Positions 1 through 64,000 of a DNA stretch of 64,000 nucleotides are shown piece by piece. This stretch comes from Bacteroidota bacterium (lineage in GTDB: Bacteria; Bacteroidota; Ignavibacteria; Ignavibacteriales; Melioribacteraceae). The translations under genes and the position numbers were made by a program. A model generated the notes under the pieces. It did no database searches and was not told the DNA's origin. It saw only the letters and a program-made list of their open reading frames with translations. The number at the start of each line of letters is the position of its first letter. Within the stretch, counting starts at the first letter, position 1. The DNA is taken from the NCBI GenBank assembly GCA_018829205.1, contig JAHJUE010000003.1:1-64000 (forward strand), given 5' to 3'.

Positions 1-2
1 AA

Positions 3-530
3 ATGCATTATCCCGAAGCTGAAAATTCACTGTCAATAACTCCGCGGATAGAATTCCAAGACAGTAATGCTTTTTATACAAACCTTTATGAATTCGATTC
101 TCACATGGAATCTTCCCAAATAAATAATTATTTCGAAGTAAAATCAATAGGCGAATTAAAAGATAGAAACCGGTGGGAAGGGGGAGTAGCATATACTTTA
201 AATCATAAATTTTATGATAATTACATAGAGAAACACATTAGGCTGCGGTTCCACGGACAAAAACCTAAAATTAGAATTGTTGAGCCATTTATTCAAAACA
301 GAGATTCTAAGTTTGTGAAAATAAACAGCAGAACAGTCGATATACTTGGAGGCAAACGCGAATTTACCTTTGAATTATTAAACGGAAATTATGAATTAGA
401 AATCGGTACGGAAGAAGAAAGATTCTTACAGCCTTTCCCATCGTTGAAAGGTTATCCGGTTATTATTAATGTTGTTCCCGACGAAGATTCTTTTATAAAA
501 GAAATTTACTATAGAATAAAAATAAAATGA
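3..530 (+). CDS. C-terminal part of a PUL protein, unrecognised (probably cut by window edge)
   Basis: The frame is open to the left edge of the window and closes at a TGA one base before the next gene, so this is probably the 3' end of a longer gene rather than a complete 175-residue protein. There is no signal peptide after the first Met and no ribosome binding site can be seen because only two bases precede it. The composition (alternating short hydrophobic strands, many N, E, R and aromatic residues) is compatible with a beta-sandwich tail such as those that end lyases and glycoside hydrolases; I do not recognise the family. Its position at the head of a run of secreted glycan-degrading enzymes suggests a role in the same pathway, which is inference from context only. 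Confidence 0.55.
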   Translation: MHYPEAENSLSITPRIEFQDSNAFYTNLYEFDSHMESSQINNYFEVKSIGELKDRNRWEGGVAYTLNHKFYDNYIEKHIRLRFHGQKPKIRIVEPFIQNRDSKFVKINSRTVDILGGKREFTFELLNGNYELEIGTEEERFLQPFPSLKGYPVIINVVPDEDSFIKEIYYRIKIK

Positions 531-531
531 T

Positions 532-2427
532 ATGAATGAAATAAAAATAATATGCGCTGTATTTGTTCTGATGATAACAAACATTTACTCTCAAAGCGAT
601 CCCGCTTTCCCAGCTCCTTTTGATAAAAGATTAAGTGAGCAGAATATTAAATCCGTTTGGGTAGAAAACGAATTTGCTGAAATATATCCCGTGCCGGTAA
701 AAGCGGAATATTCAGATACGTATTATAATTTGTATAACAAAGACTTTAATCCGGAAGCTGGCATTATTGTTAATACCAAATATGAAAAAAATGCGGCGGC
801 TACATTAAATAACCAGCTGTCAAAATATAATTACCCAGCGTTTCCTGTACTAAATTCGAATTTAAATGAATTCGAAAATTATAAAATATTAATAAAATTT
901 GATTCTTCGTTTAATGAGCTGAAACAATTCGGCGAGCAGGCCTATAAAATTAATTTCAAAGAAAATGAAAAAGTAGTAGTAGAGCTGTCGGGAGGAAGTG
1001 AAGTAGGATTAATTTATGCTTCAGTTTCGCTTGCACAATTAATTAACCGAAATGAAAATGAAATCCAGCTTAGAAAGGCAGATGTATTTGATTATCCAAA
1101 ATTTTCAAAAAGAATAATAAACAGCAGACCGGATCCATATCATCTTACTGAAGATCTGGACTGGATGCTTCGTTATAAAATTGAATGCATAACTTTTCAT
1201 AATATAGATTATTCCTGGTACGGCCCTGATGATGAGTTGAAAAAAAATCTTTCTATTTATAAAAAATGGAATGAAGAATTCGGAGGTGTCAGGTCTTTAT
1301 TGGTGCTTAACCTTTATACAGGCGATTACGATATTGAAATTACCAACGAGGATCATTTAAATCAGATAAAGGAATTTATTAAAGAGTCCTATCTGCACGG
1401 CGTAACACGTTTTATGATTAATGCAGATGATTCGCCTCCGTTTAAGTTCGGTGAAGGATATATACTTACTTCGCAAAAAGATAAGCAAAAGTTTTCAACG
1501 ATGGCCGAAGCACACTGCTGGTTAATGAATAATATTTATGAATGGGCAGGAAAAAATAAGTTTGATCTTGAATTAATGTATTGCCCCGGTTTTTATACAT
1601 ACGAAGAAATGCATTACGGCGATATGGAATTATTTAAAAATACACCTTGGGAAAATGACGCTTTCGGGCCGCTTAAACGTGATTTAAAAATCATCGGTGA
1701 AAAGATGAATAAAGATATTGAAATTATGTGGACAGGCCCTTTTGTTTGCACAAGAGTATTAACTGACGAAGATATTAGCGATTGGACAAATAATCTTCAA
1801 GGCAGGGTGCCTTTTCTTTTTGATAATACAATTTATTCGCAGCTTGAATTTACGACACGCTCAATGTTTACGGCGTATGAAAATGATTTTCCTAAAAACT
1901 TTTCGAGGAAAACAGGCGGTAACGGTATATTCCTAAACGGAGAAGGAGTTGGAGAAACCAGCCGTGCGCAATCAATGACAGCCAATGCATATATGTGGGA
2001 AGAAGATAGATATAATCCTAATGCGTCTTTGATGGCGGCAATGAGAAATCTGTACGGCAGCTCAAATATTAATTTATTGCTGAAATATAGAGATGTAGAA
2101 TTGGAGTTTTGCAAAACAATCAAACAAAGAGAACTTTGGTATGCGGCCGATGAATTATGGCAGTCTATAAGAAAGACAAGATTTATTACCGAAAAAAATC
2201 CTTTTTACTATCATCAGAATTACGGCAGATTAAAAGCTCTTAGACTGCAGCTGAAAAATTCAGTGCCTGAACCGGTTGAAATAAACGAATTTAAAAATAA
2301 ATGCTTTGAATTAAGAGACATAAGAAAATCATTGCTAAATGAAATTGAAAAGAATTCTTTCTACAGGTTAAGTTATTCATTGCAGTCGGAAATGGTAAAT
2401 GTCCCTTCATTTGAGGAAGCTAAATAA
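532..2427 (+). CDS. GH84-like beta-N-acetylglucosaminidase (hyaluronidase/O-GlcNAcase family), secreted
   Basis: A 631-residue protein with a Sec signal peptide (hydrophobic residues about 5-18, ending near IYSQ). Residues about 40-165 look like the alpha/beta domain that precedes the barrel in GH20 and GH84 enzymes. The barrel carries NADDSPPF with the adjacent Asp pair D299-D300, which matches the catalytic Asp-Asp pair used by GH84 in substrate-assisted hydrolysis of beta-GlcNAc. The later MWTGPFVCTR, ending in DW, and the ANAYMWEEDRYNP stretch also match GH84. The protein acts outside the cytoplasm, removing or cutting at beta-GlcNAc. It abuts its neighbours (start 2 nt after the upstream stop; stop 2 nt before the next ATG) and is closely related to the next gene. 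The exact substrate is unknown. Confidence 0.82.
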   Translation: MNEIKIICAVFVLMITNIYSQSDPAFPAPFDKRLSEQNIKSVWVENEFAEIYPVPVKAEYSDTYYNLYNKDFNPEAGIIVNTKYEKNAAATLNNQLSKYNYPAFPVLNSNLNEFENYKILIKFDSSFNELKQFGEQAYKINFKENEKVVVELSGGSEVGLIYASVSLAQLINRNENEIQLRKADVFDYPKFSKRIINSRPDPYHLTEDLDWMLRYKIECITFHNIDYSWYGPDDELKKNLSIYKKWNEEFGGVRSLLVLNLYTGDYDIEITNEDHLNQIKEFIKESYLHGVTRFMINADDSPPFKFGEGYILTSQKDKQKFSTMAEAHCWLMNNIYEWAGKNKFDLELMYCPGFYTYEEMHYGDMELFKNTPWENDAFGPLKRDLKIIGEKMNKDIEIMWTGPFVCTRVLTDEDISDWTNNLQGRVPFLFDNTIYSQLEFTTRSMFTAYENDFPKNFSRKTGGNGIFLNGEGVGETSRAQSMTANAYMWEEDRYNPNASLMAAMRNLYGSSNINLLLKYRDVELEFCKTIKQRELWYAADELWQSIRKTRFITEKNPFYYHQNYGRLKALRLQLKNSVPEPVEINEFKNKCFELRDIRKSLLNEIEKNSFYRLSYSLQSEMVNVPSFEEAK

Positions 2428-2428
2428 T

Positions 2429-4246
2429 ATGAAAAGAAAACTAAAAATTACACTTGCTTTGTACCTGATTTTCTTCACTGCGGTAATTATTGCTCAGCGC
2501 CAAGAGACTAATTCAATCAAATTGTCAATTCAGCCGGAACCAAAAGAAATCGTTCCGCTTAATAAATATTTTGATTTTAGAGATGAAAAATTTATTTCTT
2601 TGAATCCCGCAAGTTCTATAGAACATAAAGCGGCCGGCTATTTTAAACACCTATTGTTCGAAAAATTCGAAAATGAATTAACTGTTAACATAATTGATAA
2701 TAAATCAAATTCTTTTGTAAGAATATTATTTGAAAAAATAAATCAAGAATCCACCAGCCATAACAATCAATATTATGAAATTAAAGGTAATGCTGATAAA
2801 AAGGAAATACTGCTCAAATATAAATCCCAGCTTGGATTACTTTTTGCGTGTGTAACTTTATCTGAATATTTCCAAAAAGCCGAAAACGGAATAAAGCTTA
2901 GCTATTTCGATATAAAAGATTATCCGGATTTTTCAAGAAGAATAATATCGGCGATCCCGAAACCGGAAGAGGTTTTTGAACTAATGGATTTTGCATTAAA
3001 AAACAAAATTGAAACTATAGCTATTGGCAGCAGGCAATATCCGTGGTACAAAGCAAGCGATGAATTTAAAAAGTTATTTGCTGAAATAAGTTTATGGAAA
3101 AATAAATACGGCGGACCTAGTATTATGCAGATGCATAATATATACGAAGAAAAACATATTGAAATTTCGAACGATGATGATGTTAACGCTTTAAAAGAAG
3201 TTATTAAATTAGGTATTGATAATGGTGCCGATAAATTAATGATACTTGCCGATGATACTCCGCCTTTTAAGTTTGGAGAAGGATATATTCTAACAACTGA
3301 AAATGATAAGAAGAAGTTCAAACATATGGCTGATGCGCATTGTTATTTAATGAACGATATAAAAATTTGGCTGAATGAAAAATCATTGCAAAGCGAATTG
3401 TATTATGTTCCCCCATTTTATACCTATGAAGATATGCATTACGGCGATATGGAGTTATATAAAAATACAAGATGGGAAGATGACGCTTATAAACCAATTT
3501 ACAGGGATCTTAATTATTTGGGAGTTAATATTCCCGAAGATGTATTTATTATTTGGTGCGGTCCGTTTGTTAGAAGCAGAACAATTACTGCCGAAGATAT
3601 AAATGATTGGACTTACAATCTTAAAGGCATTACACCTTTTTTATGGGATAATACAATTTATAGCCACAACCCTTTTATCTCTTCTCCGTTATTTACGGCA
3701 TGGGATAATAATTTTCCTGCCGATTTTAAATTACGAACAGCGGGAAACGGAATGTTTATAAACGGCGCGGCTAATATGGAAGATTCAAAAGCAACTGCAA
3801 TTACGGTTAATGACTATATGTGGAATTCAAGTACTTATTCCGCCGAAAAATCTCTCAATCAGGCATTAAATAAACTTTATGGGAACAGCTCAAATCTTTT
3901 GCTGCAGTTAAGAGAAGTTGAACTCGAGTTAAGAAAAAAAATAGGTGAACGAGAACTTTGGTTCGAAAGTGATTCCCTCTGGAAAATTATAAGAAAGATC
4001 AGATTTATTCATTCAAAAAATCCGTTTGACTATCATTTAAATTACACCCGGTTAAAAGGATTGAGACTTCAGCTGAAGAACTCTGTTCCCGAACCTATTG
4101 ATAAAATTGAATTTATAAATCAATGCAATGAATTATATAAAAGAAGAAATGATATTATGTCGAATCTTCAAATTGAAATTCCTGAAGCGGCAGAAAGACT
4201 AAAAAAACTTTTATTGGAATTACCGGATTTCGAAAAAATTCAATAA
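2429..4246 (+). CDS. GH84-like beta-N-acetylglucosaminidase, tandem paralogue
   Basis: A 605-residue paralogue of the preceding gene, sharing the sequence around the catalytic Asp pair (LADDTPPFKFGEGYIL, D275-D276), the YTYEDMHYGDMELYKNT stretch and the C-terminal NYTRLKGLRLQLKNSVPEP segment. I chose the ATG at 2429 because it lies directly after the upstream TAA and begins a clean signal peptide (MKRKLKITLALYLIFF). A longer in-frame opening at 2399 would overlap the upstream gene and spoil the signal. The family hydrolyses terminal beta-N-acetylglucosamine by substrate-assisted catalysis. Having two copies side by side implies different linkages or chain positions on one polymer, which is inference. 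Confidence 0.82.
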   Translation: MKRKLKITLALYLIFFTAVIIAQRQETNSIKLSIQPEPKEIVPLNKYFDFRDEKFISLNPASSIEHKAAGYFKHLLFEKFENELTVNIIDNKSNSFVRILFEKINQESTSHNNQYYEIKGNADKKEILLKYKSQLGLLFACVTLSEYFQKAENGIKLSYFDIKDYPDFSRRIISAIPKPEEVFELMDFALKNKIETIAIGSRQYPWYKASDEFKKLFAEISLWKNKYGGPSIMQMHNIYEEKHIEISNDDDVNALKEVIKLGIDNGADKLMILADDTPPFKFGEGYILTTENDKKKFKHMADAHCYLMNDIKIWLNEKSLQSELYYVPPFYTYEDMHYGDMELYKNTRWEDDAYKPIYRDLNYLGVNIPEDVFIIWCGPFVRSRTITAEDINDWTYNLKGITPFLWDNTIYSHNPFISSPLFTAWDNNFPADFKLRTAGNGMFINGAANMEDSKATAITVNDYMWNSSTYSAEKSLNQALNKLYGNSSNLLLQLREVELELRKKIGERELWFESDSLWKIIRKIRFIHSKNPFDYHLNYTRLKGLRLQLKNSVPEPIDKIEFINQCNELYKRRNDIMSNLQIEIPEAAERLKKLLLELPDFEKIQ

Positions 4247-4264
4247 AAATATATTGGAGTGAAT

Positions 4265-5506
4265 GTGTCAAAATATTACTTAAAACTATTAGCAGCAATA
4301 TTTTTAATGCAAGGTTATATTTATCCGCAAGATGCTATATTATCCAAAGAAAGTGTTTTGCGCGCGATAACCGAAGGAGCAAATTACGCAACCGATATTT
4401 TACTAGATGAAAATGGAAAATCGAAATGTGACTATAATGTGATCGAAGGAAAATGGTATGAATATGAACCTCCCTGGCATACGGGGCAAATAATTGCTGG
4501 TCTGCTTGATGTATATAAAATAACAAAAAATGAAAAATATTTATCCCGCGCAAAACAAGCCGGCGATTGGTGGTGCGGTTTGTTAATTACTGATCATCCG
4601 AAGTTAAAAGGTATGCTTAACGCCGCGCACGGTGATGCCGCAGGTGAAACAATAATATTCGCGACTGTATCCGACGGTACCTTAGGATTATTCAACCTTT
4701 ATAAAATCACCGGCGATAAAAAATACGCCGAGGTTCCTACCAGCGCGGGTGAATGGATGATGAATAATATGTACGTACCAGAATATAAAGTTTTTTATGA
4801 CGCAATCGATCCGGTTACGGGAGAAGTTTTAAAACAAAATAGCCCGATAGCTGAAATTAAAGAATCAAAAGATTTGTTCAGTGTTTCCAGACCAAATAAT
4901 GAAGGTTCTCTTTTTAAAGATATGTATGAGTTTACAGGTGATGAAAAATATAAAAAGATGTTCATAGAATTATGCGAAAGTTTATTAATGTATCAAGGTC
5001 CTGAAGGTTTATGGATGGATTTCGGACCGAATAACAAAGCTGAAGGCAGTTTCCATCCAAGGTTCAATTTGTGGTATGCTGAGTCTTTAATGGAGGGATA
5101 CGACTTAACGGGGGATAAAAGATATTTAGCGGCAGCAAAAAAAACTTTATCCTTTTATACTAAATTTCAGAAAAGCGACGGTACAATTTATTATAAAAAT
5201 TATATAAATGGTAAATCCAATCAGAATTCAATATGCGGATCTGCTGTTTCTTTTGCGGGACTTTTATGGATTAGACTTATTGAATACGGCATTGGCGATG
5301 AGTTCAAGGAGAATGTTGAAAAATCAGCCGGCTGGGTTGTTAAAAACAGGTTCGCTCAGGATCATCCGGATCAGAATTTAAGAGGAGCATATTTAAATTT
5401 AAGAACAAGAAGAAAAGCAGATAAAGTATGGATGACGCAAAGAGATGTCGGCACTTCTTTCGGTATGCGGTTTCTTTCAAAATATTATGAATATAAATTC
5501 GATTAA
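4265..5506 (+). CDS. Secreted (alpha/alpha)6-toroid protein, six-hairpin glycosidase-like, specificity unknown
   Basis: About 413 residues with a signal peptide. The body is a series of helical hairpins with repeated YxxTGDxKYxxxA-type motifs (for example LYKITGDKKY and LTGDKRYLAAA), typical of (alpha/alpha)6-barrel enzymes such as GH88/GH105, epimerases and lyases. Aromatic and acidic residues line the hairpins (EPPWHTGQ, GLWMDFG, WYAESLMEGYD). I cannot place it in one family. The start is probably the GTG at 4265, because GGAG at 4256-4259 then sits 5 nt upstream; the in-frame GTG at 4259 overlaps that site. It lies between the GH84 pair and the permease gene in an unbroken operon, so it probably works on released uronyl or amino-sugar oligomers. 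That role is inferred. Confidence 0.6.
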   Translation: MSKYYLKLLAAIFLMQGYIYPQDAILSKESVLRAITEGANYATDILLDENGKSKCDYNVIEGKWYEYEPPWHTGQIIAGLLDVYKITKNEKYLSRAKQAGDWWCGLLITDHPKLKGMLNAAHGDAAGETIIFATVSDGTLGLFNLYKITGDKKYAEVPTSAGEWMMNNMYVPEYKVFYDAIDPVTGEVLKQNSPIAEIKESKDLFSVSRPNNEGSLFKDMYEFTGDEKYKKMFIELCESLLMYQGPEGLWMDFGPNNKAEGSFHPRFNLWYAESLMEGYDLTGDKRYLAAAKKTLSFYTKFQKSDGTIYYKNYINGKSNQNSICGSAVSFAGLLWIRLIEYGIGDEFKENVEKSAGWVVKNRFAQDHPDQNLRGAYLNLRTRRKADKVWMTQRDVGTSFGMRFLSKYYEYKFD

Positions 5507-5524
5507 TTTAATAAAGGTCATGTA

Positions 5525-6766
5525 GTGAATAAAACATTAAAGAAAATAAGTTTATTCCTGGCTACAATTGGTCCCGGACTTTTCCTTGTAGGGTATAATA
5601 TCGGAACAGGAAGTATAACTACAATGGCTTCGGCCGGTGCTTCACATGGAATGATTTTAACCTGGGCCGTATTAGTATCATGCGTGTTCACATATCTGCT
5701 CGTTGTAACTTTCGGAAGATTTACATTAATAACAGGCGAGAGTGCGCTTCAAAGCTATAAAAAACATTTCGGTAAATATACATCGGGGTTTGTTCTTGTA
5801 GTTTTAATATTTACTGAAATGGTTTCTAGTATCGGCGTTATGGCAATTGTTACCGATGTTGTTAAGGAATGGTCGCGCCCGCTTACGAGTGACGGCGATG
5901 GATTTAATTCAATAATTTTAACGGCTGTATTCGGCGGGACACTTGTATTTCTTCTTTTTAACGGCAGGTATAATTTCATCGAAAAGATATTAAGCGTTTT
6001 TGTTGCCTTGATGGGAATATGTTTTATACTTACAACATTTATGGTAATTCCTGATGCCGGAGCTGTAATAAGCGGTTTAATTCCCAGTATTCCCGCGGAA
6101 GCAAATGCAGGTTTAATTGTTGCCGGTATGATAGGAACTACTATGGGGGGAGTGCTGTATGTTACCCGTTCGATAACTATTAAACAGAAGGACTGGAATG
6201 TCTCTGACCTTAAGCTTGAAAAAAGAGACGCTTTTATTTCTTCAATGTTAATGTTCGTGTTAAGCATCGCTATTATGGCAGCAGCTGCCGGTACTCTTTA
6301 TCCGCTTGGATTGCATGTAGAAAATGCTATTGATATGATTAAACTATTGGAACCTTTGGCCGGAAGATTCGCTGTTTCTATATTTGTTGCAGGCATAGTA
6401 TGTGCGGGACTTTCTTCTTTGTTCCCTCATTACATGCTGGTTCCTCTGCTTCTTTCGGATTATTTCAATGAAGAATTTAATTTAAGCAAACCAAGAAACA
6501 GGGCTATCGTAATTTTCTACGCTGCTCTTGGTTTTGTTGTTCCTGTATTTGGCGGCAGGCCTGTTGTTGTTATGATTGCTTCGCAAGCGCTCGCTTTATT
6601 AATTACCCCGATGATTATTATCATGATGCAGGTAATTCAAAATAAAAGCGAAATTATGGGCAATTATAGAATGTCAAAAATAATGAACGTAGTATTAATT
6701 GTAATCTCGTTGTTTACTGTTTATATAGCTGTTGTAGGAATAATTGGAATTATTGAAATTTTCTGA
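5525..6766 (+). CDS. Nramp-superfamily permease without the metal-binding motifs; candidate sugar/organic acid transporter
   Basis: A 413-residue integral membrane protein with about 11 hydrophobic segments and the opening GPGLFLVGYNIGTGS, where true Nramp metal transporters have GPG followed by DPGN. The TM6 region reads AGMIGTTMGGVLYVTRS and has no MPH metal-binding motif. The fold is therefore that of Nramp/APC-type carriers, but the Asp, Asn and Met/His ligands for divalent metal are absent. It sits inside the glycan operon between a toroid enzyme and a cytoplasmic sugar isomerase, so import of a mono- or disaccharide product is a reasonable guess. The start is GTG at 5525, after AAAGGT; the ATG at 5520 is followed at once by a stop. 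Confidence 0.72.
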   Translation: MNKTLKKISLFLATIGPGLFLVGYNIGTGSITTMASAGASHGMILTWAVLVSCVFTYLLVVTFGRFTLITGESALQSYKKHFGKYTSGFVLVVLIFTEMVSSIGVMAIVTDVVKEWSRPLTSDGDGFNSIILTAVFGGTLVFLLFNGRYNFIEKILSVFVALMGICFILTTFMVIPDAGAVISGLIPSIPAEANAGLIVAGMIGTTMGGVLYVTRSITIKQKDWNVSDLKLEKRDAFISSMLMFVLSIAIMAAAAGTLYPLGLHVENAIDMIKLLEPLAGRFAVSIFVAGIVCAGLSSLFPHYMLVPLLLSDYFNEEFNLSKPRNRAIVIFYAALGFVVPVFGGRPVVVMIASQALALLITPMIIIMMQVIQNKSEIMGNYRMSKIMNVVLIVISLFTVYIAVVGIIGIIEIF

Positions 6767-6773
6767 GGAATAA

Positions 6774-7685
6774 ATGTATAACGAAAGAATTGTATGCGCA
6801 TATTTATATCCAATTACCAAGTACGGATATCCGCCTGATGCCGATAGGACGGTTGATTACCTAAGGGAAATGAAAGCACTTGGTTTTAAGAATGTTGAAC
6901 TTGAAGGCATAAGAGAATCTCATCTGCAGAAAGTATATGATTTAAAAGATAATATCGCGGAAAATATTATAAGCCTGGATCTTAATGTTTCTTATTTCTG
7001 CACAGTACTTCCGGGATTAAGTCTGCCTGATAAAAATACAAAACAGCAGCAGTTGGATTTGTTTGTTAAAGGTTGCGAAATAGCAAAACTATTCGGAGCC
7101 AAAGGTGTGCTTGATAATGCGCCGCTTCCGCCCTATAAATTTCCTGCGGATATTCCTGTCGTGCGGCACTATAATGACGAAATAATGAGCTCCGCTTATT
7201 TGCCGTTTGATTTAAACTGGGATGAATACTGGGATAACTTAATCAATACTTATAGGACAATTTGCGATATCGCTAAAGACTACGGGTTAACTTATCAGGT
7301 GCATCCGGCGCTTGGACTGCTTTCATCAACTACGGATTCGTTTCTATATTTCTATGACGCTGTAAAAAGAGACAATCTTCGCTTTAATCTTGATACCGCT
7401 AATCAATTTATCCTTAACGATAACCTTACGCTTGCTTTAAGAAGGCTTAAAGATCACATTGATTATATTCATATTTCAGATAACCGTGGCAAAAAACCGG
7501 AACATCTCGAAATTGGAAAAGGAATTATTAGATGGGATATATTCTTTGAAACTATTGATTTAATAAATTATAAAGGCTTAATCGGTCTGGATATCGGCGG
7601 TTCAGAATCTTCAATTGATAATCTTGATATTGCTTATAAAAATTCGGCGGACTGGTTAGAAAAAAATTGGTTGGGGAAAAAATGA
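6774..7685 (+). CDS. Sugar phosphate isomerase/epimerase-like TIM barrel (AP_endonuc_2 / xylose-isomerase-like)
   Basis: A cytoplasmic protein of 303 residues with no signal peptide. The pattern is that of the xylose-isomerase-like TIM barrel: LKALGFKNVELEGI-type first strand, TYQVHPALGLL with a likely metal-ligand His, LRFNLDTANQF with a ligand Asp, YIHISDNRG with a ligand His/Asp, and a final GLIGLDIGG strand. These enzymes isomerise or epimerise keto/aldo sugars with a divalent metal. ATG follows GAGGAA at a good distance. The stop overlaps the ATG of the next gene (ATGA), and the permease gene ends 7 nt upstream, suggesting that this enzyme handles the imported sugar. The exact substrate cannot be read from sequence. 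Confidence 0.75.
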   Translation: MYNERIVCAYLYPITKYGYPPDADRTVDYLREMKALGFKNVELEGIRESHLQKVYDLKDNIAENIISLDLNVSYFCTVLPGLSLPDKNTKQQQLDLFVKGCEIAKLFGAKGVLDNAPLPPYKFPADIPVVRHYNDEIMSSAYLPFDLNWDEYWDNLINTYRTICDIAKDYGLTYQVHPALGLLSSTTDSFLYFYDAVKRDNLRFNLDTANQFILNDNLTLALRRLKDHIDYIHISDNRGKKPEHLEIGKGIIRWDIFFETIDLINYKGLIGLDIGGSESSIDNLDIAYKNSADWLEKNWLGKK

Positions 7686-10264
7686 AAGAAAGAATAATTA
7701 AAATTGCAAAATATCTTTTTTTAATAACAGTACTATTTCATGTTTCCTCAAATGCTCAGGATAATATCCCTTCCGTAATTCCTCAACCTCAGGAATTTAG
7801 TTTCAATGATAATATACTTCAAATCAAAAATGTAAATTTAGATATAAAAAATTTCTACGGCATAAATGAATCTGTTGAAATTGCTCTTGAAGAACTTAAA
7901 AATGAATTTAAAAACAACGTAACATCTGATGATAATTTTAATAAATCTAATTTGGAAATCTTAATAGGTTTACCTGGTAAAGAAACAGGTTTTGATAAAA
8001 CATTAATGAAAAACGAACTAATGCCTATAGAAAAACTGGGTGATGAAGGGTACTATTTATTAATTGATTCTGTTAATATTATTATCTCGGCTAATGATAC
8101 TAAAGGATTGTTCTACGGTATTCAAACACTAAAACAATTAGTACGTGCGTCAAACAAAAACTATATTCGAGGCATCAAAATTTCCGATTGGCCTGATTAT
8201 AAATACCGAGCCGTATCTGATGATATAAGCCGCGGTCCAATTCCGACTCTTGATTTCATGAAATATCAGATAAGAAGATTTTCAGAAATGAAAATTAATA
8301 CAATTATTCATTATGTGGAACACGTTGTTAAAACTAAGAGTCACCCTGAATTTGCCCCTGATGACGGATCTTTAACAATTGATGAATGGAAAGAAATATC
8401 TGATTATGCAAAGAAGTATAATATTATGGTTATAGGAGGTTTCCAATCTTTCGGACATTTTAACAGAATACTGGAAACCCCGGAATATGCTCATCTGGGC
8501 GAGAGCGGGACGCTTATTTCACCGGTGTTAGATGAAAGTTATAGGTTTCTTGAGGACATTTATTCCGAAATGATTCCCGCTTTTGATTCTCCTTTCTTTA
8601 ATATTAATTGCGACGAAACTTTCGATTTGGGAAAAGAAAATTCTAAAGCGCTTGTCGATAGTATAGGTTACGACGGAGTATATTTTCAGCATATAATGAA
8701 ATTATACGACATCGTAAAAAAATATAATAAGCGTGTAATAATGTGGGGTGATATCCTTCTTGAGTATCCTAACCTTCTGGAAAAACTTCCTAAAGATATA
8801 ATTATTGGTACATGGACTTATGATCCCAAAGAAAGTTTTAAAGAATTTATTGAACCAATTAAAAACGCGGGCTTTGAGTTTTGGGTAGTTCCGGGCGTTC
8901 TTAATTCTTACCGTCTGTTTCCTAATTATTATCAAGCTCCTACTAACATCAAAAACTTCTCTGCCGACGGATACAAATACGGCGCTTCAGGATTATTAAA
9001 CTGCGTGTGGGACGACGGAGGATCAACATTGTTTACAAATGCATGGTACGGAGTATCTTACGGAGCAGATAAAAGCTGGAACTCAAAATCTTACGACGGA
9101 GATAATTTTGATACCAGGTTTAACAAAGGGATTTATGCGGCGGATAATAACTCTTTAACCGAAACAATTCATAAACTTACAGAACTAGCGTATCTTGAGC
9201 CAACCGACGGAATGTTCGATAAAATTCTTTTTGCTAAAACGCTTCCCGACGTAGGAAAACAAACCAGAATTTCATTGGATCAATGGGATCAGGTTTTAGA
9301 AATTATTAACGATGCCGAAAAACTTCTTGAGAATTTTACATGCAGGAATTATAAAAATGATCGAGAGTATCTGCAGTATGTTATTAATCTTTATAGAACG
9401 CTTGCTAATGAAAGAATGGATTTATTAGAAGCTTCAAATTTGTATGCAGAAGCTTATTCGGAGTATAATACAAATGCATTTGATGCACGCTCGAAAATAA
9501 TTCATTCAGTTAAATTGATCGATAAAATTACAAACAGTATTTACCGGATAAAAAATAATTTTGAAATTCTTTGGCTAAATGAAAATCATACGTATGCGTT
9601 GGATTGGACTACCGATAAATACTCGTTAAAATTAAATGAATACAAAGATGTCAAGAACAGACTGTTGACTTCATTAAGAAAATTGGACTCATCTTTACCT
9701 ATTTCTTCAAAGGAAGAAGTAAGACTTGCAGTTACAAAACTTCCCGGCAAATATTTCAGAGAATGGATGATGGTTAATCCTATTAATAAAAATCTAAAGG
9801 ATGAATCATTTAGTACTGATTATCTTGCTGATATGGGTGGTGAGGCAAACGCTGAACCAAAAGTTACGCAGGAATTTTATTATAACGGGCAAAAGTACAG
9901 GTGGAGAAGAGTTATTACTGATAATCCTGATATTATTGATTTGGTAGAATTATTTCCCGGCGCGAATGATGACGATGTAATGTATGCTTTTGCAAATATA
10001 AGTGTTGAAAACGATACGTTAGTTAAAGCATTAGCAGGAGCTGCCGGCAGTATAGAAATTTTTATAAACGGTAATAGTACATTAAATAATTCCGGTAATG
10101 ATAATCTTACACCTGATTCTTTTTCTTTTACAATTCCTTTGGCAAAAGGAAAAAATAATCTGCTCATTAAGATTTCTCGTACAGGGGAAAACTGGGGATT
10201 TACATTCAGACTTCCCGAATGTGAAGTTAGAAACAGTAAAAACCGTTATAGAGTTGTTAAATAA
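7682..10264 (+). CDS. GH20-like beta-N-acetylhexosaminidase with extra C-terminal domains, secreted
   Basis: An 860-residue exported protein. After the signal peptide (about residues 5-25) comes VIPQPQEFSF, the start of the GH20 N-terminal alpha/beta domain, then the barrel beginning near KYRAVSDDISRGP. The catalytic Asp-Glu pair is D311-E312 in FNINCDETFDLG. GH20 enzymes use this pair with the substrate's N-acetyl group to cleave terminal beta-GlcNAc/GalNAc; the usual preceding His-x-Gly-Gly is replaced here. Residues 510-700 are helical, and the last 150 form a beta-rich domain (about SIEIFINGNSTLN) resembling the N-terminal part of the GH105 protein encoded next. ATG 7682 overlaps the previous stop (ATGA) with GGGG upstream; an opening at 7667 is less likely. 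Confidence 0.75.
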   Translation: MKERIIKIAKYLFLITVLFHVSSNAQDNIPSVIPQPQEFSFNDNILQIKNVNLDIKNFYGINESVEIALEELKNEFKNNVTSDDNFNKSNLEILIGLPGKETGFDKTLMKNELMPIEKLGDEGYYLLIDSVNIIISANDTKGLFYGIQTLKQLVRASNKNYIRGIKISDWPDYKYRAVSDDISRGPIPTLDFMKYQIRRFSEMKINTIIHYVEHVVKTKSHPEFAPDDGSLTIDEWKEISDYAKKYNIMVIGGFQSFGHFNRILETPEYAHLGESGTLISPVLDESYRFLEDIYSEMIPAFDSPFFNINCDETFDLGKENSKALVDSIGYDGVYFQHIMKLYDIVKKYNKRVIMWGDILLEYPNLLEKLPKDIIIGTWTYDPKESFKEFIEPIKNAGFEFWVVPGVLNSYRLFPNYYQAPTNIKNFSADGYKYGASGLLNCVWDDGGSTLFTNAWYGVSYGADKSWNSKSYDGDNFDTRFNKGIYAADNNSLTETIHKLTELAYLEPTDGMFDKILFAKTLPDVGKQTRISLDQWDQVLEIINDAEKLLENFTCRNYKNDREYLQYVINLYRTLANERMDLLEASNLYAEAYSEYNTNAFDARSKIIHSVKLIDKITNSIYRIKNNFEILWLNENHTYALDWTTDKYSLKLNEYKDVKNRLLTSLRKLDSSLPISSKEEVRLAVTKLPGKYFREWMMVNPINKNLKDESFSTDYLADMGGEANAEPKVTQEFYYNGQKYRWRRVITDNPDIIDLVELFPGANDDDVMYAFANISVENDTLVKALAGAAGSIEIFINGNSTLNNSGNDNLTPDSFSFTIPLAKGKNNLLIKISRTGENWGFTFRLPECEVRNSKNRYRVVK

Positions 10265-10291
10265 AAATAATTAGATGGAAATAGGTAATTT

Positions 10292-12052
10292 ATGAGAACA
10301 TTAAAAATTAGTTTGCTTTTTCTTCTGCCGATGATTTTGTGCAGTTTTTATTTGATGAACGAACCAGACAGAAAGGCCTCCGATATCGCAAAATCGATTG
10401 TAGATAAAATAATTCGGGAATCCGAATTTGAATTTACAAATGTTATTAGACAGGAATCTGTTAATATGCAGATTGTTGATTTTAAGCATGAATACGGAAA
10501 TGAGCAAGGTATTTATTACGCCTATTCTAATATTCAAACGGATAAAGATACGGTATTACTTTTCGGATTAACTTATTCCGGCGGAATTAAAATATGGCTG
10601 AATGATGAGCTGATTGTAAATGATATATCAAATAAAAAAGCGGAAATAAAAGAAATTGCATATGGTCTATTTGATTTTCATTCTACAAAAAAAATAAAAT
10701 TAAACCGCGGCGATAATAAAATATTAGTCAAACAAATTAGCGGCGATCATAAACCCATATTCTTTATGCGTGAGGTTCCTTCAGAAGCCGAGTTGCCTTT
10801 AACTGCTAAATTTAAAAATCCCAAAATTGAATTATCTGATCAGAATAAAAATTGGCTTTTGACCGGACCTTTTCCTATAGAAGAAAATTTAAATAAAAGC
10901 CTGGAAAAATCTTATCCTCCTGAAAATTCAATTAGCAATTACTACAATTATGAAGGAAAAATTATTACTTGGAATATTCAAAAGGATGTAATGCTTCTCG
11001 AACTTTTTATAAATCAGAAGAACAGCTATAATAGAGAATCATATTTGGAATGGCATTACGCGAACGGCGCTACAATGTTTAGCGTTCTGAGCGCCGCGGA
11101 TAAATTAAAGAATGAGTCTTATAAAATATTCGTGAAAAAATTCTGTGACTTTACTGTTAATAATTACGAGTATTTTAACTATCAGTATAAAGAACTAAAC
11201 GCGCTTCGCGGTACTAATCACAGAATATTCAGGAAAACTATGCTCGATGATACCAGCGGGCCTGCGCTTCCGTTTGTTCAACTTTATCTTGACGAAAATT
11301 ACCAGCAATATAAATCTATTGTATTTGAGATGGCAGATTATGTAGAAAATGATCAAGTGCGGTTGAGCGATGGTACATTATGCAGACCTGAACCTGTTGA
11401 AATGACAGTTTGGGCAGATGATTTATTTATGAGCGTCCCCTTTCTTTTAAGAATGAGGAAAATTACAAATGAAAATAAGTATTACGACGACGCGGCTAAA
11501 CAATCATTAAAATTTTATGAAATTTTATTTGATGAAAATATTGGTTTATATAAACACGGATGGTTTCAAGAAAAAAATGAAAAATCAGTTGCGTATTGGG
11601 GAAGAGCCAATGGATGGATTGTTTGGGCAAACTCCGAATTGTTAATGCATCTTCCGAAAGAACATTCATCGTACAATATCATTTTGAAAAATTATAGAAA
11701 TCATATAAATGGACTAATCAAACAGCAAAGCGAATCGGGTATGTGGCATCAGGTTCTTGATAGGCATGATTCCTTTAAAGAAACCTCATGCACGTCAATG
11801 TATATAATGGGAATTTTAAGAGGTGTAAAAAACGGTTGGCTTGATAAATCCTACACTGAATACGCCTTAAAAGCGTGGCATGATGTTAAGAAAAATATAA
11901 AAGACGACGGTACTGTAATTGACATTTGCAGAGGAACAGGGATCGGATACGATCTTCAGTTTTATTTCGATAGAAAAAGATTTGATAATGATCCCCGAGG
12001 TTTAGGCGCTGTAATTCAGGCTGCTTTGGAAGTATCGGAAGTTCAGGAATAA
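10292..12052 (+). CDS. GH105/GH88-type unsaturated uronyl hydrolase with N-terminal beta-domain
   Basis: A 586-residue exported protein. Residues 1-20 form a signal peptide. About residues 60-200 form a beta-rich domain (GGIKIWLNDELIVND, then KIKLNRGDNKILVKQI), a galactose-binding-like module. The C-terminal 330 residues are an (alpha/alpha)6 barrel with the GH105/GH88 landmarks VWADDLFMSVPFLLRM (the Asp pair includes the likely catalytic acid), YWGRANGWIVWAN and TSCTSMYIMGILRG. The family hydrates the double bond of 4,5-unsaturated uronic acid at the end of lyase products, releasing it. Its presence implies a polysaccharide lyase acts upstream, and two lyase-like genes lie further down this locus. 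Confidence 0.8.
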   Translation: MRTLKISLLFLLPMILCSFYLMNEPDRKASDIAKSIVDKIIRESEFEFTNVIRQESVNMQIVDFKHEYGNEQGIYYAYSNIQTDKDTVLLFGLTYSGGIKIWLNDELIVNDISNKKAEIKEIAYGLFDFHSTKKIKLNRGDNKILVKQISGDHKPIFFMREVPSEAELPLTAKFKNPKIELSDQNKNWLLTGPFPIEENLNKSLEKSYPPENSISNYYNYEGKIITWNIQKDVMLLELFINQKNSYNRESYLEWHYANGATMFSVLSAADKLKNESYKIFVKKFCDFTVNNYEYFNYQYKELNALRGTNHRIFRKTMLDDTSGPALPFVQLYLDENYQQYKSIVFEMADYVENDQVRLSDGTLCRPEPVEMTVWADDLFMSVPFLLRMRKITNENKYYDDAAKQSLKFYEILFDENIGLYKHGWFQEKNEKSVAYWGRANGWIVWANSELLMHLPKEHSSYNIILKNYRNHINGLIKQQSESGMWHQVLDRHDSFKETSCTSMYIMGILRGVKNGWLDKSYTEYALKAWHDVKKNIKDDGTVIDICRGTGIGYDLQFYFDRKRFDNDPRGLGAVIQAALEVSEVQE

Positions 12053-12081
12053 TCAGTTAAACATTCAGGTAAGGATAAAAA

Positions 12082-12879
12082 TTGGAAATTAAATTTCATT
12101 TCAAAATTGATAACTTAAAAACAAAAGTACTTTTGGACAGGGAAGAACTGGGCAAAGAAGCTGCGTTTGATTTAGCGGCTAGAATTAAAGAACTGCATAA
12201 AATAAAAAATGAACTTAGAATAGTTTTTGCTGCAGCGCCTTCTCAAAATGAATTCCTTGAACAATTTGTAAAACATAACATTGAGTGGAATAGAATTTCC
12301 GCATTTCATATGGATGAATATCTTGGACTATGGAAAAATTCACATCAATTATTCAGCTACTATTTGAAAACTAACCTGTTTAATAAAGTAAAATTCAAAC
12401 AGGTAAATTATTTAAACTCGGTAAATGATGATAATAAATTGGAATGCAGGAGATATGCGGATTTATTAAATGAAGCGCCAATTGATATAGTTTGTATGGG
12501 AATAGGTGAAAACGGTCATATAGCTTTTAATGATCCTCCGGTCGCCGATTTCCAAGATATCGAATCAGTTAAAATAGTTGAGCTTGATCCGCCTTGCAGG
12601 CAGCAGCAGGTAAATGACGGCTGCTTTACTTCACTTAAGGATGTTCCAAAGTTTGCGTTGACTTTAACTATTCCCGCATTAATGTCGGCTGATTATCTCT
12701 CGGTTGTTGTTCCCGGCATTAGAAAAGCCGAAGCGGTTTATAGTACATTGTTTAATAGTATTACTACCGAATGCCCTGCTACTATCTTACGGACTCATAA
12801 TAATGTTATGCTTTATACTGATGAGGATTCATTCAGTATGGCTAAAAAGAAACTTATATCTAATAAAGAAGAGTTATAA
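12082..12879 (+). CDS. nagB: Glucosamine-6-phosphate deaminase-like protein (NagB family)
   Basis: A 265-residue cytoplasmic protein matching NagB: FHMDEYLG with the general-base Asp D78, and GIGENGHIAFNDP with H146. In the well-studied E. coli enzyme the second motif is NDGHIAFNEP, so here the catalytic Asp is Glu (E143) and the Glu is Asp (D151). That pattern suggests a divergent subgroup. The expected reaction is glucosamine-6-phosphate to fructose-6-phosphate plus ammonia, which would be the endpoint for GlcNAc freed by the GH84 and GH20 enzymes. The start is TTG at 12082 with AAGGA 6 nt upstream. No nagA or amino-sugar kinase is present in the window. A related lactonase/deaminase activity on another amino sugar phosphate is possible. 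Confidence 0.8.
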   Translation: MEIKFHFKIDNLKTKVLLDREELGKEAAFDLAARIKELHKIKNELRIVFAAAPSQNEFLEQFVKHNIEWNRISAFHMDEYLGLWKNSHQLFSYYLKTNLFNKVKFKQVNYLNSVNDDNKLECRRYADLLNEAPIDIVCMGIGENGHIAFNDPPVADFQDIESVKIVELDPPCRQQQVNDGCFTSLKDVPKFALTLTIPALMSADYLSVVVPGIRKAEAVYSTLFNSITTECPATILRTHNNVMLYTDEDSFSMAKKKLISNKEEL

Positions 12880-12880
12880 T

Positions 12881-15403
12881 ATGAAAAAATGTTTGTTTGT
12901 TGTTTTACTTTTTACTTTAAATATTTTATATGCGCAATCGATTCGTAAAATTCCGTATTTGTTTGATGCAGGGAGCAGGAGCTCACAAATAATAAATTAC
13001 GCTGAATTAATTTCTTTGGAATCATTGTATAATAAAACGTTGGGCTATGGATGGACCGTTTCGCCGGACTCTGTATTTTATAACGCACAGTTGGCTCATT
13101 CAACCTTAAGGAATGATTTAACTGCCGACGGAGTAATTGGTGAAGAAATTTCATTTAGAATAGATATCCCGAAAGGAAAATGGAATTTTACTTTTTGGAT
13201 GGAACAGGGATTGGAAGATGTAAATTCAGCCTCGCTTTTTATTAATGGTGCAAAAATAAATATTAACTGGCATCAGTTTCACAGTGACGGTGATAGAATA
13301 AATATTATCAGAAACTATTACCGTGTTTTTCAAACTCAAGTTGATTGCAATAACGGCTTTGAATTTAAAATAGCCGGCGGAAAAGATTTAGTTAGACTCT
13401 TAGGCTTTTCAATAATTCCGCTTGATACGGAATTAAAGAATAATTATTCACAGCTTAATAAAATTATTTACCAAACAGGAAAATATAAATCAAAGGTAAA
13501 CCCGGCCGATCTTGCTACCGCGATCAATGAAAAATTAAAGCAGGATCCGGAAGATTCATATTTGTTTTACTGGAAACAGCAGGCTGATTTATTAGCCGAA
13601 GCGGACAGACTCATTAATATGATGGGATGGGAATGGGCAAAACAATTAACCGGACTTTCAATTTTTGACAGGTTCCACCAGGCATTAAATATTCTTGACT
13701 CGCAGCTCGAACATTTTGACAACAGCGGTTATTTATTTCAAGAAAGAGCTTTATGGCTTAGAGGAAAGTTATGTTACGATTTATACAGGGAACGCGGGGG
13801 TAAATATACGTATTCAATAGCCGTCAAGGATTTATTTGACCTATATAAAAAATATCCGGGCGATATTCCGCTTAAAATGCTGAACGGAGCTAAAATTGAT
13901 TTTCCCGACGCATGTGATAACTTATCTTTTTCCCCGGAAGCGCCTCAATGGTCAAAACTTCAGCATGAATTAATTTGCAGGCTTGGCAATGAAATTGACT
14001 GGTGGGTAAATGAAAGACAAGCTCCGAACGGTGAATTAGGCGGTAAGATTGGAGATGATGTTGAATTATTGAGGTGGTGGTCGCCGTTTCTTTTATACGG
14101 GCATAAATCAACTATTAAAGGCTGGAAAAAACTAGCCGACGCGGTTTGGGAAGATCCTAAAGTATCTCTGGGTTATTCAAAAAACGTGCTTGACGTTGAA
14201 CACGCTTCGGAATATATATCAGATTCTACTCCAGAATTAATCTTTATTGATGAAGATTCAACATATTACAAAAGACTTTTTTACACCGCCGAACATTTTG
14301 AAAATCTTTGGAGTGTTAAACATGACGACGGCACAAGGTTTTTTAAATCCGCTTGGTACAGTTCAACTGAAGTTGATGAAGGCAAATATAAAAACAGAGA
14401 TGTTGATTACAATGCACGCGCGTTGAAGCCTTTACGATATTTAGCATGGTATACTCAAGACCAGCGATTTATTGATTTGCTTACTCAATGGTCAATGGGA
14501 TGGGTTAAAGCCGCATTAAGTACAGATAAAAACAAACCGAAAGGTTTGCTGCCGCCATCAATAAATGCTTACAGTAAAGAAATTAACGGTGAAGAGCCGG
14601 CTTGGTATAAATCCGGATTATATTATGATTATTTCAATTGGGAATTCTCCGTAGGATCTAAAATTCTTGATAATATTTTATTTACTTATTCGTTAAATAA
14701 AAACGACAGCCTGCTTTTGCCGATTGAATTAACTCTCGAATTAATTGAGTCTAAATTATCGGCTAATAATAATTTATTAAAAGAATCTTTTAGTGAAGGT
14801 AGCGAAGAATGGGCAGCGGTTAAAATTATAAATAATAACGGTTTTTGGAACGGTGTAGGCAAATGGAGATTTTTTACTAATAACAATAAATATGACGAAT
14901 TAATTCTCAAGTACGGAACAGATTATACTAAATTTAAATTAACCGGCGACGAATCCTATGTTGAAAACAACCTTGAAAAATCATTGGATAATTTGAGATA
15001 TAATACGCCGCTTCGTACTACCATGGTTGTTCATACAGATAGAGTGAGAACCCCGGGTACCGATAACTTAAAAGCAATGCTTGTTGGAGACGGAACATCG
15101 GAAGGAAGCTCACCTTATTATTCAATTACATGGGCGGACACGGACATTAACTTTACTGCGTTTGTAAAAAAATCTGAAAATGAGAATATTACAGCCGACT
15201 TGTTTTCTCATTCTTCAAATAAAACTAAAATCGGCGCAAAACTATGGCAGCTGAATTTCGGTGAGTATAAAATTACCCTTAGTGATAAAAAAGGTATTAC
15301 TCTAAGTGAAGAGGTTATAAAATTCAGCAAACCGGGAGAAAAGATATATTTAGAGATACCTGCACGTACATTAGTAAAATTAGTAATCAAAAAAAATAAT
15401 TAG
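12881..15403 (+). CDS. Large secreted PUL protein, beta-domain plus helical toroid, unrecognised family
   Basis: An 840-residue protein. ATG 12881 lies 2 nt after the nagB stop and opens a clear signal peptide ending at LYAQS; an in-frame opening further upstream lies inside nagB. Residues about 25-190 resemble a beta-sandwich, carbohydrate-binding-like domain (FDAGSRSSQ, GWTVSPDSVFYNAQ, FWMEQGLEDVNSASLFING). The rest is helical with conserved-looking acidic and Trp clusters (GELGGKIGDDVELLRWW, SAWYSSTEVDEGKYKNRDVDYNA, YDYFNWEFSVGSK), consistent with an (alpha/alpha)-barrel hydrolase or lyase, followed by a beta-rich tail. I do not recognise a named CAZy family. The operon context supports a role in glycan breakdown. 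Confidence 0.6.
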   Translation: MKKCLFVVLLFTLNILYAQSIRKIPYLFDAGSRSSQIINYAELISLESLYNKTLGYGWTVSPDSVFYNAQLAHSTLRNDLTADGVIGEEISFRIDIPKGKWNFTFWMEQGLEDVNSASLFINGAKININWHQFHSDGDRINIIRNYYRVFQTQVDCNNGFEFKIAGGKDLVRLLGFSIIPLDTELKNNYSQLNKIIYQTGKYKSKVNPADLATAINEKLKQDPEDSYLFYWKQQADLLAEADRLINMMGWEWAKQLTGLSIFDRFHQALNILDSQLEHFDNSGYLFQERALWLRGKLCYDLYRERGGKYTYSIAVKDLFDLYKKYPGDIPLKMLNGAKIDFPDACDNLSFSPEAPQWSKLQHELICRLGNEIDWWVNERQAPNGELGGKIGDDVELLRWWSPFLLYGHKSTIKGWKKLADAVWEDPKVSLGYSKNVLDVEHASEYISDSTPELIFIDEDSTYYKRLFYTAEHFENLWSVKHDDGTRFFKSAWYSSTEVDEGKYKNRDVDYNARALKPLRYLAWYTQDQRFIDLLTQWSMGWVKAALSTDKNKPKGLLPPSINAYSKEINGEEPAWYKSGLYYDYFNWEFSVGSKILDNILFTYSLNKNDSLLLPIELTLELIESKLSANNNLLKESFSEGSEEWAAVKIINNNGFWNGVGKWRFFTNNNKYDELILKYGTDYTKFKLTGDESYVENNLEKSLDNLRYNTPLRTTMVVHTDRVRTPGTDNLKAMLVGDGTSEGSSPYYSITWADTDINFTAFVKKSENENITADLFSHSSNKTKIGAKLWQLNFGEYKITLSDKKGITLSEEVIKFSKPGEKIYLEIPARTLVKLVIKKNN

Positions 15404-15414
15404 GGAATGTGAAA

Positions 15415-16578
15415 ATGAAAAGATTAGCATCCGTAAAATTTATATGCGTATTAATGATATTATTAATGAACGGAGCTATAAATTCGCAAAGTAACATTGG
15501 GAAAATATTCCCAAGTGAAATGACCAGCTGGGTCGATTCAACCACCGGTTATGAAATTACTAAGTGGACAAATGATAAAACTAAAAGCTGGCATTTGTAT
15601 TTTAATATTGAATCTTTTATTGATAATGATAATGCAATTATATTCTCGGAAAGAGGCGGGAATAAAAATTTATTTATTCTGAATTTCCCAACAGGTCAAA
15701 TAACCCAGATCACGGATGAAGAAGAAATGGACAGCGATGTTTGGCACTTATCTAACCTTAAAACTCTTTGGTATTTATCCGGAAATAAAATAAAATCATT
15801 AAATACTGAAACTTATAAGTCAACAGTTGTAACAGAGTTTGAAGGATTTATCGAATCGTTTACCGTTTCAAGCGACGGGAAGTATATTGTTTACGCGCTG
15901 AATAAGAATCCGGGATTTACTGAAGAACATAGCACGGGTCCATACGCAATATTTAAATATAATATTGAGACAAAAGAAACTGAACAGGTATCACCTGACT
16001 ATGGATTTATTATTAGTCATCTTCAGGCGAATCCCGTTAATCCTAATATTGTAATGTATTGCTGGCAGCATAGATATAAAGAAGGAAGTTCGGGAATTGT
16101 AGGCAATACGCCTCAAAGAATCTGGTGGCTTAATATTAATCAGGAAGAAGGCGGTCCGGTTGGAATTCAGGAATTCGGCATACATAGGACACATGAATTC
16201 TGGTTCCCAAACGGTGAATGGATAGGTTATTCAGCAAGATATATTTTCGGATCTAAAAAAGGACAGCAGTTTTTAGGCTGCTCTAAATTCGACGGTTCGG
16301 ATAGCTATAAAATGCCGGCTCCTGTTTTATTCGCACATTCTCAAATGTATAAAGATAATAAACATTGGGTAGCTGATTATTATGACGGTATGAATCTTGT
16401 CCTATTCACGGTTGAAAACAGGGAAATAACCCATACGGAATTGTTATTTAAACACGATTCAAGCTGGGAAGGGCAGCCAAGCCACCCGCATCCTCATTTT
16501 AGTCCTGACGGAAAACGAATCTTGTTCAGTACGGATAAGTCGGGCGTTGCAAATGTGTACTCTATTACTCTTAAATAA
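15415..16578 (+). CDS. PL22-like oligogalacturonate lyase (seven-bladed propeller), secreted
   Basis: A 387-residue exported protein (signal peptide ending near INSQS) made of TolB-like propeller blades (SSDGKYIVYAL, HFSPDGKRILFSTDKSG). Near the end, QPSHPHPHFSPDG places Q354, H357 and H359 with exactly the Gln-x2-His-x-His spacing known for the Mn-binding site of oligogalacturonate lyases of family PL22. HRTHEFW, another conserved PL22 segment, contains H257 and H260. The family cleaves short 1,4-linked uronates by beta-elimination, giving 4-deoxy-unsaturated products. Known members are mostly cytoplasmic, so the signal peptide is notable. The ATG at 15415 is preferred to the GTG at 15409 because GGGA at 15403-15406 is well spaced for it. 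Confidence 0.78.
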   Translation: MKRLASVKFICVLMILLMNGAINSQSNIGKIFPSEMTSWVDSTTGYEITKWTNDKTKSWHLYFNIESFIDNDNAIIFSERGGNKNLFILNFPTGQITQITDEEEMDSDVWHLSNLKTLWYLSGNKIKSLNTETYKSTVVTEFEGFIESFTVSSDGKYIVYALNKNPGFTEEHSTGPYAIFKYNIETKETEQVSPDYGFIISHLQANPVNPNIVMYCWQHRYKEGSSGIVGNTPQRIWWLNINQEEGGPVGIQEFGIHRTHEFWFPNGEWIGYSARYIFGSKKGQQFLGCSKFDGSDSYKMPAPVLFAHSQMYKDNKHWVADYYDGMNLVLFTVENREITHTELLFKHDSSWEGQPSHPHPHFSPDGKRILFSTDKSGVANVYSITLK

Positions 16579-16611
16579 ATAGATAGCACATCATATAATT
16601 TGAGGTAGGTT

Positions 16612-17631
16612 ATGAAAAGAATAATACTTTTCGTGTCCCTCATTGTATTTATTTTTTTATTAGTTGGGGGTTGTTCTTCGTCAATTATTTCTCCGCCTGT
16701 ATTGCTCAACGGGTGTCAGCCGTTTTACCCGCTAGAAGCTAGGATTAAAAATCTTAAAGGCGATGTTACATTACTTCTAAATATTTCTGAAAAAGGTTCC
16801 GTTTCAAAAGTTAGTGTAAAAAAATCTTCCGGTTCGGAAATACTTGATAATGCGGCGGAAAGATACGCTAAAAATTTAACTTTTAAACCGGCGAATAATA
16901 GTATACGCGATATCCCGGCTTCGGTAATATGGATTGTAAAATTTATTCCCGACAACGTGTCGTACCGGATTAAAGATTTTAATGTTCTTGTTTTTTCAAA
17001 AACTTCAGGGTACAGGCATCAGTCAATTGAAAAAGGAATGAGCGCATTAAAAACTATGGCGCTTGAAAATAATTTTGAAATTGATTTCACTGAAGATTCT
17101 ACAATGATAACGGATAAAATATTATCAAACTATAAGGTGATTGTTTTTCTTAATACTTCTGGAAACGTTCTTGGAGTAAATGAAGAAAACTCGCTTGAGA
17201 ATTATATAAAAAATGGGGGAGGATTTGTAGGAATTCATGCCGCGGTTGATACTGAATATGATTGGTCCTGGTACGGTAAAATGATCGGCGCCTATTTCAG
17301 CGATCACCCCGAAATACAGAAAGCTACTGTTAATGTTGTTGATAAGAATAATGTTTCAACAAAACATCTTCCGGATAAATGGGAAAGAATTGACGAATGG
17401 TATAATCTTAAAAACCAACTTGATGAGAACATAACAGTACTTGCCAACATTGATGAATCAACATACAGCGGTGGAACAATGGGAGATAAACATCCGTTCA
17501 GCTGGTGCCATAATTTTGACGGCGGACGAGTATGGATTACTTTAGGAGGTCATACGGAGGAAAATTACAGCGAAATCAATTTCCTTAAACATATACTTGG
17601 CGGTATAAAATACGCTGCGGATAATAATTAA
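16612..17631 (+). CDS. Lipoprotein fusing a TonB C-terminal-like domain to a ThuA-like domain
   Basis: A 339-residue protein. Residues 1-21 form a lipoprotein signal with lipobox VGGC (C21). Residues about 38-115 match a TonB C-terminal domain (FYPLEARIKNLKGDVTLLL, then VKKSSGSEILDNAA and LTFKPA). Residues about 120-335 match the ThuA-like, glutamine-amidotransferase-fold domain (DFNVLVFSKTSGYRHQSI, GGGFVGIHAAVDTEYDW, GGRVWITLGGHTEENY). ThuA-type domains recur in sugar-catabolic loci and are linked to oxidised-sugar metabolism. The TonB-C part has no transmembrane/proline-rich TonB N-terminus, so it is unlikely to power transport by itself. The combination is unusual and its function is unknown. 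Confidence 0.75.
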   Translation: MKRIILFVSLIVFIFLLVGGCSSSIISPPVLLNGCQPFYPLEARIKNLKGDVTLLLNISEKGSVSKVSVKKSSGSEILDNAAERYAKNLTFKPANNSIRDIPASVIWIVKFIPDNVSYRIKDFNVLVFSKTSGYRHQSIEKGMSALKTMALENNFEIDFTEDSTMITDKILSNYKVIVFLNTSGNVLGVNEENSLENYIKNGGGFVGIHAAVDTEYDWSWYGKMIGAYFSDHPEIQKATVNVVDKNNVSTKHLPDKWERIDEWYNLKNQLDENITVLANIDESTYSGGTMGDKHPFSWCHNFDGGRVWITLGGHTEENYSEINFLKHILGGIKYAADNN

Positions 17632-17650
17632 ACTGATAGGGAGTATTTAA

Positions 17651-18640
17651 ATGTTAAAACGAAATCTTGGAAATTCCGGAATTGAATGTTCTGTTATAGC
17701 TCTTGGTACGTGGGTCATGGGCGGATGGATGTGGGGCGGCGCAGACGAGAATGAAAGTATAAATGCCGTTCATGCAAGTATTGATGCCGGAATTAACTTT
17801 ATTGACACTGCCCCGGTTTACGGATTCGGCGATTCTGAAATTGTTGTCGGTAAAGCTATTAAGAATAGAAGAGATAAGGTAATTCTCGCTACCAAATGCG
17901 GGCTTGTCTGGGAACATAGTAACGGCGAGTTCTTTTTTGAAACTACTCCCAAAGGCGTTCCCGAAGGAAAAGGTGAAATAAAAATTTTTAAGAATAACAG
18001 TCCCCAATCAATTAAGCTTGAGCTTGAGGCAAGTCTAAAAAGATTGCAGACAGATTATATTGATCTGTATCAGACTCATTGGCAGGAATCAAAAACACCA
18101 ATTGAAGATACAATGGCTGCTCTACTAAAATTAAAAGATGAGGGTAAAATTAGAGCTATCGGTGTATCTAATGCATCGATTGAGCAAATGCAAACATACG
18201 GCAGTATTGATACTGATCAGGAAAAATTCAGTATGCTGGTAAGAAAAGCTGAAATGGAAGGGAATGCAGAATACTGTTCGGAAAGCAATATTGCCCTCCT
18301 TGCATATTCCCCGCTTGCTCAGGGTTTGCTTACTGGTAAAATTACATCTTCAAGAAAATTTAATGAGGGTGATGTAAGAAAAAATAATCCCTTATTCAGC
18401 GAAGAAAGCATTATAAAAATAAACAAAATGCTGAATGAATTAATCCCCTTAGCGGAAAAACATAATGCTAATATTGGTCAACTGATTTTAGCATGGACAT
18501 TTAACAGAAAAGGAATTACTCATCTTTTGTGCGGGGCGCGTAATATTGAGCAGGCGCTTGATAACGCAAAAGCCGGTGATATAATTTTAAGCCGGGAGGA
18601 TATTGATCAAATTAATTCAGTGTATAATAAATATTTTTAA
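17651..18640 (+). CDS. Aldo/keto reductase family oxidoreductase
   Basis: A 329-residue cytoplasmic protein with the AKR signature. NFIDTAPVYGFGDSE supplies the catalytic Asp and Tyr, LATKCGL the Lys, and YQTHWQE the His. The C-terminal GARNIEQALDNAKA forms part of the NADP(H)-binding loop. AKRs reduce sugar aldehydes and ketones or oxidise the alcohols. The glycan context suggests it acts on a released or rearranged uronate or amino sugar. ATG 17651 follows GGGAG well spaced. Trp-rich GGWMWGG after strand 1 is typical of AKR11-13-like members. The substrate is not predictable. Confidence 0.85.
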   Translation: MLKRNLGNSGIECSVIALGTWVMGGWMWGGADENESINAVHASIDAGINFIDTAPVYGFGDSEIVVGKAIKNRRDKVILATKCGLVWEHSNGEFFFETTPKGVPEGKGEIKIFKNNSPQSIKLELEASLKRLQTDYIDLYQTHWQESKTPIEDTMAALLKLKDEGKIRAIGVSNASIEQMQTYGSIDTDQEKFSMLVRKAEMEGNAEYCSESNIALLAYSPLAQGLLTGKITSSRKFNEGDVRKNNPLFSEESIIKINKMLNELIPLAEKHNANIGQLILAWTFNRKGITHLLCGARNIEQALDNAKAGDIILSREDIDQINSVYNKYF

Positions 18641-18652
18641 TTCGGAGTAATA

Positions 18653-19201
18653 ATGATTTATAATTTATTCAAAATCCTTATACTATTTATTTTTATATCA
18701 ATTCAAACCTCAGCGCAAAACGCTTTTGAAATTATGACACCCGATTCTGATATGAATTTGAAATATAAAAATAAGTCTCTAAATGAAGTTGATATAATAA
18801 GATATGATATAAACGGGAGGGATATTATACTTGATCCACATTTACCATCGGAGTGGACATGGATAGCCGGAAGAAATCTTAATAACGAAAAAGGAAGAAT
18901 TGATTTCCTGCTTTGGAACGGATACTTTTTTACAAACTCTGATGATATCAAATATGTAAGTTTCCGCAGCAGAACTTTCCCGGATTTATTTACGGATAAA
19001 ATCGAAGCGAATACATATGTGTTGGGTTTTCAGAAAGAAGATCAGGGAATTCTATTTGCGGCTACTGATGAAGCAAAAGAGGTTTTTATAAAGTTGGATA
19101 AAAGCATTATGGGAAGAGAATTGACTTATAATTTTTGGCTGAATAAGAATGAAGGGAAACTTATTCGTATTACTAAAAAAAATCCGCCATACTTACCTTA
19201 G
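18653..19201 (+). CDS. Small secreted protein of the PUL, unrecognised
   Basis: A 182-residue protein with a signal peptide cut near TSAQN and no membrane segment beyond it. The body is mostly predicted strands. ILDPHLPSEWTWIAGR recalls the beta-sandwich domains that end (alpha/alpha)6-barrel glycosidases, where a Leu-Pro-x-x-Trp motif is common, but here it stands alone. ATG 18653 is preceded by GGAG at a good distance. It lies 12 nt after the aldo/keto reductase and 10 nt before the GH2 gene, so it is translated within the operon. Function unknown; it could be an accessory binding protein. Confidence 0.6.
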   Translation: MIYNLFKILILFIFISIQTSAQNAFEIMTPDSDMNLKYKNKSLNEVDIIRYDINGRDIILDPHLPSEWTWIAGRNLNNEKGRIDFLLWNGYFFTNSDDIKYVSFRSRTFPDLFTDKIEANTYVLGFQKEDQGILFAATDEAKEVFIKLDKSIMGRELTYNFWLNKNEGKLIRITKKNPPYLP

Positions 19202-19211
19202 GAGAAATTGA

Positions 19212-21263
19212 ATGAAGTATAAAATAAATACTCTACTAATTTTGTTTTTATTGTCCGCTTCTATTTATACGGCAGGCGGAAGAGAAAAAATTAACATTAA
19301 TGATAATTGGAAATTTAAGAAAGGAAACTTGAGCCGCGCGTATAAAATAAGTCTTGTTGAATCCGGATGGGATAAAGTTTCACTGCCGCATACATGGAAT
19401 GTATGGGACTCATTCGATGACCGCGAGTGGAATGAAGATCCGTTATTTGAAAGCGCCGAATACTATTACAGAGGACCCGGCTGGTATAGAAAAATTATAA
19501 ATCTAAATGAAAATGATAAAGGCAAACAAATCTTTATTGAGTTTGAAGCGGCAAATGCGGTAACCGAGGTTTGGGTCAATGAAAATTATATCGGGAAACA
19601 TACCGGTGGGTATAGCGGATTTAAGTTTGATATAAGTGAATTTATAAATCTTAACGGCGCAAATTTAGTGGCAGTGCGCGTAGATAATTCTTATAACTAC
19701 GATATTCCTCCGCAAAGAGCCGACTATACAATGTACGGAGGAATTTACCGGGATGTATATCTGGTAAAAACATCGCCGGTATATATTGAAAATGTTTTAA
19801 TTTCAACGCCTAGTGTAAATAAAGATAAATCCGATGTAAAAATTAATTCGACAATAATAAACAAATTAACCTCAAACTCCTTGAGAGAATTTGAAATAAT
19901 AATCAAAAACCCTATTGGTAAAATTATTTTTAATAAAAAAGAAAATATCTCGGTAAACAATGAATTAAACAAAATTGAATCCGAATTAATATCAATTGAA
20001 TCCCCTGAATTATGGTCGCCGGATAACCCAAATTTATATTCAGCCGAGTTTATACTCTATTCTGACGGAAAAGCAGTTGATAAAATTAACGAACATTTCG
20101 GATTAAGATGGTTTTCATTCAATGCTGATGAGGGATTTTTTATTAATGGAAAATATCTCAAACTACACGGTGTTAACAGACATCAGGACAGATACGGTTA
20201 TGGAAACGCGCTTTCAAATGAAATGCATCGCGAAGATGTTAAAATGATTAAAGATATGGGTGCAAATTTTCTTCGGCTGGCGCATTATCAGCAGGATCCT
20301 GTTGTCTTAAACATGTGCGATAGTCTTGGTCTTATTGCGTGGGAGGAAATCCCCGTTATTACTTCTGTCGGTCGCGAAAAATTTAAAGAGAACGCCGAAA
20401 ATATGCTTCGTGAATTAATTACTCAGCATTATAACCATCCGAGTATTGTAATGTGGGGTCTAATGAACGAAACTGTAAGATCGCAGCCCGATGATGAACT
20501 GTATTGGAATGTTGATCTCTGCAGAGACTTAAGTAAACTTGCCGAAGAACTTGATCCCTACCGTGTAACAACACAAGCGCAAATGATTGCCCGCGGTGAA
20601 GATATTCTTAAGTATACAGATATAAGAGGTTGGAATAAGTATTTCGGATGGTATTACGGAGAGTTTGATGATTTTGGAAAATTTATTGATGAGCAAAAAT
20701 CTCTTGCTCCTAATCAGCCTTTTGTAATTAGTGAATACGGAGCCGGAAGCAAACGCGGTTTCCATGTTGAGAATCCGGTAGAACCAGATTTTAGCGAGGA
20801 ATGGGCATTGGAATGCCACCGTTCGCATTGGGAACAAATATCAGAAAGAAAATGGATTGCCGGTTCAGCCGTTTGGAATATGTTTGATTTCGCGTCCGAT
20901 GAAAAAAACGGAAACATACCGCATATAAATCAGAAAGGACTTGTGTCATTCGATAGAAAACCGAAAGACGTTTATTATTTCTATCAAAGCCGGTGGACTA
21001 CCAAACCGATGATTTATATAGTTTCTCATACCTGGCTTGAGCGTGAAGGGAAAAAAGACGAAAAGAAAAAATTGGAAGTTTTCTCGAACTGTGCTGAAGT
21101 AGAAGTTTTCTTAAATGGCAAAAGTATCGGTTCCAAAGTTGAAGAGCCGTTCCTATGGCATGTTAATTATATTGCCGGAGAAAATGATATACGCGCAGTT
21201 GGTAAATCGGAAAACGAAACTGTAACAGATTCAATAAAAATTAATTATAAGATTATTAATTAG
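19212..21263 (+). CDS. GH2 glycoside hydrolase (beta-galactosidase/beta-glucuronidase family), secreted
   Basis: A 683-residue exported enzyme in the usual GH2 order: jelly-roll domain (NDNWKFKKG, VSLPHTWNVWD, then YYRGPGWYRK), immunoglobulin-like domain about residues 195-295, then a TIM barrel from about residue 305 (LHGVNRHQD). The acid/base is E420 in GLMNET and the nucleophile is E508 in VISEYGAG. GH2 enzymes retain configuration when removing beta-linked galactose, glucuronate or mannose. The sequence alone does not separate these; a beta-glucuronidase activity would fit the uronate theme of the locus. It is shorter than LacZ and lacks its C-terminal domain; a short beta-rich tail follows the barrel. 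Confidence 0.88.
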   Translation: MKYKINTLLILFLLSASIYTAGGREKININDNWKFKKGNLSRAYKISLVESGWDKVSLPHTWNVWDSFDDREWNEDPLFESAEYYYRGPGWYRKIINLNENDKGKQIFIEFEAANAVTEVWVNENYIGKHTGGYSGFKFDISEFINLNGANLVAVRVDNSYNYDIPPQRADYTMYGGIYRDVYLVKTSPVYIENVLISTPSVNKDKSDVKINSTIINKLTSNSLREFEIIIKNPIGKIIFNKKENISVNNELNKIESELISIESPELWSPDNPNLYSAEFILYSDGKAVDKINEHFGLRWFSFNADEGFFINGKYLKLHGVNRHQDRYGYGNALSNEMHREDVKMIKDMGANFLRLAHYQQDPVVLNMCDSLGLIAWEEIPVITSVGREKFKENAENMLRELITQHYNHPSIVMWGLMNETVRSQPDDELYWNVDLCRDLSKLAEELDPYRVTTQAQMIARGEDILKYTDIRGWNKYFGWYYGEFDDFGKFIDEQKSLAPNQPFVISEYGAGSKRGFHVENPVEPDFSEEWALECHRSHWEQISERKWIAGSAVWNMFDFASDEKNGNIPHINQKGLVSFDRKPKDVYYFYQSRWTTKPMIYIVSHTWLEREGKKDEKKKLEVFSNCAEVEVFLNGKSIGSKVEEPFLWHVNYIAGENDIRAVGKSENETVTDSIKINYKIIN

Positions 21264-21277
21264 TTAAAAGGTTTTTA

Positions 21278-22894
21278 ATGTTTTATAAATATTGTAAATC
21301 ATCGTTTGCTTTTTTGTTTTTAACAATTCTAGCTTTATTTCCTGCTAATTCAGAAGCGCAAATAAATTCTTTTTATAATGTTAGGGATTTTGGAGCAATT
21401 GGAGACGGCATAACACCTGACACCGAAGCAATTAGAAAGGCTTTTGATAAATGCGCCGCCGGCGGTGGGACTGTCCTTTTTCCACCAGGTAAATATTTAA
21501 CTGGCTCGGTTAAACTTGAAAGCAATGTTGATGTTTATATTCAAGCCGGGGCTTTAATACTAGGCAGTGCAAACATTAATGATTATGAAGAATTTGTTCC
21601 TCAATTAAGATCTTATAACGATTATTTCCTGAAGCACTCATTATTTTATGCGGAGAAAGCGGAAAATATTTCAATTCGCGGTGAAGGAATTATTGACGGG
21701 CAGGGGAGCAAATTTGTAATTACTACGGATAAAAAACCTGACCGTTATAAGAACCGTCCCTTTATTATAAGATTTGTCGAATGTAATAATGTGAGAATCG
21801 AAAATGTTACAATGCGGAATTCAGCAATGTGGATGCAGCAGTATCTCGCATGTGAAAATTTATTTATTAGAGGAATAAAGGTTTATAATCATGCTAATAA
21901 AAATAATGATATGATTGATATTGACGGCTGCAGAAATGTTGTTATGTCGGACTGTATTGGCGATACTGATGACGACGCACTTACGCTTAAAAGTACGTCA
22001 GAACGTATCACCGAAAATGTAACTATTACAAACTGCGTATTAAGCAGTCACTGCAATGCAATTAAAATGGGTACCGAATCTACGGGCGGATTTAGAAATA
22101 TAACAATCTCAAATATTGTCGTTAAACCTTCTGATTCTCCCACAAAAATATACGGTCAGCATGCCGGAATTAGCGGGATTACATTAGGCATGGTGGACGG
22201 CGGAATACTAGAAGGTGTAATTATTTCAAACATTAGGATTGACGGACCGCAAGTTCCGATTTATATGAGATTAGGGAACCGCGCAAGAAAACATTATCCG
22301 GATGCGCCGCAGCCGGGTGTAGGAATATTTAGAAATGTAATTCTAAGTGATATTACAGCTACAAATATTCAATCAAGTATTGGCGGATCAATAACTGGAA
22401 TTCCCGGATATAATATTGAAAATGTTAATTTGAACAATATTAAAATAGAATATGCCGGGGGAGGAACAATTGAAGATGCCGCAAAAAAAGTTGACGAGCT
22501 TGAAGACCATTATCCTGAAAGCACAAAGTGGGGCACACTTCCCGCATACGGATTCTATGTAAGGCATGCTGAAAATATAACTTTTAATAATGTTGATATA
22601 AGTTATAAAGAACCGGATGTCCGCCCGGCTTTTATTTTTGATGATGCAAAGAAAATAACGCTTTTTAATGTTAGCGCCGATGCGGATAAAAATTGTGAGG
22701 CAGTGCTTAAATTTATAAATTCTTCAGAGATAAACATTAATAGCTTTGGAAGTCTATCGAAGACAAAATTATTTGCGAAATTTACAGGCAGAAATACAAA
22801 CGGAATTTTTCTTAGGAATAATAATATTAATAACATAAATAATGTCTTTGAGCTAGGTGATGGACTTTCAGCTGATATAATTGATTTAAAATAA
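21278..22894 (+). CDS. GH28-family polygalacturonase-like glycosidase, secreted
   Basis: A 538-residue protein. A signal peptide is followed by NVRDFGAIGDGITPDTEAI, the standard start of GH28/pectate-lyase-like right-handed helices, and KYLTGSVKLESNVDVYIQAGA. The catalytic region has DIDGCRNVVMSDC and GDTDDDALTLKS, supplying the Asp residues of the GH28 site. SHCNAIKMGTES occupies the place of the usual Gly-His-Gly loop. GH28 enzymes hydrolyse galacturonan and related uronate linkages by inversion. This one belongs to the long, secreted bacterial group with broad exo-acting specificities. It is the last gene of the tightly packed part of the operon; 75 nt follow before the next gene. Confidence 0.82.
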   Translation: MFYKYCKSSFAFLFLTILALFPANSEAQINSFYNVRDFGAIGDGITPDTEAIRKAFDKCAAGGGTVLFPPGKYLTGSVKLESNVDVYIQAGALILGSANINDYEEFVPQLRSYNDYFLKHSLFYAEKAENISIRGEGIIDGQGSKFVITTDKKPDRYKNRPFIIRFVECNNVRIENVTMRNSAMWMQQYLACENLFIRGIKVYNHANKNNDMIDIDGCRNVVMSDCIGDTDDDALTLKSTSERITENVTITNCVLSSHCNAIKMGTESTGGFRNITISNIVVKPSDSPTKIYGQHAGISGITLGMVDGGILEGVIISNIRIDGPQVPIYMRLGNRARKHYPDAPQPGVGIFRNVILSDITATNIQSSIGGSITGIPGYNIENVNLNNIKIEYAGGGTIEDAAKKVDELEDHYPESTKWGTLPAYGFYVRHAENITFNNVDISYKEPDVRPAFIFDDAKKITLFNVSADADKNCEAVLKFINSSEININSFGSLSKTKLFAKFTGRNTNGIFLRNNNINNINNVFELGDGLSADIIDLK

Positions 22895-22969
22895 CCATAC
22901 TAAATAACTGTCCTTTTGCAATGCTATTTCTTGATAATATTGTTCACTGTTAAATGAAATGAAGGGTAT

Positions 22970-24172
22970 ATGAAAGTATTATATAACATTGATTTATTCT
23001 CAGCCGTAAGGTTAGGTCTATTATTATTGATATTTGGAATAACTTTTTCAAAAATACATGCACAACAAGAAGGATACAACTTGAGAGATATCAAAAACGT
23101 AGATGAATTATTTTCAAAAGGATATATTCTGAACCAGATAAGCAAAACAGCCGATTGGCAGCTTGCGCATATGCCCGAAAAAAGCTGGCTGGCGAGCTCT
23201 AATAGCTTTGAGAAGATTGAAGGGAACGGGTGGATTAGATCGGCTTTTTATACAGGTGTAATGGCTGCCTATAATACTACCAAGAACAAGAAATATTTAA
23301 ATAATATTTATGAGTGGGGAAATGAGAATAATTGGAAACCCGCTGAAAGACCGCGTCATGCCGATGATCACTGTGCAATTCAAACCTACGTTGATATTTA
23401 TTTAATAGATAAAGACGAGAATAAAATAAAACATGCTGTTTCCGCATTTGATATAATTGCCGCTGATCCAATGCTGGGTTCTGTTGTTGGTTGGGAAAAA
23501 GAATTAAACTGGAACTGGTGCGATGCATTGTTTATGGCTCCCCCCGCAATGGTAAGATTGTCGGTCGCTACCGGAGAAACAAAATATCTTGAAACAATGG
23601 ATTTGATGTATTGGGATACATACGAATATTTATTTGATAAAAATGAATATCTCTTTTACAGGGATGCCAGATTTAAACCGGATGCAGACCCCCTTCTTCT
23701 TTCTGAAAACGGAAGTCCAATTTTTTGGAGCAGGGGCAACGGTTGGGTACTTGCTGGGCTTGCACGTATACTTGAATTTATGCCGGATGATTTCAAGAAT
23801 AAAAATAAGTATGAAAAACTATTTACCGGCATGTCTGCGAAATTAATAACGCTTCAGGACGATGAAGGATTTTGGCATTCCAATCTGCTTGATCCTGTTG
23901 AAACTCCAGAACCTGAATCATCGGGAACCGCTTTCTTTTGTTATGGAATTGCATGGGGGATAAATAACGGTTATCTAGATAAAACAACATACCTGCCTGT
24001 GGTCAAAAAAGCTTGGATAGCGTTAAATAAATGTCTTGATGAAAATGGACAACTCCATTGGGTTCAGCTTGTCGGAAGCGCACCGGCTCCAGTTAAATAT
24101 GAAAATAGTGTTGAATACGCTACTGGGGCTTTCATATTGGCCGGCAGTGAAGTAATTAAACTTATAGATTAA
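22970..24172 (+). CDS. GH105-family unsaturated rhamnogalacturonyl/glucuronyl hydrolase, secreted
   Basis: A 400-residue exported (alpha/alpha)6-barrel enzyme. The GH105 landmarks are present in order: HADDHCAIQTY, NWNWCDALFMAPPAM (with the catalytic Asp), FWSRGNGWVLAGLARI, DDEGFWHSNLLDP and SSGTAFFCYGIAWGIN. It removes 4,5-unsaturated uronate from the non-reducing end of lyase products by hydration of the double bond. Unlike the fused GH105-type protein at 10.3 kb it has no N-terminal module, so the two may work on different oligomers. ATG 22970 follows GAAGGG. Confidence 0.85.
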   Translation: MKVLYNIDLFSAVRLGLLLLIFGITFSKIHAQQEGYNLRDIKNVDELFSKGYILNQISKTADWQLAHMPEKSWLASSNSFEKIEGNGWIRSAFYTGVMAAYNTTKNKKYLNNIYEWGNENNWKPAERPRHADDHCAIQTYVDIYLIDKDENKIKHAVSAFDIIAADPMLGSVVGWEKELNWNWCDALFMAPPAMVRLSVATGETKYLETMDLMYWDTYEYLFDKNEYLFYRDARFKPDADPLLLSENGSPIFWSRGNGWVLAGLARILEFMPDDFKNKNKYEKLFTGMSAKLITLQDDEGFWHSNLLDPVETPEPESSGTAFFCYGIAWGINNGYLDKTTYLPVVKKAWIALNKCLDENGQLHWVQLVGSAPAPVKYENSVEYATGAFILAGSEVIKLID

Positions 24173-24267
24173 AATTAATTTTATGCTATTTGTGTCATGT
24201 TAATTATTCTAATTAAAAATAATTTATAATGTGGCGCAAATTTCATTATGTATAAGGAATCATTTAA

Positions 24268-25533
24268 ATGAAATTATCTCCCTTTTTGATAATATTGGTG
24301 ATGTTCGTTTCAATTAACGCTCAAAGTAATAATATTGTTCCGATCGATAAATCAAAATATTCTAAAGAAATCCCGACAGATTCAATTTCGCTGCGATGGC
24401 AGAAACTACTAAACTATACCTGTAATGAAGTTTTGAATATTTGGTGGAAGGAAAACCAGACAAAAGGGAATGAAGGCAAATATATTGACTTCGGTTATCT
24501 TGAAAATAATTCAAAGACAGGGGAATACGGACAGGAAACAAAAGGGGGAATCCGACCTGCGGCTCAAGCGGCATATTCTGTTGCAGTAGCTTTGTTTACC
24601 GGTGCTTATGATTCATCATTTACAAAAGTATCAAATTCTGTTGCTGCTTTACGAGCATTAACAATTGTAAAGTCTTTGGCTAAAGACCACTTGGCTAATG
24701 AAGGAATTGGGCATCCCTGGGGCAACCAATGGCAATCGGCTCAATGGGCCAGTAAAACCGCGGTAACCGGATGGCTTTTATGGGATTATTTATATGATGA
24801 AGATAAAATAAATATAAGGAATATGATTGAGTATGAAGCAGACAGATTCATTAATGAAATTCCTCCTTCTGCAAATGGAAATTATGCAAATGATACTCAT
24901 GCCGAAGAAAACGGATGGGACGGTACCGGCATTCAAACAGCATGCGCTTTATTGCCGAATCATATTAATTATAATAAATGGCTGAATAAATCGATTGAAT
25001 ACAGATTAAACGCCTTGGCTACTCAAGCGGATTTATATTCCGCAAAAGAAATTGACGGTCGCCTTGTTAAAGATTGCATATCCGGTTACAATATTAATGG
25101 GATAGGCGCAATGGGAAATCACGGAGCCTATCCTCATCCCGATTATATGGCCGCACCACTCCGCCATGCAATTGAAGGTGCATTGTTTTTTAAACTCGGC
25201 GGTCAGGAAATTCCGGATGCCAATATGTTTAACTGCGGACTTGTATATAAAAATTTGGTAGACTATATATGGAATAATAAAAGTACCATATATAAAAATG
25301 ACGGGAGTATTTACTGGCCTATAAATATTGAACAGGACAGACGTTTTGAATTCATTACATTCAGCATATTGGATTTAGGTGCGCATGTTTTCGGCTACGA
25401 CGAAAAAGCATCAGTAAAGGGGAAAATATGGGAGGAAAAACATACGGCCAAAGCGCTTGAAATGAAACTTACAGGTTTTATTGCTGCAAGTGCTTATTTA
25501 CTTCGCTGGATTGAATTTCAAAATAATAAATAG
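24268..25533 (+). CDS. Secreted (alpha/alpha)-toroid protein, possible polysaccharide lyase
   Basis: A 421-residue protein with a signal peptide (ends near INAQS). The helical body has motifs suited to a lyase: THAEENGWDGTG with Asn/Glu, and MGNHGAYPHPDYM, where Asn-His followed by a Tyr is the arrangement of beta-eliminating lyases with a toroid fold (PL8/PL5-like Asn, His, Tyr). Neither motif is enough to assign a family. It has its own 95-nt leader with TATAAT at 24225-24230, so it may be transcribed separately from the main operon. If it is a lyase it would make the unsaturated ends that the two GH105-type enzymes remove. Confidence 0.55.
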   Translation: MKLSPFLIILVMFVSINAQSNNIVPIDKSKYSKEIPTDSISLRWQKLLNYTCNEVLNIWWKENQTKGNEGKYIDFGYLENNSKTGEYGQETKGGIRPAAQAAYSVAVALFTGAYDSSFTKVSNSVAALRALTIVKSLAKDHLANEGIGHPWGNQWQSAQWASKTAVTGWLLWDYLYDEDKINIRNMIEYEADRFINEIPPSANGNYANDTHAEENGWDGTGIQTACALLPNHINYNKWLNKSIEYRLNALATQADLYSAKEIDGRLVKDCISGYNINGIGAMGNHGAYPHPDYMAAPLRHAIEGALFFKLGGQEIPDANMFNCGLVYKNLVDYIWNNKSTIYKNDGSIYWPINIEQDRRFEFITFSILDLGAHVFGYDEKASVKGKIWEEKHTAKALEMKLTGFIAASAYLLRWIEFQNNK

Positions 25534-25795
25534 TAATAAAAAATAATGTCTGCTGTTCATAATTTATACTCATTATTTCGTTTTATATGAACCTTGGTAT
25601 ATAGAAATTACCGCAAAGGCATATTAATTATAAATATTTAGGCATATCTTTTAGCATAGTATATAATGTAATATTTTATTTATTTAAGTCGTACGTATAA
25701 TAATCGGAATCAAAAAAGTTTTGCCTGAATATCAATCTATAAGAAAAAGTTTGAATTAATCCGAATTCAGTTAAATATATTTTTTATTAAGAGAC

Positions 25796-26407
25796 ATGAT
25801 GAAAAAAATAATAATAATTCTAGCTTTTTTTTTACAAACAAATTTGATGTCGCAGAATTTGAAATTCGGAGTTAACGCAAGTATAAATAACGAAACTCGT
25901 ACTTCTATTCCTCATAATTATTCTCTATCAGGAAAAGACACTTTCTTCAATTCTGAAACTTCTTACAATTATGGGATAACGGTTCTTTATAAGTTGATCT
26001 CAAACATATATATAAATACTTCTGTTCTTTATTCGGTTAAAAAAGTGTCGACTGTTTTTTCAGGTCCCGCCGATGGTCCGATATACGTTGATTTAAGATT
26101 TGATTATATTTCAATTGCTCCAAAGATTGAAATTAATCCGATTTTCGGCCTGTATGTTAATGCCGGTCCGTCAATAGATTTTAAAGTTAATACCGAACTT
26201 AATCAGTCACGATATAGTGCGAAAGTGAATGAAACAAACAGTGTGCGATTCGGTATTTTGATGTCGGTTGGTTATAGAATTGATTTTCACAATAATAATG
26301 CTTTCGCGGCAGAATTTTCATATGATAAAGGACTTTCATCTACACATCCGGATTACGGCGGAATTTATTCAACAAGCCGAGCGGGACTTATATTTTATTT
26401 TTTATAA
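25796..26407 (+). CDS. Outer-membrane beta-barrel protein (PorT/OmpA-barrel-like)
   Basis: A 203-residue protein with a signal peptide, then alternating amphipathic strands (KFGVNASINNETR, YGITVLYKLISNIYINTSVLYSV, SVRFGILMSVGYRID) and a C-terminal aromatic (AGLIFYFL), the usual ending for an eight-stranded outer-membrane barrel. The function is unknown; small barrels of this type are common in Bacteroidota-like genomes. It is separated from the lyase gene by 262 nt of AT-rich DNA without an obvious gene. Confidence 0.7.
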   Translation: MMKKIIIILAFFLQTNLMSQNLKFGVNASINNETRTSIPHNYSLSGKDTFFNSETSYNYGITVLYKLISNIYINTSVLYSVKKVSTVFSGPADGPIYVDLRFDYISIAPKIEINPIFGLYVNAGPSIDFKVNTELNQSRYSAKVNETNSVRFGILMSVGYRIDFHNNNAFAAEFSYDKGLSSTHPDYGGIYSTSRAGLIFYFL

Positions 26408-26472
26408 ACTGTTTGAATAAGCTAATATTATCAAGAATATTGATTTAATTACCTAATACAATTCTATTAAAT

Positions 26473-27582
26473 ATGCGTACACTAATATTATTATTCATAA
26501 TTTTTAATCGTATGATTGCGGGCAATCAGGGGGACGAAAAAAAACAATTCGTTGAATTTGATCTGCCTCCAATGATTTGGCTGAATGCCGATGAAAAAGC
26601 AAGGTTGAAGAATTCTAGGGCTGTTTATTCGAACCCTTCATTTACTGATATCTTAAATAGAGCTGATGAAGCTATGGGATTATTCCCTAATCCGGTTGAT
26701 TCAATTTTCTATGAGGGATATTTAAGCAACCATCCGAGACGGATTAATACTGTTAATCATTTAAACGATATGAAAAGTATCTATTCGTTGAGCTGGACAT
26801 ATTTAATAACCGGTGAAGAAAGGTACGGTATAAAGACAAAGGAATATTTGTCAGCATGGGTATCTAAATATAAACCGACCGGCAATGATGTTAATGAGAA
26901 CAAATTGGATATATGTTTTTTTGCTTTTGATGCAATTAAAGAATTATTGACCTTTGAAGAAAGAAGTAAAATAAAAATCTGGATTAGTGATATTGCTGAA
27001 AAACAAAAATTAAAATGGGATGTTAATTCAGGTTCCAGCAACAGGCACGCAAAAAGATTAAAATTAATTTATCTCTCTTCATTAATTCTGGATGATAATA
27101 ATCTTAAAGAATTTGTATTTCAGAAATTTAATACCCTATTAGAAACTTCATTAAATGCTGACGGAACTACGCGCGATTTAGTAAGAAGAGACGCAATGCA
27201 TTATAACGTTTCCTGTTTGTTGAATATTCTTGAAACAGCCAATTTATTGAGTATGGAAAATAGAAATTATTATCTTTATCAAACCGATTCGGGAGCGTCG
27301 TTAAAAAATTGCGTGCAATTTGTTCTGCCTTATGCAAAAGGTGAAAAAATATACAAGGAATGGGTGAATACTAAAATTGAGTTTGATAGAAAACGCGCTC
27401 TTTCGGGGGACGCATTTTATCAGCCGGGGAAACCTTGGGATAGATTTGAAGCAATTGATATGCTTATATTAGCTTCGAGATATGATAATTCCTTGCTTCA
27501 TCTTTCCGAAGAATTAATCCGGAAAAAATACGGAAACAATAATTACTGGATTTTTATATTAAACAATATCCTATCAAACTAA
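26473..27582 (+). CDS. PL5-like alginate lyase family protein
   Basis: A 369-residue protein with an N-terminal signal sequence and an (alpha/alpha)-toroid body. VNHLNDMKSIYSLSW, SSNRHAKRLKLI (catalytic-type His), and DLVRRDAMHYNVSCLLNI (Arg and Tyr) follow the order of the PL5/alginate_lyase family, where Asn, His, Arg and Tyr act in beta-elimination at uronates. Members cut alginate or glucuronan, and this distant sequence may have another uronate target. No good ribosome binding site precedes ATG 26473. It closes the glycan region; the next gene is a TetR regulator 134 nt away. Confidence 0.68.
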   Translation: MRTLILLFIIFNRMIAGNQGDEKKQFVEFDLPPMIWLNADEKARLKNSRAVYSNPSFTDILNRADEAMGLFPNPVDSIFYEGYLSNHPRRINTVNHLNDMKSIYSLSWTYLITGEERYGIKTKEYLSAWVSKYKPTGNDVNENKLDICFFAFDAIKELLTFEERSKIKIWISDIAEKQKLKWDVNSGSSNRHAKRLKLIYLSSLILDDNNLKEFVFQKFNTLLETSLNADGTTRDLVRRDAMHYNVSCLLNILETANLLSMENRNYYLYQTDSGASLKNCVQFVLPYAKGEKIYKEWVNTKIEFDRKRALSGDAFYQPGKPWDRFEAIDMLILASRYDNSLLHLSEELIRKKYGNNNYWIFILNNILSN

Positions 27583-27715
27583 GGTATTCTTAAAATCAAT
27601 TCCTACATGAAATAATCTTCCAATCTAAGAAATAATTATTTGATCTATTAATATGATTAAGTATATTAACACTGTTAAAAATATAATAAACTGTTAAGTC
27701 AATAAACGGTGTGAT

Positions 27716-28309
27716 ATGAGCAACAAAGAAATTCAGGAACAGAGAATGAAGGGTTACTTTATTCAGGCGACAAAAGAAATTCTAAAAGGTGAAGGTTTAA
27801 AATCTATTAGTGTAAGAAATATTTCAGAACGCGCGGGTTATTCTTACGCAACGCTTTATAATTATTTTAAAGATGTTAAGGATTTAATTTTTGAGTGTGT
27901 AGTCGATTTTCAGGATGAATGTGAAACATTTATAAAAAGTGAAACAAAAAAATATGAACCCGGTTTAATAAAAATTAAAGCTATAACAAAGGCATATATA
28001 AAATATTTTATCCAGTATCCGGGGATTTATGAACTTTTTTATATTGAGAAAACTACCGACCTTGCTCACAAACAGCCTACGGTAAAGTTAATTCATAATT
28101 TTCTGAACAAATTATGCGAAGAAGAATGGCAGTATTGTTTAAATAATAAAATATTAAATTCCGCAGAAGCCTCGGTTATGAAAGAAACCCTGCATTATGC
28201 TGTTATCGGAGCCTTGATTATATATATAAACAGAAGGCAGCCGGCAACTTATAAAGAGTTTTCAATAATTGTTGAGTCGCAGCTAAATTATATATTAAAT
28301 TTGGCATAA
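27716..28309 (+). CDS. TetR family transcriptional regulator
   Basis: A 197-residue regulator. The N-terminal helix-turn-helix is typical of TetR (SVRNISERAGYSYATLYNYFKD at about residues 35-57). The C-terminal all-helical domain should bind an unknown ligand and form the dimer. It probably controls its own promoter and the adjacent GIY-YIG-like gene, whose ATG lies 4 nt after the stop. The 8-mer ACTGTTAA occurs twice in the leader (27671 and 27690, 19 nt apart), which could mark an operator. Confidence 0.87.
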   Translation: MSNKEIQEQRMKGYFIQATKEILKGEGLKSISVRNISERAGYSYATLYNYFKDVKDLIFECVVDFQDECETFIKSETKKYEPGLIKIKAITKAYIKYFIQYPGIYELFYIEKTTDLAHKQPTVKLIHNFLNKLCEEEWQYCLNNKILNSAEASVMKETLHYAVIGALIIYINRRQPATYKEFSIIVESQLNYILNLA

Positions 28310-28313
28310 TAAA

Positions 28314-28667
28314 ATGGTAGATAAAAAAGCATTAAAGAAACAATACAAACAGACCCTGCCTGTAATGGGAGTTTATATTATAAAAAATAATATTAACGGT
28401 AAAATATTTCTCGGAAGCAGCTTGAATCTTAAAGGCAAAGAAAACAGTTTTCGATTCCAGCTTAAATCGGGTACGCATATGAATAGTCAATTGCAGAATG
28501 ATTACAACATATATGGTGATTCCAGTTTTATTTTTGAAATTATAGACACGCTTGAACCAAAAGATGATCCGTTCTACAATTATAAAGATGATCTTAAAGT
28601 ATTTGAAGAAATGTGGATTGAGAAATTGTCCCCGTTTGATGAAAAAGGATATAATAAAAGAAAATAG
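28314..28667 (+). CDS. GIY-YIG-like domain protein
   Basis: A 117-residue protein beginning with MGVYIIKNNINGKIFLGSSLN, which follows the GIY-YIG pattern (GxYxI then K-x-Y-I-G-S). The second motif is FLG instead of YIG, so its usual Tyr is Phe. RFQLKSGTHMNSQLQNDYN and EEMWIEKLSPF supply the Arg/His and Glu seen in the family. GIY-YIG domains usually cut DNA, but small stand-alone bacterial members are often of unknown role. It is co-directional and closely spaced with the TetR gene. Confidence 0.7.
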   Translation: MVDKKALKKQYKQTLPVMGVYIIKNNINGKIFLGSSLNLKGKENSFRFQLKSGTHMNSQLQNDYNIYGDSSFIFEIIDTLEPKDDPFYNYKDDLKVFEEMWIEKLSPFDEKGYNKRK

Positions 28668-28723
28668 TTGATATAATAAATTCTTGTTTTAATAAATATT
28701 TTAAATAGGTGTTCAAATATATT

Positions 28724-29419
28724 ATGAGAATTTTAATTATCGAGCATGCATTGCATGAAAGTCCCGGGATAATTCTTAACTGGATATCCGAGAATAAACA
28801 TTATTGTAAAATAGTAAGACCTTTTTTAGGCGAGAGTTTGCCTGATCAAAATGATTTCGATTTTTTAATAATAATGGGTGGACCTCAATCACCGCGGGAA
28901 ACGGATCTTTATCCGTACCTTTTGGAAGAAATTAAATTAACTCAAACTTCGATAAAAAATAATAAACATATTCTGGGTATTTGTCTCGGTGCTCAGATTA
29001 TTAGTGAGGCGCTCGGCAACAAAACTCAGAAAAGCAATTTTAAGGAGTACGGCTTTTATCCGGTCGAGTTTACAAAGGAAGCTTTGTTAAGTAATGCATT
29101 TAAGGATTTTCCTTCCAAATTAAATACTCTTCACTGGCATAATGATATGCCCGGATTAAGTGATAATTTGATAGTAGCGGGGAACAGCGAAGGATGTCAA
29201 GTTCAAGGAATAATTTATAATGAAAACATTATCGGGCTGCAATTTCATATGGAAATAAGGAGAGAAGATGTTGAAGGATTAATATTATTTGATAAAGAAA
29301 CTTTGCTGGAAGCTGACAAGTTTATAATGCCCGCCGAAGAAATAAGGAAATTTGATTTTGAGACAATGAATTCATTTATGAAAAAGTTTTTAGATAATTT
29401 TACAATGAAAAATATTTAA
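28724..29419 (+). CDS. Class I glutamine amidotransferase-like protein
   Basis: A 231-residue cytoplasmic protein with the GATase triad: C87 in GICLGAQII, and H175-x-E177 in QFHMEIRRE. The N-terminal MRILIIEHALHES and IIMGGPQSP match the stand-alone GMP-synthase-like GATases (YfeJ type) that have no synthase domain. The acceptor substrate is unknown. An in-frame GTG at 28709 is possible, but MRILIIEH is the usual family start. Confidence 0.82.
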   Translation: MRILIIEHALHESPGIILNWISENKHYCKIVRPFLGESLPDQNDFDFLIIMGGPQSPRETDLYPYLLEEIKLTQTSIKNNKHILGICLGAQIISEALGNKTQKSNFKEYGFYPVEFTKEALLSNAFKDFPSKLNTLHWHNDMPGLSDNLIVAGNSEGCQVQGIIYNENIIGLQFHMEIRREDVEGLILFDKETLLEADKFIMPAEEIRKFDFETMNSFMKKFLDNFTMKNI

Positions 29420-29450
29420 TCCAATTACATTATAAAAGTGAAATTAATTA

Positions 29451-29621
29451 ATGAAAATTAAAAAAACTCTTTGTGAGTTAAATAAGAAAGAAATTAAAGA
29501 GCTTGAACAGGAAATAATTAAACTGGTTAAAATACCAAAATTTTTATGCGAGAAATGCGTTAGGGTAAGTGCAGATAAAAAATATCTCTGCAAACCTCAT
29601 AAACTTCCGGCGGAAAATTAA
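29451..29621 (+). CDS. 56-residue zinc-ribbon-like small protein
   Basis: An ATG at 29451 opens a 56-codon frame ending with TAA. It contains an N-terminal amphipathic helix (KKEIKELEQEIIKLV) and then CEKCVRVSADKKYLCKPH, that is Cys-x2-Cys-x10-Cys-x2-His, a typical zinc site. The spacing and charge make a real small protein likely. Similar short CxxC proteins that I cannot name occur in related bacteria. No strong ribosome binding site is visible. The longer overlapping frame at 29569-29769 has no support. Confidence 0.6.
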   Translation: MKIKKTLCELNKKEIKELEQEIIKLVKIPKFLCEKCVRVSADKKYLCKPHKLPAEN

Positions 29622-29806
29622 TCTTTTTCCTTTTATCAAATTTATTATCTTTTTAAAAAATCTATTTTATCAATTATTAAACAAAACTATATATATTAAG
29701 TTTTTATTTTATAACGTACTAAAGGACTTAATGTCTTTATACGATAATAAGTTTAATGTTTTAGCTTAATTAAAATGTAGTTAATTAATTATTTCCCATA
29801 TTATAA

Positions 29807-31189
29807 ATGAAAAAATATCTTTCACTTATTAAAAATCATTATAAAAATTATTCCATTCCTTCCGCGAACAACCCGGAACAGGGTCTTCCATTTTGGCGGG
29901 AAAAAGTTCTTTTAAAAGTTATCTATATTTTATTTTTCTCTGCAATTATTGCATACATACCAAGTTTTATTTTAGCTATAATTAATGAATTATGGTCAAT
30001 TGCCGTAGTTGATACGTTTGTTTACCTGATTGTATTCTTTTTATATTTAAGAAAAGATTTATCGGTAAGATTCCGGGCTTTTACTATTTTAACTATTTCA
30101 TATATTCTCGGTATCTTTTTAGTAATTGTTGTTGGTCCTTTCGGTGCGGGATATTTATGGATTTTTGTTTTGCCCTTATTGGCAGGTACATTAATCGAAA
30201 AAAATTCAGCAACATATTTACTCATTATTAATTTTATCACTCTTATACTCCTTGGATTTATACAATATTTTGTGCACCCGATAGCTGTTGAAGAATTTGC
30301 ATTTTCAATCAGTTCGTGGATTGTAATTTCCGCTAATTTTATTTTCCTGAATATTATTATTACATTTTCAATTATTGTAATAATCAGGGGATTAGAAGAT
30401 ACATTAGCGAATGAAAAAATAATATCGGCTTCATTGGAAAAACACACCGAAGAAATAATTGCGGCTAAAGAAGAAGCCGAAAATGCGAACAAACTTAAAA
30501 CAGAATTTCTTGCCCAAATGTCGCACGAAATTCGCACTCCTATTAACACAATTCTAAGTTTTTCAAGTCTTGTAAAAAGTGAATTTCAAAAGGAAGCAAA
30601 CGAAGAATTGGATGAGTATTTTATTTCAATGTCGAACGCAGGAAAAAGAATTATAAGAACTATTGATTTAATACTTAATATGTCCGAGCTGCAGACGGAA
30701 TCATTTAAACCTATTAAACGAAGCATAAATTTATGTTCCGATATATTCGGAAACTTATTAAATGAATATAAAATTCTGGCGCATGAAAAGGGACTGAAAC
30801 TTGATTTAACGAATAATGCAAAGTATTGTACTGTAAATGCCGACGAATATACAATGAATCAAATTTTTGCGAACCTTATTGATAATGCAATTAAATATAC
30901 CGAGAAAGGGGAAGTAAATATCAGAATATATAATGAAGATAATTTTTTAATAATTTGCGTTGCCGATACCGGGATTGGAATTTCACCGGAATACTTAGAA
31001 AGATTGTTTACCCCGTTTTTACAGGAAGATAATGGATACAGCAGAAAATTTGAGGGGAATGGATTAGGACTTTCATTAGTAAAAAAATACTGCGAACTGA
31101 ATGATGCCGAAATTAAAATTGAAAGCCAAAAAGGTTCCGGCACAGAAGTATTCGTAATTTTTGATTCAATAATATTATCACACAGTTAA
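29807..31189 (+). CDS. Membrane sensor histidine kinase
   Basis: A 460-residue protein. Residues about 35-195 hold six hydrophobic segments, with no large periplasmic domain, then a linker coiled coil (ASLEKHTEEIIAAKEEAENANKLK). HisKA has MSHEIRTPINTI with H240 as the phosphorylated residue. The HATPase domain contains NLIDNAIKYTEKG, VADTGIGISPEYL and GNGLGLSLVKKY (N, G1 and G2 boxes). No response regulator gene is next to it, so the partner is elsewhere. The leader of about 185 nt is AT-rich and has no recognised element. Confidence 0.9.
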   Translation: MKKYLSLIKNHYKNYSIPSANNPEQGLPFWREKVLLKVIYILFFSAIIAYIPSFILAIINELWSIAVVDTFVYLIVFFLYLRKDLSVRFRAFTILTISYILGIFLVIVVGPFGAGYLWIFVLPLLAGTLIEKNSATYLLIINFITLILLGFIQYFVHPIAVEEFAFSISSWIVISANFIFLNIIITFSIIVIIRGLEDTLANEKIISASLEKHTEEIIAAKEEAENANKLKTEFLAQMSHEIRTPINTILSFSSLVKSEFQKEANEELDEYFISMSNAGKRIIRTIDLILNMSELQTESFKPIKRSINLCSDIFGNLLNEYKILAHEKGLKLDLTNNAKYCTVNADEYTMNQIFANLIDNAIKYTEKGEVNIRIYNEDNFLIICVADTGIGISPEYLERLFTPFLQEDNGYSRKFEGNGLGLSLVKKYCELNDAEIKIESQKGSGTEVFVIFDSIILSHS

Positions 31190-31371
31190 TAGTATATTAA
31201 ATTTCCCGCCAAAACTGACTAATAGAAATATTTAATTAAGAAATAATAAATTGCAGAGTTTAACTGTAATTTTTATTTTAATACAAATGAAGTCAATATT
31301 ATAAACTATTTTATACAAGAATGTTAAAACCATTTTATAAGTTTCTAATTAATTACTAAAGGAAATATCTT

Positions 31372-31914
31372 ATCAAAAAATATATAGCGTTTCTCAGAGC
31401 AATAAATGTCGGCGGAAGAAATATAAAAATGGATCTTCTAAAAAAGTATTTTGAAGAAATGAAATTTAAAAATATTGAGACATATATCGCCAGCGGAAAC
31501 ATTATATTCGAATGCGATTTAAAAAACGAACAAATTATTGAGAATAGAATAGAAAATCATCTTTTAAAATCTTTAGGTTATATTGTCGATGCTTTTGTTC
31601 GTACAATATCGCAAGTGAAAAACATTGCTGAATATAAGCCGTTTAATGAATTAGAATTATCTTCTGCGAAAGCATTAAATGTTGCTTTTTTAAAAGAACC
31701 GCTAGTCGAGGAACAAAAAAATAAATTAGAATCCTTACAATCCGAAATAGATTTTTTCCATGCAAACGGGAAGGAAGTTTATTGGCTTTGCAAAAAGAAG
31801 CAAAGTGAATCACTATTCTCAAACTCAGTTTTTGAAAAATCGCTAAAAACCAAGGCTACTTTCCGCGGAATAAATACTGTTCACAAACTCGCCTCAAAAT
31901 ATTCAATTCTCTAA
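31372..31914 (+). CDS. DUF1697 family protein with apparent ATC start codon
   Basis: DUF1697 proteins begin with a conserved YIAFLRAINVGGRN-type segment. In this sequence that segment is encoded from 31381, upstream of the first ATG in frame (31429), which would delete it. The frame is open back to the TAA at 31357 and holds no ATG, GTG or TTG before 31429. AAAGGAAA at 31358-31365 is about 7 nt upstream of ATC at 31372, so ATC is the best initiation site, giving 180 residues, the usual family length. Function of DUF1697 is unknown. If ATC is a mutation, the gene would be weakly translated or inactive. Confidence 0.75.
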   Translation: MKKYIAFLRAINVGGRNIKMDLLKKYFEEMKFKNIETYIASGNIIFECDLKNEQIIENRIENHLLKSLGYIVDAFVRTISQVKNIAEYKPFNELELSSAKALNVAFLKEPLVEEQKNKLESLQSEIDFFHANGKEVYWLCKKKQSESLFSNSVFEKSLKTKATFRGINTVHKLASKYSIL

Positions 31915-31954
31915 TTCTATACGTGAAAGTGTATTCACAAGTTATAAAAAATAC

Positions 31955-31983
31955 TTGACATCTTAATATATGTATTGTATTTT
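31955..31983 (+). promoter_or_regulatory. Predicted sigma-70-like promoter of the ArsR operon
   Basis: TTGACA at 31955-31960 is a perfect -35 box. With a 17-nt spacer comes TATTTT at 31978-31983, a moderate -10 box. It is 44-73 nt upstream of the ArsR-family gene and directly precedes a palindrome that would suit repressor binding. Confidence 0.6.
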
Positions 31984-31988
31984 ACCAC

Positions 31989-32004
31989 TTAGTTAATTAA
32001 CCAA
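31989..32004. promoter_or_regulatory. Predicted ArsR operator palindrome
   Basis: The 16-nt sequence TTAGTTAATTAACCAA is a dyad with a single mismatch, centred between 31996 and 31997. It lies just past the predicted -10 box and 23 nt before the ArsR-family ATG, so it is well placed for autorepression. ArsR-type repressors bind such AT-rich dyads; the assignment is inference from position and symmetry. Confidence 0.45.
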
Positions 32005-32026
32005 TGAGTAAAATAAAAATATAATC

Positions 32027-32362
32027 ATGGATAATTTAAGCAGTACTTTCGCGGCTCTTGCTGATCCGACACGCAGAGCCATTCTTGCCAGACTTAGTTC
32101 CGGGCAAGCTACAGTAAACGAACTAGCGGAGCCTTTTAATATTAGTCTGCCTGGAATTTCTAAACATATTAAGGTATTGGAAAAAGCCGGTTTAATTATA
32201 CGCGGAAAGGAAGCACAATGGCGGCCGTGTACATTAAAGCCCGAGGTATTAAAAGAAGCAGCTGAGTGGATTGAGCATTACAGAAAACATTGGGAAGAAA
32301 GTTTTGACAGGCTCGATATTTATTTAAAACAAATTCAATCAAAGGAGAAGAAAAATGAGTGA
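32027..32362 (+). CDS. ArsR family winged-helix repressor
   Basis: A 111-residue DNA-binding protein with the motif ALADPTRRAILARL and recognition helix LPGISKHIKVLEKAGLI, typical of the ArsR group that is paired with SRPBCC proteins. It has no CxCxx(C) metal site. The following SRPBCC gene starts inside its last codons (8 nt overlap), so the two are translationally coupled. Likely binds the operator just upstream and controls this operon. The inducer is unknown. Confidence 0.9.
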   Translation: MDNLSSTFAALADPTRRAILARLSSGQATVNELAEPFNISLPGISKHIKVLEKAGLIIRGKEAQWRPCTLKPEVLKEAAEWIEHYRKHWEESFDRLDIYLKQIQSKEKKNE

Positions 32363-32849
32363 TATAAATTCAGGTTCCTCAAAAAATCAAAACGGACTTA
32401 CAATAACAAGAATTTTTGACGCGCCGAAAGAATTAGTATGGAAAGCTTGGACAGATCCCGAACATATTAAACAATGGTGGGGACCCAAAGATTATAATTC
32501 GCCTTCTTGTTCTGCTGATTTTAGGATTGGAGGCAAAATGCATTTCTGCATGAAATCGAAAATTGACGGAATGGAAATATGGAGTACCGGAGTTTATAAA
32601 GAAATTATTCCTTTTGAAAAAATTGTTATGACTGATTGTTTTGCTGATGAAAAGGGAAATGTTGTACCTTCAACCTATTATAAAATGGAAGGCATTCCCC
32701 TTGAAATGCTGATAACAGTAACATTTGAGAATTATGAAGGCAAAACTAAAATGACATTAGTTCACTCAGGACTTCCTGAAGATCATTCAAAAGATGCTAA
32801 CATTGGCTGGAACGAATCTCTTGATAAACTTGAAGCAAGTCTTAAGTAA
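32355..32849 (+). CDS. SRPBCC/AHSA1 domain protein, coupled to ArsR
   Basis: A 164-residue SRPBCC protein with the usual opening (LTITRIFDAPKELVWKAWTDPEHIKQWWGP) and a final helix (GWNESLDKLEASLK). The fold encloses a hydrophobic pocket for a small ligand. Known members include Aha1-like and polyketide-cyclase-like proteins; no catalytic residue can be assigned. A good GGAG precedes ATG 32355. It is the first of four SRPBCC genes within 6 kb. Confidence 0.88.
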   Translation: MSDINSGSSKNQNGLTITRIFDAPKELVWKAWTDPEHIKQWWGPKDYNSPSCSADFRIGGKMHFCMKSKIDGMEIWSTGVYKEIIPFEKIVMTDCFADEKGNVVPSTYYKMEGIPLEMLITVTFENYEGKTKMTLVHSGLPEDHSKDANIGWNESLDKLEASLK

Positions 32850-32880
32850 AAATTATTATTGAAATAATGGGAATTATTAT

Positions 32881-33528
32881 ATGCAAAAGTTACGTGTTGA
32901 AAGTTTTTCAATATCAATAGACGGGTATGGAGCCGGTCCTAATCAAAGCCTCGAAAACCCTTTGGGGATTGGAGGAAAGGAACTGCATAATTGGGTTTTC
33001 CCGACAGAAACTTTTCAGCAGGTGCACGGAAAAGGCGGCGGTGTAACCGGAATTGATGATGATTTTGCGTCGCGCGGTTTTGCTAATGTAGGGGCGTGGA
33101 TTCTTGGACGCAATATGTTTGCTCCGTCAAGAGGTCCATGGCAAGATGAAAATTGGAAAGGCTGGTGGGGAAACAACCCTCCGTATCATTGCCCGGTTTT
33201 TATTTTAACAAATCATGCACGCAAATCAATTGAAATGGAAGGCGGTACAATCTTTCATTTTGTAAATGATGATATACATGCTGTACTAGAACGCGCTTTT
33301 GATTTGGCAGAAGGAAAAGATGTGAGAATCGGCGGAGGGATTAATACAATCCGGCAATATCTCAATGCAAAATTAATAGATGAAATGCACATTGCAGTTT
33401 CACCTGTTTTTTTAGGGTCGGGAGAAAACCTTTTCGCAAACATGGATTTGTTATCTCTTGGTTATAAAATTGCAGATTATAAAGCCTCTGAAAACGCAAC
33501 ACACTTAATTATCAAAAAAGAAAATTAA
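32881..33528 (+). CDS. Dihydrofolate-reductase-like (RibD C-terminal fold) protein
   Basis: A 215-residue protein with the RibD_C/DHFR-like pattern: KLRVESFSISIDGYGAG, FANVGAWILGRNMF, DVRIGGGINTIRQYLNA (dinucleotide-binding turn) and AVSPVFLGSGENLF. Members bind NADPH and reduce unknown substrates. The gene follows the SRPBCC gene by 31 nt and probably belongs to the same operon. Confidence 0.83.
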   Translation: MQKLRVESFSISIDGYGAGPNQSLENPLGIGGKELHNWVFPTETFQQVHGKGGGVTGIDDDFASRGFANVGAWILGRNMFAPSRGPWQDENWKGWWGNNPPYHCPVFILTNHARKSIEMEGGTIFHFVNDDIHAVLERAFDLAEGKDVRIGGGINTIRQYLNAKLIDEMHIAVSPVFLGSGENLFANMDLLSLGYKIADYKASENATHLIIKKEN

Positions 33529-33543
33529 AAATAGGTTTCTGTT

Positions 33544-34017
33544 TTGAATGATGAAAACATAAATTCACATATGACAACACAAAATGAAATCATAACTACA
33601 AGAATATTTGAATCTGATAAAGAAACTGTATTTAAAATGTGGAGCGATTCTCAATATTTAGCGCAGTGGTGGGGACCGAAAGATTTTAAAAATACTTTTC
33701 ATCAATTTGAGTTTAAGCCCGGCGGTGTTTGGAGTTCTACCTTTCACAGTCCGGACGGAACAGATTACGAAAACAAAAATGTTTTTGTGGAAATTATAAA
33801 AAATGAATTAATTGTATTTGATCACTTTACCGGACATAATTTTAGAATTACCGCAGTGTTTGAAGATAAAAAAGGTAAAACAAAACTTACCTGGAAAATG
33901 GTATTTGAGTCGGCTGAAGAATATAAAAAAGTTAAATCAATAGTTGCAGAAGCAAATGAACAAAACTTTGACAGACTTGAATCACTTTTAAAAAATAAAA
34001 TAAATATAAATAATTAA
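33544..34017 (+). CDS. SRPBCC/AHSA1 domain protein
   Basis: A 157-residue paralogue of the neighbouring SRPBCC proteins, with ESDKETVFKMWSDSQYLAQWWGPKDF and FKPGGVWSSTFHSPDG. It probably starts at TTG 33544 with AGGT upstream; an ATG at 33571 is also possible. It lies 15 nt after the DHFR-like gene and 14 nt before another SRPBCC gene. Confidence 0.82.
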   Translation: MNDENINSHMTTQNEIITTRIFESDKETVFKMWSDSQYLAQWWGPKDFKNTFHQFEFKPGGVWSSTFHSPDGTDYENKNVFVEIIKNELIVFDHFTGHNFRITAVFEDKKGKTKLTWKMVFESAEEYKKVKSIVAEANEQNFDRLESLLKNKININN

Positions 34018-34031
34018 TATTTGAGGGCGAT

Positions 34032-34505
34032 ATGAACAAAGATACATTACTGGAAATTTCAGAAAAGGATATATCGGCAATACGTTTTTTGAAGGCACCC
34101 CGCAAACTTGTTTGGGAAATGTGGACAAATCCCGAACACATTACACATTGGTGGGGACCAGACGGTTTTTCAACAACAACTTTTAAAATGGAAATAAAAC
34201 CCGGCGGAGTTTGGCGGTTTGTTATGCACGATCCAGGCGGAAGAGATTTTCAAAATAAAATTATTTATATAGATGTTGTTGAACAAAAACTGCTGGTTTA
34301 CAAACACAGCGGCGCGGAAGATACCGAAGATATTCATTTTCATGTAACTGTATCTTTTGAAGATGATGGTGACAATACGAAAATTACAATGAAAATGGTT
34401 TTTGAAACTTCTGAAGAGCTAGAAAGAGTTAAAAAAGAATTCGGCGCAGTTGAAGGTTTAAGACAAACTTTATCCCGCCTCGGTGAATATTTATTACAAC
34501 TGTAA
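34032..34505 (+). CDS. SRPBCC/AHSA1 domain protein
   Basis: A 157-residue SRPBCC protein (FLKAPRKLVWEMWTNPEHITHWWGPDGF, EIKPGGVWRFVMHDPGG), closest to the gene just upstream, which implies a recent tandem duplication. TTGAGGGCGAT provides a usable ribosome binding site. It is the last gene of the rightward run; the next gene is convergent. Confidence 0.83.
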   Translation: MNKDTLLEISEKDISAIRFLKAPRKLVWEMWTNPEHITHWWGPDGFSTTTFKMEIKPGGVWRFVMHDPGGRDFQNKIIYIDVVEQKLLVYKHSGAEDTEDIHFHVTVSFEDDGDNTKITMKMVFETSEELERVKKEFGAVEGLRQTLSRLGEYLLQL

Positions 34506-34511
34506 AATTTA

Positions 34512-35489
34512 TTAAATCACCGGCTCTTTGAAATATTTGTTTCTGTATTCAATTGGTGTAAGCCCTGTAATCTTTTTAAATACATTACGGAATGCTTTTG
34601 TATCTGAATAACCGACATCAAACATTACTTCGCTAATATTTTTTCTGGTTGATTCAAAGTTGCGTTTTGCGGCTTCAATTTTTACTCTTTGAATATACTC
34701 AACTACTGTATTGTTTGTAGCTAGTTTAAATCTTCTTTCAAAAGTGCGGCGGTTTATTGAAACTTTTTGCGCGAGCTGGTCAACAGTAAATTTATCACAA
34801 TAATTATTTTCAATAAATTCTTGTGAGTGTTTTATTTCTTCATCGTTGTGATTTTTTTGCCCGTTGAATATCGCGAATGATGATTGGCTTTCGCGGTCAA
34901 TATCAATTGCGAAATATTTTGCGGCGAGTATTGCAGTATCCCGGTCGGTATATTTTTCAAGAAGATACAAAAGCAGATTCCAGTATGAGTTAGCTCCGCC
35001 GCTTGAGTAAATTCTGTTTTCTTCCGTGATTATGCTACCGTCCATAATTTCGACATCGGGAAAAGTTTCGCGGAATTCATTGTAATATGCCCAGTGCGTT
35101 GAGCATTTTTTATTTCTTAGTAATCCGGTTGAAGCAAGTAGAAACGCTCCAACACAAAGCGACGCGACTTCGGCGCCGATATTATATTGATTTATAATCC
35201 ACGGGATAGCATTTCTATTTTGTGCAACGGCAGTTTTCATATCTCCGAACAAAGCTGGAATAATTATTAGGTCTGTTTTTGTAACTTCATGGAATAATTT
35301 ATCGGCACGGACTGAGAAAACTCCGTTTAATAAATTAATTTCCTCACTTTCGCCGACGAGTTGAACTTCAAATAATGGCTTTTGCCCTGAAGCTTTTAAA
35401 AACTGGTTGGCGGCTGTAAATAAATACCTTGGGTCGGCTATAGCTTCCATTACCGCCGACTTTGCAGCTAATATTGAAATTATTTTCAT
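34512..35489 (-). CDS. AraC-family regulator with N-terminal DJ-1/PfpI-like domain (GlxA type)
   Basis: A 325-residue regulator. The N-terminal 170 residues form a glutamine-amidotransferase-like (DJ-1/PfpI) domain with VASLCVGAFLLASTGLL, where a Cys stands at the nucleophile elbow, and the C-terminal 100 residues hold two helix-turn-helix units ending in DVGYSDTKAFRNVFKKITGLTP. The start MKIISILAAKS at 35489 is preferred to a TTG at 35525, which has GGGG directly abutting it. It is divergent to the VOC gene on the right, so it may control that gene from the 150-nt shared spacer. Confidence 0.87.
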   Translation of the reverse strand: MKIISILAAKSAVMEAIADPRYLFTAANQFLKASGQKPLFEVQLVGESEEINLLNGVFSVRADKLFHEVTKTDLIIIPALFGDMKTAVAQNRNAIPWIINQYNIGAEVASLCVGAFLLASTGLLRNKKCSTHWAYYNEFRETFPDVEIMDGSIITEENRIYSSGGANSYWNLLLYLLEKYTDRDTAILAAKYFAIDIDRESQSSFAIFNGQKNHNDEEIKHSQEFIENNYCDKFTVDQLAQKVSINRRTFERRFKLATNNTVVEYIQRVKIEAAKRNFESTRKNISEVMFDVGYSDTKAFRNVFKKITGLTPIEYRNKYFKEPVI

Positions 35490-35637
35490 GGCTTCTAAAA
35501 TATTTATTTCTAATGTCGCAATCAACCCCTAAACTAGCCGTTTTTACACCGCTATGATTTGTAAATCTGATTATATATTTCGTTTGCAATTTAAAATAAA
35601 TAAAAAGAGATTATATCCTTTAATGCGTATATACGAA

Positions 35638-36042
35638 ATGAAAAGATTAATAACATATCTGACTTTTAACGGAAACTGTAGAGAAGCGATGTCATTTTAC
35701 CGGGATTGTTTGGGAGGTGAATTACAATATCAAACAATAGGAGAAACTCCCGACGCTGGTAAAATTCCTGAAAATATGAAAAGGTATATTTTTCAGGCAA
35801 CTCTGATAAAAGATAACTGCATAATCGTAGCGACTGATTTAGTCTGTGACAGTCAATTAATAAAAGGCAATTCAGTATCAATATTAATTGAATGCACAAA
35901 TAAAAAAGAAATGAAAACTTTTTATAAAAAACTTTCAGAAGGCGGAAATCCTGTTCACCCGATACAAAATACATTTTGGGACACATGGTTCGGCGGACTT
36001 ACAGACAAATACAATAACAATTGGCTGTTGCAATACAAATGA
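35638..36042 (+). CDS. VOC/PhnB-like protein
   Basis: A 134-residue protein of the vicinal-oxygen-chelate fold, PhnB-like branch: LTFNGNCREAMSFYRDCLGGE at the start and PIQNTFWDTWFGGLTDKYNNNW at the end. The second motif is characteristic of PhnB-like members of unknown function. The start at 35638 (MKRLITYL) fits the family; longer in-frame openings would add an unrelated N-terminus. Confidence 0.8.
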   Translation: MKRLITYLTFNGNCREAMSFYRDCLGGELQYQTIGETPDAGKIPENMKRYIFQATLIKDNCIIVATDLVCDSQLIKGNSVSILIECTNKKEMKTFYKKLSEGGNPVHPIQNTFWDTWFGGLTDKYNNNWLLQYK

Positions 36043-36091
36043 ATTAAATAAAGATTGAAAAATAGTAACAAATAATATGGAGAATGATAAA

Positions 36092-36661
36092 ATGAGAAAA
36101 TTAAAACTGCAGATGCAATTAACTGTAAACGGATTTTCATGCGGTCCGAACGGAGAATTAGAATGGATGACATGGAACTGGGATGATGAATTAAAAAACT
36201 ATGTAACCGGAATAACTAATTCGTTTGATACAATTCTGCTCGGCAGAAAAATGACCGACGGGTTTATTTCATATTGGACCGAAGTGACGAAAAATCCGGA
36301 TAATCCCGAATACGCTGCCGCAAAGATTTTTATTGATACTCCTAAAATAGTTTTTACAAAAACACTTGAAAAAAGTGAGTGGGAAAATACTGTGTTAGCT
36401 AAAGGCGATATTGTTGAGACAGTAAATAATTTAAGGAAGCAGGAAGGAAGGGATATAATAGTTTACGGCGGAGCTTCTTTTGTCTCTTCATTAATTAAAA
36501 ATAATTTGATCGATGAATATTATCTTTTTATTAATCCACAAGCTATCGGCAACGGCATGGATGTATTCGGTGAGGTTAACGGCGTCTTTAAACTAAAACT
36601 TGTTGAAAGCAGGATTTTTGAATGTGGAATTGTTGTAAATAAATACATCCCGAATAATTAA
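36092..36661 (+). CDS. Dihydrofolate-reductase-like (RibD C-terminal fold) protein
   Basis: A 189-residue protein with KLQMQLTVNGFSCGPNGE, FDTILLGRKMTDGF, GRDIIVYGGASFVSSLI and LFINPQAIGNGMDVFG, the usual order of the YyaP/YwjB-like DHFR-fold group. GGAG at 36079-36082 supports ATG 36092; an ATG at 36077 would overlap that site. It is the second DHFR-like gene in this block. Confidence 0.84.
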   Translation: MRKLKLQMQLTVNGFSCGPNGELEWMTWNWDDELKNYVTGITNSFDTILLGRKMTDGFISYWTEVTKNPDNPEYAAAKIFIDTPKIVFTKTLEKSEWENTVLAKGDIVETVNNLRKQEGRDIIVYGGASFVSSLIKNNLIDEYYLFINPQAIGNGMDVFGEVNGVFKLKLVESRIFECGIVVNKYIPNN

Positions 36662-36677
36662 AAAATAGGAGCGCAAC

Positions 36678-37559
36678 ATGCAAAAAATTACTCCATTTTT
36701 ATGGTTTGATAACCAGGCGGAAGAAGCTGTTAAATTTTATGTTTCGCTATTTAAAAATTCTAAAATAAATAACACTACACGATATAATGAAGAATCGGCA
36801 ATTGCATCTGGCAGAGAGGCAGGTTCGGTAATGACTATAGGGTTTGAATTGCTTGGACAAAAATTTGCCGCGATTAATGGCGGTCCTGTTTTCAAATTCA
36901 ATCCGTCAATTTCCTTATCAATAAACTTGGAAACAGAAGATGAAGTTGATAAACTTTGGTCGGCTTTAATAGAAGGCGGAATCGCGATGATGGATCTGGG
37001 AAAATATGATTGGAGCGAAAAATACGGCTGGCTTCAGGATAAATACGGCGTTTCGTGGCAGATCAGCATCGGCCAAAAAGAAAGCCTGAAAAATGTAATA
37101 ATGCCTTCAATGCTTTTTGTCGGTGATAATTTCGGCAGGGGGGAAGAAGCACTTAATTTTTATACTTCGCTTTTTGAAAATTCCGAAGTTTGTGTAATTG
37201 TCCGCGTCGGTGAAGAAAAAGGCGAATCCGGGCAAAAGGTTTTATATTCACAGTACAACTTAAACGGAAGTTCGTTTATTTTAATGGAAAACGAATTTGA
37301 ACACGCGTTTAATTTTAATGAAGCAGTTTCATTTGTTGTTAATTGTAAAGGTCAGGATGAAGTAGATTATTTCTGGAATAAATTTACGGCAGACGGAACG
37401 GAAAGCATGTGCGGATGGCTGAAAGATAAATTTGGCGTTTCATGGCAAATTGTGCCTGAGGAATTGCACCAAGCATTGGGAAATCCAGATCCTGAAAAAG
37501 CCAGAAAAGCAATGCAGGCAATGCTGGGGATGAAAAAGATAATTATCGCAGATTTATAA
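36678..37559 (+). CDS. Two-domain VOC/PhnB-like protein (3-demethylubiquinone methyltransferase-like annotation)
   Basis: A 293-residue protein with two homologous VOC halves. Each starts with a PFLWFDNQAEEAVKFYVSLF-type segment (second copy near MLFVGDNFGRGEEALNFYTSLF) and ends with GWLQDKYGVSWQI or GWLKDKFGVSWQI. Database names for this family refer to a methyltransferase, but no SAM-binding motif is present, so an enzymatic role is unproven. AGGAGCG precedes the ATG. Confidence 0.82.
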   Translation: MQKITPFLWFDNQAEEAVKFYVSLFKNSKINNTTRYNEESAIASGREAGSVMTIGFELLGQKFAAINGGPVFKFNPSISLSINLETEDEVDKLWSALIEGGIAMMDLGKYDWSEKYGWLQDKYGVSWQISIGQKESLKNVIMPSMLFVGDNFGRGEEALNFYTSLFENSEVCVIVRVGEEKGESGQKVLYSQYNLNGSSFILMENEFEHAFNFNEAVSFVVNCKGQDEVDYFWNKFTADGTESMCGWLKDKFGVSWQIVPEELHQALGNPDPEKARKAMQAMLGMKKIIIADL

Positions 37560-37597
37560 AACATGTAATTATTAAATTATTATGAAAGGAAAAATTT

Positions 37598-38059
37598 ATG
37601 GAAAAACTAAATTTCTCAATCGAAATAAACGCACCGAAAGAAAAAGTTTGGAATACAATGCTCGAAGATAAAACTTACAGAGCATGGACAGAGGCATTTA
37701 CGCCCGGCTCGCATTTTGTGGGCGATTGGAATAAAGGAAGTAAAATTCTTTTTTTAGGTCCGGGACAAAACGGAGAAATGGGAGGCATGGTGAGCCTCAT
37801 TAAAGAAAACAAACTTCACGAATATATTTCAATTGAACACCTCGGTATTGTTCAAGACGGAAAAGAAGATATAACAAGCGACGGGGTAAAAGACTGGGCC
37901 GGCGCTCTTGAAAATTATTCGTTCACCGAAAAAGACGGCGTTACAAAGGTCTCGGTAGAAATGGACTCTAATGAAGAATATTCAGAAATGTTTAACGGTA
38001 TGTGGCCGAAAGCTCTGCATAAACTTAAAGAACTGGCAGAGGATGACTTGAATAAATAA
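37598..38059 (+). CDS. SRPBCC domain protein
   Basis: A 153-residue SRPBCC protein (LNFSIEINAPKEKVWNTMLEDKTYRAWT; C-terminal MWPKALHKLKELAE). It differs from the three AHSA1-like neighbours in lacking the WWGP motif, so it forms a separate branch. AAAGGAA precedes ATG 37598. Confidence 0.82.
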   Translation: MEKLNFSIEINAPKEKVWNTMLEDKTYRAWTEAFTPGSHFVGDWNKGSKILFLGPGQNGEMGGMVSLIKENKLHEYISIEHLGIVQDGKEDITSDGVKDWAGALENYSFTEKDGVTKVSVEMDSNEEYSEMFNGMWPKALHKLKELAEDDLNK

Positions 38060-38101
38060 AATATTTCATAAAATAAAACGGTTAAGAAATAACCACTACA
38101 C

Positions 38102-38389
38102 TTAAGTCTTAATTCGTTTAATTATAGGAATCTTTCTACTGTTCTTTATTTTCCAAAGATCATGTTTTGATTGCAGGTCGAGCCAAAATTGTGCTTCAAC
38201 TCCAAAGCCGTGCTCTAATCGCAGAGCCATCTCTGCGCTAATGCGCGCAGTTTCATTTACTATTTCGGAGAGTTGCTTGCGGCTGACTTGCAAACACTCA
38301 GCAGCTTTCGTAATAGAAAGTTTCATTTCCTTTAGAATATCTTCCCGGAGAATTGCACCGGGGTGTGTAGGTTTCATATTTCGTTTCAT
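38102..38389 (-). CDS. higA: HigA-family antitoxin (XRE helix-turn-helix)
   Basis: A 95-residue protein with the HigA signature HPGAILREDILKEMKLSITKAA, recognition helix VSRKQLSEIVNE and MALRLEHGFGVEAQFW. It lies 11 nt downstream of the toxin gene on the same strand, the toxin-first order of higBA loci, and should bind and repress the shared promoter while neutralising HigB. A start at the second Met (38377) is also possible. Confidence 0.9.
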   Translation of the reverse strand: MKRNMKPTHPGAILREDILKEMKLSITKAAECLQVSRKQLSEIVNETARISAEMALRLEHGFGVEAQFWLDLQSKHDLWKIKNSRKIPIIKRIKT

Positions 38390-38400
38390 AATTTTTTCTT

Positions 38401-38682
38401 TTAATGATAATCTATATAATTTACGTCATAAACAATTTCGTTCTCGATGCGAAAAATGATGCGATAATTTCCGGTAATAGAAATTGACCAATATCCTTTC
38501 AGATCTCCTGATAAGGAATGGAGTTTATATCCTGGAATTTGTCTAACCGGTTCTAATGTTTTTATTGTATCTAAAACAGTTAATATGCGCCGTATTTTTT
38601 CCAGTTGAATAGACGGCAACTTTGAGGAATCATCTTTTTCCCATAATAGCCGCAATCCTTTATGAATTATGGATTCAATCAT
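38401..38682 (-). CDS. higB: HigB/RelE-family toxin
   Basis: A 93-residue protein matching the HigB subgroup of RelE toxins: FHKG-like opening (IIHKGLRLLWEKDDSS), RQIPGYKLHSLSGDLKGYWSISITGNYRIIF and final YDVNYIDYH. Such toxins cut mRNA on translating ribosomes. Together with the adjacent higA it forms an intact type II module that breaks the strand direction of the SRPBCC/VOC block, consistent with insertion. Confidence 0.9.
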   Translation of the reverse strand: MIESIIHKGLRLLWEKDDSSKLPSIQLEKIRRILTVLDTIKTLEPVRQIPGYKLHSLSGDLKGYWSISITGNYRIIFRIENEIVYDVNYIDYH

Positions 38683-38771
38683 AACGTAAATATAAGCTGT
38701 AACCTCAAAGGTTACAAGTAATTTTAAAGAAAAATTGTAAAAAAATAATCATAATATGGAATAAGAAAAAA

Positions 38772-40214
38772 GTGAACGAAGAAAATAATCTCGAATTGAA
38801 AATAAATAACGGAAGTGTCGAACAGCAGCCGCAATCAATATGGCAGGAACTTAAAAACGCAATCCGCGGCAGCGAAGCGGATTATACACAGATAAAAATA
38901 GGCAAAGCAATTTTCCTGCTCGCAGTTCCTATGATTCTTGAATTAATAATGGAATCGACTTTCGCGGTTGTTGATATTTATTTTGTCGGCAAACTCGGCT
39001 CATCGGCTGTCGCTACCGTAGGATTAACGGAAACATATATGTTTCTGCTTTATTCAATCTGCATGGGTCTGGCAATGGCTGTAACTGCTATTGTTGCCAG
39101 AAGGATTGGAGAAAAAGAAAAAGATAAAGCCGGAGTAGCGGCGGTTCAATCAATCTTTATAGGTATAATTGCGTCGCTGCCTTTTGCGATTGCAGGGATT
39201 TTCTTTGCCAGAGAGCTGCTTGAGCTTATGGGCGCAGATAAGTGGACACTTGAACACGGATATCCTTACGCACAATGGATGCTGGGCGGTAATGTAGTTA
39301 TTATGCTGCTGTTTGTTATTAATGCGATTTTCCGAGGCGCTGGCGACGCAGCAATCGCGATGCGCGTTCTTTGGCTGGCAAACGGAATTAATATAATTCT
39401 TGATCCCATTCTTATTTTCGGTTGGGGACCTTTTCCCGAACTTGGAATTGAAGGAGCCGCAATAGCAACAAATATCGGAAGAGGAATTGGAGTAATAATG
39501 CAGCTCTTCGTTTTATTCAGAGGCGGCAAACATATTCGAGTGTTTCGCGAGCATTTAAGTTTGAACTGGGAAATTATCACAAAAATTATTAAAACATCCT
39601 TGGGCGGAATTGGACAAATGATTGTTGCAATGACATCATGGATTTTTATAATGAGAATACTTGCCGGGTTTGGTAGCGAAGTAGTTGCCGGAGCAACAAT
39701 TTCTATACGCATTATGATGTTTACAATGATGCCCGCATGGGGAATGTCAAACGCCGCTGCAACTCTCGTCGGGCAAAATCTCGGTGCGAATCAGCCTGAT
39801 CGCGCTGAACAATCAGTTTGGATAACAGGTTTTTGCAACATGGGTTTTTTAATAGTGATTGGTGTAATTTATTTCTTTTTCAGCAGAAATTTAGTTGGAA
39901 TATTTTCAGATGATCCCGGTGTTATTTCCGTCGGCGGTGAATGGCTGCATATAATATCTTATTCATATTTTGTTTACGGCTGGTGGATGGTTGCGTCGCA
40001 GGCATTTAACGGAGCGGGAGATACCGTAACTCCTACCAAAATTAATTTTGTGTTTTTCTGGCTGCTGCAGATTCCGCTTTCTTACCTAATAGCAGAAGTT
40101 TTTGGAATGGGTTACATAGGCGTATTCTGGGTAATTTTTGTTACTGAAACTTCGGTAGGACTTTTCACATTATGGTTATTTAAAAAAGGGAAATGGAAAA
40201 AGGCTGTAGTATAA
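38772..40214 (+). CDS. MATE family efflux transporter
   Basis: A 480-residue membrane protein with 12 predicted segments and MATE features: FLLAVPMILELIMESTFAVVDIYFVGKLG near the N-terminus, AIFRGAGDAAIAM in the middle and SQAFNGAGDTVTPTKIN in the second half. It expels cationic drugs or metabolites using Na+ or H+. A hydrophilic 30-residue N-terminal extension precedes the first helix. The start is GTG 38772. The higBA pair upstream is divergent. Confidence 0.9.
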   Translation: MNEENNLELKINNGSVEQQPQSIWQELKNAIRGSEADYTQIKIGKAIFLLAVPMILELIMESTFAVVDIYFVGKLGSSAVATVGLTETYMFLLYSICMGLAMAVTAIVARRIGEKEKDKAGVAAVQSIFIGIIASLPFAIAGIFFARELLELMGADKWTLEHGYPYAQWMLGGNVVIMLLFVINAIFRGAGDAAIAMRVLWLANGINIILDPILIFGWGPFPELGIEGAAIATNIGRGIGVIMQLFVLFRGGKHIRVFREHLSLNWEIITKIIKTSLGGIGQMIVAMTSWIFIMRILAGFGSEVVAGATISIRIMMFTMMPAWGMSNAAATLVGQNLGANQPDRAEQSVWITGFCNMGFLIVIGVIYFFFSRNLVGIFSDDPGVISVGGEWLHIISYSYFVYGWWMVASQAFNGAGDTVTPTKINFVFFWLLQIPLSYLIAEVFGMGYIGVFWVIFVTETSVGLFTLWLFKKGKWKKAVV

Positions 40215-40335
40215 GTGAAAATAAAACCTACAATGGATATAAAACCAAATATCTAATTATTGCGGGGCAAAACAATATAATTAACTGTCAATATCAACAA
40301 ACTAAATATTATATAATATACATAGGAGAAAAAAT

Positions 40336-40767
40336 ATGGCTTTGATAAATCCCTATTTAAATTTCCCGGGAACTACTGAAGAAGCTTTTAATTTATATAA
40401 ATCTGTATTCGGCGGCGAGTTTGTTATGGTTATGCGTTTTAAAGATACTCCCGACGGCGAAAAACTTTCCGAGGAAGAAAAGAATAAAATTATGCATATC
40501 GCGCTGCCCATCGGCGACGGAAATATTTTAATGGCGACCGATTCGCTGGAATCAATGGGACATAAAACAACTGCAGGAACAAATTTTCATCTGTCTATCG
40601 ACGTCGAAAGTAAAGAAAAAGCCGACAAAATATTTAACGGGCTATCAGCCGGAGGCAATATAGAGCAGCCGATGCAGGATCAATTCTGGGGAGACTACTT
40701 CGGCATGCTTACCGACAAATTCGGAATACAATGGATGGTAAGTTATACTTATCCGCAAAATAAATAA
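40336..40767 (+). CDS. VOC/PhnB-like protein
   Basis: A 143-residue PhnB-like VOC protein: YLNFPGTTEEAFNLYKSVFGGEF at the start and QDQFWGDYFGMLTDKFGIQWM at the end. ATAGGAGAA precedes ATG 40336. It closes the block of VOC/SRPBCC/DHFR-like genes and is followed by a strong terminator. Confidence 0.85.
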   Translation: MALINPYLNFPGTTEEAFNLYKSVFGGEFVMVMRFKDTPDGEKLSEEEKNKIMHIALPIGDGNILMATDSLESMGHKTTAGTNFHLSIDVESKEKADKIFNGLSAGGNIEQPMQDQFWGDYFGMLTDKFGIQWMVSYTYPQNK

Positions 40768-40798
40768 TCAAAATAAGTTGCGTTCTAAAAACTGAATT

Positions 40799-40833
40799 AA
40801 AAGCCTATTTATTTAAATAGGCTTTTAATTTTT
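40799..40833 (+). terminator. Rho-independent terminator after VOC gene
   Basis: A perfect 12-bp stem (AAAAGCCTATTT at 40799-40810 with AAATAGGCTTTT at 40815-40826) encloses a 4-nt loop and runs into a T-rich tail. It ends transcription of the region C genes. The stem is symmetrical, so it could act from either strand. The rest of the spacer up to 41042 is AT-rich and shows no other element. Confidence 0.85.
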
Positions 40834-41042
40834 ATTAAATCACATGGCTCACGCCGCAAAATAAATAACTGCTTGAAAAGTTTAATAAATCATCGGATAT
40901 ATTATCTGAATTTAACCGATAAATTTATTATAATTTACCTGCTTCATAAAATTCTTATTATTTAATAAATACTACTTTTGATAAGGTTATAAAACTTACT
41001 TATATGTTTAAATAAAGTTGCTAACATAAATATTTATTAATT

Positions 41043-42875
41043 GTGAAAAATAAAAATCAAGAAAATAAATTTTCAAGCAGCTCAATAAGCCTTGCTGTTC
41101 TACCGTTCGATAATTTCACCGGCGATATTGAGCATGACTATTTTTCCCGCGGCTTTGTTGAAGACCTTATTACTGATCTATCAAGATTTTCAACAATTAA
41201 TGTTATTTCATCTAATACATCATTTTCAGAAAGTTTGCCTGCAGATATTTCCACCGCTGAAAAATATGGAATTAATTATTTTCTTAAAGGCAGTTTAAGA
41301 AAGATGGGAAACAAAATTAGAATTAGTACTCAGCTCTTTAATCCATTTAATCAGAATGTTCTTTGGGCAGAAAAGTATGATTCGGATTTGGAAGAAATTT
41401 TTGAAATTCAAGACAGTATAATTGAGCAGGTTGTGAGTTCGCTTTCGGTAAAAATTGATATGCAGCATTTATCTATGACGAGAAAAAAAGAGACTGCACA
41501 GCTTGAAGCTTACGACTGCTGGTTAAGGGGTTACGAATATTTGAGGAAAGGTACAATTAAAGATGATGAAAAAGCTCGCGAGATATTTAAAATAGCGCTT
41601 GAAATTGATCCGTTTTACGGTAGAGCATACGCAGGTTTATCTCTTTCTTATTTTAATGAATGGACTTGTCAGCTTTGGGATCGCTGGGACGATTATATTA
41701 ATAAAGCTTTCGATTATGCCAATAAGGCTAATAGTTATAGTGGGAATGATCATCTCGTTCAAATGATTCTGGGCAGAGTACTGTTATATAGACGTAATTT
41801 TGAATTAGCCTCTAAACATATCAACAAATCTTATGAATTAAACCCGAATGATGCCGACTGTCTGGTCCAATTGGCAAACTGCAAAGGACTTTTGGGTAAA
41901 ACGGAAGAAGCAATATCATTGTTCAACAAAGCAATTAAGCTAAACCCGCTTCATTTTGATTGGTATAACGTTTACGGTGCAATGATTTATTATGCCGCAG
42001 AGGATTATGATAAACTTATTAAACTTGCCGAGGCAATTCCCGTCGGACTTTCCGTTGATCTGGCTGCTTATATTGCCGTAGCATATGCGTATAAATCCAA
42101 TTTGGAAAAGGCAGGATATTATATTCAGATTTATAAAAAATATTTTAAGGAAAAAATAATGTATGGAAACGAACCTTTTCCGGGAGAAGCTTTGGATTGG
42201 GTGATCGCGGTTAATCCATATAAAAAAGAGGAAGATATAAAAAGACTTATACATGGATTAAAATTAGCGGGATTGGAAAGTAATGAAAGCGGTAAATCAT
42301 TTTATGATAAGGTTGGAAATAATGTTGGAAATAATCTTGAAATAAATTCGGCAAATATTTTCAGGAAAAATGGAAATCTATGGCAAATAACGTTTAATAA
42401 TCTTTTTATTCAATTACCTGAAGTTAAAGGTTTTATTGATATATCTAAACTGATTGTCAATGCCGATAAGGAAATTCACTGTTCTGATCTTATGGGAAAT
42501 GTAATAAGTTTTGACGAGGGAATTGAAGCGATTGATGAAAAAGCAAAGAGAAAATATCAGTCTAAAATCCGGGACCTTCAATCAGAACTTCGAGAAGCGG
42601 AAGAAATGAATGATATCGGCAGATCAGAAGTTATATCTGAAGAATTAAATCAAATAATAGAACATTTATCAAAATCGACCGGATTAAAAGGAAAGAGCCG
42701 CAAATTATACGACCCGTCGGAAAAAGCACGTTCGGCAGTTACTCTTAGAATTAAAAGCGCAATTCGGAAAATTGAAACCGTTCACCCCTCTTTAGCAAAA
42801 CATTTTCAAAATAATATTAAAACAGGTACTTACTGCATTTACTCTCCCGAAAATCCCGTAAAATGGGAATTATAA
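41043..42875 (+). CDS. TolB-like N-terminal / TPR protein with adenylate-cyclase-associated C-terminal domain
   Basis: A 610-residue protein. Residues about 12-135 form the TolB/FlgO-like domain (LAVLPFDNFTGDIEHDYFSRGFVEDLITDLSRF, GSLRKMGNKIRISTQLFN) that usually follows adenylate cyclase or winged-helix domains. Residues 150-400 hold TPRs (YAGLSLSYFNEW, DADCLVQLANCKGLLGKTEEAISLFNKAIKLNPLHFDWYN). The last 150 residues (AIDEKAKRKYQSKIRDLQSELREAEE, then RARSAVTLRIKSAIRKIETVHPSLAKHFQ-like) form a domain seen at the end of cyclase and ATPase regulators in other phyla. No catalytic or DNA-binding domain precedes it. The start is GTG 41043. Confidence 0.78.
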   Translation: MKNKNQENKFSSSSISLAVLPFDNFTGDIEHDYFSRGFVEDLITDLSRFSTINVISSNTSFSESLPADISTAEKYGINYFLKGSLRKMGNKIRISTQLFNPFNQNVLWAEKYDSDLEEIFEIQDSIIEQVVSSLSVKIDMQHLSMTRKKETAQLEAYDCWLRGYEYLRKGTIKDDEKAREIFKIALEIDPFYGRAYAGLSLSYFNEWTCQLWDRWDDYINKAFDYANKANSYSGNDHLVQMILGRVLLYRRNFELASKHINKSYELNPNDADCLVQLANCKGLLGKTEEAISLFNKAIKLNPLHFDWYNVYGAMIYYAAEDYDKLIKLAEAIPVGLSVDLAAYIAVAYAYKSNLEKAGYYIQIYKKYFKEKIMYGNEPFPGEALDWVIAVNPYKKEEDIKRLIHGLKLAGLESNESGKSFYDKVGNNVGNNLEINSANIFRKNGNLWQITFNNLFIQLPEVKGFIDISKLIVNADKEIHCSDLMGNVISFDEGIEAIDEKAKRKYQSKIRDLQSELREAEEMNDIGRSEVISEELNQIIEHLSKSTGLKGKSRKLYDPSEKARSAVTLRIKSAIRKIETVHPSLAKHFQNNIKTGTYCIYSPENPVKWEL

Positions 42876-43222
42876 TTTATTTTCATATAAATGTCTTTTT
42901 CATTTGAATTCTTATAGAAATATTCTGATAATCTTTTTCTTAAGTCCTAATCAATAAGTGATATTTATCTATTTTGAGTTCCCCGGATTATGTGCAACCA
43001 AATCTTTGTAAACGACCGGACAGACATAACAACTCCTGTTTCTTCTAAAAATATAATGAAAACGGTTGTGACCGCTGAGGTTAAATTATAATGATTTGTC
43101 GAACCCAATGGATAAATCCGGTGGATAATGAGATGCATCTCTTTACCAACCTTACATCGTAAGTTTTTTACTTACGCCTTCAGGGTATAAATATTTTTAA
43201 TAATTAACCTTGGAGATTCAAA
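42876..43222. other. Intergenic spacer, 347 nt, no convincing gene
   Basis: No gene is supported here. A 33-codon frame at 42990 has no ribosome binding site or recognisable sequence. CGTAAG at 43158-43163 and CTTACG at 43171-43176 form a weak 6-bp hairpin of unknown purpose. A possible GGAG lies just before the next gene. Confidence 0.6.
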
Positions 43223-43984
43223 ATGCCTTCACCAATAGATTTAATAATAGATCCTTTATCACTCGCAATAATTGCACTATATGCAGTTCTAATGATTTGG
43301 GAATTTGCGGCACCTGCTAAACAGCTGCCTAAAATCAAAGGATGGATTATACGCGGTTTATCCGCTTTCATGATCTATTTTTATGTCGCTTCGTATTTGC
43401 CTTATTTATGGGATGAATATTTAATGCAATTTCAATTACTTGATTTAAGCGGACTTGGCACAATCGGAGGCGCAATTGTTGGAATATTTATTTATGAATT
43501 CGGATTATATATCTGGCATCGTTCAATGCATAAGTTCGATTTTTTATGGAAAGTATTTCATCAAATGCATCACAGTGCAGAAAGACATGATACATTTGGC
43601 GCATATTACTTTAGCGTAATGGATATGATAGGTTTTACTTTCCTTGGAAGTTTATGTTTTAGTTTGATTGCCGGTTTCGATCCTTCTGCAATTACAATTA
43701 TTTTATTGCTGACAAATTTTCTTTCAATATTCCAGCACGCGAATATTAAAACTCCGGTATGGCTTGGATATTTTATTCAAAGGCCGGAAAGTCACAGTGT
43801 TCATCATGCGAATGGAATACACAGATTCAACTATTCGGATCTTCCCATATTTGATATAATTTTCGGGACATTTAAAAATCCGGAATTTCATAAAAATGAA
43901 ACCGGCTTTTACCTTGGGGCATCGAAACGAGTAATTGATATGCTGCTTTTTAAGGATGTAACAAAACAAAAAACCGCGGCTTAA
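43223..43984 (+). CDS. Sterol desaturase / fatty acid hydroxylase family protein
   Basis: A 253-residue membrane protein with several helices and the eight-His di-iron pattern of the family: HRSMHKF, HQMHHSAERHD, and the C-terminal HSVHHANGIHRFNY. These enzymes hydroxylate or desaturate lipid chains using O2. The lipid acted on is unknown. CTTGGAGATT precedes ATG 43223. The gene is followed 24 nt later by a GNAT acetyltransferase gene, possibly in one operon. Confidence 0.87.
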   Translation: MPSPIDLIIDPLSLAIIALYAVLMIWEFAAPAKQLPKIKGWIIRGLSAFMIYFYVASYLPYLWDEYLMQFQLLDLSGLGTIGGAIVGIFIYEFGLYIWHRSMHKFDFLWKVFHQMHHSAERHDTFGAYYFSVMDMIGFTFLGSLCFSLIAGFDPSAITIILLLTNFLSIFQHANIKTPVWLGYFIQRPESHSVHHANGIHRFNYSDLPIFDIIFGTFKNPEFHKNETGFYLGASKRVIDMLLFKDVTKQKTAA

Positions 43985-44008
43985 AAATCTTTAATAAATG
44001 GAAGTAAA

Positions 44009-44839
44009 ATGGAAAATATATTATTAGATAAAAGATTCATTAAAGATATTGAAAACCAGGAAGCTCAATACTGGAGCGAATATTATCTCTGCTGCAGAAA
44101 TCCGCTTACAAAAAAACTGGGGCTGAATGTAAATATTGTTGATGGAACAGTCTGCTGTTCAGTTTCAAAAATTGATGTGCTTGCGTTTAACCGGGCTATC
44201 GGAATTGGTTTAAATTACCCGGTAACGGAAGATCATATAAAAAATATTATCAAGTATTACGAAAATGCAGGCGTAAAAAGATTTTTTATTCAGGTTAGTC
44301 CGGCCGCCGAGCCGGATAATTACAAAGCAATACTTAATAATATGGGCTTCAAACATTACAACAATTGGGCTAAATTTTATAAAAAACTTGACATGAAATT
44401 AAGCGGGTTTAAATCAAATTTAATTATAGAAGAACTGAAGTTGCCGGAAACGGAATTATTTGATAATGTTATAAATAAAGCCTTTGAATTCTCAGGCGGG
44501 TCCGAAGTTTTATTTACTCAGACATATAAACGTCCGGGCTGGAAACATTATTCTGCTAAAGAAGAGAATAAAATAATTGCGGCTGCGTCAATGTTTGTAT
44601 GCGGGAAATACGCTTCACTTGCAATTGCGGGAACACTGCCGGATGAAAGAGGAAAGGGAGCGCAAAGTGCATTAATATTACGCAGAATTAATGATGCCTT
44701 TGATGCTGGATGTGAATATATAATCGTGGAAACAGCAGAGGATAAGCCCGAGAAGCCTTCTGCGTCAAATAGAAATATGAAAAAGCTCGGGTTTAAACTC
44801 GCTTACCTGCGACCAAATTTTATTTACGAATTTCATTAA
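44009..44839 (+). CDS. GNAT family N-acetyltransferase
   Basis: A 276-residue protein. The C-terminal GNAT domain holds AGTLPDERGKGAQSALILRRI, with the acetyl-CoA-binding R/Q-x-x-G-x-G/A motif, followed by NRNMKKLGFKLAY. The N-terminal 130 residues form a second, degenerate GNAT-like half (IGIGLNYPVTEDHIKNIIKYY, AILNNMGFKHYNNWAKFYK). The acceptor is unknown. Confidence 0.82.
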   Translation: MENILLDKRFIKDIENQEAQYWSEYYLCCRNPLTKKLGLNVNIVDGTVCCSVSKIDVLAFNRAIGIGLNYPVTEDHIKNIIKYYENAGVKRFFIQVSPAAEPDNYKAILNNMGFKHYNNWAKFYKKLDMKLSGFKSNLIIEELKLPETELFDNVINKAFEFSGGSEVLFTQTYKRPGWKHYSAKEENKIIAAASMFVCGKYASLAIAGTLPDERGKGAQSALILRRINDAFDAGCEYIIVETAEDKPEKPSASNRNMKKLGFKLAYLRPNFIYEFH

Positions 44840-44866
44840 AAACTAAAATTATAAGGAATAGTATAG

Positions 44867-45772
44867 ATGTTAGCAATTGAAATAAAAGATAAGTGGATTG
44901 CATATGTTTTTGCCTTTGTTTTAGGTTTAACATTTGTTTCTGCGAATACAAAACTTAATGCGCATAATATTACACCAGAACTTGAAACAAAGAAAGTGAC
45001 AATAAATGATATTGAAATTAATTACAGAATTGGGGGGAATGGACCTGTACTTTTACTGCTTCATGGTTATACACTTTCAGGTGAAGCATGGAAACCGTTT
45101 GTAAAGAATCTGATAAATAATTATAAACTAATTATTCCGGATTTGCCCGGTCATGGTTCTTCAAGTTCTCTTAGAGGAAATTACACCATTACAAAATTTG
45201 CCGATATTATTACAGCATTTATGAATGAACTGGGAATAAAACAATTTAACGCTGTGGGGCACAGTGCCGGGGCAATGACACTTATTTTTATGGCACAAGA
45301 AAATTCCGAAAGAATAAATTCAATGGTATTAATAGGATGCGGTTCTAAGTTCAGTAAAAATGGATTAAAATTTGCAGAGAGTGATACGTTTGAAAATTTG
45401 AGCGGCGACCTGCTTCAGTTTTATAAAGGCATTCATAAACGAGGTGATGAACAGTTAAAAGAACTTTATGACTCAATGATGCCTGTGCTTTACAGTTATC
45501 AAAATTTCGATATTTTTTCTGATGAATTTAAAAATATGAAAACCCGTTCATTATTAATAACCGGTGACAGTGATAATTATTTTAATGTAAATTCTGTTGT
45601 TGATTTATACAACTTTTTCCCTTATTCCCAGTTGTGGATTATTCCAGGCGGAGGCCATGCGCCGGTGTGGAAAGATTGGGGCGGTTCTCCGGAAGCTTCA
45701 GAAATTTTTACCTTAGCACTAATGCGGTTCATAAATTCGCCAAAAGAGCAAAATAATTTTGGACTAAACTAA
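44867..45772 (+). CDS. Alpha/beta hydrolase, exported or membrane-anchored
   Basis: A 301-residue protein. An N-terminal hydrophobic segment (about residues 12-30) suggests a signal peptide or anchor. The alpha/beta-hydrolase core has LLLHGYTLSGEAW (oxyanion hole), GHSAGAM with nucleophile S133, LITGDSDNYF (acid) and GGGHAPVW (His). It could be an esterase or lipase-like enzyme; the substrate is unknown. Confidence 0.86.
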   Translation: MLAIEIKDKWIAYVFAFVLGLTFVSANTKLNAHNITPELETKKVTINDIEINYRIGGNGPVLLLLHGYTLSGEAWKPFVKNLINNYKLIIPDLPGHGSSSSLRGNYTITKFADIITAFMNELGIKQFNAVGHSAGAMTLIFMAQENSERINSMVLIGCGSKFSKNGLKFAESDTFENLSGDLLQFYKGIHKRGDEQLKELYDSMMPVLYSYQNFDIFSDEFKNMKTRSLLITGDSDNYFNVNSVVDLYNFFPYSQLWIIPGGGHAPVWKDWGGSPEASEIFTLALMRFINSPKEQNNFGLN

Positions 45773-45857
45773 GCAGAAGCCGGCTTATAATTTATTAAAA
45801 ATCCAAGCTGGCATTGTTTAATCGTGTAATAAGATTATTTTAACAATCATTAGTAAA

Positions 45858-47771
45858 TCAATCATCAAATCTTTCAACAATTTTTAAATTTTGATGATTA
45901 TAAATATCTTTTCCTTCGGGCGAAAATAAATAATCTATTCTTGTTTTATAAAACTCGGTAATTTTTCCGCGAACAATTTTTAATGTGCTGTTCATAAATT
46001 GATTCTGTTCTGTAAACCCCTCGCCAAGCAATGCAAAACTTGAAGGGAGCCATCGTTCGGGAAATTGTTCGGCAAATTCACCGCCTGATTTAAAATTATT
46101 AATTTGCTGCTGTATAATTTCTATAGCTTTTTTTTGTCCTTCTTCGGAATGAACTGATAAACTTTCTTTCTGCAAATAATTTATTAATGCCGCTTTGTTG
46201 GGAACTATTAAAGCTACGGTAAAGAGATCCTGATTATTATGAAGCATAACCTGATCAATAAAATAAGATTTTTCTACAAGCGCTTCTTCAATTCCTTCGG
46301 GAGAATATTTTTCGCCGTCGCTGCCGATAAGCAGACTCTTAAATCTACCGAGCACATATAAATATCCGTCGTTGTCAATGTATCCCAAATCCCCTGTGTA
46401 AAGCCAGCCTTCCTTAACAGCTTCATTTGTAGCTGTTTCATTTTTCCAATAACCTTTCATTACGTTTTCGCCCTTGCATACTATTTCTCCTTTTTCTCCC
46501 CGCGGAAGTTCAATACCGTCTTCGTTGCATATTTTTACTTCTAGATTTTTAACAATCTTACCCGATGAGCCAAGTTTATGCTGTGCCGGAACATTTGCCG
46601 ATATTATAGGCGCGGCTTCTGAAAGTCCGTATCCCTGAAACATAGGAATTCCTATCGCGTAAAAAAATCTTTGCAATTCAATATCAAGCAGAGCTCCGCC
46701 GCCGATGAAGAATTCTAATCTGCCTCCAAATCCTTCGCGTATTTTACTGAATAGAATTTTATCGTAAATAGCGATTAAAGGTTTCTTTAATTTCTGCATG
46801 CCTTTGCCTCGGTCAATTCCAAGACCGTTATATTCATATGCCGTCTGCATTGCTTTATTAAAAAGCTTTTCTACTTTTTCTCCCTTGGCGCGAATTCCGG
46901 ATTCAATATTTTTTCTGAAATTTTTTGCCAGCGCGGGAACGCTTAAAAGGAATGTGGGTTTTATCTCTTTAATATTGATCGGAATATTGCGCAAGGTTTC
47001 AATAGGCGAATTCCCGGTTTGAATAGAGGCCATTGAAGCGCCGTTTTTCATTAACGTATAAATTCCGGCGGTATGCGCAAATGAATGATCCCATGGTAAA
47101 ATCAAAAGTGAAACATAATGTTCCGGTATCGGTAGAAGTGCGGTCGCCTGTTCTACATTTGAAGTATAATTACGATGGGTTAAAATTATCCCTTTCGGAT
47201 CGGCAGTGGTTCCCGAAGTATAACAAATATTAGCGTTGTCATTCTCATCAATTAACTGCCAGGTTTTATTAAAATTTTTTTCATTATATTTTAAGTAATC
47301 CGCCCCGAGTAAAAATATTTCATCTTTAGAAATCTCATCATCTAACAAATCAACGTTATTATCAAATACTATAATTTTTTTCAAAACAGGAAGATCATTT
47401 TTTATTCTTCTTATTTTATTTAAATGATTTTTTGATATAATTACAAATTTGCATTCACTATGCGAGATTCTAAATTTCAAATCATTCGGCTCATCAATTT
47501 TAATGGATATAGGAACATTCACGCCTCCGCAATAAAGCACTGCAAGTTCACTCATAACCCAATCGTTTCTTCCTTCTGAAATTAAAGCCGCGCGGTCTCC
47601 TTTATTAAATCCCAATTTCAGAAGTCCTGCCGCGAATTTATAAACAAGTTTTTTCATTTCGGAATAGGAGAGTGGTTCATAGTTATCGTTTTTCTTCTCC
47701 CACATTAAAGGATTATCGGCGTATTTCTTTACGCTTTCTTCAAACAAATTTGGGATTGTCCGCTGTTCCAC
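45858..47771 (-). CDS. Long-chain acyl-CoA synthetase (AMP-forming)
   Basis: A 637-residue adenylate-forming enzyme: ICYTSGTTADPKGIILTH (ATP-binding P-loop), GYGLSEAAPIIS, GWLYTGDLGYIDNDGYLYVLGR, and a final lysine-bearing NSTLKIVRGKI. It activates fatty acids to acyl-CoA through an acyl-AMP. Length and arrangement match the bacterial FadD15-like/long-chain group. The start is a GTG (minus-strand position 47771) with GAGG upstream. It is convergent with the alpha/beta hydrolase gene. Confidence 0.88.
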   Translation of the reverse strand: MEQRTIPNLFEESVKKYADNPLMWEKKNDNYEPLSYSEMKKLVYKFAAGLLKLGFNKGDRAALISEGRNDWVMSELAVLYCGGVNVPISIKIDEPNDLKFRISHSECKFVIISKNHLNKIRRIKNDLPVLKKIIVFDNNVDLLDDEISKDEIFLLGADYLKYNEKNFNKTWQLIDENDNANICYTSGTTADPKGIILTHRNYTSNVEQATALLPIPEHYVSLLILPWDHSFAHTAGIYTLMKNGASMASIQTGNSPIETLRNIPINIKEIKPTFLLSVPALAKNFRKNIESGIRAKGEKVEKLFNKAMQTAYEYNGLGIDRGKGMQKLKKPLIAIYDKILFSKIREGFGGRLEFFIGGGALLDIELQRFFYAIGIPMFQGYGLSEAAPIISANVPAQHKLGSSGKIVKNLEVKICNEDGIELPRGEKGEIVCKGENVMKGYWKNETATNEAVKEGWLYTGDLGYIDNDGYLYVLGRFKSLLIGSDGEKYSPEGIEEALVEKSYFIDQVMLHNNQDLFTVALIVPNKAALINYLQKESLSVHSEEGQKKAIEIIQQQINNFKSGGEFAEQFPERWLPSSFALLGEGFTEQNQFMNSTLKIVRGKITEFYKTRIDYLFSPEGKDIYNHQNLKIVERFDD

Positions 47772-47892
47772 GTATGCCTCGAAGTTTAATGGATAGTGAT
47801 GTCCCTAAATTAAATAAATTTGTAGAGAGTTGCAGTACTTATAGTTCATAAATAACATTCAAGAAAGAACAATGAAAACAAAAAACAAATAA

Positions 47893-48138
47893 TTAAGTTA
47901 GTTTTTCAAATTCTACCGGTGAGCTGTATCCGGTAGTTGAGTATAATCTCTTTCGATTATAAAATATTTCTATATACCCAAAAATACTTATTCTTGTTTC
48001 CTCTCTGGTTTTATATATTATTATGTAAATCAATTCTGTTTTTAACGTATGAAAAAATGACTCTGTAATTTCGTTGTCATAACAGTTTTCCTTTCTACTC
48101 ATACTTTGTACAAAGAAATCTCCACAACGGGAACTCAA
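47893..48138 (-). pseudogene. IS3-family transposase (OrfB) C-terminal remnant
   Basis: About 70 codons match the end of the IS3-family integrase core: [26 protein letters not shown], with the final catalytic Glu in ITESFF, and [20 protein letters not shown]. The front of the transposase is missing and nothing recognisable precedes the SRKENCYDN motif, so this is a decayed fragment. No terminal inverted repeats could be identified. It marks past insertion activity between the acyl-CoA synthetase and the orphan gene at 48.6 kb. Confidence 0.87.
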
Positions 48139-48596
48139 TTAAAACTTGCAAGTTAGAAAGTTTGTAAAGTTGAAAATGGGTTGGTTGAAACAATGAAAAA
48201 CATCTTGTGTCTCATATCTTGATACTTGTGTCTAGAAATTTACATCAAAAAAAAACTTTACATTCTCCAATAATTTTATTACAATAAAAACTTACAAAAC
48301 AAATCAAATACGGCGTTTTATTCAATATTTCCGACCAAATTTACCGTTTCTAAATACACCTTCAAAACACTATGAATACACTATGAATACACACTCAAAA
48401 CACACCAAATCCAATATGCCTACTGTATAAATCCAATATTAATATAATGTGAATATAATCTGTAAATTATTTGAATATACTTTAAATCTGTATTAAAGTT
48501 TATTATATTAAATTTTACGCAACCGGTGTTTCTAAGTAAATTATTAAAATATTGCCGGTCTCCTAATATTAATAATTAATAATAAAAGGAGGGAAA
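48139..48596. other. AT-rich spacer with short direct repeats, 458 nt
   Basis: No gene is supported. The 11-mer ACACTATGAAT occurs twice in tandem (48367-48377 and 48378-48388), flanked by two copies of TCAAAACAC (48362-48370 and 48395-48403). The rest is AT-rich. A strong AGGAGGG lies just before the next ATG. Confidence 0.6.
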
Positions 48597-49298
48597 ATGG
48601 CGACTTTAAAAGGCGAGGTTTTTGGTAGACTCAGCGGAAAAATAGGTAAAGTAGTGGCCCGCAGAGTAAACGGTAAAACAGTGATTTCCGAAAGACCTGA
48701 TCATTATAAAGAAACAACAAGCGAAGAGGCAAAAAATGTAAGAAGCAGGTTTTCTATCGCCGTGGAGTTTTCAAGTTATATATGCTCAATTGCTCTCTTA
48801 AAAGCTGTCTGGAACTATAACCGTAAAAAGCACAGCAACGCATTTAACATGATGCAGAGTTTTAATATTAAAAGTGTAGGTGACAACGCACCTTCGTTAA
48901 AAAATACAATAACTCCACGCTATATTAAAAGTGGTAATGAATGTGTATATCCTTTAAGCGGTATAAATTTTAACGGCCTTGAAATCACGGCCGTTTTTGA
49001 AGGTATGGATGAACTAATTTCTTTACACGGAAAAGCGGCTTACTATTTGCAGTTTGTAATTCTTTATTATGAACCAAAAGTAAGAGAGAATGAATATTTC
49101 ATAATGGATCAAGTTGAATATCAATTGGATGCCTCAGAGTCCGTCGAAAAGCTGCAGATAAATTTATCAACATTGCAGCGGGATAAAGCGGCGTTGTATA
49201 ATAAAGCTATTGTTTACTCGGCGGCGGTTGTGCGGGAGAGGGATAATGAAAAGTTTTATTGTTCTATCACCTTTGCTAAAGAGTTTACGCTGAATTGA
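48597..49298 (+). CDS. Orphan DUF6266-like protein
   Basis: A 233-residue protein preceded by a near-perfect ribosome binding site (AAAAGGAGGGAAAATG). The first 35 residues (GRLSGKIGKVVARRVNGKTVISERP) resemble the N-terminus of DUF6266-type proteins of Bacteroidota, which carry a Gly-rich GKxGxVVGR segment; the rest is mostly beta strands (two Ig-like halves). The function is unknown; similar proteins have been found near mobile or phage-like DNA. It has no signal peptide. The neighbouring IS3 remnant supports an acquired origin. Confidence 0.6.
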   Translation: MATLKGEVFGRLSGKIGKVVARRVNGKTVISERPDHYKETTSEEAKNVRSRFSIAVEFSSYICSIALLKAVWNYNRKKHSNAFNMMQSFNIKSVGDNAPSLKNTITPRYIKSGNECVYPLSGINFNGLEITAVFEGMDELISLHGKAAYYLQFVILYYEPKVRENEYFIMDQVEYQLDASESVEKLQINLSTLQRDKAALYNKAIVYSAAVVRERDNEKFYCSITFAKEFTLN

Positions 49299-49383
49299 AC
49301 CTCTTCCAAACCTTCACCGTTAAAAAAAGAGAATCGTTTTAAACTCACTCAGCCTGTATTTTAGGGAAGCCTGCTTAACATAG

Positions 49384-49414
49384 TCGCCCTGATTCGAAAC
49401 AGTCATCAAGGCGA
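49384..49414 (+). other. Hairpin in spacer upstream of dapF
   Basis: TCGCCCTGAT at 49384-49393 and ATCAAGGCGA at 49405-49414 pair over 10 bp with one mismatch around an 11-nt loop. No T-run follows, so this is not an ordinary terminator. The surrounding 278-nt spacer has no gene; it might hold a structured RNA or a decayed element. Confidence 0.35.
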
Positions 49415-49576
49415 TGGTTAGGGAATTATATCTGGTTTGCCTGAACAGTAAGCTATCCTGTATCCAGCAGCAAGCATTCAGAATCAATTATCCGGAAACT
49501 TAAAAAACATTTTCAAATCCCTTCTTTATTTTATTGCATCGCTTATAATATTGGCTTAAATTTGGCTTCAAATATT

Positions 49577-50428
49577 ATGCAAAAAATAACATTCAGTAAG
49601 TATTCCGGTGCGGGCAATGATTTCGTCCTGATTGACAAACAGCTCAATCCCGATTTTGAAATTAAACCGGAAACTATTAAAAATTTATGCGACAGAAGAA
49701 ACGGCGTTGGCGCCGACGGTGTTCTTTTAATTAGTGATTCCGAAACACATAATTTTGAAATGGAATATTATAATGCCGACTCCACAACGGGAACTCTTTG
49801 CGGAAACGGCGCCAGATGCGCTTTAAGTTATTCTAAATTAAGCGGCAGAATTCCGGGCACCGAGGCAGTGTTTACAAATAATAATATTAATTACTCCGGC
49901 GAAATTATTTCCGGGAATAAAATAAAATTTAATTTAAATGAACCGGAAGATTTTAAGTTCAATTTTAAAGTGAAGGCATCGGGACAATTAATAAACGCAT
50001 GTTTTGTAAATACCGGTTCGCCTCATGTTGTTATAAATATTGGTGATATTTTAAGTGATCCGAAAAAAATAAATTCGGCATATAAAAATATAAACGATGT
50101 ACCGGTATATTCCATAGGCAAGGAAATTAGAAATCTTCCTGAATTTAACAACGGTACAAACGTAAATTTTATAAAAATAGATGATTCAAAAATATTTATA
50201 AGAACCTATGAACGGGGCGTTGAAGAGGAAACCCTAGCGTGCGGTACCGGTTCAGTTGCTTCCGCTTTGATTGCTTACTTTAATCATAAGTTTAATCCGC
50301 CTGCTGAACTTGTTACCAAAAGCGGCGAAATATTAACAGTTGATTTTAAAATAGATGATAAAAAAATAACAAACGTTTCTTTAACCGGAAGCGCAATTCA
50401 AATATTTAAAGGCGAAATTTTAATTTAA
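49577..50428 (+). CDS. dapF: Diaminopimelate epimerase
   Basis: A 283-residue enzyme converting LL- to meso-diaminopimelate for lysine and peptidoglycan synthesis. The two catalytic cysteines are C75 in TLCGNGARC and C222 in ACGTGSVAS. FSKYSGAGNDFVLID is the standard N-terminus, so the ATG at 49577 is preferred to the TTG at 49562. Followed 14 nt later by a small ABM-like gene. Confidence 0.93.
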   Translation: MQKITFSKYSGAGNDFVLIDKQLNPDFEIKPETIKNLCDRRNGVGADGVLLISDSETHNFEMEYYNADSTTGTLCGNGARCALSYSKLSGRIPGTEAVFTNNNINYSGEIISGNKIKFNLNEPEDFKFNFKVKASGQLINACFVNTGSPHVVINIGDILSDPKKINSAYKNINDVPVYSIGKEIRNLPEFNNGTNVNFIKIDDSKIFIRTYERGVEEETLACGTGSVASALIAYFNHKFNPPAELVTKSGEILTVDFKIDDKKITNVSLTGSAIQIFKGEILI

Positions 50429-50442
50429 TTATAGAGGAATAA

Positions 50443-50745
50443 ATGGGCAAAGTTATCTTTTCTATTAAATACGGTATTCAACCTGAAAAAAGAAACGATT
50501 ATTTAGGTGTTGTTAGAGAATTAAAAAGTCTGGTGAAAGCCGATGGTCTTGAAAGCTATTCTGTTTTCGAAGAAAAAAATAAACAGAATAATTTTTCTGA
50601 AGTTTATATTTTTGCTTCGGCAGAAGCATACGAAAGTTTTGACGATATCGAAGACGAAAGAATCGATTTGCTTATGACGAAACTTTCTGATATGATTATG
50701 CAGCAGACAACCCATTATTCAACTATGTACGAAGTTGTTGAATAA
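50443..50745 (+). CDS. Small dimeric alpha/beta-barrel (ABM-like) protein
   Basis: A 100-residue protein with the strand-helix pattern of antibiotic-biosynthesis-monooxygenase-like proteins (IKYGIQPEKRNDYLGVVRELKSLV, then YSVFEEKNKQNNFSEVYIFAS). The function is unknown. AGAGGAATAA precedes ATG 50443. It lies 14 nt after dapF and may be cotranscribed. Confidence 0.65.
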   Translation: MGKVIFSIKYGIQPEKRNDYLGVVRELKSLVKADGLESYSVFEEKNKQNNFSEVYIFASAEAYESFDDIEDERIDLLMTKLSDMIMQQTTHYSTMYEVVE

Positions 50746-50820
50746 AGATAATTATTGTTCTGCTCTTAATTAAATTAGTCCGACCAATTTACATTTCCAT
50801 AAATCTTAACGGATTAAAAA

Positions 50821-51870
50821 ATGTTTGAATACGTTGGCGCTTTACATATGCATTCAACATTTTCCGACGGCTCCGGTACAGTTAAAGAAATTGCCGGATT
50901 CGCGGATGAAGTCGGACTGGACTATATAATTTTAACCGATCATAATACCCTGCGGGCTTTAAATGAAGGTTATGAAGGCTGGCACGGTAAAACTCTTCTG
51001 CTTGTTGGCTGCGAAATAAATGACCGCAACAATTTAAACCATTACCTGGCATTCGGAATAAATGAAACTATTTCAACGCGTCTTCCGGCTAAAGAATATG
51101 TGAAAATAGTTAAAGACTCCGGCGGAATAGGATTCCTCGCTCATCCTCACGAAAAAAGAAGTTCTATGAAGGAGCATCCTCCATATCCCTGGAAAGAATG
51201 GGATACAAATGATTTTAACGGCATTGAGATTTGGAATCATATGAGCGAATGGATGGAGGGACTTACCGAACAAAATAAATACAACTATTTTATGCATCCG
51301 CTCCGTTCAATTGAAGGTCCGCCTAAAGAAACATTAATTAAATGGGATGAATTAAATCTTAAAAGAAAGGTTGTGGGAATCGGCGGTATTGATGCCCACG
51401 CTCATAAAGTGAATTTATTGGGCTTTTTTGAAGTTGAAGTCTTCCCGTATAAAGTATTGTTTAAGTCTGTTAGAACACATGTATTAACCGACTCAAAAAT
51501 TGTAAAGGGGAAAAACGGCAAAAACCTGGACGCCTCAAAAAAAATGATTTATGATTCTTTGAAAAATGGAAGATGTTTTGTCTCCAATTATTATCACGGG
51601 GATGCGAAAGGATTCAGATTTTTCGCCGAAAAGGATAAAAAGATTTATAATATGGGGGATACAATTAATATTTCAGGAAAAATTCATTTAAGAGTTATTC
51701 TTCCGAATATTAGCGGCTCCATAAATTTAATTAGAAACGGTGAAAAAATAGACTCTATTAATAATATTGACGCGGATTTTATAATTGATAAAAATGGCGC
51801 TTATAGAGTAGAAGTGTACCTTGAAGAAAAAGCGTGGATTTTTTCAAATCATATTAGGATAGGAATTTAA
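50821..51870 (+). CDS. PHP-domain metal-dependent phosphoesterase
   Basis: A 349-residue protein with the PHP motifs GALHMHSTFSDGSG, LDYIILTDHNTL, FLAHPHEK and GIDAHAH, which supply the His/Asp ligands for metal ions. The last 90 residues are a beta-rich tail. PHP proteins hydrolyse phosphate esters; this size class is a stand-alone nuclease- or phosphatase-like type. The substrate is unknown. Confidence 0.83.
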   Translation: MFEYVGALHMHSTFSDGSGTVKEIAGFADEVGLDYIILTDHNTLRALNEGYEGWHGKTLLLVGCEINDRNNLNHYLAFGINETISTRLPAKEYVKIVKDSGGIGFLAHPHEKRSSMKEHPPYPWKEWDTNDFNGIEIWNHMSEWMEGLTEQNKYNYFMHPLRSIEGPPKETLIKWDELNLKRKVVGIGGIDAHAHKVNLLGFFEVEVFPYKVLFKSVRTHVLTDSKIVKGKNGKNLDASKKMIYDSLKNGRCFVSNYYHGDAKGFRFFAEKDKKIYNMGDTINISGKIHLRVILPNISGSINLIRNGEKIDSINNIDADFIIDKNGAYRVEVYLEEKAWIFSNHIRIGI

Positions 51871-51932
51871 CATTTATTATTTTTAACGCTGTTCTATTTT
51901 AACATTTTTAACAATCTAACTTCGGAGTAGAT

Positions 51933-52619
51933 GTGATAGCCAAAAGGAAAAAACTTTCGAAAAAACAAATTAAAGAAGATAAGTTAATTACTTCTTATTA
52001 CAATGCCGTAAAATTTTATGATGAAAATCAATCAAAAATACTAATGGGATTAGGCGCGGTTGCGGTATTAGTAATTGCAATTGTATTCTTTTCAAACAAA
52101 TCTATTGAAGATAATAAAAATGCCGCAGAATCATTAGCTCTGGTATTGGATAAATTTAATAATAAAGAATACGAAGAAGCAATAGAAGGCGTACCGGGAA
52201 CCAATGTAGTAGGATTTAAATCTATTGCGGAAAACTACGGCGGAACCGAACAGGGTGAAATTGCTAAAATATTTTTAGCCGATTGCTACAGCTATCTGGG
52301 AAAATATGATGAGGCATTAAAATATTACGAGGATTATTCCGGAAATAATAATTTATATAAAGCAACCGCAAAAGCAGGTGAAGCTCTTTGTTATGCCGCA
52401 AAAGGGGATAATTTAAAAGCTGCTCAGTTATTTGAAAAAGCCGCTGATGTTGATGAAAACAATATACATACTGCGGAATATTTGCTAAGAGCAGGAATAA
52501 ATTATACCAAAGCCGGCGATTCGGCAAAAGCAAAAGAATTATTCGAAACAATCAAAACAGAATATTCCACAAGTACCGCGGCAAGAGATGTTGCTAGATA
52601 TTCTGTACAAGTAAACTAA
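51933..52619 (+). CDS. Membrane-anchored TPR protein (YfgM-like)
   Basis: A 228-residue protein with a cytoplasmic N-terminus, one transmembrane segment (about residues 37-56) and TPRs (YSYLGKYDEALKYYEDY, ALCYAAKGDNLKAAQLFEKAADVD, YTKAGDSAKAKELFETIKTEY). The layout matches YfgM/TPR_21 proteins, which assist envelope protein export. The start is GTG 51933 with GGAG 5 nt upstream; the ATG at 51931 runs straight into a stop. A terminator follows. Confidence 0.82.
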   Translation: MIAKRKKLSKKQIKEDKLITSYYNAVKFYDENQSKILMGLGAVAVLVIAIVFFSNKSIEDNKNAAESLALVLDKFNNKEYEEAIEGVPGTNVVGFKSIAENYGGTEQGEIAKIFLADCYSYLGKYDEALKYYEDYSGNNNLYKATAKAGEALCYAAKGDNLKAAQLFEKAADVDENNIHTAEYLLRAGINYTKAGDSAKAKELFETIKTEYSTSTAARDVARYSVQVN

Positions 52620-52641
52620 AATTGTAAAAATTGGAAAAAAT

Positions 52642-52672
52642 AAAGCACTCCTTTTGAGTGCTTTTTCTTTTA
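52642..52672 (+). terminator. Rho-independent terminator after TPR gene
   Basis: A 9-bp stem (AAAGCACTC at 52642-52650 with GAGTGCTTT at 52656-52664) with a 5-nt loop and a T-rich tail closes the upstream transcription unit before efp. Confidence 0.9.
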
Positions 52673-52708
52673 TAAACAAAAGTCAAGATCTTTGAAAAAT
52701 AATGTTTC

Positions 52709-52737
52709 TTGATTTTATAAACACCGCTAACTATATT
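52709..52737 (+). promoter_or_regulatory. Predicted promoter of efp-accB-accC-gcvH
   Basis: TTGATT at 52709-52714 and TATATT at 52732-52737 are separated by 17 nt, a good sigma-70-like match. The promoter lies after the upstream terminator and 26 nt before the EF-P ATG. Confidence 0.6.
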
Positions 52738-52762
52738 TTGTCACATTAAAAAAGAAAAGGGT

Positions 52763-53329
52763 ATGGCAGATACATCAGATTTCAGAAATGGTTTGATAAT
52801 AAAATTCAAACATGATTTATTTACGATCACAGAATTTCAGCATGTAAAACCCGGGAAAGGGGGTGCGTTCGTAAGAACAACTCTTAAAAGTTTAAGAACC
52901 GGAAGAGTATTAGACAATACGTTCCGCTCAGGCGAATCGGTTGATATTGTAAGAGTTGAAAGAAGAAAATATCAATACCTCTTCAAAGAAGCAGTAGGTT
53001 TTGTCGTTATGGATAATGAAACTTACGAACAGATTACAATTCCCGAAGAACTTTTAGGCGATCAGCAGAAGTTTATGAAAGAAGGAATTGAATTGGAAGT
53101 TCTTCTTGACGATAAAGACACTATGATAAGTGTAGAAATTCCAATTTTTGTTCAATTAAGAGTAGTTGATACCGAACCTGGTTTTAGGGGCGATACGGCT
53201 ACTAATGCAATGAAACCAGCAAAATTAGAAACCGGCGCTACTATTAACGTACCTCTTTTTGTGGATATTGACGAAGTATTAAAGGTTGATACGCGCACCG
53301 GACAATATGTTGAACGAGTTAAAAACTAA
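52763..53329 (+). CDS. efp: Elongation factor P
   Basis: A 188-residue EF-P with three beta-barrel domains. The N-terminal loop KPGKGGAFVR carries K32, the equivalent of the lysine that is modified in many bacteria; C-terminal VDTRTGQYVERV is the usual ending. EF-P relieves ribosome stalling at proline stretches. It heads an operon with accB and accC, a common arrangement. Confidence 0.95.
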   Translation: MADTSDFRNGLIIKFKHDLFTITEFQHVKPGKGGAFVRTTLKSLRTGRVLDNTFRSGESVDIVRVERRKYQYLFKEAVGFVVMDNETYEQITIPEELLGDQQKFMKEGIELEVLLDDKDTMISVEIPIFVQLRVVDTEPGFRGDTATNAMKPAKLETGATINVPLFVDIDEVLKVDTRTGQYVERVKN

Positions 53330-53338
53330 AGAGTGGTT

Positions 53339-53806
53339 ATGGATTTAAATCTTATTAAGAAACTTATAAAAGTAGTTGAAAACAGCGAAATCAATGAGTT
53401 TGAATATGAAGAAGGTGAATTGAAAGTAAAAATTTCAAAGAACTTTAACGGATTGCCAGTTCAATCCTATCTTCAAAATTATTCACAGCCAATGATGCAG
53501 CAAGCACCGGCAGTTACCGCGGAATCCCCTAAACCGGCAGTCGGCGAAACCGAAAAGAAATCTAATTTGCATGAAGTCCGTTCCCCAATTGTCGGAACTT
53601 TCTACAGAGCTCCGGCTCCGGATGCGGATCCTTATGTACAGGTGGGCGATTCAATCTCTCAAGGCGGAGTACTTTGTATTGTAGAAGCCATGAAATTGAT
53701 GAACGAAATTGAATCGGACGTAAGCGGTAAAATCGTAAAAATACTGGTTGAAAACGCTACCCCGGTTGAATATAATCAGCCCCTCTTTTTGGTTGAAAAG
53801 AATTAA
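53339..53806 (+). CDS. accB: Biotin carboxyl carrier protein of acetyl-CoA carboxylase
   Basis: A 155-residue protein with the biotin domain ending CIVEAMKLMNEIESD, in which K119 is the biotinylated lysine. A Pro/Ala-rich linker (residues 50-80) joins it to the N-terminal dimerisation part. ATG 53339 fits better than GTG 53333, which is too close to the ribosome binding site. It lies 9 nt after efp and 26 nt before accC. Confidence 0.95.
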   Translation: MDLNLIKKLIKVVENSEINEFEYEEGELKVKISKNFNGLPVQSYLQNYSQPMMQQAPAVTAESPKPAVGETEKKSNLHEVRSPIVGTFYRAPAPDADPYVQVGDSISQGGVLCIVEAMKLMNEIESDVSGKIVKILVENATPVEYNQPLFLVEKN

Positions 53807-53832
53807 ATCTTAATAGAATTTAAGAGGCAAAT

Positions 53833-55173
53833 TTGTTTAAAAAGATTTTAATTGCAAACCGCGGTGAAATAGCTTTAAGAATTATTAGAACTTGTAAGGA
53901 ACTTAGAATCCCGACTGTAGCCGTTTATTCGGAAGCCGACCGTGATTCTCTGCACGTAGTGTTTGCCGATGAAGCTGTTTGTATCGGACCTGCGCAAAGT
54001 AAAGATAGTTATTTAAAGATCCCGAGTATAATGTCGGCAGCTCAAGTTACAGGCGCCGATGCAATTCACCCCGGATACGGATTCCTTGCTGAAAATTCAG
54101 GCTTCTCTGAAATTTGTGAAGAATCAAAAATAAAATTTATCGGCCCTTCTCCCGATATGATAAATAGAATGGGAGATAAAGCTCTCGCTAAAGAAACAAT
54201 GAAAAGCGTCGGCGTTCCCGTAGTTCCCGGAAGCGACGGAGTTGTTATTGATGTAAAAGAAGCGAAAAAAATTGCCGACGTAATCGGTTATCCTGTAATG
54301 TTAAAAGCTACAGCCGGCGGCGGAGGCAAAGGAATGCGCATTGTGCGAAAAGAAAGCGAGCTTGAAAATGCATTCCAGACAGCAAGCGCTGAAGCCGAAG
54401 CTTCTTTTAATAATCCCGGACTGTACGTTGAAAAGTTTATTGAAAATCCGCGTCATGTTGAAATACAAATTGTAGGCGACCAATTCGGCAATGTGCATTC
54501 ATACGGCGAAAGAGACTGCAGTGTTCAGCGCCGGCATCAGAAATTAATCGAAGAAGCTCCTTCTCCGATTATTACAGAAGATATTAGAGCCAGAATGAGT
54601 GAAGCGGCAGTGCTTGGAGCAAAAGCCGTGAATTATGAAGGCGCCGGCACAATTGAATTTATTGTAGATAAGGATTTAAACTTTTATTTCATTGAAATGA
54701 ACACTAGAATTCAAGTAGAACATCCTGTCACTGAAATGGTTCAGGGTCTTGATCTTATTAAACAGCAGATACTTGTAGCATGCGGAAGAGAAGTTGAAAA
54801 TCTTCCACAAAAACCTAACGGCCACAGCTTTGAATTCAGAATAAATGCAGAAGATCCCGAAAATAACTTTAGACCAAGTCCGGGAAGAATTGAATATCTT
54901 CATTTCCCGGGAGGATTCGGCATTAGAATTGACTCTCATGTTTATAACGATTATGTGATTCCCCCTTATTATGATTCATTAATAGCTAAAATGATAGTTT
55001 GGGGAACTGACCGCCAGCATGCAATTTTAAGAGCGCAAAGAGCGTTTGAAGAATTTACAATCGAAGGTGTTAAAACAACAATTTCCCTTCATAAGCAAAT
55101 TCTAGCAAACGAAAAATTTCAAAAAGCAGAATATGATACTTCTTTCATAGATGGATTATTAAATAATAAATAG
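53833..55173 (+). CDS. accC: Biotin carboxylase subunit of acetyl-CoA carboxylase
   Basis: A 446-residue ATP-grasp enzyme: [33 protein letters not shown] (ATP-binding glycine loop), [16 protein letters not shown] (catalytic Glu and Arg). It carboxylates the biotin on AccB in the first step of fatty acid synthesis. The start is TTG with GAGG upstream. Confidence 0.96.
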
Positions 55174-55182
55174 AGGCAAGTT

Positions 55183-55560
55183 ATGAACATACCGGAAGCA
55201 TTGAAGTACACAAGCGATCATGAATGGATTAAAATTGATGGTAATGTTGGAATAATCGGAATTACCGATTATGCTCAAGGTGAATTAGGTGATGTAGTTT
55301 TTGTTGATATCGTTTCGGATTTGGCTGAAATTTCAAAGGGCGAATCATTCGGGACTATTGAAGCGGTTAAAACCGTAAGTGATTTGTTCGGCCCATGCAA
55401 CGGGAAAGTAATAGAAATTAACTCAAAATTGGAAGATGAACCTCAGTTGGTTAACAGCGATCCTTACGGTGAAGGATGGCTTATAAAAATTGAAATCGCA
55501 GATCAAAATGAATTGAACGAATTACTTGACGCCGAAGCGTATAAAAATTCTATAGGTTAA
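55183..55560 (+). CDS. gcvH: Glycine cleavage system H protein
   Basis: A 125-residue lipoyl carrier: YTSDHEWIKIDGNVGIIGITDYAQ and FGTIEAVKTVSDLFGP with K63 as the lipoylated lysine. The other glycine-cleavage genes are not nearby. It lies 9 nt after accC. Confidence 0.95.
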   Translation: MNIPEALKYTSDHEWIKIDGNVGIIGITDYAQGELGDVVFVDIVSDLAEISKGESFGTIEAVKTVSDLFGPCNGKVIEINSKLEDEPQLVNSDPYGEGWLIKIEIADQNELNELLDAEAYKNSIG

Positions 55561-55588
55561 TTAAGTACGTTTTTCTGCATACGGGTTC

Positions 55589-55680
55589 TTTAAAGTTCTT
55601 TGTGAAACTTTGTGTCTTGGTGCCTTTGCGGCAAAAATCATTTATCCTGCCGCCGTAAAGGCACTAAGAAAAGTTTCTTT
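55589..55680. repeat. Imperfect palindromic repeat between gcvH and guaA
   Basis: GTGCCTTTGCGGCA (55619-55632) faces GCCGCCGTAAAGGCAC (55649-55664), and the outer arms continue imperfectly with AAACTTTGTGTCTTG on one side and CTAAGAAAAGTTTC on the other. Sequences of the type 'CTTTGTG...TGCCTTTGCGGC' are known as dispersed palindromic repeats in FCB-group genomes. Only this copy was noticed in the window. It could act as a terminator for gcvH. Confidence 0.6.
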
Positions 55681-55740
55681 TTTATCGTCATCATTTATAA
55701 TTTTCTCTCACCAACCTCTATTCAAAAAAAATAAAAAATA

Positions 55741-57282
55741 ATGGAACATAAACAGACGGTTTTAATACTCGATTTCGGTTCACAATTTACACAGTTAATA
55801 GCCCGCAGAATACGCGAAAGTAAGGTGTATTCGGAAGTACATATACATAATTTCGATTTAGAAAAAATTAAAGAAATGAATCCTTCCGGAATTATACTTT
55901 CCGGAGGACCTATGGGAATTTATGAGGAAGACAGTCCTCAGGTGAACAATGAAATATTTCATCTTGGAATTCCTGTTTTGGGTATATGTTACGGACTTCA
56001 GTTGATTTCTTCGGCATTTAACGGCAAGGTGGAACCTGCAGAACATAGGGAATACGGCAAAGCGCATATAAAAATAAATAATGAATCGTCTTTGCTTAAT
56101 AATGTTAAAAATGATTCGGTTGTTTGGATGAGTCACGGCGATTATTTAACAAAAATGCCCGAAGGTTTCGGGCTCGATGCCGCAACCGATAATTCTCCTA
56201 TCTGCGCAATATCTAACGAAGATAAAAAAATATACGGCATTCAGTTTCATCCGGAAGTCGCTCATACTGAAGAAGGTAAAAAAATATTAAATAATTTCGT
56301 CTTTAATGTATGCGGATGCAAAGCAGACTGGACTCCTCAAAATTTTATAAATCAGGCTATTGAAGAAATAAAAAATAAAGTCGGCGGTAAAAAAGCAATA
56401 TGCGCCTTAAGCGGCGGTGTTGATTCCTCTGTGGCCGCCGTGCTTATGCATAAAGCTATCGGAGAACAGTTGATTTGCGTGCATGTTGATACGGGAATGA
56501 TGCGTAAAAACGAAAGCAGAGATATCGCTAAAATGTTTGAGGAAAATTATAACCTGCATATTATTCATATTGACGCGGCTGACAGGTTTTTAACAAAACT
56601 TGCAGGAATCGACGATCCCGAAAAGAAAAGAAAAATAATCGGGAATATGTTTATTGAAATTTTTGAAGAAGAAGCTTTAAAATTTGACGGTATTAAATTT
56701 TTAGTGCAGGGAACTCTTTATCCGGATGTTATTGAATCGGTTTCCGTAAAAGGAAAATCGGTAACAATTAAAACTCATCATAATGTTGGCGGACTTCCTG
56801 AAAAAATGGATATGCAGCTAATCGAACCCTTTAGAGAACTTTTTAAGGACGAAGTGCGCGCAATTGGATATGAACTAGGACTTCCTTCTGATTTTATTAA
56901 ACGGCATCCTTTTCCTGGACCCGGACTTGCTGTAAGAATACTAGGCGATGTAAAAAAAGAGTACCTGGATTTACTTCGCGAAGTTGACGATATTTATATA
57001 AACGAAATTAAATCTGCCGGTATTTATGACGAAATTTGGCAGGCGTTCGCTGTGCTGCTGCCTATCAAATCGGTTGGGGTTATGGGAGATGCGCGTACAT
57101 ACGAAAACGTAATTGCTCTGCGCGCTGTAACATCTACAGACGCTATGACGGCTGATTGGTATAGGTTTAATCCTGATATTCTCGAAAAAATTTCGAATAA
57201 AATTATTCGGGGCGTTAAGGGTGTTAATAGAGTTGTTTACGACATTAGTTCCAAACCCCCTTCAACTATTGAATGGGAATAA
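55741..57282 (+). CDS. guaA: GMP synthase (glutamine-hydrolysing)
   Basis: A 513-residue enzyme. Class I glutamine amidotransferase domain with C83 in GICYGLQLI and HPEVAHT; ATP-pyrophosphatase domain with SGGVDSS at 224-230; C-terminal dimerisation domain ending KPPSTIEWE. It makes GMP from XMP, ATP and glutamine. Confidence 0.97.
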   Translation: MEHKQTVLILDFGSQFTQLIARRIRESKVYSEVHIHNFDLEKIKEMNPSGIILSGGPMGIYEEDSPQVNNEIFHLGIPVLGICYGLQLISSAFNGKVEPAEHREYGKAHIKINNESSLLNNVKNDSVVWMSHGDYLTKMPEGFGLDAATDNSPICAISNEDKKIYGIQFHPEVAHTEEGKKILNNFVFNVCGCKADWTPQNFINQAIEEIKNKVGGKKAICALSGGVDSSVAAVLMHKAIGEQLICVHVDTGMMRKNESRDIAKMFEENYNLHIIHIDAADRFLTKLAGIDDPEKKRKIIGNMFIEIFEEEALKFDGIKFLVQGTLYPDVIESVSVKGKSVTIKTHHNVGGLPEKMDMQLIEPFRELFKDEVRAIGYELGLPSDFIKRHPFPGPGLAVRILGDVKKEYLDLLREVDDIYINEIKSAGIYDEIWQAFAVLLPIKSVGVMGDARTYENVIALRAVTSTDAMTADWYRFNPDILEKISNKIIRGVKGVNRVVYDISSKPPSTIEWE

Positions 57283-57288
57283 TTTTTT

Positions 57289-58167
57289 ATGAAGCAGGAT
57301 GATTATAAAATTCAGATTGCCGAAAGTTTGGAAAAAGAGGGCAAATTTCTGCATGCACTGCAGATTTATTATGTTCTTCTGAAAAATAAAATATATAAAA
57401 AAACCGCAGTAGTAAAACTCGCCGAGATATATCAAAAATTTGGTAAAATAGATAAAGCTGTTTTGCTTTTCGAAGATTTTCTATTTGAAAATCTCGACAT
57501 AGAAATGCATAAATATTATACTCATTTTTTAATAAAAAACGAATGGTATGATAAAGCGCTTGAAACGCTGCAGTACATCTCAAAAGAGACAAATCCCGAA
57601 GCCTACTTTTTAACCGGATTGGCAAATTATAAATTGAAAGAGTATGAAATATCGATAATAAATTTTACGGAATTCGTAAGAAAAAATAAAAGAAGCGATC
57701 TGCTTGCCGATGCCTATCTGTTTTTATCCAAATCTTACAGGCATTTAAATCAGTTTGATAAAGCTTTGGAATATGCAAAACTTTCGGAATTGATATGGAA
57801 TAGGAACTTTGATCTTTATTTCAATTTTGCGAAAACATATTACCAAAAAGAAATGTACCATCACGCGTTCGAAGCTGTTTCAAAGGCTATAAAATTAAAT
57901 TCCGCTGAATATGGTTTATATAAATGGGCCGGGAAAATTCTTTATAGAATGGAAGAATATGAGAAAGCGCATAATTATTTGAAAAAGTATATTGATGAAT
58001 CAAATTCTTGCAAGGATCCCGAAACCTTTGCTTTGCTGGGCGGAACTTATTTTAAAAAAAAGGAATATAAACAAGCTGAAATGTATTTTGAAATGTGCTT
58101 AAAATTTGATCCTTCTAACGATTTTGCCAAACAGGGTAAAATTGACTGCTCTAAGTTTGCTTCTTAA
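57289..58167 (+). CDS. TPR repeat protein
   Basis: A 292-residue helical protein with at least six TPR units (LHALQIYYVLLKNKIYKK, YDKALETLQYI, FDKALEYAKLSELIWNRN, YHHAFEAVSKAIKLNSAEYGLYKW, YKQAEMYFEMCLKFDPSN). There is no signal peptide or membrane segment. It probably mediates protein contacts. It starts 6 nt after the guaA stop. Confidence 0.85.
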   Translation: MKQDDYKIQIAESLEKEGKFLHALQIYYVLLKNKIYKKTAVVKLAEIYQKFGKIDKAVLLFEDFLFENLDIEMHKYYTHFLIKNEWYDKALETLQYISKETNPEAYFLTGLANYKLKEYEISIINFTEFVRKNKRSDLLADAYLFLSKSYRHLNQFDKALEYAKLSELIWNRNFDLYFNFAKTYYQKEMYHHAFEAVSKAIKLNSAEYGLYKWAGKILYRMEEYEKAHNYLKKYIDESNSCKDPETFALLGGTYFKKKEYKQAEMYFEMCLKFDPSNDFAKQGKIDCSKFAS

Positions 58168-58194
58168 ATATTTAATAAATGCCGGAGAGATAAA

Positions 58195-58872
58195 ATTAAA
58201 GTAAAAGATCTTCCTCTGGATGATAGGCCGAGAGAGAAATTAGTTCTGCGAGGCGTGCAAAGTTTAAGCGATGCCGAATTAATCTCTATCCTTTTGAGAA
58301 CTGGTATAAAAGGAAAATCCGTTATTGAAGTTGCACAGGAACTAGTTAATAAATACGGCAATATTTCTGCAGTTGCAATGCAGTCAGTTGAATCCTTGCA
58401 AAAAGCTACGGGCATCGGGAAAGATAAAGCGGCTACACTATCAGCAGCGTTTGAATTATCGAGAAGAATTGATTCTCAGAAAAAATGGTTCTCTGATAAA
58501 AAAGTTACTTCTCCCGAAGATATTGCAAATATTTTTATTCCGATACTTCGGGATGAGATAAAAGAGAAATTTATTGTCGTTTGTTTAAATACTAACAATA
58601 AAATTATAAAATATGAAGTTATATCCGTCGGCAGTTTAAATTCAAGTATTGTTCACCCAAGAGAAGTTTTTAAAGTGGCAATTGATAATAATTCTGCTAA
58701 TATTATAGTACTTCATAATCACCCAAGCGGAAATACTGAACCAAGTAAAGAAGACATTAATGTAACAAAAAAATTAATTGAGGCGGGTAAACTTTTAGAG
58801 ATTCAACTCTTTGATCATATTATAATATGCGGTGATACATTTACAAGTATGGTTGAAAGGAGGATAATTTAA
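58195..58872 (+). CDS. radC: RadC family JAB-domain protein with apparent ATT start codon
   Basis: A 225-residue RadC. The standard N-terminus (VKDLPLDDRPREKLVLRG, then SLSDAELISILLRTG) is encoded from 58201, upstream of the first ATG in frame (58378) and of the GTG at 58255. The frame is open back to the previous gene's stop at 58165 with no ATG/GTG/TTG upstream of the conserved part. GGAG at 58184-58187 lies 7 nt before ATT 58195, so initiation at ATT is the best reading. The JAB/MPN metal site is intact: H174 and H176 in LHNHPSGNTEPSKED. A helix-hairpin-helix (TGIGKDKA) is near residue 75. The in vivo role of RadC is still debated. Confidence 0.85.
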   Translation: MKVKDLPLDDRPREKLVLRGVQSLSDAELISILLRTGIKGKSVIEVAQELVNKYGNISAVAMQSVESLQKATGIGKDKAATLSAAFELSRRIDSQKKWFSDKKVTSPEDIANIFIPILRDEIKEKFIVVCLNTNNKIIKYEVISVGSLNSSIVHPREVFKVAIDNNSANIIVLHNHPSGNTEPSKEDINVTKKLIEAGKLLEIQLFDHIIICGDTFTSMVERRII

Positions 58873-58969
58873 AAAACTGGTTTTATATGCTTAAAATGCT
58901 TTATTTTTTGTAAAAATTGTTTATATTTACAAATAGTTTTGACATCTAATTATTAAAAGGAGGAATCAA

Positions 58970-59236
58970 ATGACCAATTTGAAAAAGCTCTTAGGTTTTG
59001 CAGTTCTTGTTGGAGCACTAGGCATTGCTGGATGCAGCGGCGTTAGTGAAGAACAAATTGCACAGCTCGATGCTTTAAGAGCAGAAGTAAACTCGCTTGA
59101 AAAAGAAGTTGACCAATTAAAAGCGGAAAAAACTAAATTAGAAAGAGAAATTGCAGAAAGAAACGTAAAATTAAAAGACTGCGAGAATATGAAAGCAGAA
59201 ACTAAGAAAAATCTCGAAAAAATGATGGGCAACTAA
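58970..59236 (+). CDS. Small coiled-coil lipoprotein
   Basis: An 88-residue lipoprotein with lipobox GIAGC (C22), followed by a single long coiled coil (EEQIAQLDALRAEVNSLEKEV...). It resembles the Lpp/murein-lipoprotein type in layout, without clear sequence identity. AAGGAGG precedes the ATG. It lies just before a LysM protein, so a link between outer membrane and peptidoglycan is plausible. Confidence 0.83.
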   Translation: MTNLKKLLGFAVLVGALGIAGCSGVSEEQIAQLDALRAEVNSLEKEVDQLKAEKTKLEREIAERNVKLKDCENMKAETKKNLEKMMGN

Positions 59237-59283
59237 AATTGCCTTATTATGCAAAAAGTTTAATAATATAACGGAGGAAATAA

Positions 59284-59976
59284 ATGAAATTGAATAAGTA
59301 TTTTGCCGGAATCTTTACCCTGCTCTTATTCTTTGCGGTTTCTGTAAGTGCTCAGCAAAACAAAGAAATGACAGAGGATGAATGGCAGGCGGAAATGAAC
59401 AGACTTACTCAGAAAAAAGCTGATCTTACCGCTGAGTTAAATAGTCTTCAAAATGATATTAATACGCTAAAAACTAAATTTGCAGGAATGCAGACATATG
59501 AAGAATGCACAGACGAAGCGTATGCATTAGTCGGTGCAACAAACGCCGATGTTGAAAACTTCAAACAGAAAGTTGACGCGTTAAATGCAAAAATTCAAGC
59601 TAAAGAACCTGAAAAAGCTGACAGACAGGCGGAATTGGACGCGTTAAAATCAAACAAAATTAGCGCTCTACCAATGTTCTATGATAAAGTGCACAATCAG
59701 ATGCAGAGAGCTTTGGACGCATGGATTGAAGCACCTAAAGAAGTTCTTTATACAGTTGTGAAAGGCGATCACCTTTGGAAAATCGCAGGTAAAAAAGATC
59801 ATTATTCAAACTCTTTTGCTTGGCCTAAAATTTACCAGGCAAACAGAGACCAGATTAAGAATCCGGATTTAATTTATCCTAAACAAATTTTTAAGATTCC
59901 TAATTTAACAGATGAAGAAAAAGCTCATTACGATAAAGCTAGAAAAAATTATAAACCTGCACCTATGCAGAACTAA
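59284..59976 (+). CDS. Periplasmic coiled-coil LysM protein
   Basis: A 230-residue exported protein. A signal peptide (cut near VSAQQ) precedes a coiled coil (about residues 30-120) and a C-terminal LysM domain (VLYTVVKGDHLWKIAGKKD, then YQANRDQIKNPDLIYPKQIFKIP), which binds peptidoglycan. CGGAGGAAATAA precedes the ATG. It probably cooperates with the coiled-coil lipoprotein just upstream in wall attachment. Confidence 0.9.
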   Translation: MKLNKYFAGIFTLLLFFAVSVSAQQNKEMTEDEWQAEMNRLTQKKADLTAELNSLQNDINTLKTKFAGMQTYEECTDEAYALVGATNADVENFKQKVDALNAKIQAKEPEKADRQAELDALKSNKISALPMFYDKVHNQMQRALDAWIEAPKEVLYTVVKGDHLWKIAGKKDHYSNSFAWPKIYQANRDQIKNPDLIYPKQIFKIPNLTDEEKAHYDKARKNYKPAPMQN

Positions 59977-60023
59977 TCAGAGGTTAGGTTTTAATAAAAG
60001 TGTTAAATAGTTTTAATAATAAG

Positions 60024-60055
60024 GCCCTTTTCATTTGTTTGGAGAGGGCTTTTTT
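60024..60055 (+). terminator. Rho-independent terminator between LysM gene and phoH
   Basis: GCCCTTTT (60024-60031) pairs with GAGAGGGC (60042-60049) over 8 bp including G-T wobble, followed by six T residues. It ends the LysM transcript 19-20 nt before the phoH start. Confidence 0.8.
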
Positions 60056-60073
60056 ATATTTACGGAGGTAAAT

Positions 60074-61048
60074 ACGCAAGTAGAAAAAATTGTGAAACTT
60101 GAAAATGTTGACCTGCTTTCTCTGCTCGGTTTTAACGACGCAAATCTTAAACCTATTGAAAGCAGGTTTAATACAATTGTATCGGTAAGAGGAGATAACT
60201 TCTATCTAAAAGGAGTTTCTGAAGAAATAAATACAGTTGAAAAAGTTCTTAAAGAGATGGTTTATGTTCTTAACACTACAGGAAGGCTCGAAAGCAAGGA
60301 CGTTTCTACAATAATCGATTTAACTGTGCAGGGTAAAGAAATTGTAAGTGAAACAGAATATGATAATATTGTTTTATATTCAAAAAAAGACGTAATTAAA
60401 GCAAAAACTCCAACACAAGTTCAATATTTTGATGTCGTAAAAAAGAACGATATCTGTTTTGCAATTGGACCCGCCGGAACTGGCAAAACTTACCTGGCTG
60501 TTGCTTTTGCCGTTGCCGCTTTTAAAAAGGGGATTGTGCAGAAAATTGTTTTAGCCAGACCTGCAGTTGAAGCTGGCGAAAGCCTCGGTTTTCTTCCCGG
60601 AGATTTCAGAGAAAAAATAGATCCTTATCTTCGTCCGCTTTACGACGCACTGCAGGATATGCTGCCAATTGAACAGTTAAAAACTTTGATTGAAAAAGGG
60701 GTAATTGAAATTGTGCCTTTGGCTTATATGAGGGGACGTACATTAAATAATGCATATGTTATTCTTGATGAAGCGCAAAATTCAACCGGCATGCAGATGA
60801 AAATGTTCCTTACCAGGCTCGGTCCTAATTCTAAAGCGATTATTACAGGCGACGTAACTCAAATTGATTTGCCTTCTTCGGCCAGCAGCGGACTTATAGA
60901 AGCAAAAAATATATTAGCCAATATTGACGGAGTAGGATTTGTATATTTTAACAAAGGGGACGTAGTGCGGCATAAACTTGTTAAAGATATTATTGACGCT
61001 TATGAAAAACACAACGATATTAATAATAAAAAGAACGGTAAAGGATAA
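60074..61048 (+). CDS. phoH: PhoH family ATPase with apparent ACG start codon
   Basis: A 324-residue PhoH with a P-loop GPAGTGKT at 132-139, the LARPAVEAGESLGFLPGDFREK stretch, and VILDEAQNSTGMQMKMFLTRLG (Walker B). GGAGGT at 60064-60069 and family length place initiation at 60074, but the codon there is ACG. Upstream in-frame codons lie in the terminator (TTG 60035), and the first later usable one is GTG 60092, far from the ribosome binding site. ACG is therefore the best candidate, unless the base is an error for ATG. PhoH is an RNA-linked ATPase of uncertain cellular role. Confidence 0.87.
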   Translation, partial: TQVEKIVKLENVDLLSLLGFNDANLKPIESRFNTIVSVRGDNFYLKGVSEEINTVEKVLKEMVYVLNTTGRLESKDVSTIIDLTVQGKEIVSETEYDNIVLYSKKDVIKAKTPTQVQYFDVVKKNDICFAIGPAGTGKTYLAVAFAVAAFKKGIVQKIVLARPAVEAGESLGFLPGDFREKIDPYLRPLYDALQDMLPIEQLKTLIEKGVIEIVPLAYMRGRTLNNAYVILDEAQNSTGMQMKMFLTRLGPNSKAIITGDVTQIDLPSSASSGLIEAKNILANIDGVGFVYFNKGDVVRHKLVKDIIDAYEKHNDINNKKNGKG

Positions 61049-61810
61049 TTAAATAGTTTTTTTACTTTCTTCCCACAATTTATCCATTTCTTTTAAATTG
61101 GAATCCGTGATTTGTCTTCCGGATTCCTTTATTTTATTCTCGACAAATTGAAATCGTTTAATAAATTTTTCATTTGTATTCCGCAGCGCGTTTTCAGGGT
61201 TGATGCCTATAAATCTGGCGTAATTAACAAGACTGAAAAATACATCGCCTATTTCTTTTTCAAGCTCTTCTTTGTTGCCTTCTTTTTCCTGCTCATGCAT
61301 TTCTTCAATTTCTTCAATTACCTTTTTCCATACGTCTTCTTTCTTTTCCCAGTCGAATCCGACCTTTGAAGCTTTTTCCTGCAAACGGAATGCACGGTGA
61401 AGCCCCGGTAAATTTTTGGGAACTCCCTCCAGCACAGAATTTCTTCCCTCGCCGAGTTTAATTGTTTCCCAGTTACGCATAATATCATTATTGTTTTTTA
61501 CCTTTGTATCGCCGAATACATGCGGGTGTCTTCTTACTAATTTATCCTTAATCGAATCAATTACCTCATCAATATTAAATGTTTTATTGTCCTCGGCTAT
61601 TACCGAATGAAATACAATATGCAGAAGCAGGTCGCCGAGTTCACTTTTTAATTCGTTGTAATCCTTTTCGTCAATAGCTTCAATAACCTCGTGGGTTTCT
61701 TCAAGCGTCGCGGCTTTTATTGAATCATGAGTTTGTTCTTTATCCCATGAACATTCAATACGTAGTTTCCTCATTATATCCATTAATTCGGTAAATTTTT
61801 GTCCCGTCAT
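61049..61810 (-). CDS. mazG: MazG nucleoside triphosphate pyrophosphohydrolase
   Basis: A 253-residue protein with two MazG repeats, in each of which Glu/Asp clusters bind metal (EETHEVIEAIDEKDYNELKSELGDLLLHIVF and EIEEMHEQEKEGNKEELEKEIGDVFFSLV). It hydrolyses NTPs to NMP plus pyrophosphate. It is convergent with phoH, the stops adjoining. Confidence 0.93.
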   Translation of the reverse strand: MTGQKFTELMDIMRKLRIECSWDKEQTHDSIKAATLEETHEVIEAIDEKDYNELKSELGDLLLHIVFHSVIAEDNKTFNIDEVIDSIKDKLVRRHPHVFGDTKVKNNNDIMRNWETIKLGEGRNSVLEGVPKNLPGLHRAFRLQEKASKVGFDWEKKEDVWKKVIEEIEEMHEQEKEGNKEELEKEIGDVFFSLVNYARFIGINPENALRNTNEKFIKRFQFVENKIKESGRQITDSNLKEMDKLWEESKKTI

Positions 61811-62014
61811 ATTTCCTCATTTCATTTAGTATTTACATCGCCAAAATTACGGAGTTTAATATTAGTAGCCAAATTTAATGTTTACGGGAAAATTAATAGA
61901 AAGTTTAACCTATTACTGGTTTGTTGAATACGAATCTAATCTTTTTATTTTCCGCTAATTTCGTCATATTAGTTAAAGAAATTTTTTAATTATGTTAGAA
62001 AAAACGGAGTATTT

Positions 62015-62473
62015 ATGATTGAAGAAAAAATTAAAGAATTAGGCTATGAAATTCCTCAGGCTCCCAAACCCGTTGCTTCCTATATCCCGGCAATACAAGT
62101 CGGCGATTTGGTAATGACAGCCGGGCAAATTCCCTTTTTAAACGGCGAAGTAAAATTTACAGGCCAAATTGGAAAAGAACTTACTGTTGAAGAAGGAATG
62201 GATGCGGCGAGACTTTGTGCATTAAACTGTTTAAGCGTTATAAAGGATGTAATTGGCGATCTTGACAAGATTGAAAGAATTGTAAAACTTACTGTCTTTG
62301 TTAGCGGTATTGAAGGCGCCGGCAATCAGCCAAAGGTGGCAAACGGAGCTTCTGATTTTATTGTGAATGTATTCGGCGATAACGGCAAGCATGTTAGAGC
62401 AGCTGTAGGTGTTAGCGGACTTCCGCTTAATGTGCCTGTAGAAATTGAAATGATTGCGCAGTTAAAAAAATAG
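62015..62473 (+). CDS. RidA family protein
   Basis: A 152-residue RidA/YjgF-like protein of the longer subgroup: MTAGQIPFLNGEVKFTGQIG, LDKIERIVKLTVFVSG, and GVSGLPLNVPVEIEMIAQ. The arginine that binds the carboxylate of the imine intermediate is present in the C-terminal third (HVRAAVGVSGLP). It is divergent to mazG; the 200-nt spacer shows no clear element. Confidence 0.9.
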   Translation: MIEEKIKELGYEIPQAPKPVASYIPAIQVGDLVMTAGQIPFLNGEVKFTGQIGKELTVEEGMDAARLCALNCLSVIKDVIGDLDKIERIVKLTVFVSGIEGAGNQPKVANGASDFIVNVFGDNGKHVRAAVGVSGLPLNVPVEIEMIAQLKK

Positions 62474-62601
62474 TATCTTTTTATTCTCTTGAATAATTAG
62501 TAAAAAAGAGTATTTTTAACCTTTGTTTATAGTAACATTTGGGAAACATTATGTATTGATTATTGTTTAACAAAAACTGATAATCAAAAGTGAATAATAT
62601 T

Positions 62602-63099
62602 ATGAAAAAATTTATAATACTTTTCGTCATTACGGCTAATTTGGGATTCGCCCAGTATAAAAGCGATCTCGAAAAACCTGTTGATATAAAAGCCGGAATA
62701 ACAAATTATAATCCGTCAAGTTTATTTCTCGGTTTTATAAATTTGGATAATCTTGAAATGCATCATTCATTAAGTATGTCATACGGAGCTTCCGCAAATT
62801 ACGGAATTGCCTTAAGTACTTATACAAACAGTTTGTTCTATAAATTTTCGGATAACTTAAATTTGGAAATAGACGCAAGTATTGTAAACACTCCTTATAA
62901 CACCTTAGGCGATTCTTTTACAAATTCGATAAACGGAATTTATTTAAGCAGAGCTCAGTTGAACTATAAGCCGTCCGAAAATACTAATATAGTGCTTCAA
63001 TTCAGGAGCGGACCGGGATCTTACTATAATCCTTACAATTATTACTCGGGTATTAATCGATATTCGTTCTTCGATGATTACCTTCCTTACGGGAATTAG
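62602..63099 (+). CDS. Secreted protein, unrecognised (possible outer-membrane protein)
   Basis: A 165-residue protein with a signal peptide (cut near NLGFAQY) and beta-rich mature part rich in N, Y and S (GASANYGIALSTYTNSLFYKFSD, RAQLNYKPSENTNIVLQF). It could be a small barrel or surface protein. ATG 62602 is preferred over GTG 62590. Ends in a Tyr/Asn-rich segment. Function unknown. Confidence 0.65.
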   Translation: MKKFIILFVITANLGFAQYKSDLEKPVDIKAGITNYNPSSLFLGFINLDNLEMHHSLSMSYGASANYGIALSTYTNSLFYKFSDNLNLEIDASIVNTPYNTLGDSFTNSINGIYLSRAQLNYKPSENTNIVLQFRSGPGSYYNPYNYYSGINRYSFFDDYLPYGN

Positions 63100-63119
63100 T
63101 AAATAAAATTTCTTAATTT

Positions 63120-63150
63120 AATAACCCCGTTTAGCGGGGTTATTTTTTAT
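63120..63150 (+). terminator. Rho-independent terminator upstream of LytR_C gene
   Basis: A perfect 10-bp stem (AATAACCCCG at 63120-63129 with CGGGGTTATT at 63135-63144) with a 5-nt loop and a run of T. The next gene starts only 4-10 nt after it, so read-through or a separate promoter must supply that gene. Confidence 0.9.
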
Positions 63151-63153
63151 AAA

Positions 63154-63654
63154 TTGAAATCGAATTTGGCAAAAGAAAGTTCAAATAAAAGAAATGTTTC
63201 GGGGGCGGAATTAAAAGCTTCCACAGTAAATATATCAATGAATGTTTTGATATTTTTACTTGGAGGACTTATTATTTACATGTCATATTCAATTTATGTT
63301 AAATTATGGGGAGCGGAAAAATCTTCAAATGAATTAATTGAAAAAGAAACACCTTCGGAAATAATTCAAGTAGAGGTTTTAAACGGATGCGGAATAAGCG
63401 GCGTGGCAGATATGTTCACCGATTATTTACGCGCGCAAAGTTTCGATGTTGTAAATATAGATAACTATGTTTCATTTGATATTAACGAATCGTTGGTTAT
63501 TGACAGAATCGGGAATATGTCTAATGCGCGGAAAATTGCTGAATCTTTAAATATTAATAAAAAGAATGTTATACAGCAGTTAAATGATGATTATTTCCTT
63601 GACGTCACAATTATTATCGGAAAAGATTATTATAAACTGAAACCACTAAAATAA
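63154..63654 (+). CDS. LytR_C domain protein, membrane-anchored
   Basis: A 166-residue protein with one membrane segment (about residues 27-49) and a C-terminal LytR_C domain (QVEVLNGCGISGVADMFTDYLRAQSFDVVN, NMSNARKIAESLNI). It starts at TTG 63154 with no ribosome binding site, directly after a terminator hairpin; TTG 63166 is an alternative. It is commonly found next to rsfS in related genomes and likely acts in the envelope. No LytR-CpsA-Psr catalytic domain is attached. Confidence 0.75.
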   Translation: MKSNLAKESSNKRNVSGAELKASTVNISMNVLIFLLGGLIIYMSYSIYVKLWGAEKSSNELIEKETPSEIIQVEVLNGCGISGVADMFTDYLRAQSFDVVNIDNYVSFDINESLVIDRIGNMSNARKIAESLNINKKNVIQQLNDDYFLDVTIIIGKDYYKLKPLK

Positions 63655-63664
63655 AGGAAACAAA

Positions 63665-64000
63665 TTGGAATCAAAAAAAATTTCGAAAAAGATTGTTGAA
63701 TTAATCTTGTCCAAAAAAGGATACAATATTAAGGTTATGGATTTAAGCAAGGTATCGGGCATTGCCGACAAATTTATTATTTGTTCCGCAGATTCCGATA
63801 CTCAGGTAAAAGCTATCGCTGATGAAGTTGAAGACAAACTTAAAGAAGAAGGCATAAGAAATTTTCATAAAGAAGGTTATCAAACCCTAAGATGGGTGAT
63901 TATAGATTATTTTGATGTTGTTGTGCATATATTTAAAAATGAGGCGCGGACTTATTATAATCTTGAGAAATTCTGGGCGGACGCACCGACAGAAATAATT
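63665..64000 (+). CDS. rsfS: Ribosomal silencing factor RsfS (cut by window end)
   Basis: The first 112 codons of RsfS: KIVELILSKKGYNIKVMDLSKVSGIADKFIIC and a later VVVHIFKNEARTYYNLEKFWADAP, ending close to the natural C-terminus. RsfS binds ribosomal protein uL14 and blocks subunit joining. The start is TTG 63665 with AAAGGAAA upstream. The frame is open to the window edge. Confidence 0.92.
   Translation, partial: MESKKISKKIVELILSKKGYNIKVMDLSKVSGIADKFIICSADSDTQVKAIADEVEDKLKEEGIRNFHKEGYQTLRWVIIDYFDVVVHIFKNEARTYYNLEKFWADAPTEII

Follow-up and report, generated by a model that had tools for sequence, protein, structure and literature searches.

A permease gene lying in a glycan-degradation operon of the 64,000-nucleotide stretch analysed here (the window) encodes an Nramp-fold protein that has lost its metal ligands. 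The protein belongs to a separate clade of the Nramp family, here called S, whose genes are linked to sugar genes, with no metal family in the neighbourhood tallies. Nramps are a textbook family of metal transporters, and the permease of the window is likely to be a secondary carrier whose solute is a free monosaccharide or a sugar acid. What is new is the sugar-linked branch; ligand loss in Nramp-related proteins was already known, and proteins of this kind without the DPGN and MPH motifs have been published, mostly as uncharacterised (PMC12873925, PMC8806188).

A complete Nramp-family protein without the metal ligands

The permease open reading frame (Table 1) is preceded by AAAGG and encodes a complete, full-length Nramp-family protein, scoring about 195 bits against the Pfam profile PF01566 (cut-off 29.8); it is the only PF01566 protein in its genome. 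An AlphaFold model (pLDDT 77, pTM 0.80) was matched best in the PDB by EleNRMT (TM 0.81-0.83), then by BfraNramp and DraNramp, with APC amino-acid carriers as the next fold matches after the Nramp structures. Profile score and fold place the protein in the Nramp superfamily (PF01566, LeuT fold), in agreement with the Nramp layout described in the first-pass annotation.

An in-register alignment with DraNramp pairs D56-P-G-N59 of TM1 with G27-T-G-S30 of the window protein, and A227, M230 and H232 of TM6 with T205, G208 and V210. The A-x-x-M-P-H motif is thus replaced by T205-T-M-G208-G-V210, as had been proposed, and the MPH site itself reads GGV (208-210). The loss of DPGN was also called correctly by the first-pass annotation, but the replacement that it gave, NIGTG, is offset by two positions, the true one being GTGS. 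The canonical Nramp/MntH signature (DxxN in TM1, A/CxxM-P-H in TM6) is absent from the window protein and from all 42 S proteins. At the position of the canonical TM3 Glu (E134 in DraNramp, E116 in BfraNramp) the window protein has V105, an assignment that depends on the TM3 register, which one alignment gapped against the canonical sequences. A gapped profile-profile alignment can also place M207, which is not conserved across the S clade, opposite the canonical Met (M230). Realignment recovers this Met at most; judged from the aligned sequences, the Asp, Asn and His ligands are missing under either alignment.

The same substitutions run through the clade. The TM1 Asp is Gly, the TM1 Asn is Ser and the TM6 Ala is Thr in 42 of 42 aligned S proteins, and the TM3 Glu position is hydrophobic (Val, Ile or Leu) in every one; by contrast, 22 of 22 canonical and NRMT sequences retain the Asp in TM1, and all of them have Glu or Asp at the TM3 position. 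The loss of the metal site, claimed at first for a single protein, therefore holds clade-wide. Over the five ligand positions the summed residue volume, calculated with standard values, drops by about 160 cubic angstroms, from about 630 to about 471, and the smaller residues could make room for a larger solute.

A second TM3 position, 98, is Glu in 21 of 21 sequences of the S1 (window) and amino-sugar types, Gln in 12 of 12 of the alginate/sugar-acid type (with locus L112 counted there) and Val or Ile in 9 of 9 of the E. coli type. The residue at this position correlates with subclade, and may be functionally meaningful. An argument for a Na+ site from the A-x-x-S-S/T pattern of TM8 was dropped because proton-coupled canonical Nramps keep a nearly identical pattern.

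Phylogeny and distribution of the S clade

Homologs were collected from the relatives, phylum, class and other sequence collections. A single-sequence search of the genome contigs gave no homologs, which an alignment-based search then recovered; plasmid searches returned mostly other Nramp branches and one useful E. coli match. The 42 proteins sharing I/V-G-T-G-S in TM1 form one clade, defined here as S (IGTGS, no TM1 Asp, no TM3 Glu), and the window protein carries the motif and falls within it. Support was 0.81 (FastTree SH) on 103 sequences. In IQ-TREE, where the bootstrap values rest on a thinned set of 58 sequences and not on the full 103, S formed a single clade at UFBoot 100, and canonical, NRMT and PxpT sequences all fell outside it. 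Four subclades, namely S1, amino-sugar, alginate/sugar-acid and E. coli type, each received UFBoot 100, and the NRMT, PxpT and GAGD-type proteins were each separate, also at 100. The comparison with metal-transporting and Nramp-related transporters called for in the first-pass annotation thus sets S apart.

Orthologs were found in Melioribacter roseus and in Melioribacteraceae and Ignavibacteriales MAGs, which places the window's genome in that group. The E. coli member (about 42% identity) is present in 547 of 5,426 complete genomes (~10%). Its locus is bounded by dnaB and qorA, and its operon also contains genes for a LacI regulator, a CoA transferase, an enoyl-CoA hydratase and an FAD oxidoreductase. 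One E. coli record deposited as plasmid pBone7_3 (CP054241.1, 797196-818382; L135) carries the chromosomal genes dnaB, alr, tyrB and dusA; its S-type Nramp copy matches in two pieces with no annotated gene, whereas many E. coli chromosomes have intact copies. In the trees, another Nramp-related group lies near S (L039, L040, L042, L043, L050); its TM1 motif is GVGAGD. The control set that included these loci also contributed Gfo/Idh/MocA genes, so the group may be another organic-solute branch.

The window protein and the five other S proteins tested all exceed the cut-off of the NCBI equivalog NF037982, 'Nramp family divalent metal transporter'. Because NCBI's automatic annotation gives that name to any protein above the cut-off, S members are routinely labelled metal transporters, as had been suspected.

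Comparison with known Nramp-related systems

S shares topology and fold with the canonical MntH/Nramp clades A, B and C and with eukaryotic NRAMP, at about 18-23% identity, but has lost all DPGN/MPH ligands and the TM3 Glu, and has no link to DtxR, FeoA or FeoB. EleNRMT belongs to the NRMTs, Nramp-related Mg2+ transporters; its site is non-canonical, and it carries both Mg2+ and Mn2+ (PMC8806188). NRMTs resemble S in PF01566 membership, Nramp fold, a Thr at the A227 position and the lack of the canonical DxxN/AxxM signature. The two groups differ at three sites, however: the TM1 Asp is retained in NRMTs (DxxG) but is Gly in S, the TM3 residue is acidic in NRMTs and hydrophobic in S, and the His position is aromatic in NRMTs and mostly Val or Ala in S. 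NRMT-type loci adjoin MgtE and S loci sugar genes. Assignment of the window protein to the NRMTs was rejected: of their signature (DxxG in TM1, TxxA/T in TM6) it has T205, but G27 is not Asp and position 208 is Gly, the acidic TM3 residue is missing, and the two groups are separate clades with UFBoot 100 each.

PxpT, a PF01566-type protein, is needed for growth on 5-oxoproline (PMC13274462), which sets a precedent for an organic substrate in this family. Its B. subtilis homolog YcsG has been reported as a Mn importer, MntG, despite its operon (PMC10448178), and caution is therefore needed in reading a substrate from gene context. PxpT and YcsG are Nramp-family proteins without the TM1 Asp, as is S, and are encoded in a catabolic operon, with an organic substrate indicated by genetics. 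They differ from S in their IGPGT and IGTTVVPYN motifs, in flanking pxpABC genes and in forming a separate clade (UFBoot 100). Membership of the window protein in this group was rejected on the same grounds, its motif being IGTGS and its neighbours different.

The paraphyletic 'G-motif' groups have been called entirely uncharacterised, except for MntG (G-motif 3) and EleNRMT (PMC12873925). They lack the metal and proton residues, as does S, which probably falls in one of them. For Alteromonas sp. 76-1, a supplementary figure on its alginolytic systems shows a gene inside an alginate utilisation cluster that the legend names 'Nramp, metal-ion transporter' (PMC6431674). By this legend the gene is placed as some S genes are; it is labelled a metal carrier and goes undiscussed in the main text. 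Among the papers searched for Nramps in connection with alginate, uronates, sugar acids or the use of polysaccharides, none proposed a sugar role.

The operon in the window

The permease gene is one of at least 17 plus-strand genes that follow each other at intervals below 100 bp, in a run that starts with the contig and reaches about 25.5 kb (Table 1). Because the contig begins at base 1 of the window, the operon is cut off at its upstream end. The immediate neighbours are as the first-pass annotation described them, an alpha/alpha-toroid-like protein upstream and a sugar isomerase-like protein of the AP_endonuc_2 family downstream; the closest solved relatives of the latter, all weak matches, are MJ1311 and D-tagatose 3-epimerases.

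Table 1 Features of the permease gene and its operon (window coordinates)
Feature	Position	Strand	Basis or remark
GH84-like (NAGidase domain) protein, copy 1	532..2427	+	Pfam
GH84-like (NAGidase domain) protein, copy 2	2399..4246	+	Pfam
Alpha/alpha-toroid-like protein, signal-peptide-like N-terminus	4259..5506	+	weak GH88/GH127/GH76 matches
Nramp-family permease, IGTGS (S) clade	5525..6766	+	413 aa, GTG start
G27-T28-G29-S30 codons, replacing canonical DPGN (TM1)	5603..5614	+	alignment
E98 codon (TM3), invariant in S1 and amino-sugar subclades, Gln in alginate/sugar-acid subclade	5816..5818	+	
V105 codon (TM3), metal/proton-pathway Glu in canonical and NRMT proteins	5837..5839	+	alignment
G204-T-T-M-G-G-V210 codons, replacing canonical G-A-x-x-M-P-H (TM6)	6134..6154	+	alignment
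AP_endonuc_2 (xylose-isomerase-like TIM barrel) partner	6774..7685	+	Pfam
GH20-type beta-N-acetylhexosaminidase-like protein	7667..10264	+	
GH88-family protein	10292..12052	+	
NagB-like glucosamine-6-phosphate isomerase/deaminase family protein	12082..12879	+	
Uncharacterised protein, homologs beside permease in Bacteroidota loci	12704..15403	+	no Pfam match
Rest of same-strand glycan run: PL22-like, ThuA, aldo/keto reductase, GH2, GH28, GH88, others	15409..25533	+	

Three side observations concern this run. Two GH84-like paralogs lie side by side in tandem at 532-4246, and the product of 16612-17631 combines, unusually, a ThuA domain with a TonB C-terminal-like domain on the N-terminal side (residues 36-108). 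The third is the 899-aa product of 12704-15403, which had no Pfam match and no convincing PDB match and so gives no help in identifying the glycan. As called, its reading frame overlaps the NagB-like gene by 176 bp, and homologs lie immediately upstream of the Nramp gene in six Bacteroidota loci (L096, L097, L099-L102). The protein is probably a secreted, uncharacterised enzyme acting on glycans, and its true start probably lies further downstream.

Most S genes lie beside sugar genes

Pfam families were tallied over genes within three of each Nramp gene. Canonical loci gave Fe_dep_repr (13), FeoA (13), FeoB (4) and FUR (4), and the NRMT and other non-canonical loci gave MgtE_N (7) and CBS (7); these control tallies recover known functions, which indicates that the method works. 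The S1 loci yielded AP_endonuc_2 (11), GH2 (10), GH20 (10), GH88 (9), SSF (8), SusC-type (5), GH127 (5), NagB (2), GH84 (2) and UxuA (1). The remaining S loci, in a tally from which L107 (sugar-type) and L164 (not of sugar type) are excluded, gave SDR (6), GH109 (4), BNR (4), PfkB (4), KDPG aldolase (3), UxuA (2), PL6 (Pfam 'Chondroitinas_B'; 2), alginate lyase (2), PFK (2) and RraA (2).

The isomerase recurs with the permease. In S1, counted by hand from search outputs, 18 of 19 loci had an isomerase ortholog (~52-68% identity), which in 12 of them directly follows the permease gene, and GH20 and NagB occurred in 16 and 10 of the stretches read. The loci with the isomerase come from Melioribacteraceae, Bacteroidota, Microbulbifer, Pseudokordiimonas and Emcibacter, and so from Ignavibacteria, Bacteroidota and Proteobacteria. 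With about four AP_endonuc_2 genes in the window's own genome, adjacency by chance is expected at a rate of roughly 0.1%, and the pairing, which recurs in 18 of 19 orthologous loci, is not due to chance. The survey thus bears out the repeated association with sugar isomerase genes anticipated by the first-pass annotation; the link to sugar genes is kept over wide evolutionary distances, and metal genes are absent from the S neighbourhoods. In the Bacteroidota loci L096 and L099-L102, a recurring pair of genes lies between the Nramp and isomerase genes, encoding a GATase1_like protein (~265 aa) and a 497-aa SSF symporter.

Elsewhere in S, genes were named partly from N-terminal sequence and partly from Pfam. 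Loci of the L106/L160 type carry an alginate lyase or oligo-alginate lyase, an MFS hexuronate-type carrier, SDRs, a KDG kinase and a KDPG aldolase; L160 has PL17, MFS, SDR, KDG kinase and KDPG aldolase genes and L106 is similar. DgoK/DgoA-like and gluconolactonase-like genes were found at L103, GH109-type or NagB genes at L104, L109 and L161 (NagB at the latter two), mannonate dehydratase at L083, L167 and L169, and a mannose-6-phosphate-isomerase-like gene at L162 and L168. Among the neighbour genes read, no sugar context was seen at L112 or in the L164-L166 lineage.

These neighbourhoods bear on whether the permease is a divalent-cation carrier, for Mg2+ or Mn2+ and resembling the NRMT uniporters, that supplies a metal cofactor to operon enzymes such as the xylose-isomerase-like protein. 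Characterised relatives of that enzyme use Mn2+/Co2+. The closest solved relative of the permease by both sequence and fold is a Mg2+/Mn2+ carrier, EleNRMT, which moves these ions through a non-canonical site (PMC8806188); YcsG is a reported Mn importer (PMC10448178), and E98 of TM3 is invariant in the window's subclade. We nevertheless consider a metal carrier improbable. The TM1 Asp and acidic TM3 residue that NRMTs keep are missing from 42 of 42 S sequences, and a DtxR-type repressor, found by BLAST at 15 of 21 canonical loci, was found at 0 of 42 S loci. The metal-regulator neighbourhood of canonical Nramp/MntH genes (DtxR/MntR, Feo) is thus not seen at S loci, and no metal family appears in the listed S tallies (genes within three). 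S loci also span unrelated pathways that share sugar-type substrates with no obvious metal need, and the window's own genome carries FeoB-type genes.

A proposed route for a sugar or sugar acid

The permease would be an inner-membrane, alternating-access carrier of the LeuT/Nramp fold whose cation site has been turned into a Gly/Thr-rich pocket for a small organic solute. Predicted secreted or periplasmic glycosidases (GH20, GH84-like, GH88, GH2) would free monosaccharides, and the carrier would import one product, a non-phosphorylated sugar or sugar acid, into the cytoplasm. There the adjacent isomerase, weakly related to enzymes acting on free ketoses, would act on the imported sugar and, with the NagB-like enzyme, pass it into metabolism. 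We infer the solute, the coupling ion (H+ or Na+), the direction of import and the subcellular sites of the enzymes; for S1 an amino sugar or a uronic or aldonic acid is favoured, with no choice made between them.

The main weakness of a sugar-import role is that other carriers often share these clusters: SSF in many S1 loci (8 members within three genes), an MFS carrier at the alginate loci and a TRAP system at L089. The Nramp may therefore not be the main sugar importer, and two solutes or a different role are possible. The permease could export an inhibitory intermediate, or act as a sensor, while the SSF, MFS or TRAP carriers import, although this seems very unlikely. In the stretches read, L091, L092 and the sequenced part of the window operon show no other obvious sugar carrier nearby, and no second transporter was found among the genes scanned in the window run (contig start to ~25.5 kb). 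Most characterised Nramp-fold proteins, moreover, are importers.

The cargo might also be a non-sugar organic solute accompanying glycan breakdown, such as a carboxylate, an amino-acid derivative or an amide, comparable to 5-oxoproline for PxpT. That precedent speaks for such a solute, as does the acyl-CoA-type operon of the E. coli member, whose CoA-transferase and enoyl-CoA hydratase genes suggest that substrates within the clade may exceed sugars. In addition, the I-G-x-G-S of TM1 resembles the carboxylate-binding glycine motif of APC amino-acid carriers, the next fold matches of the model. We still regard a non-sugar solute as unlikely for the window permease, as S and PxpT are separate clades, pxpABC genes flank the PxpT-type locus L114 but were seen neither in the window operon nor in the S1 tallies or other S loci, and nearly all S1-linked genes serve saccharides.

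A carrier for a sugar or sugar acid thus remains our preferred reading of the window permease. More tentatively, and with somewhat less than even confidence, the S branch as a whole may carry carbohydrates, sugar acids and related organic solutes, with a single TM3 residue tuning the solute class. On this tentative extension, Glu would mark amino-sugar, Gln alginate/KDG and Val or Ile E. coli-type contexts. The branch is spread over Ignavibacteria, Bacteroidota, Planctomycetes and Alpha- and Gammaproteobacteria, including ~10% of complete E. coli genomes.

If the branch does carry sugars or sugar acids, the divalent metal transporter labels derived from NF037982 are wrong for S, and its members would be new candidate genes for the inner-membrane steps of alginate, uronate and amino-sugar catabolism. 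S would then also be a natural experiment in how a single fold that binds a bare cation comes to accommodate an organic solute the size of a hexose. The role of the uncharacterised Nramp-related groups becomes directly testable in ordinary laboratory bacteria.
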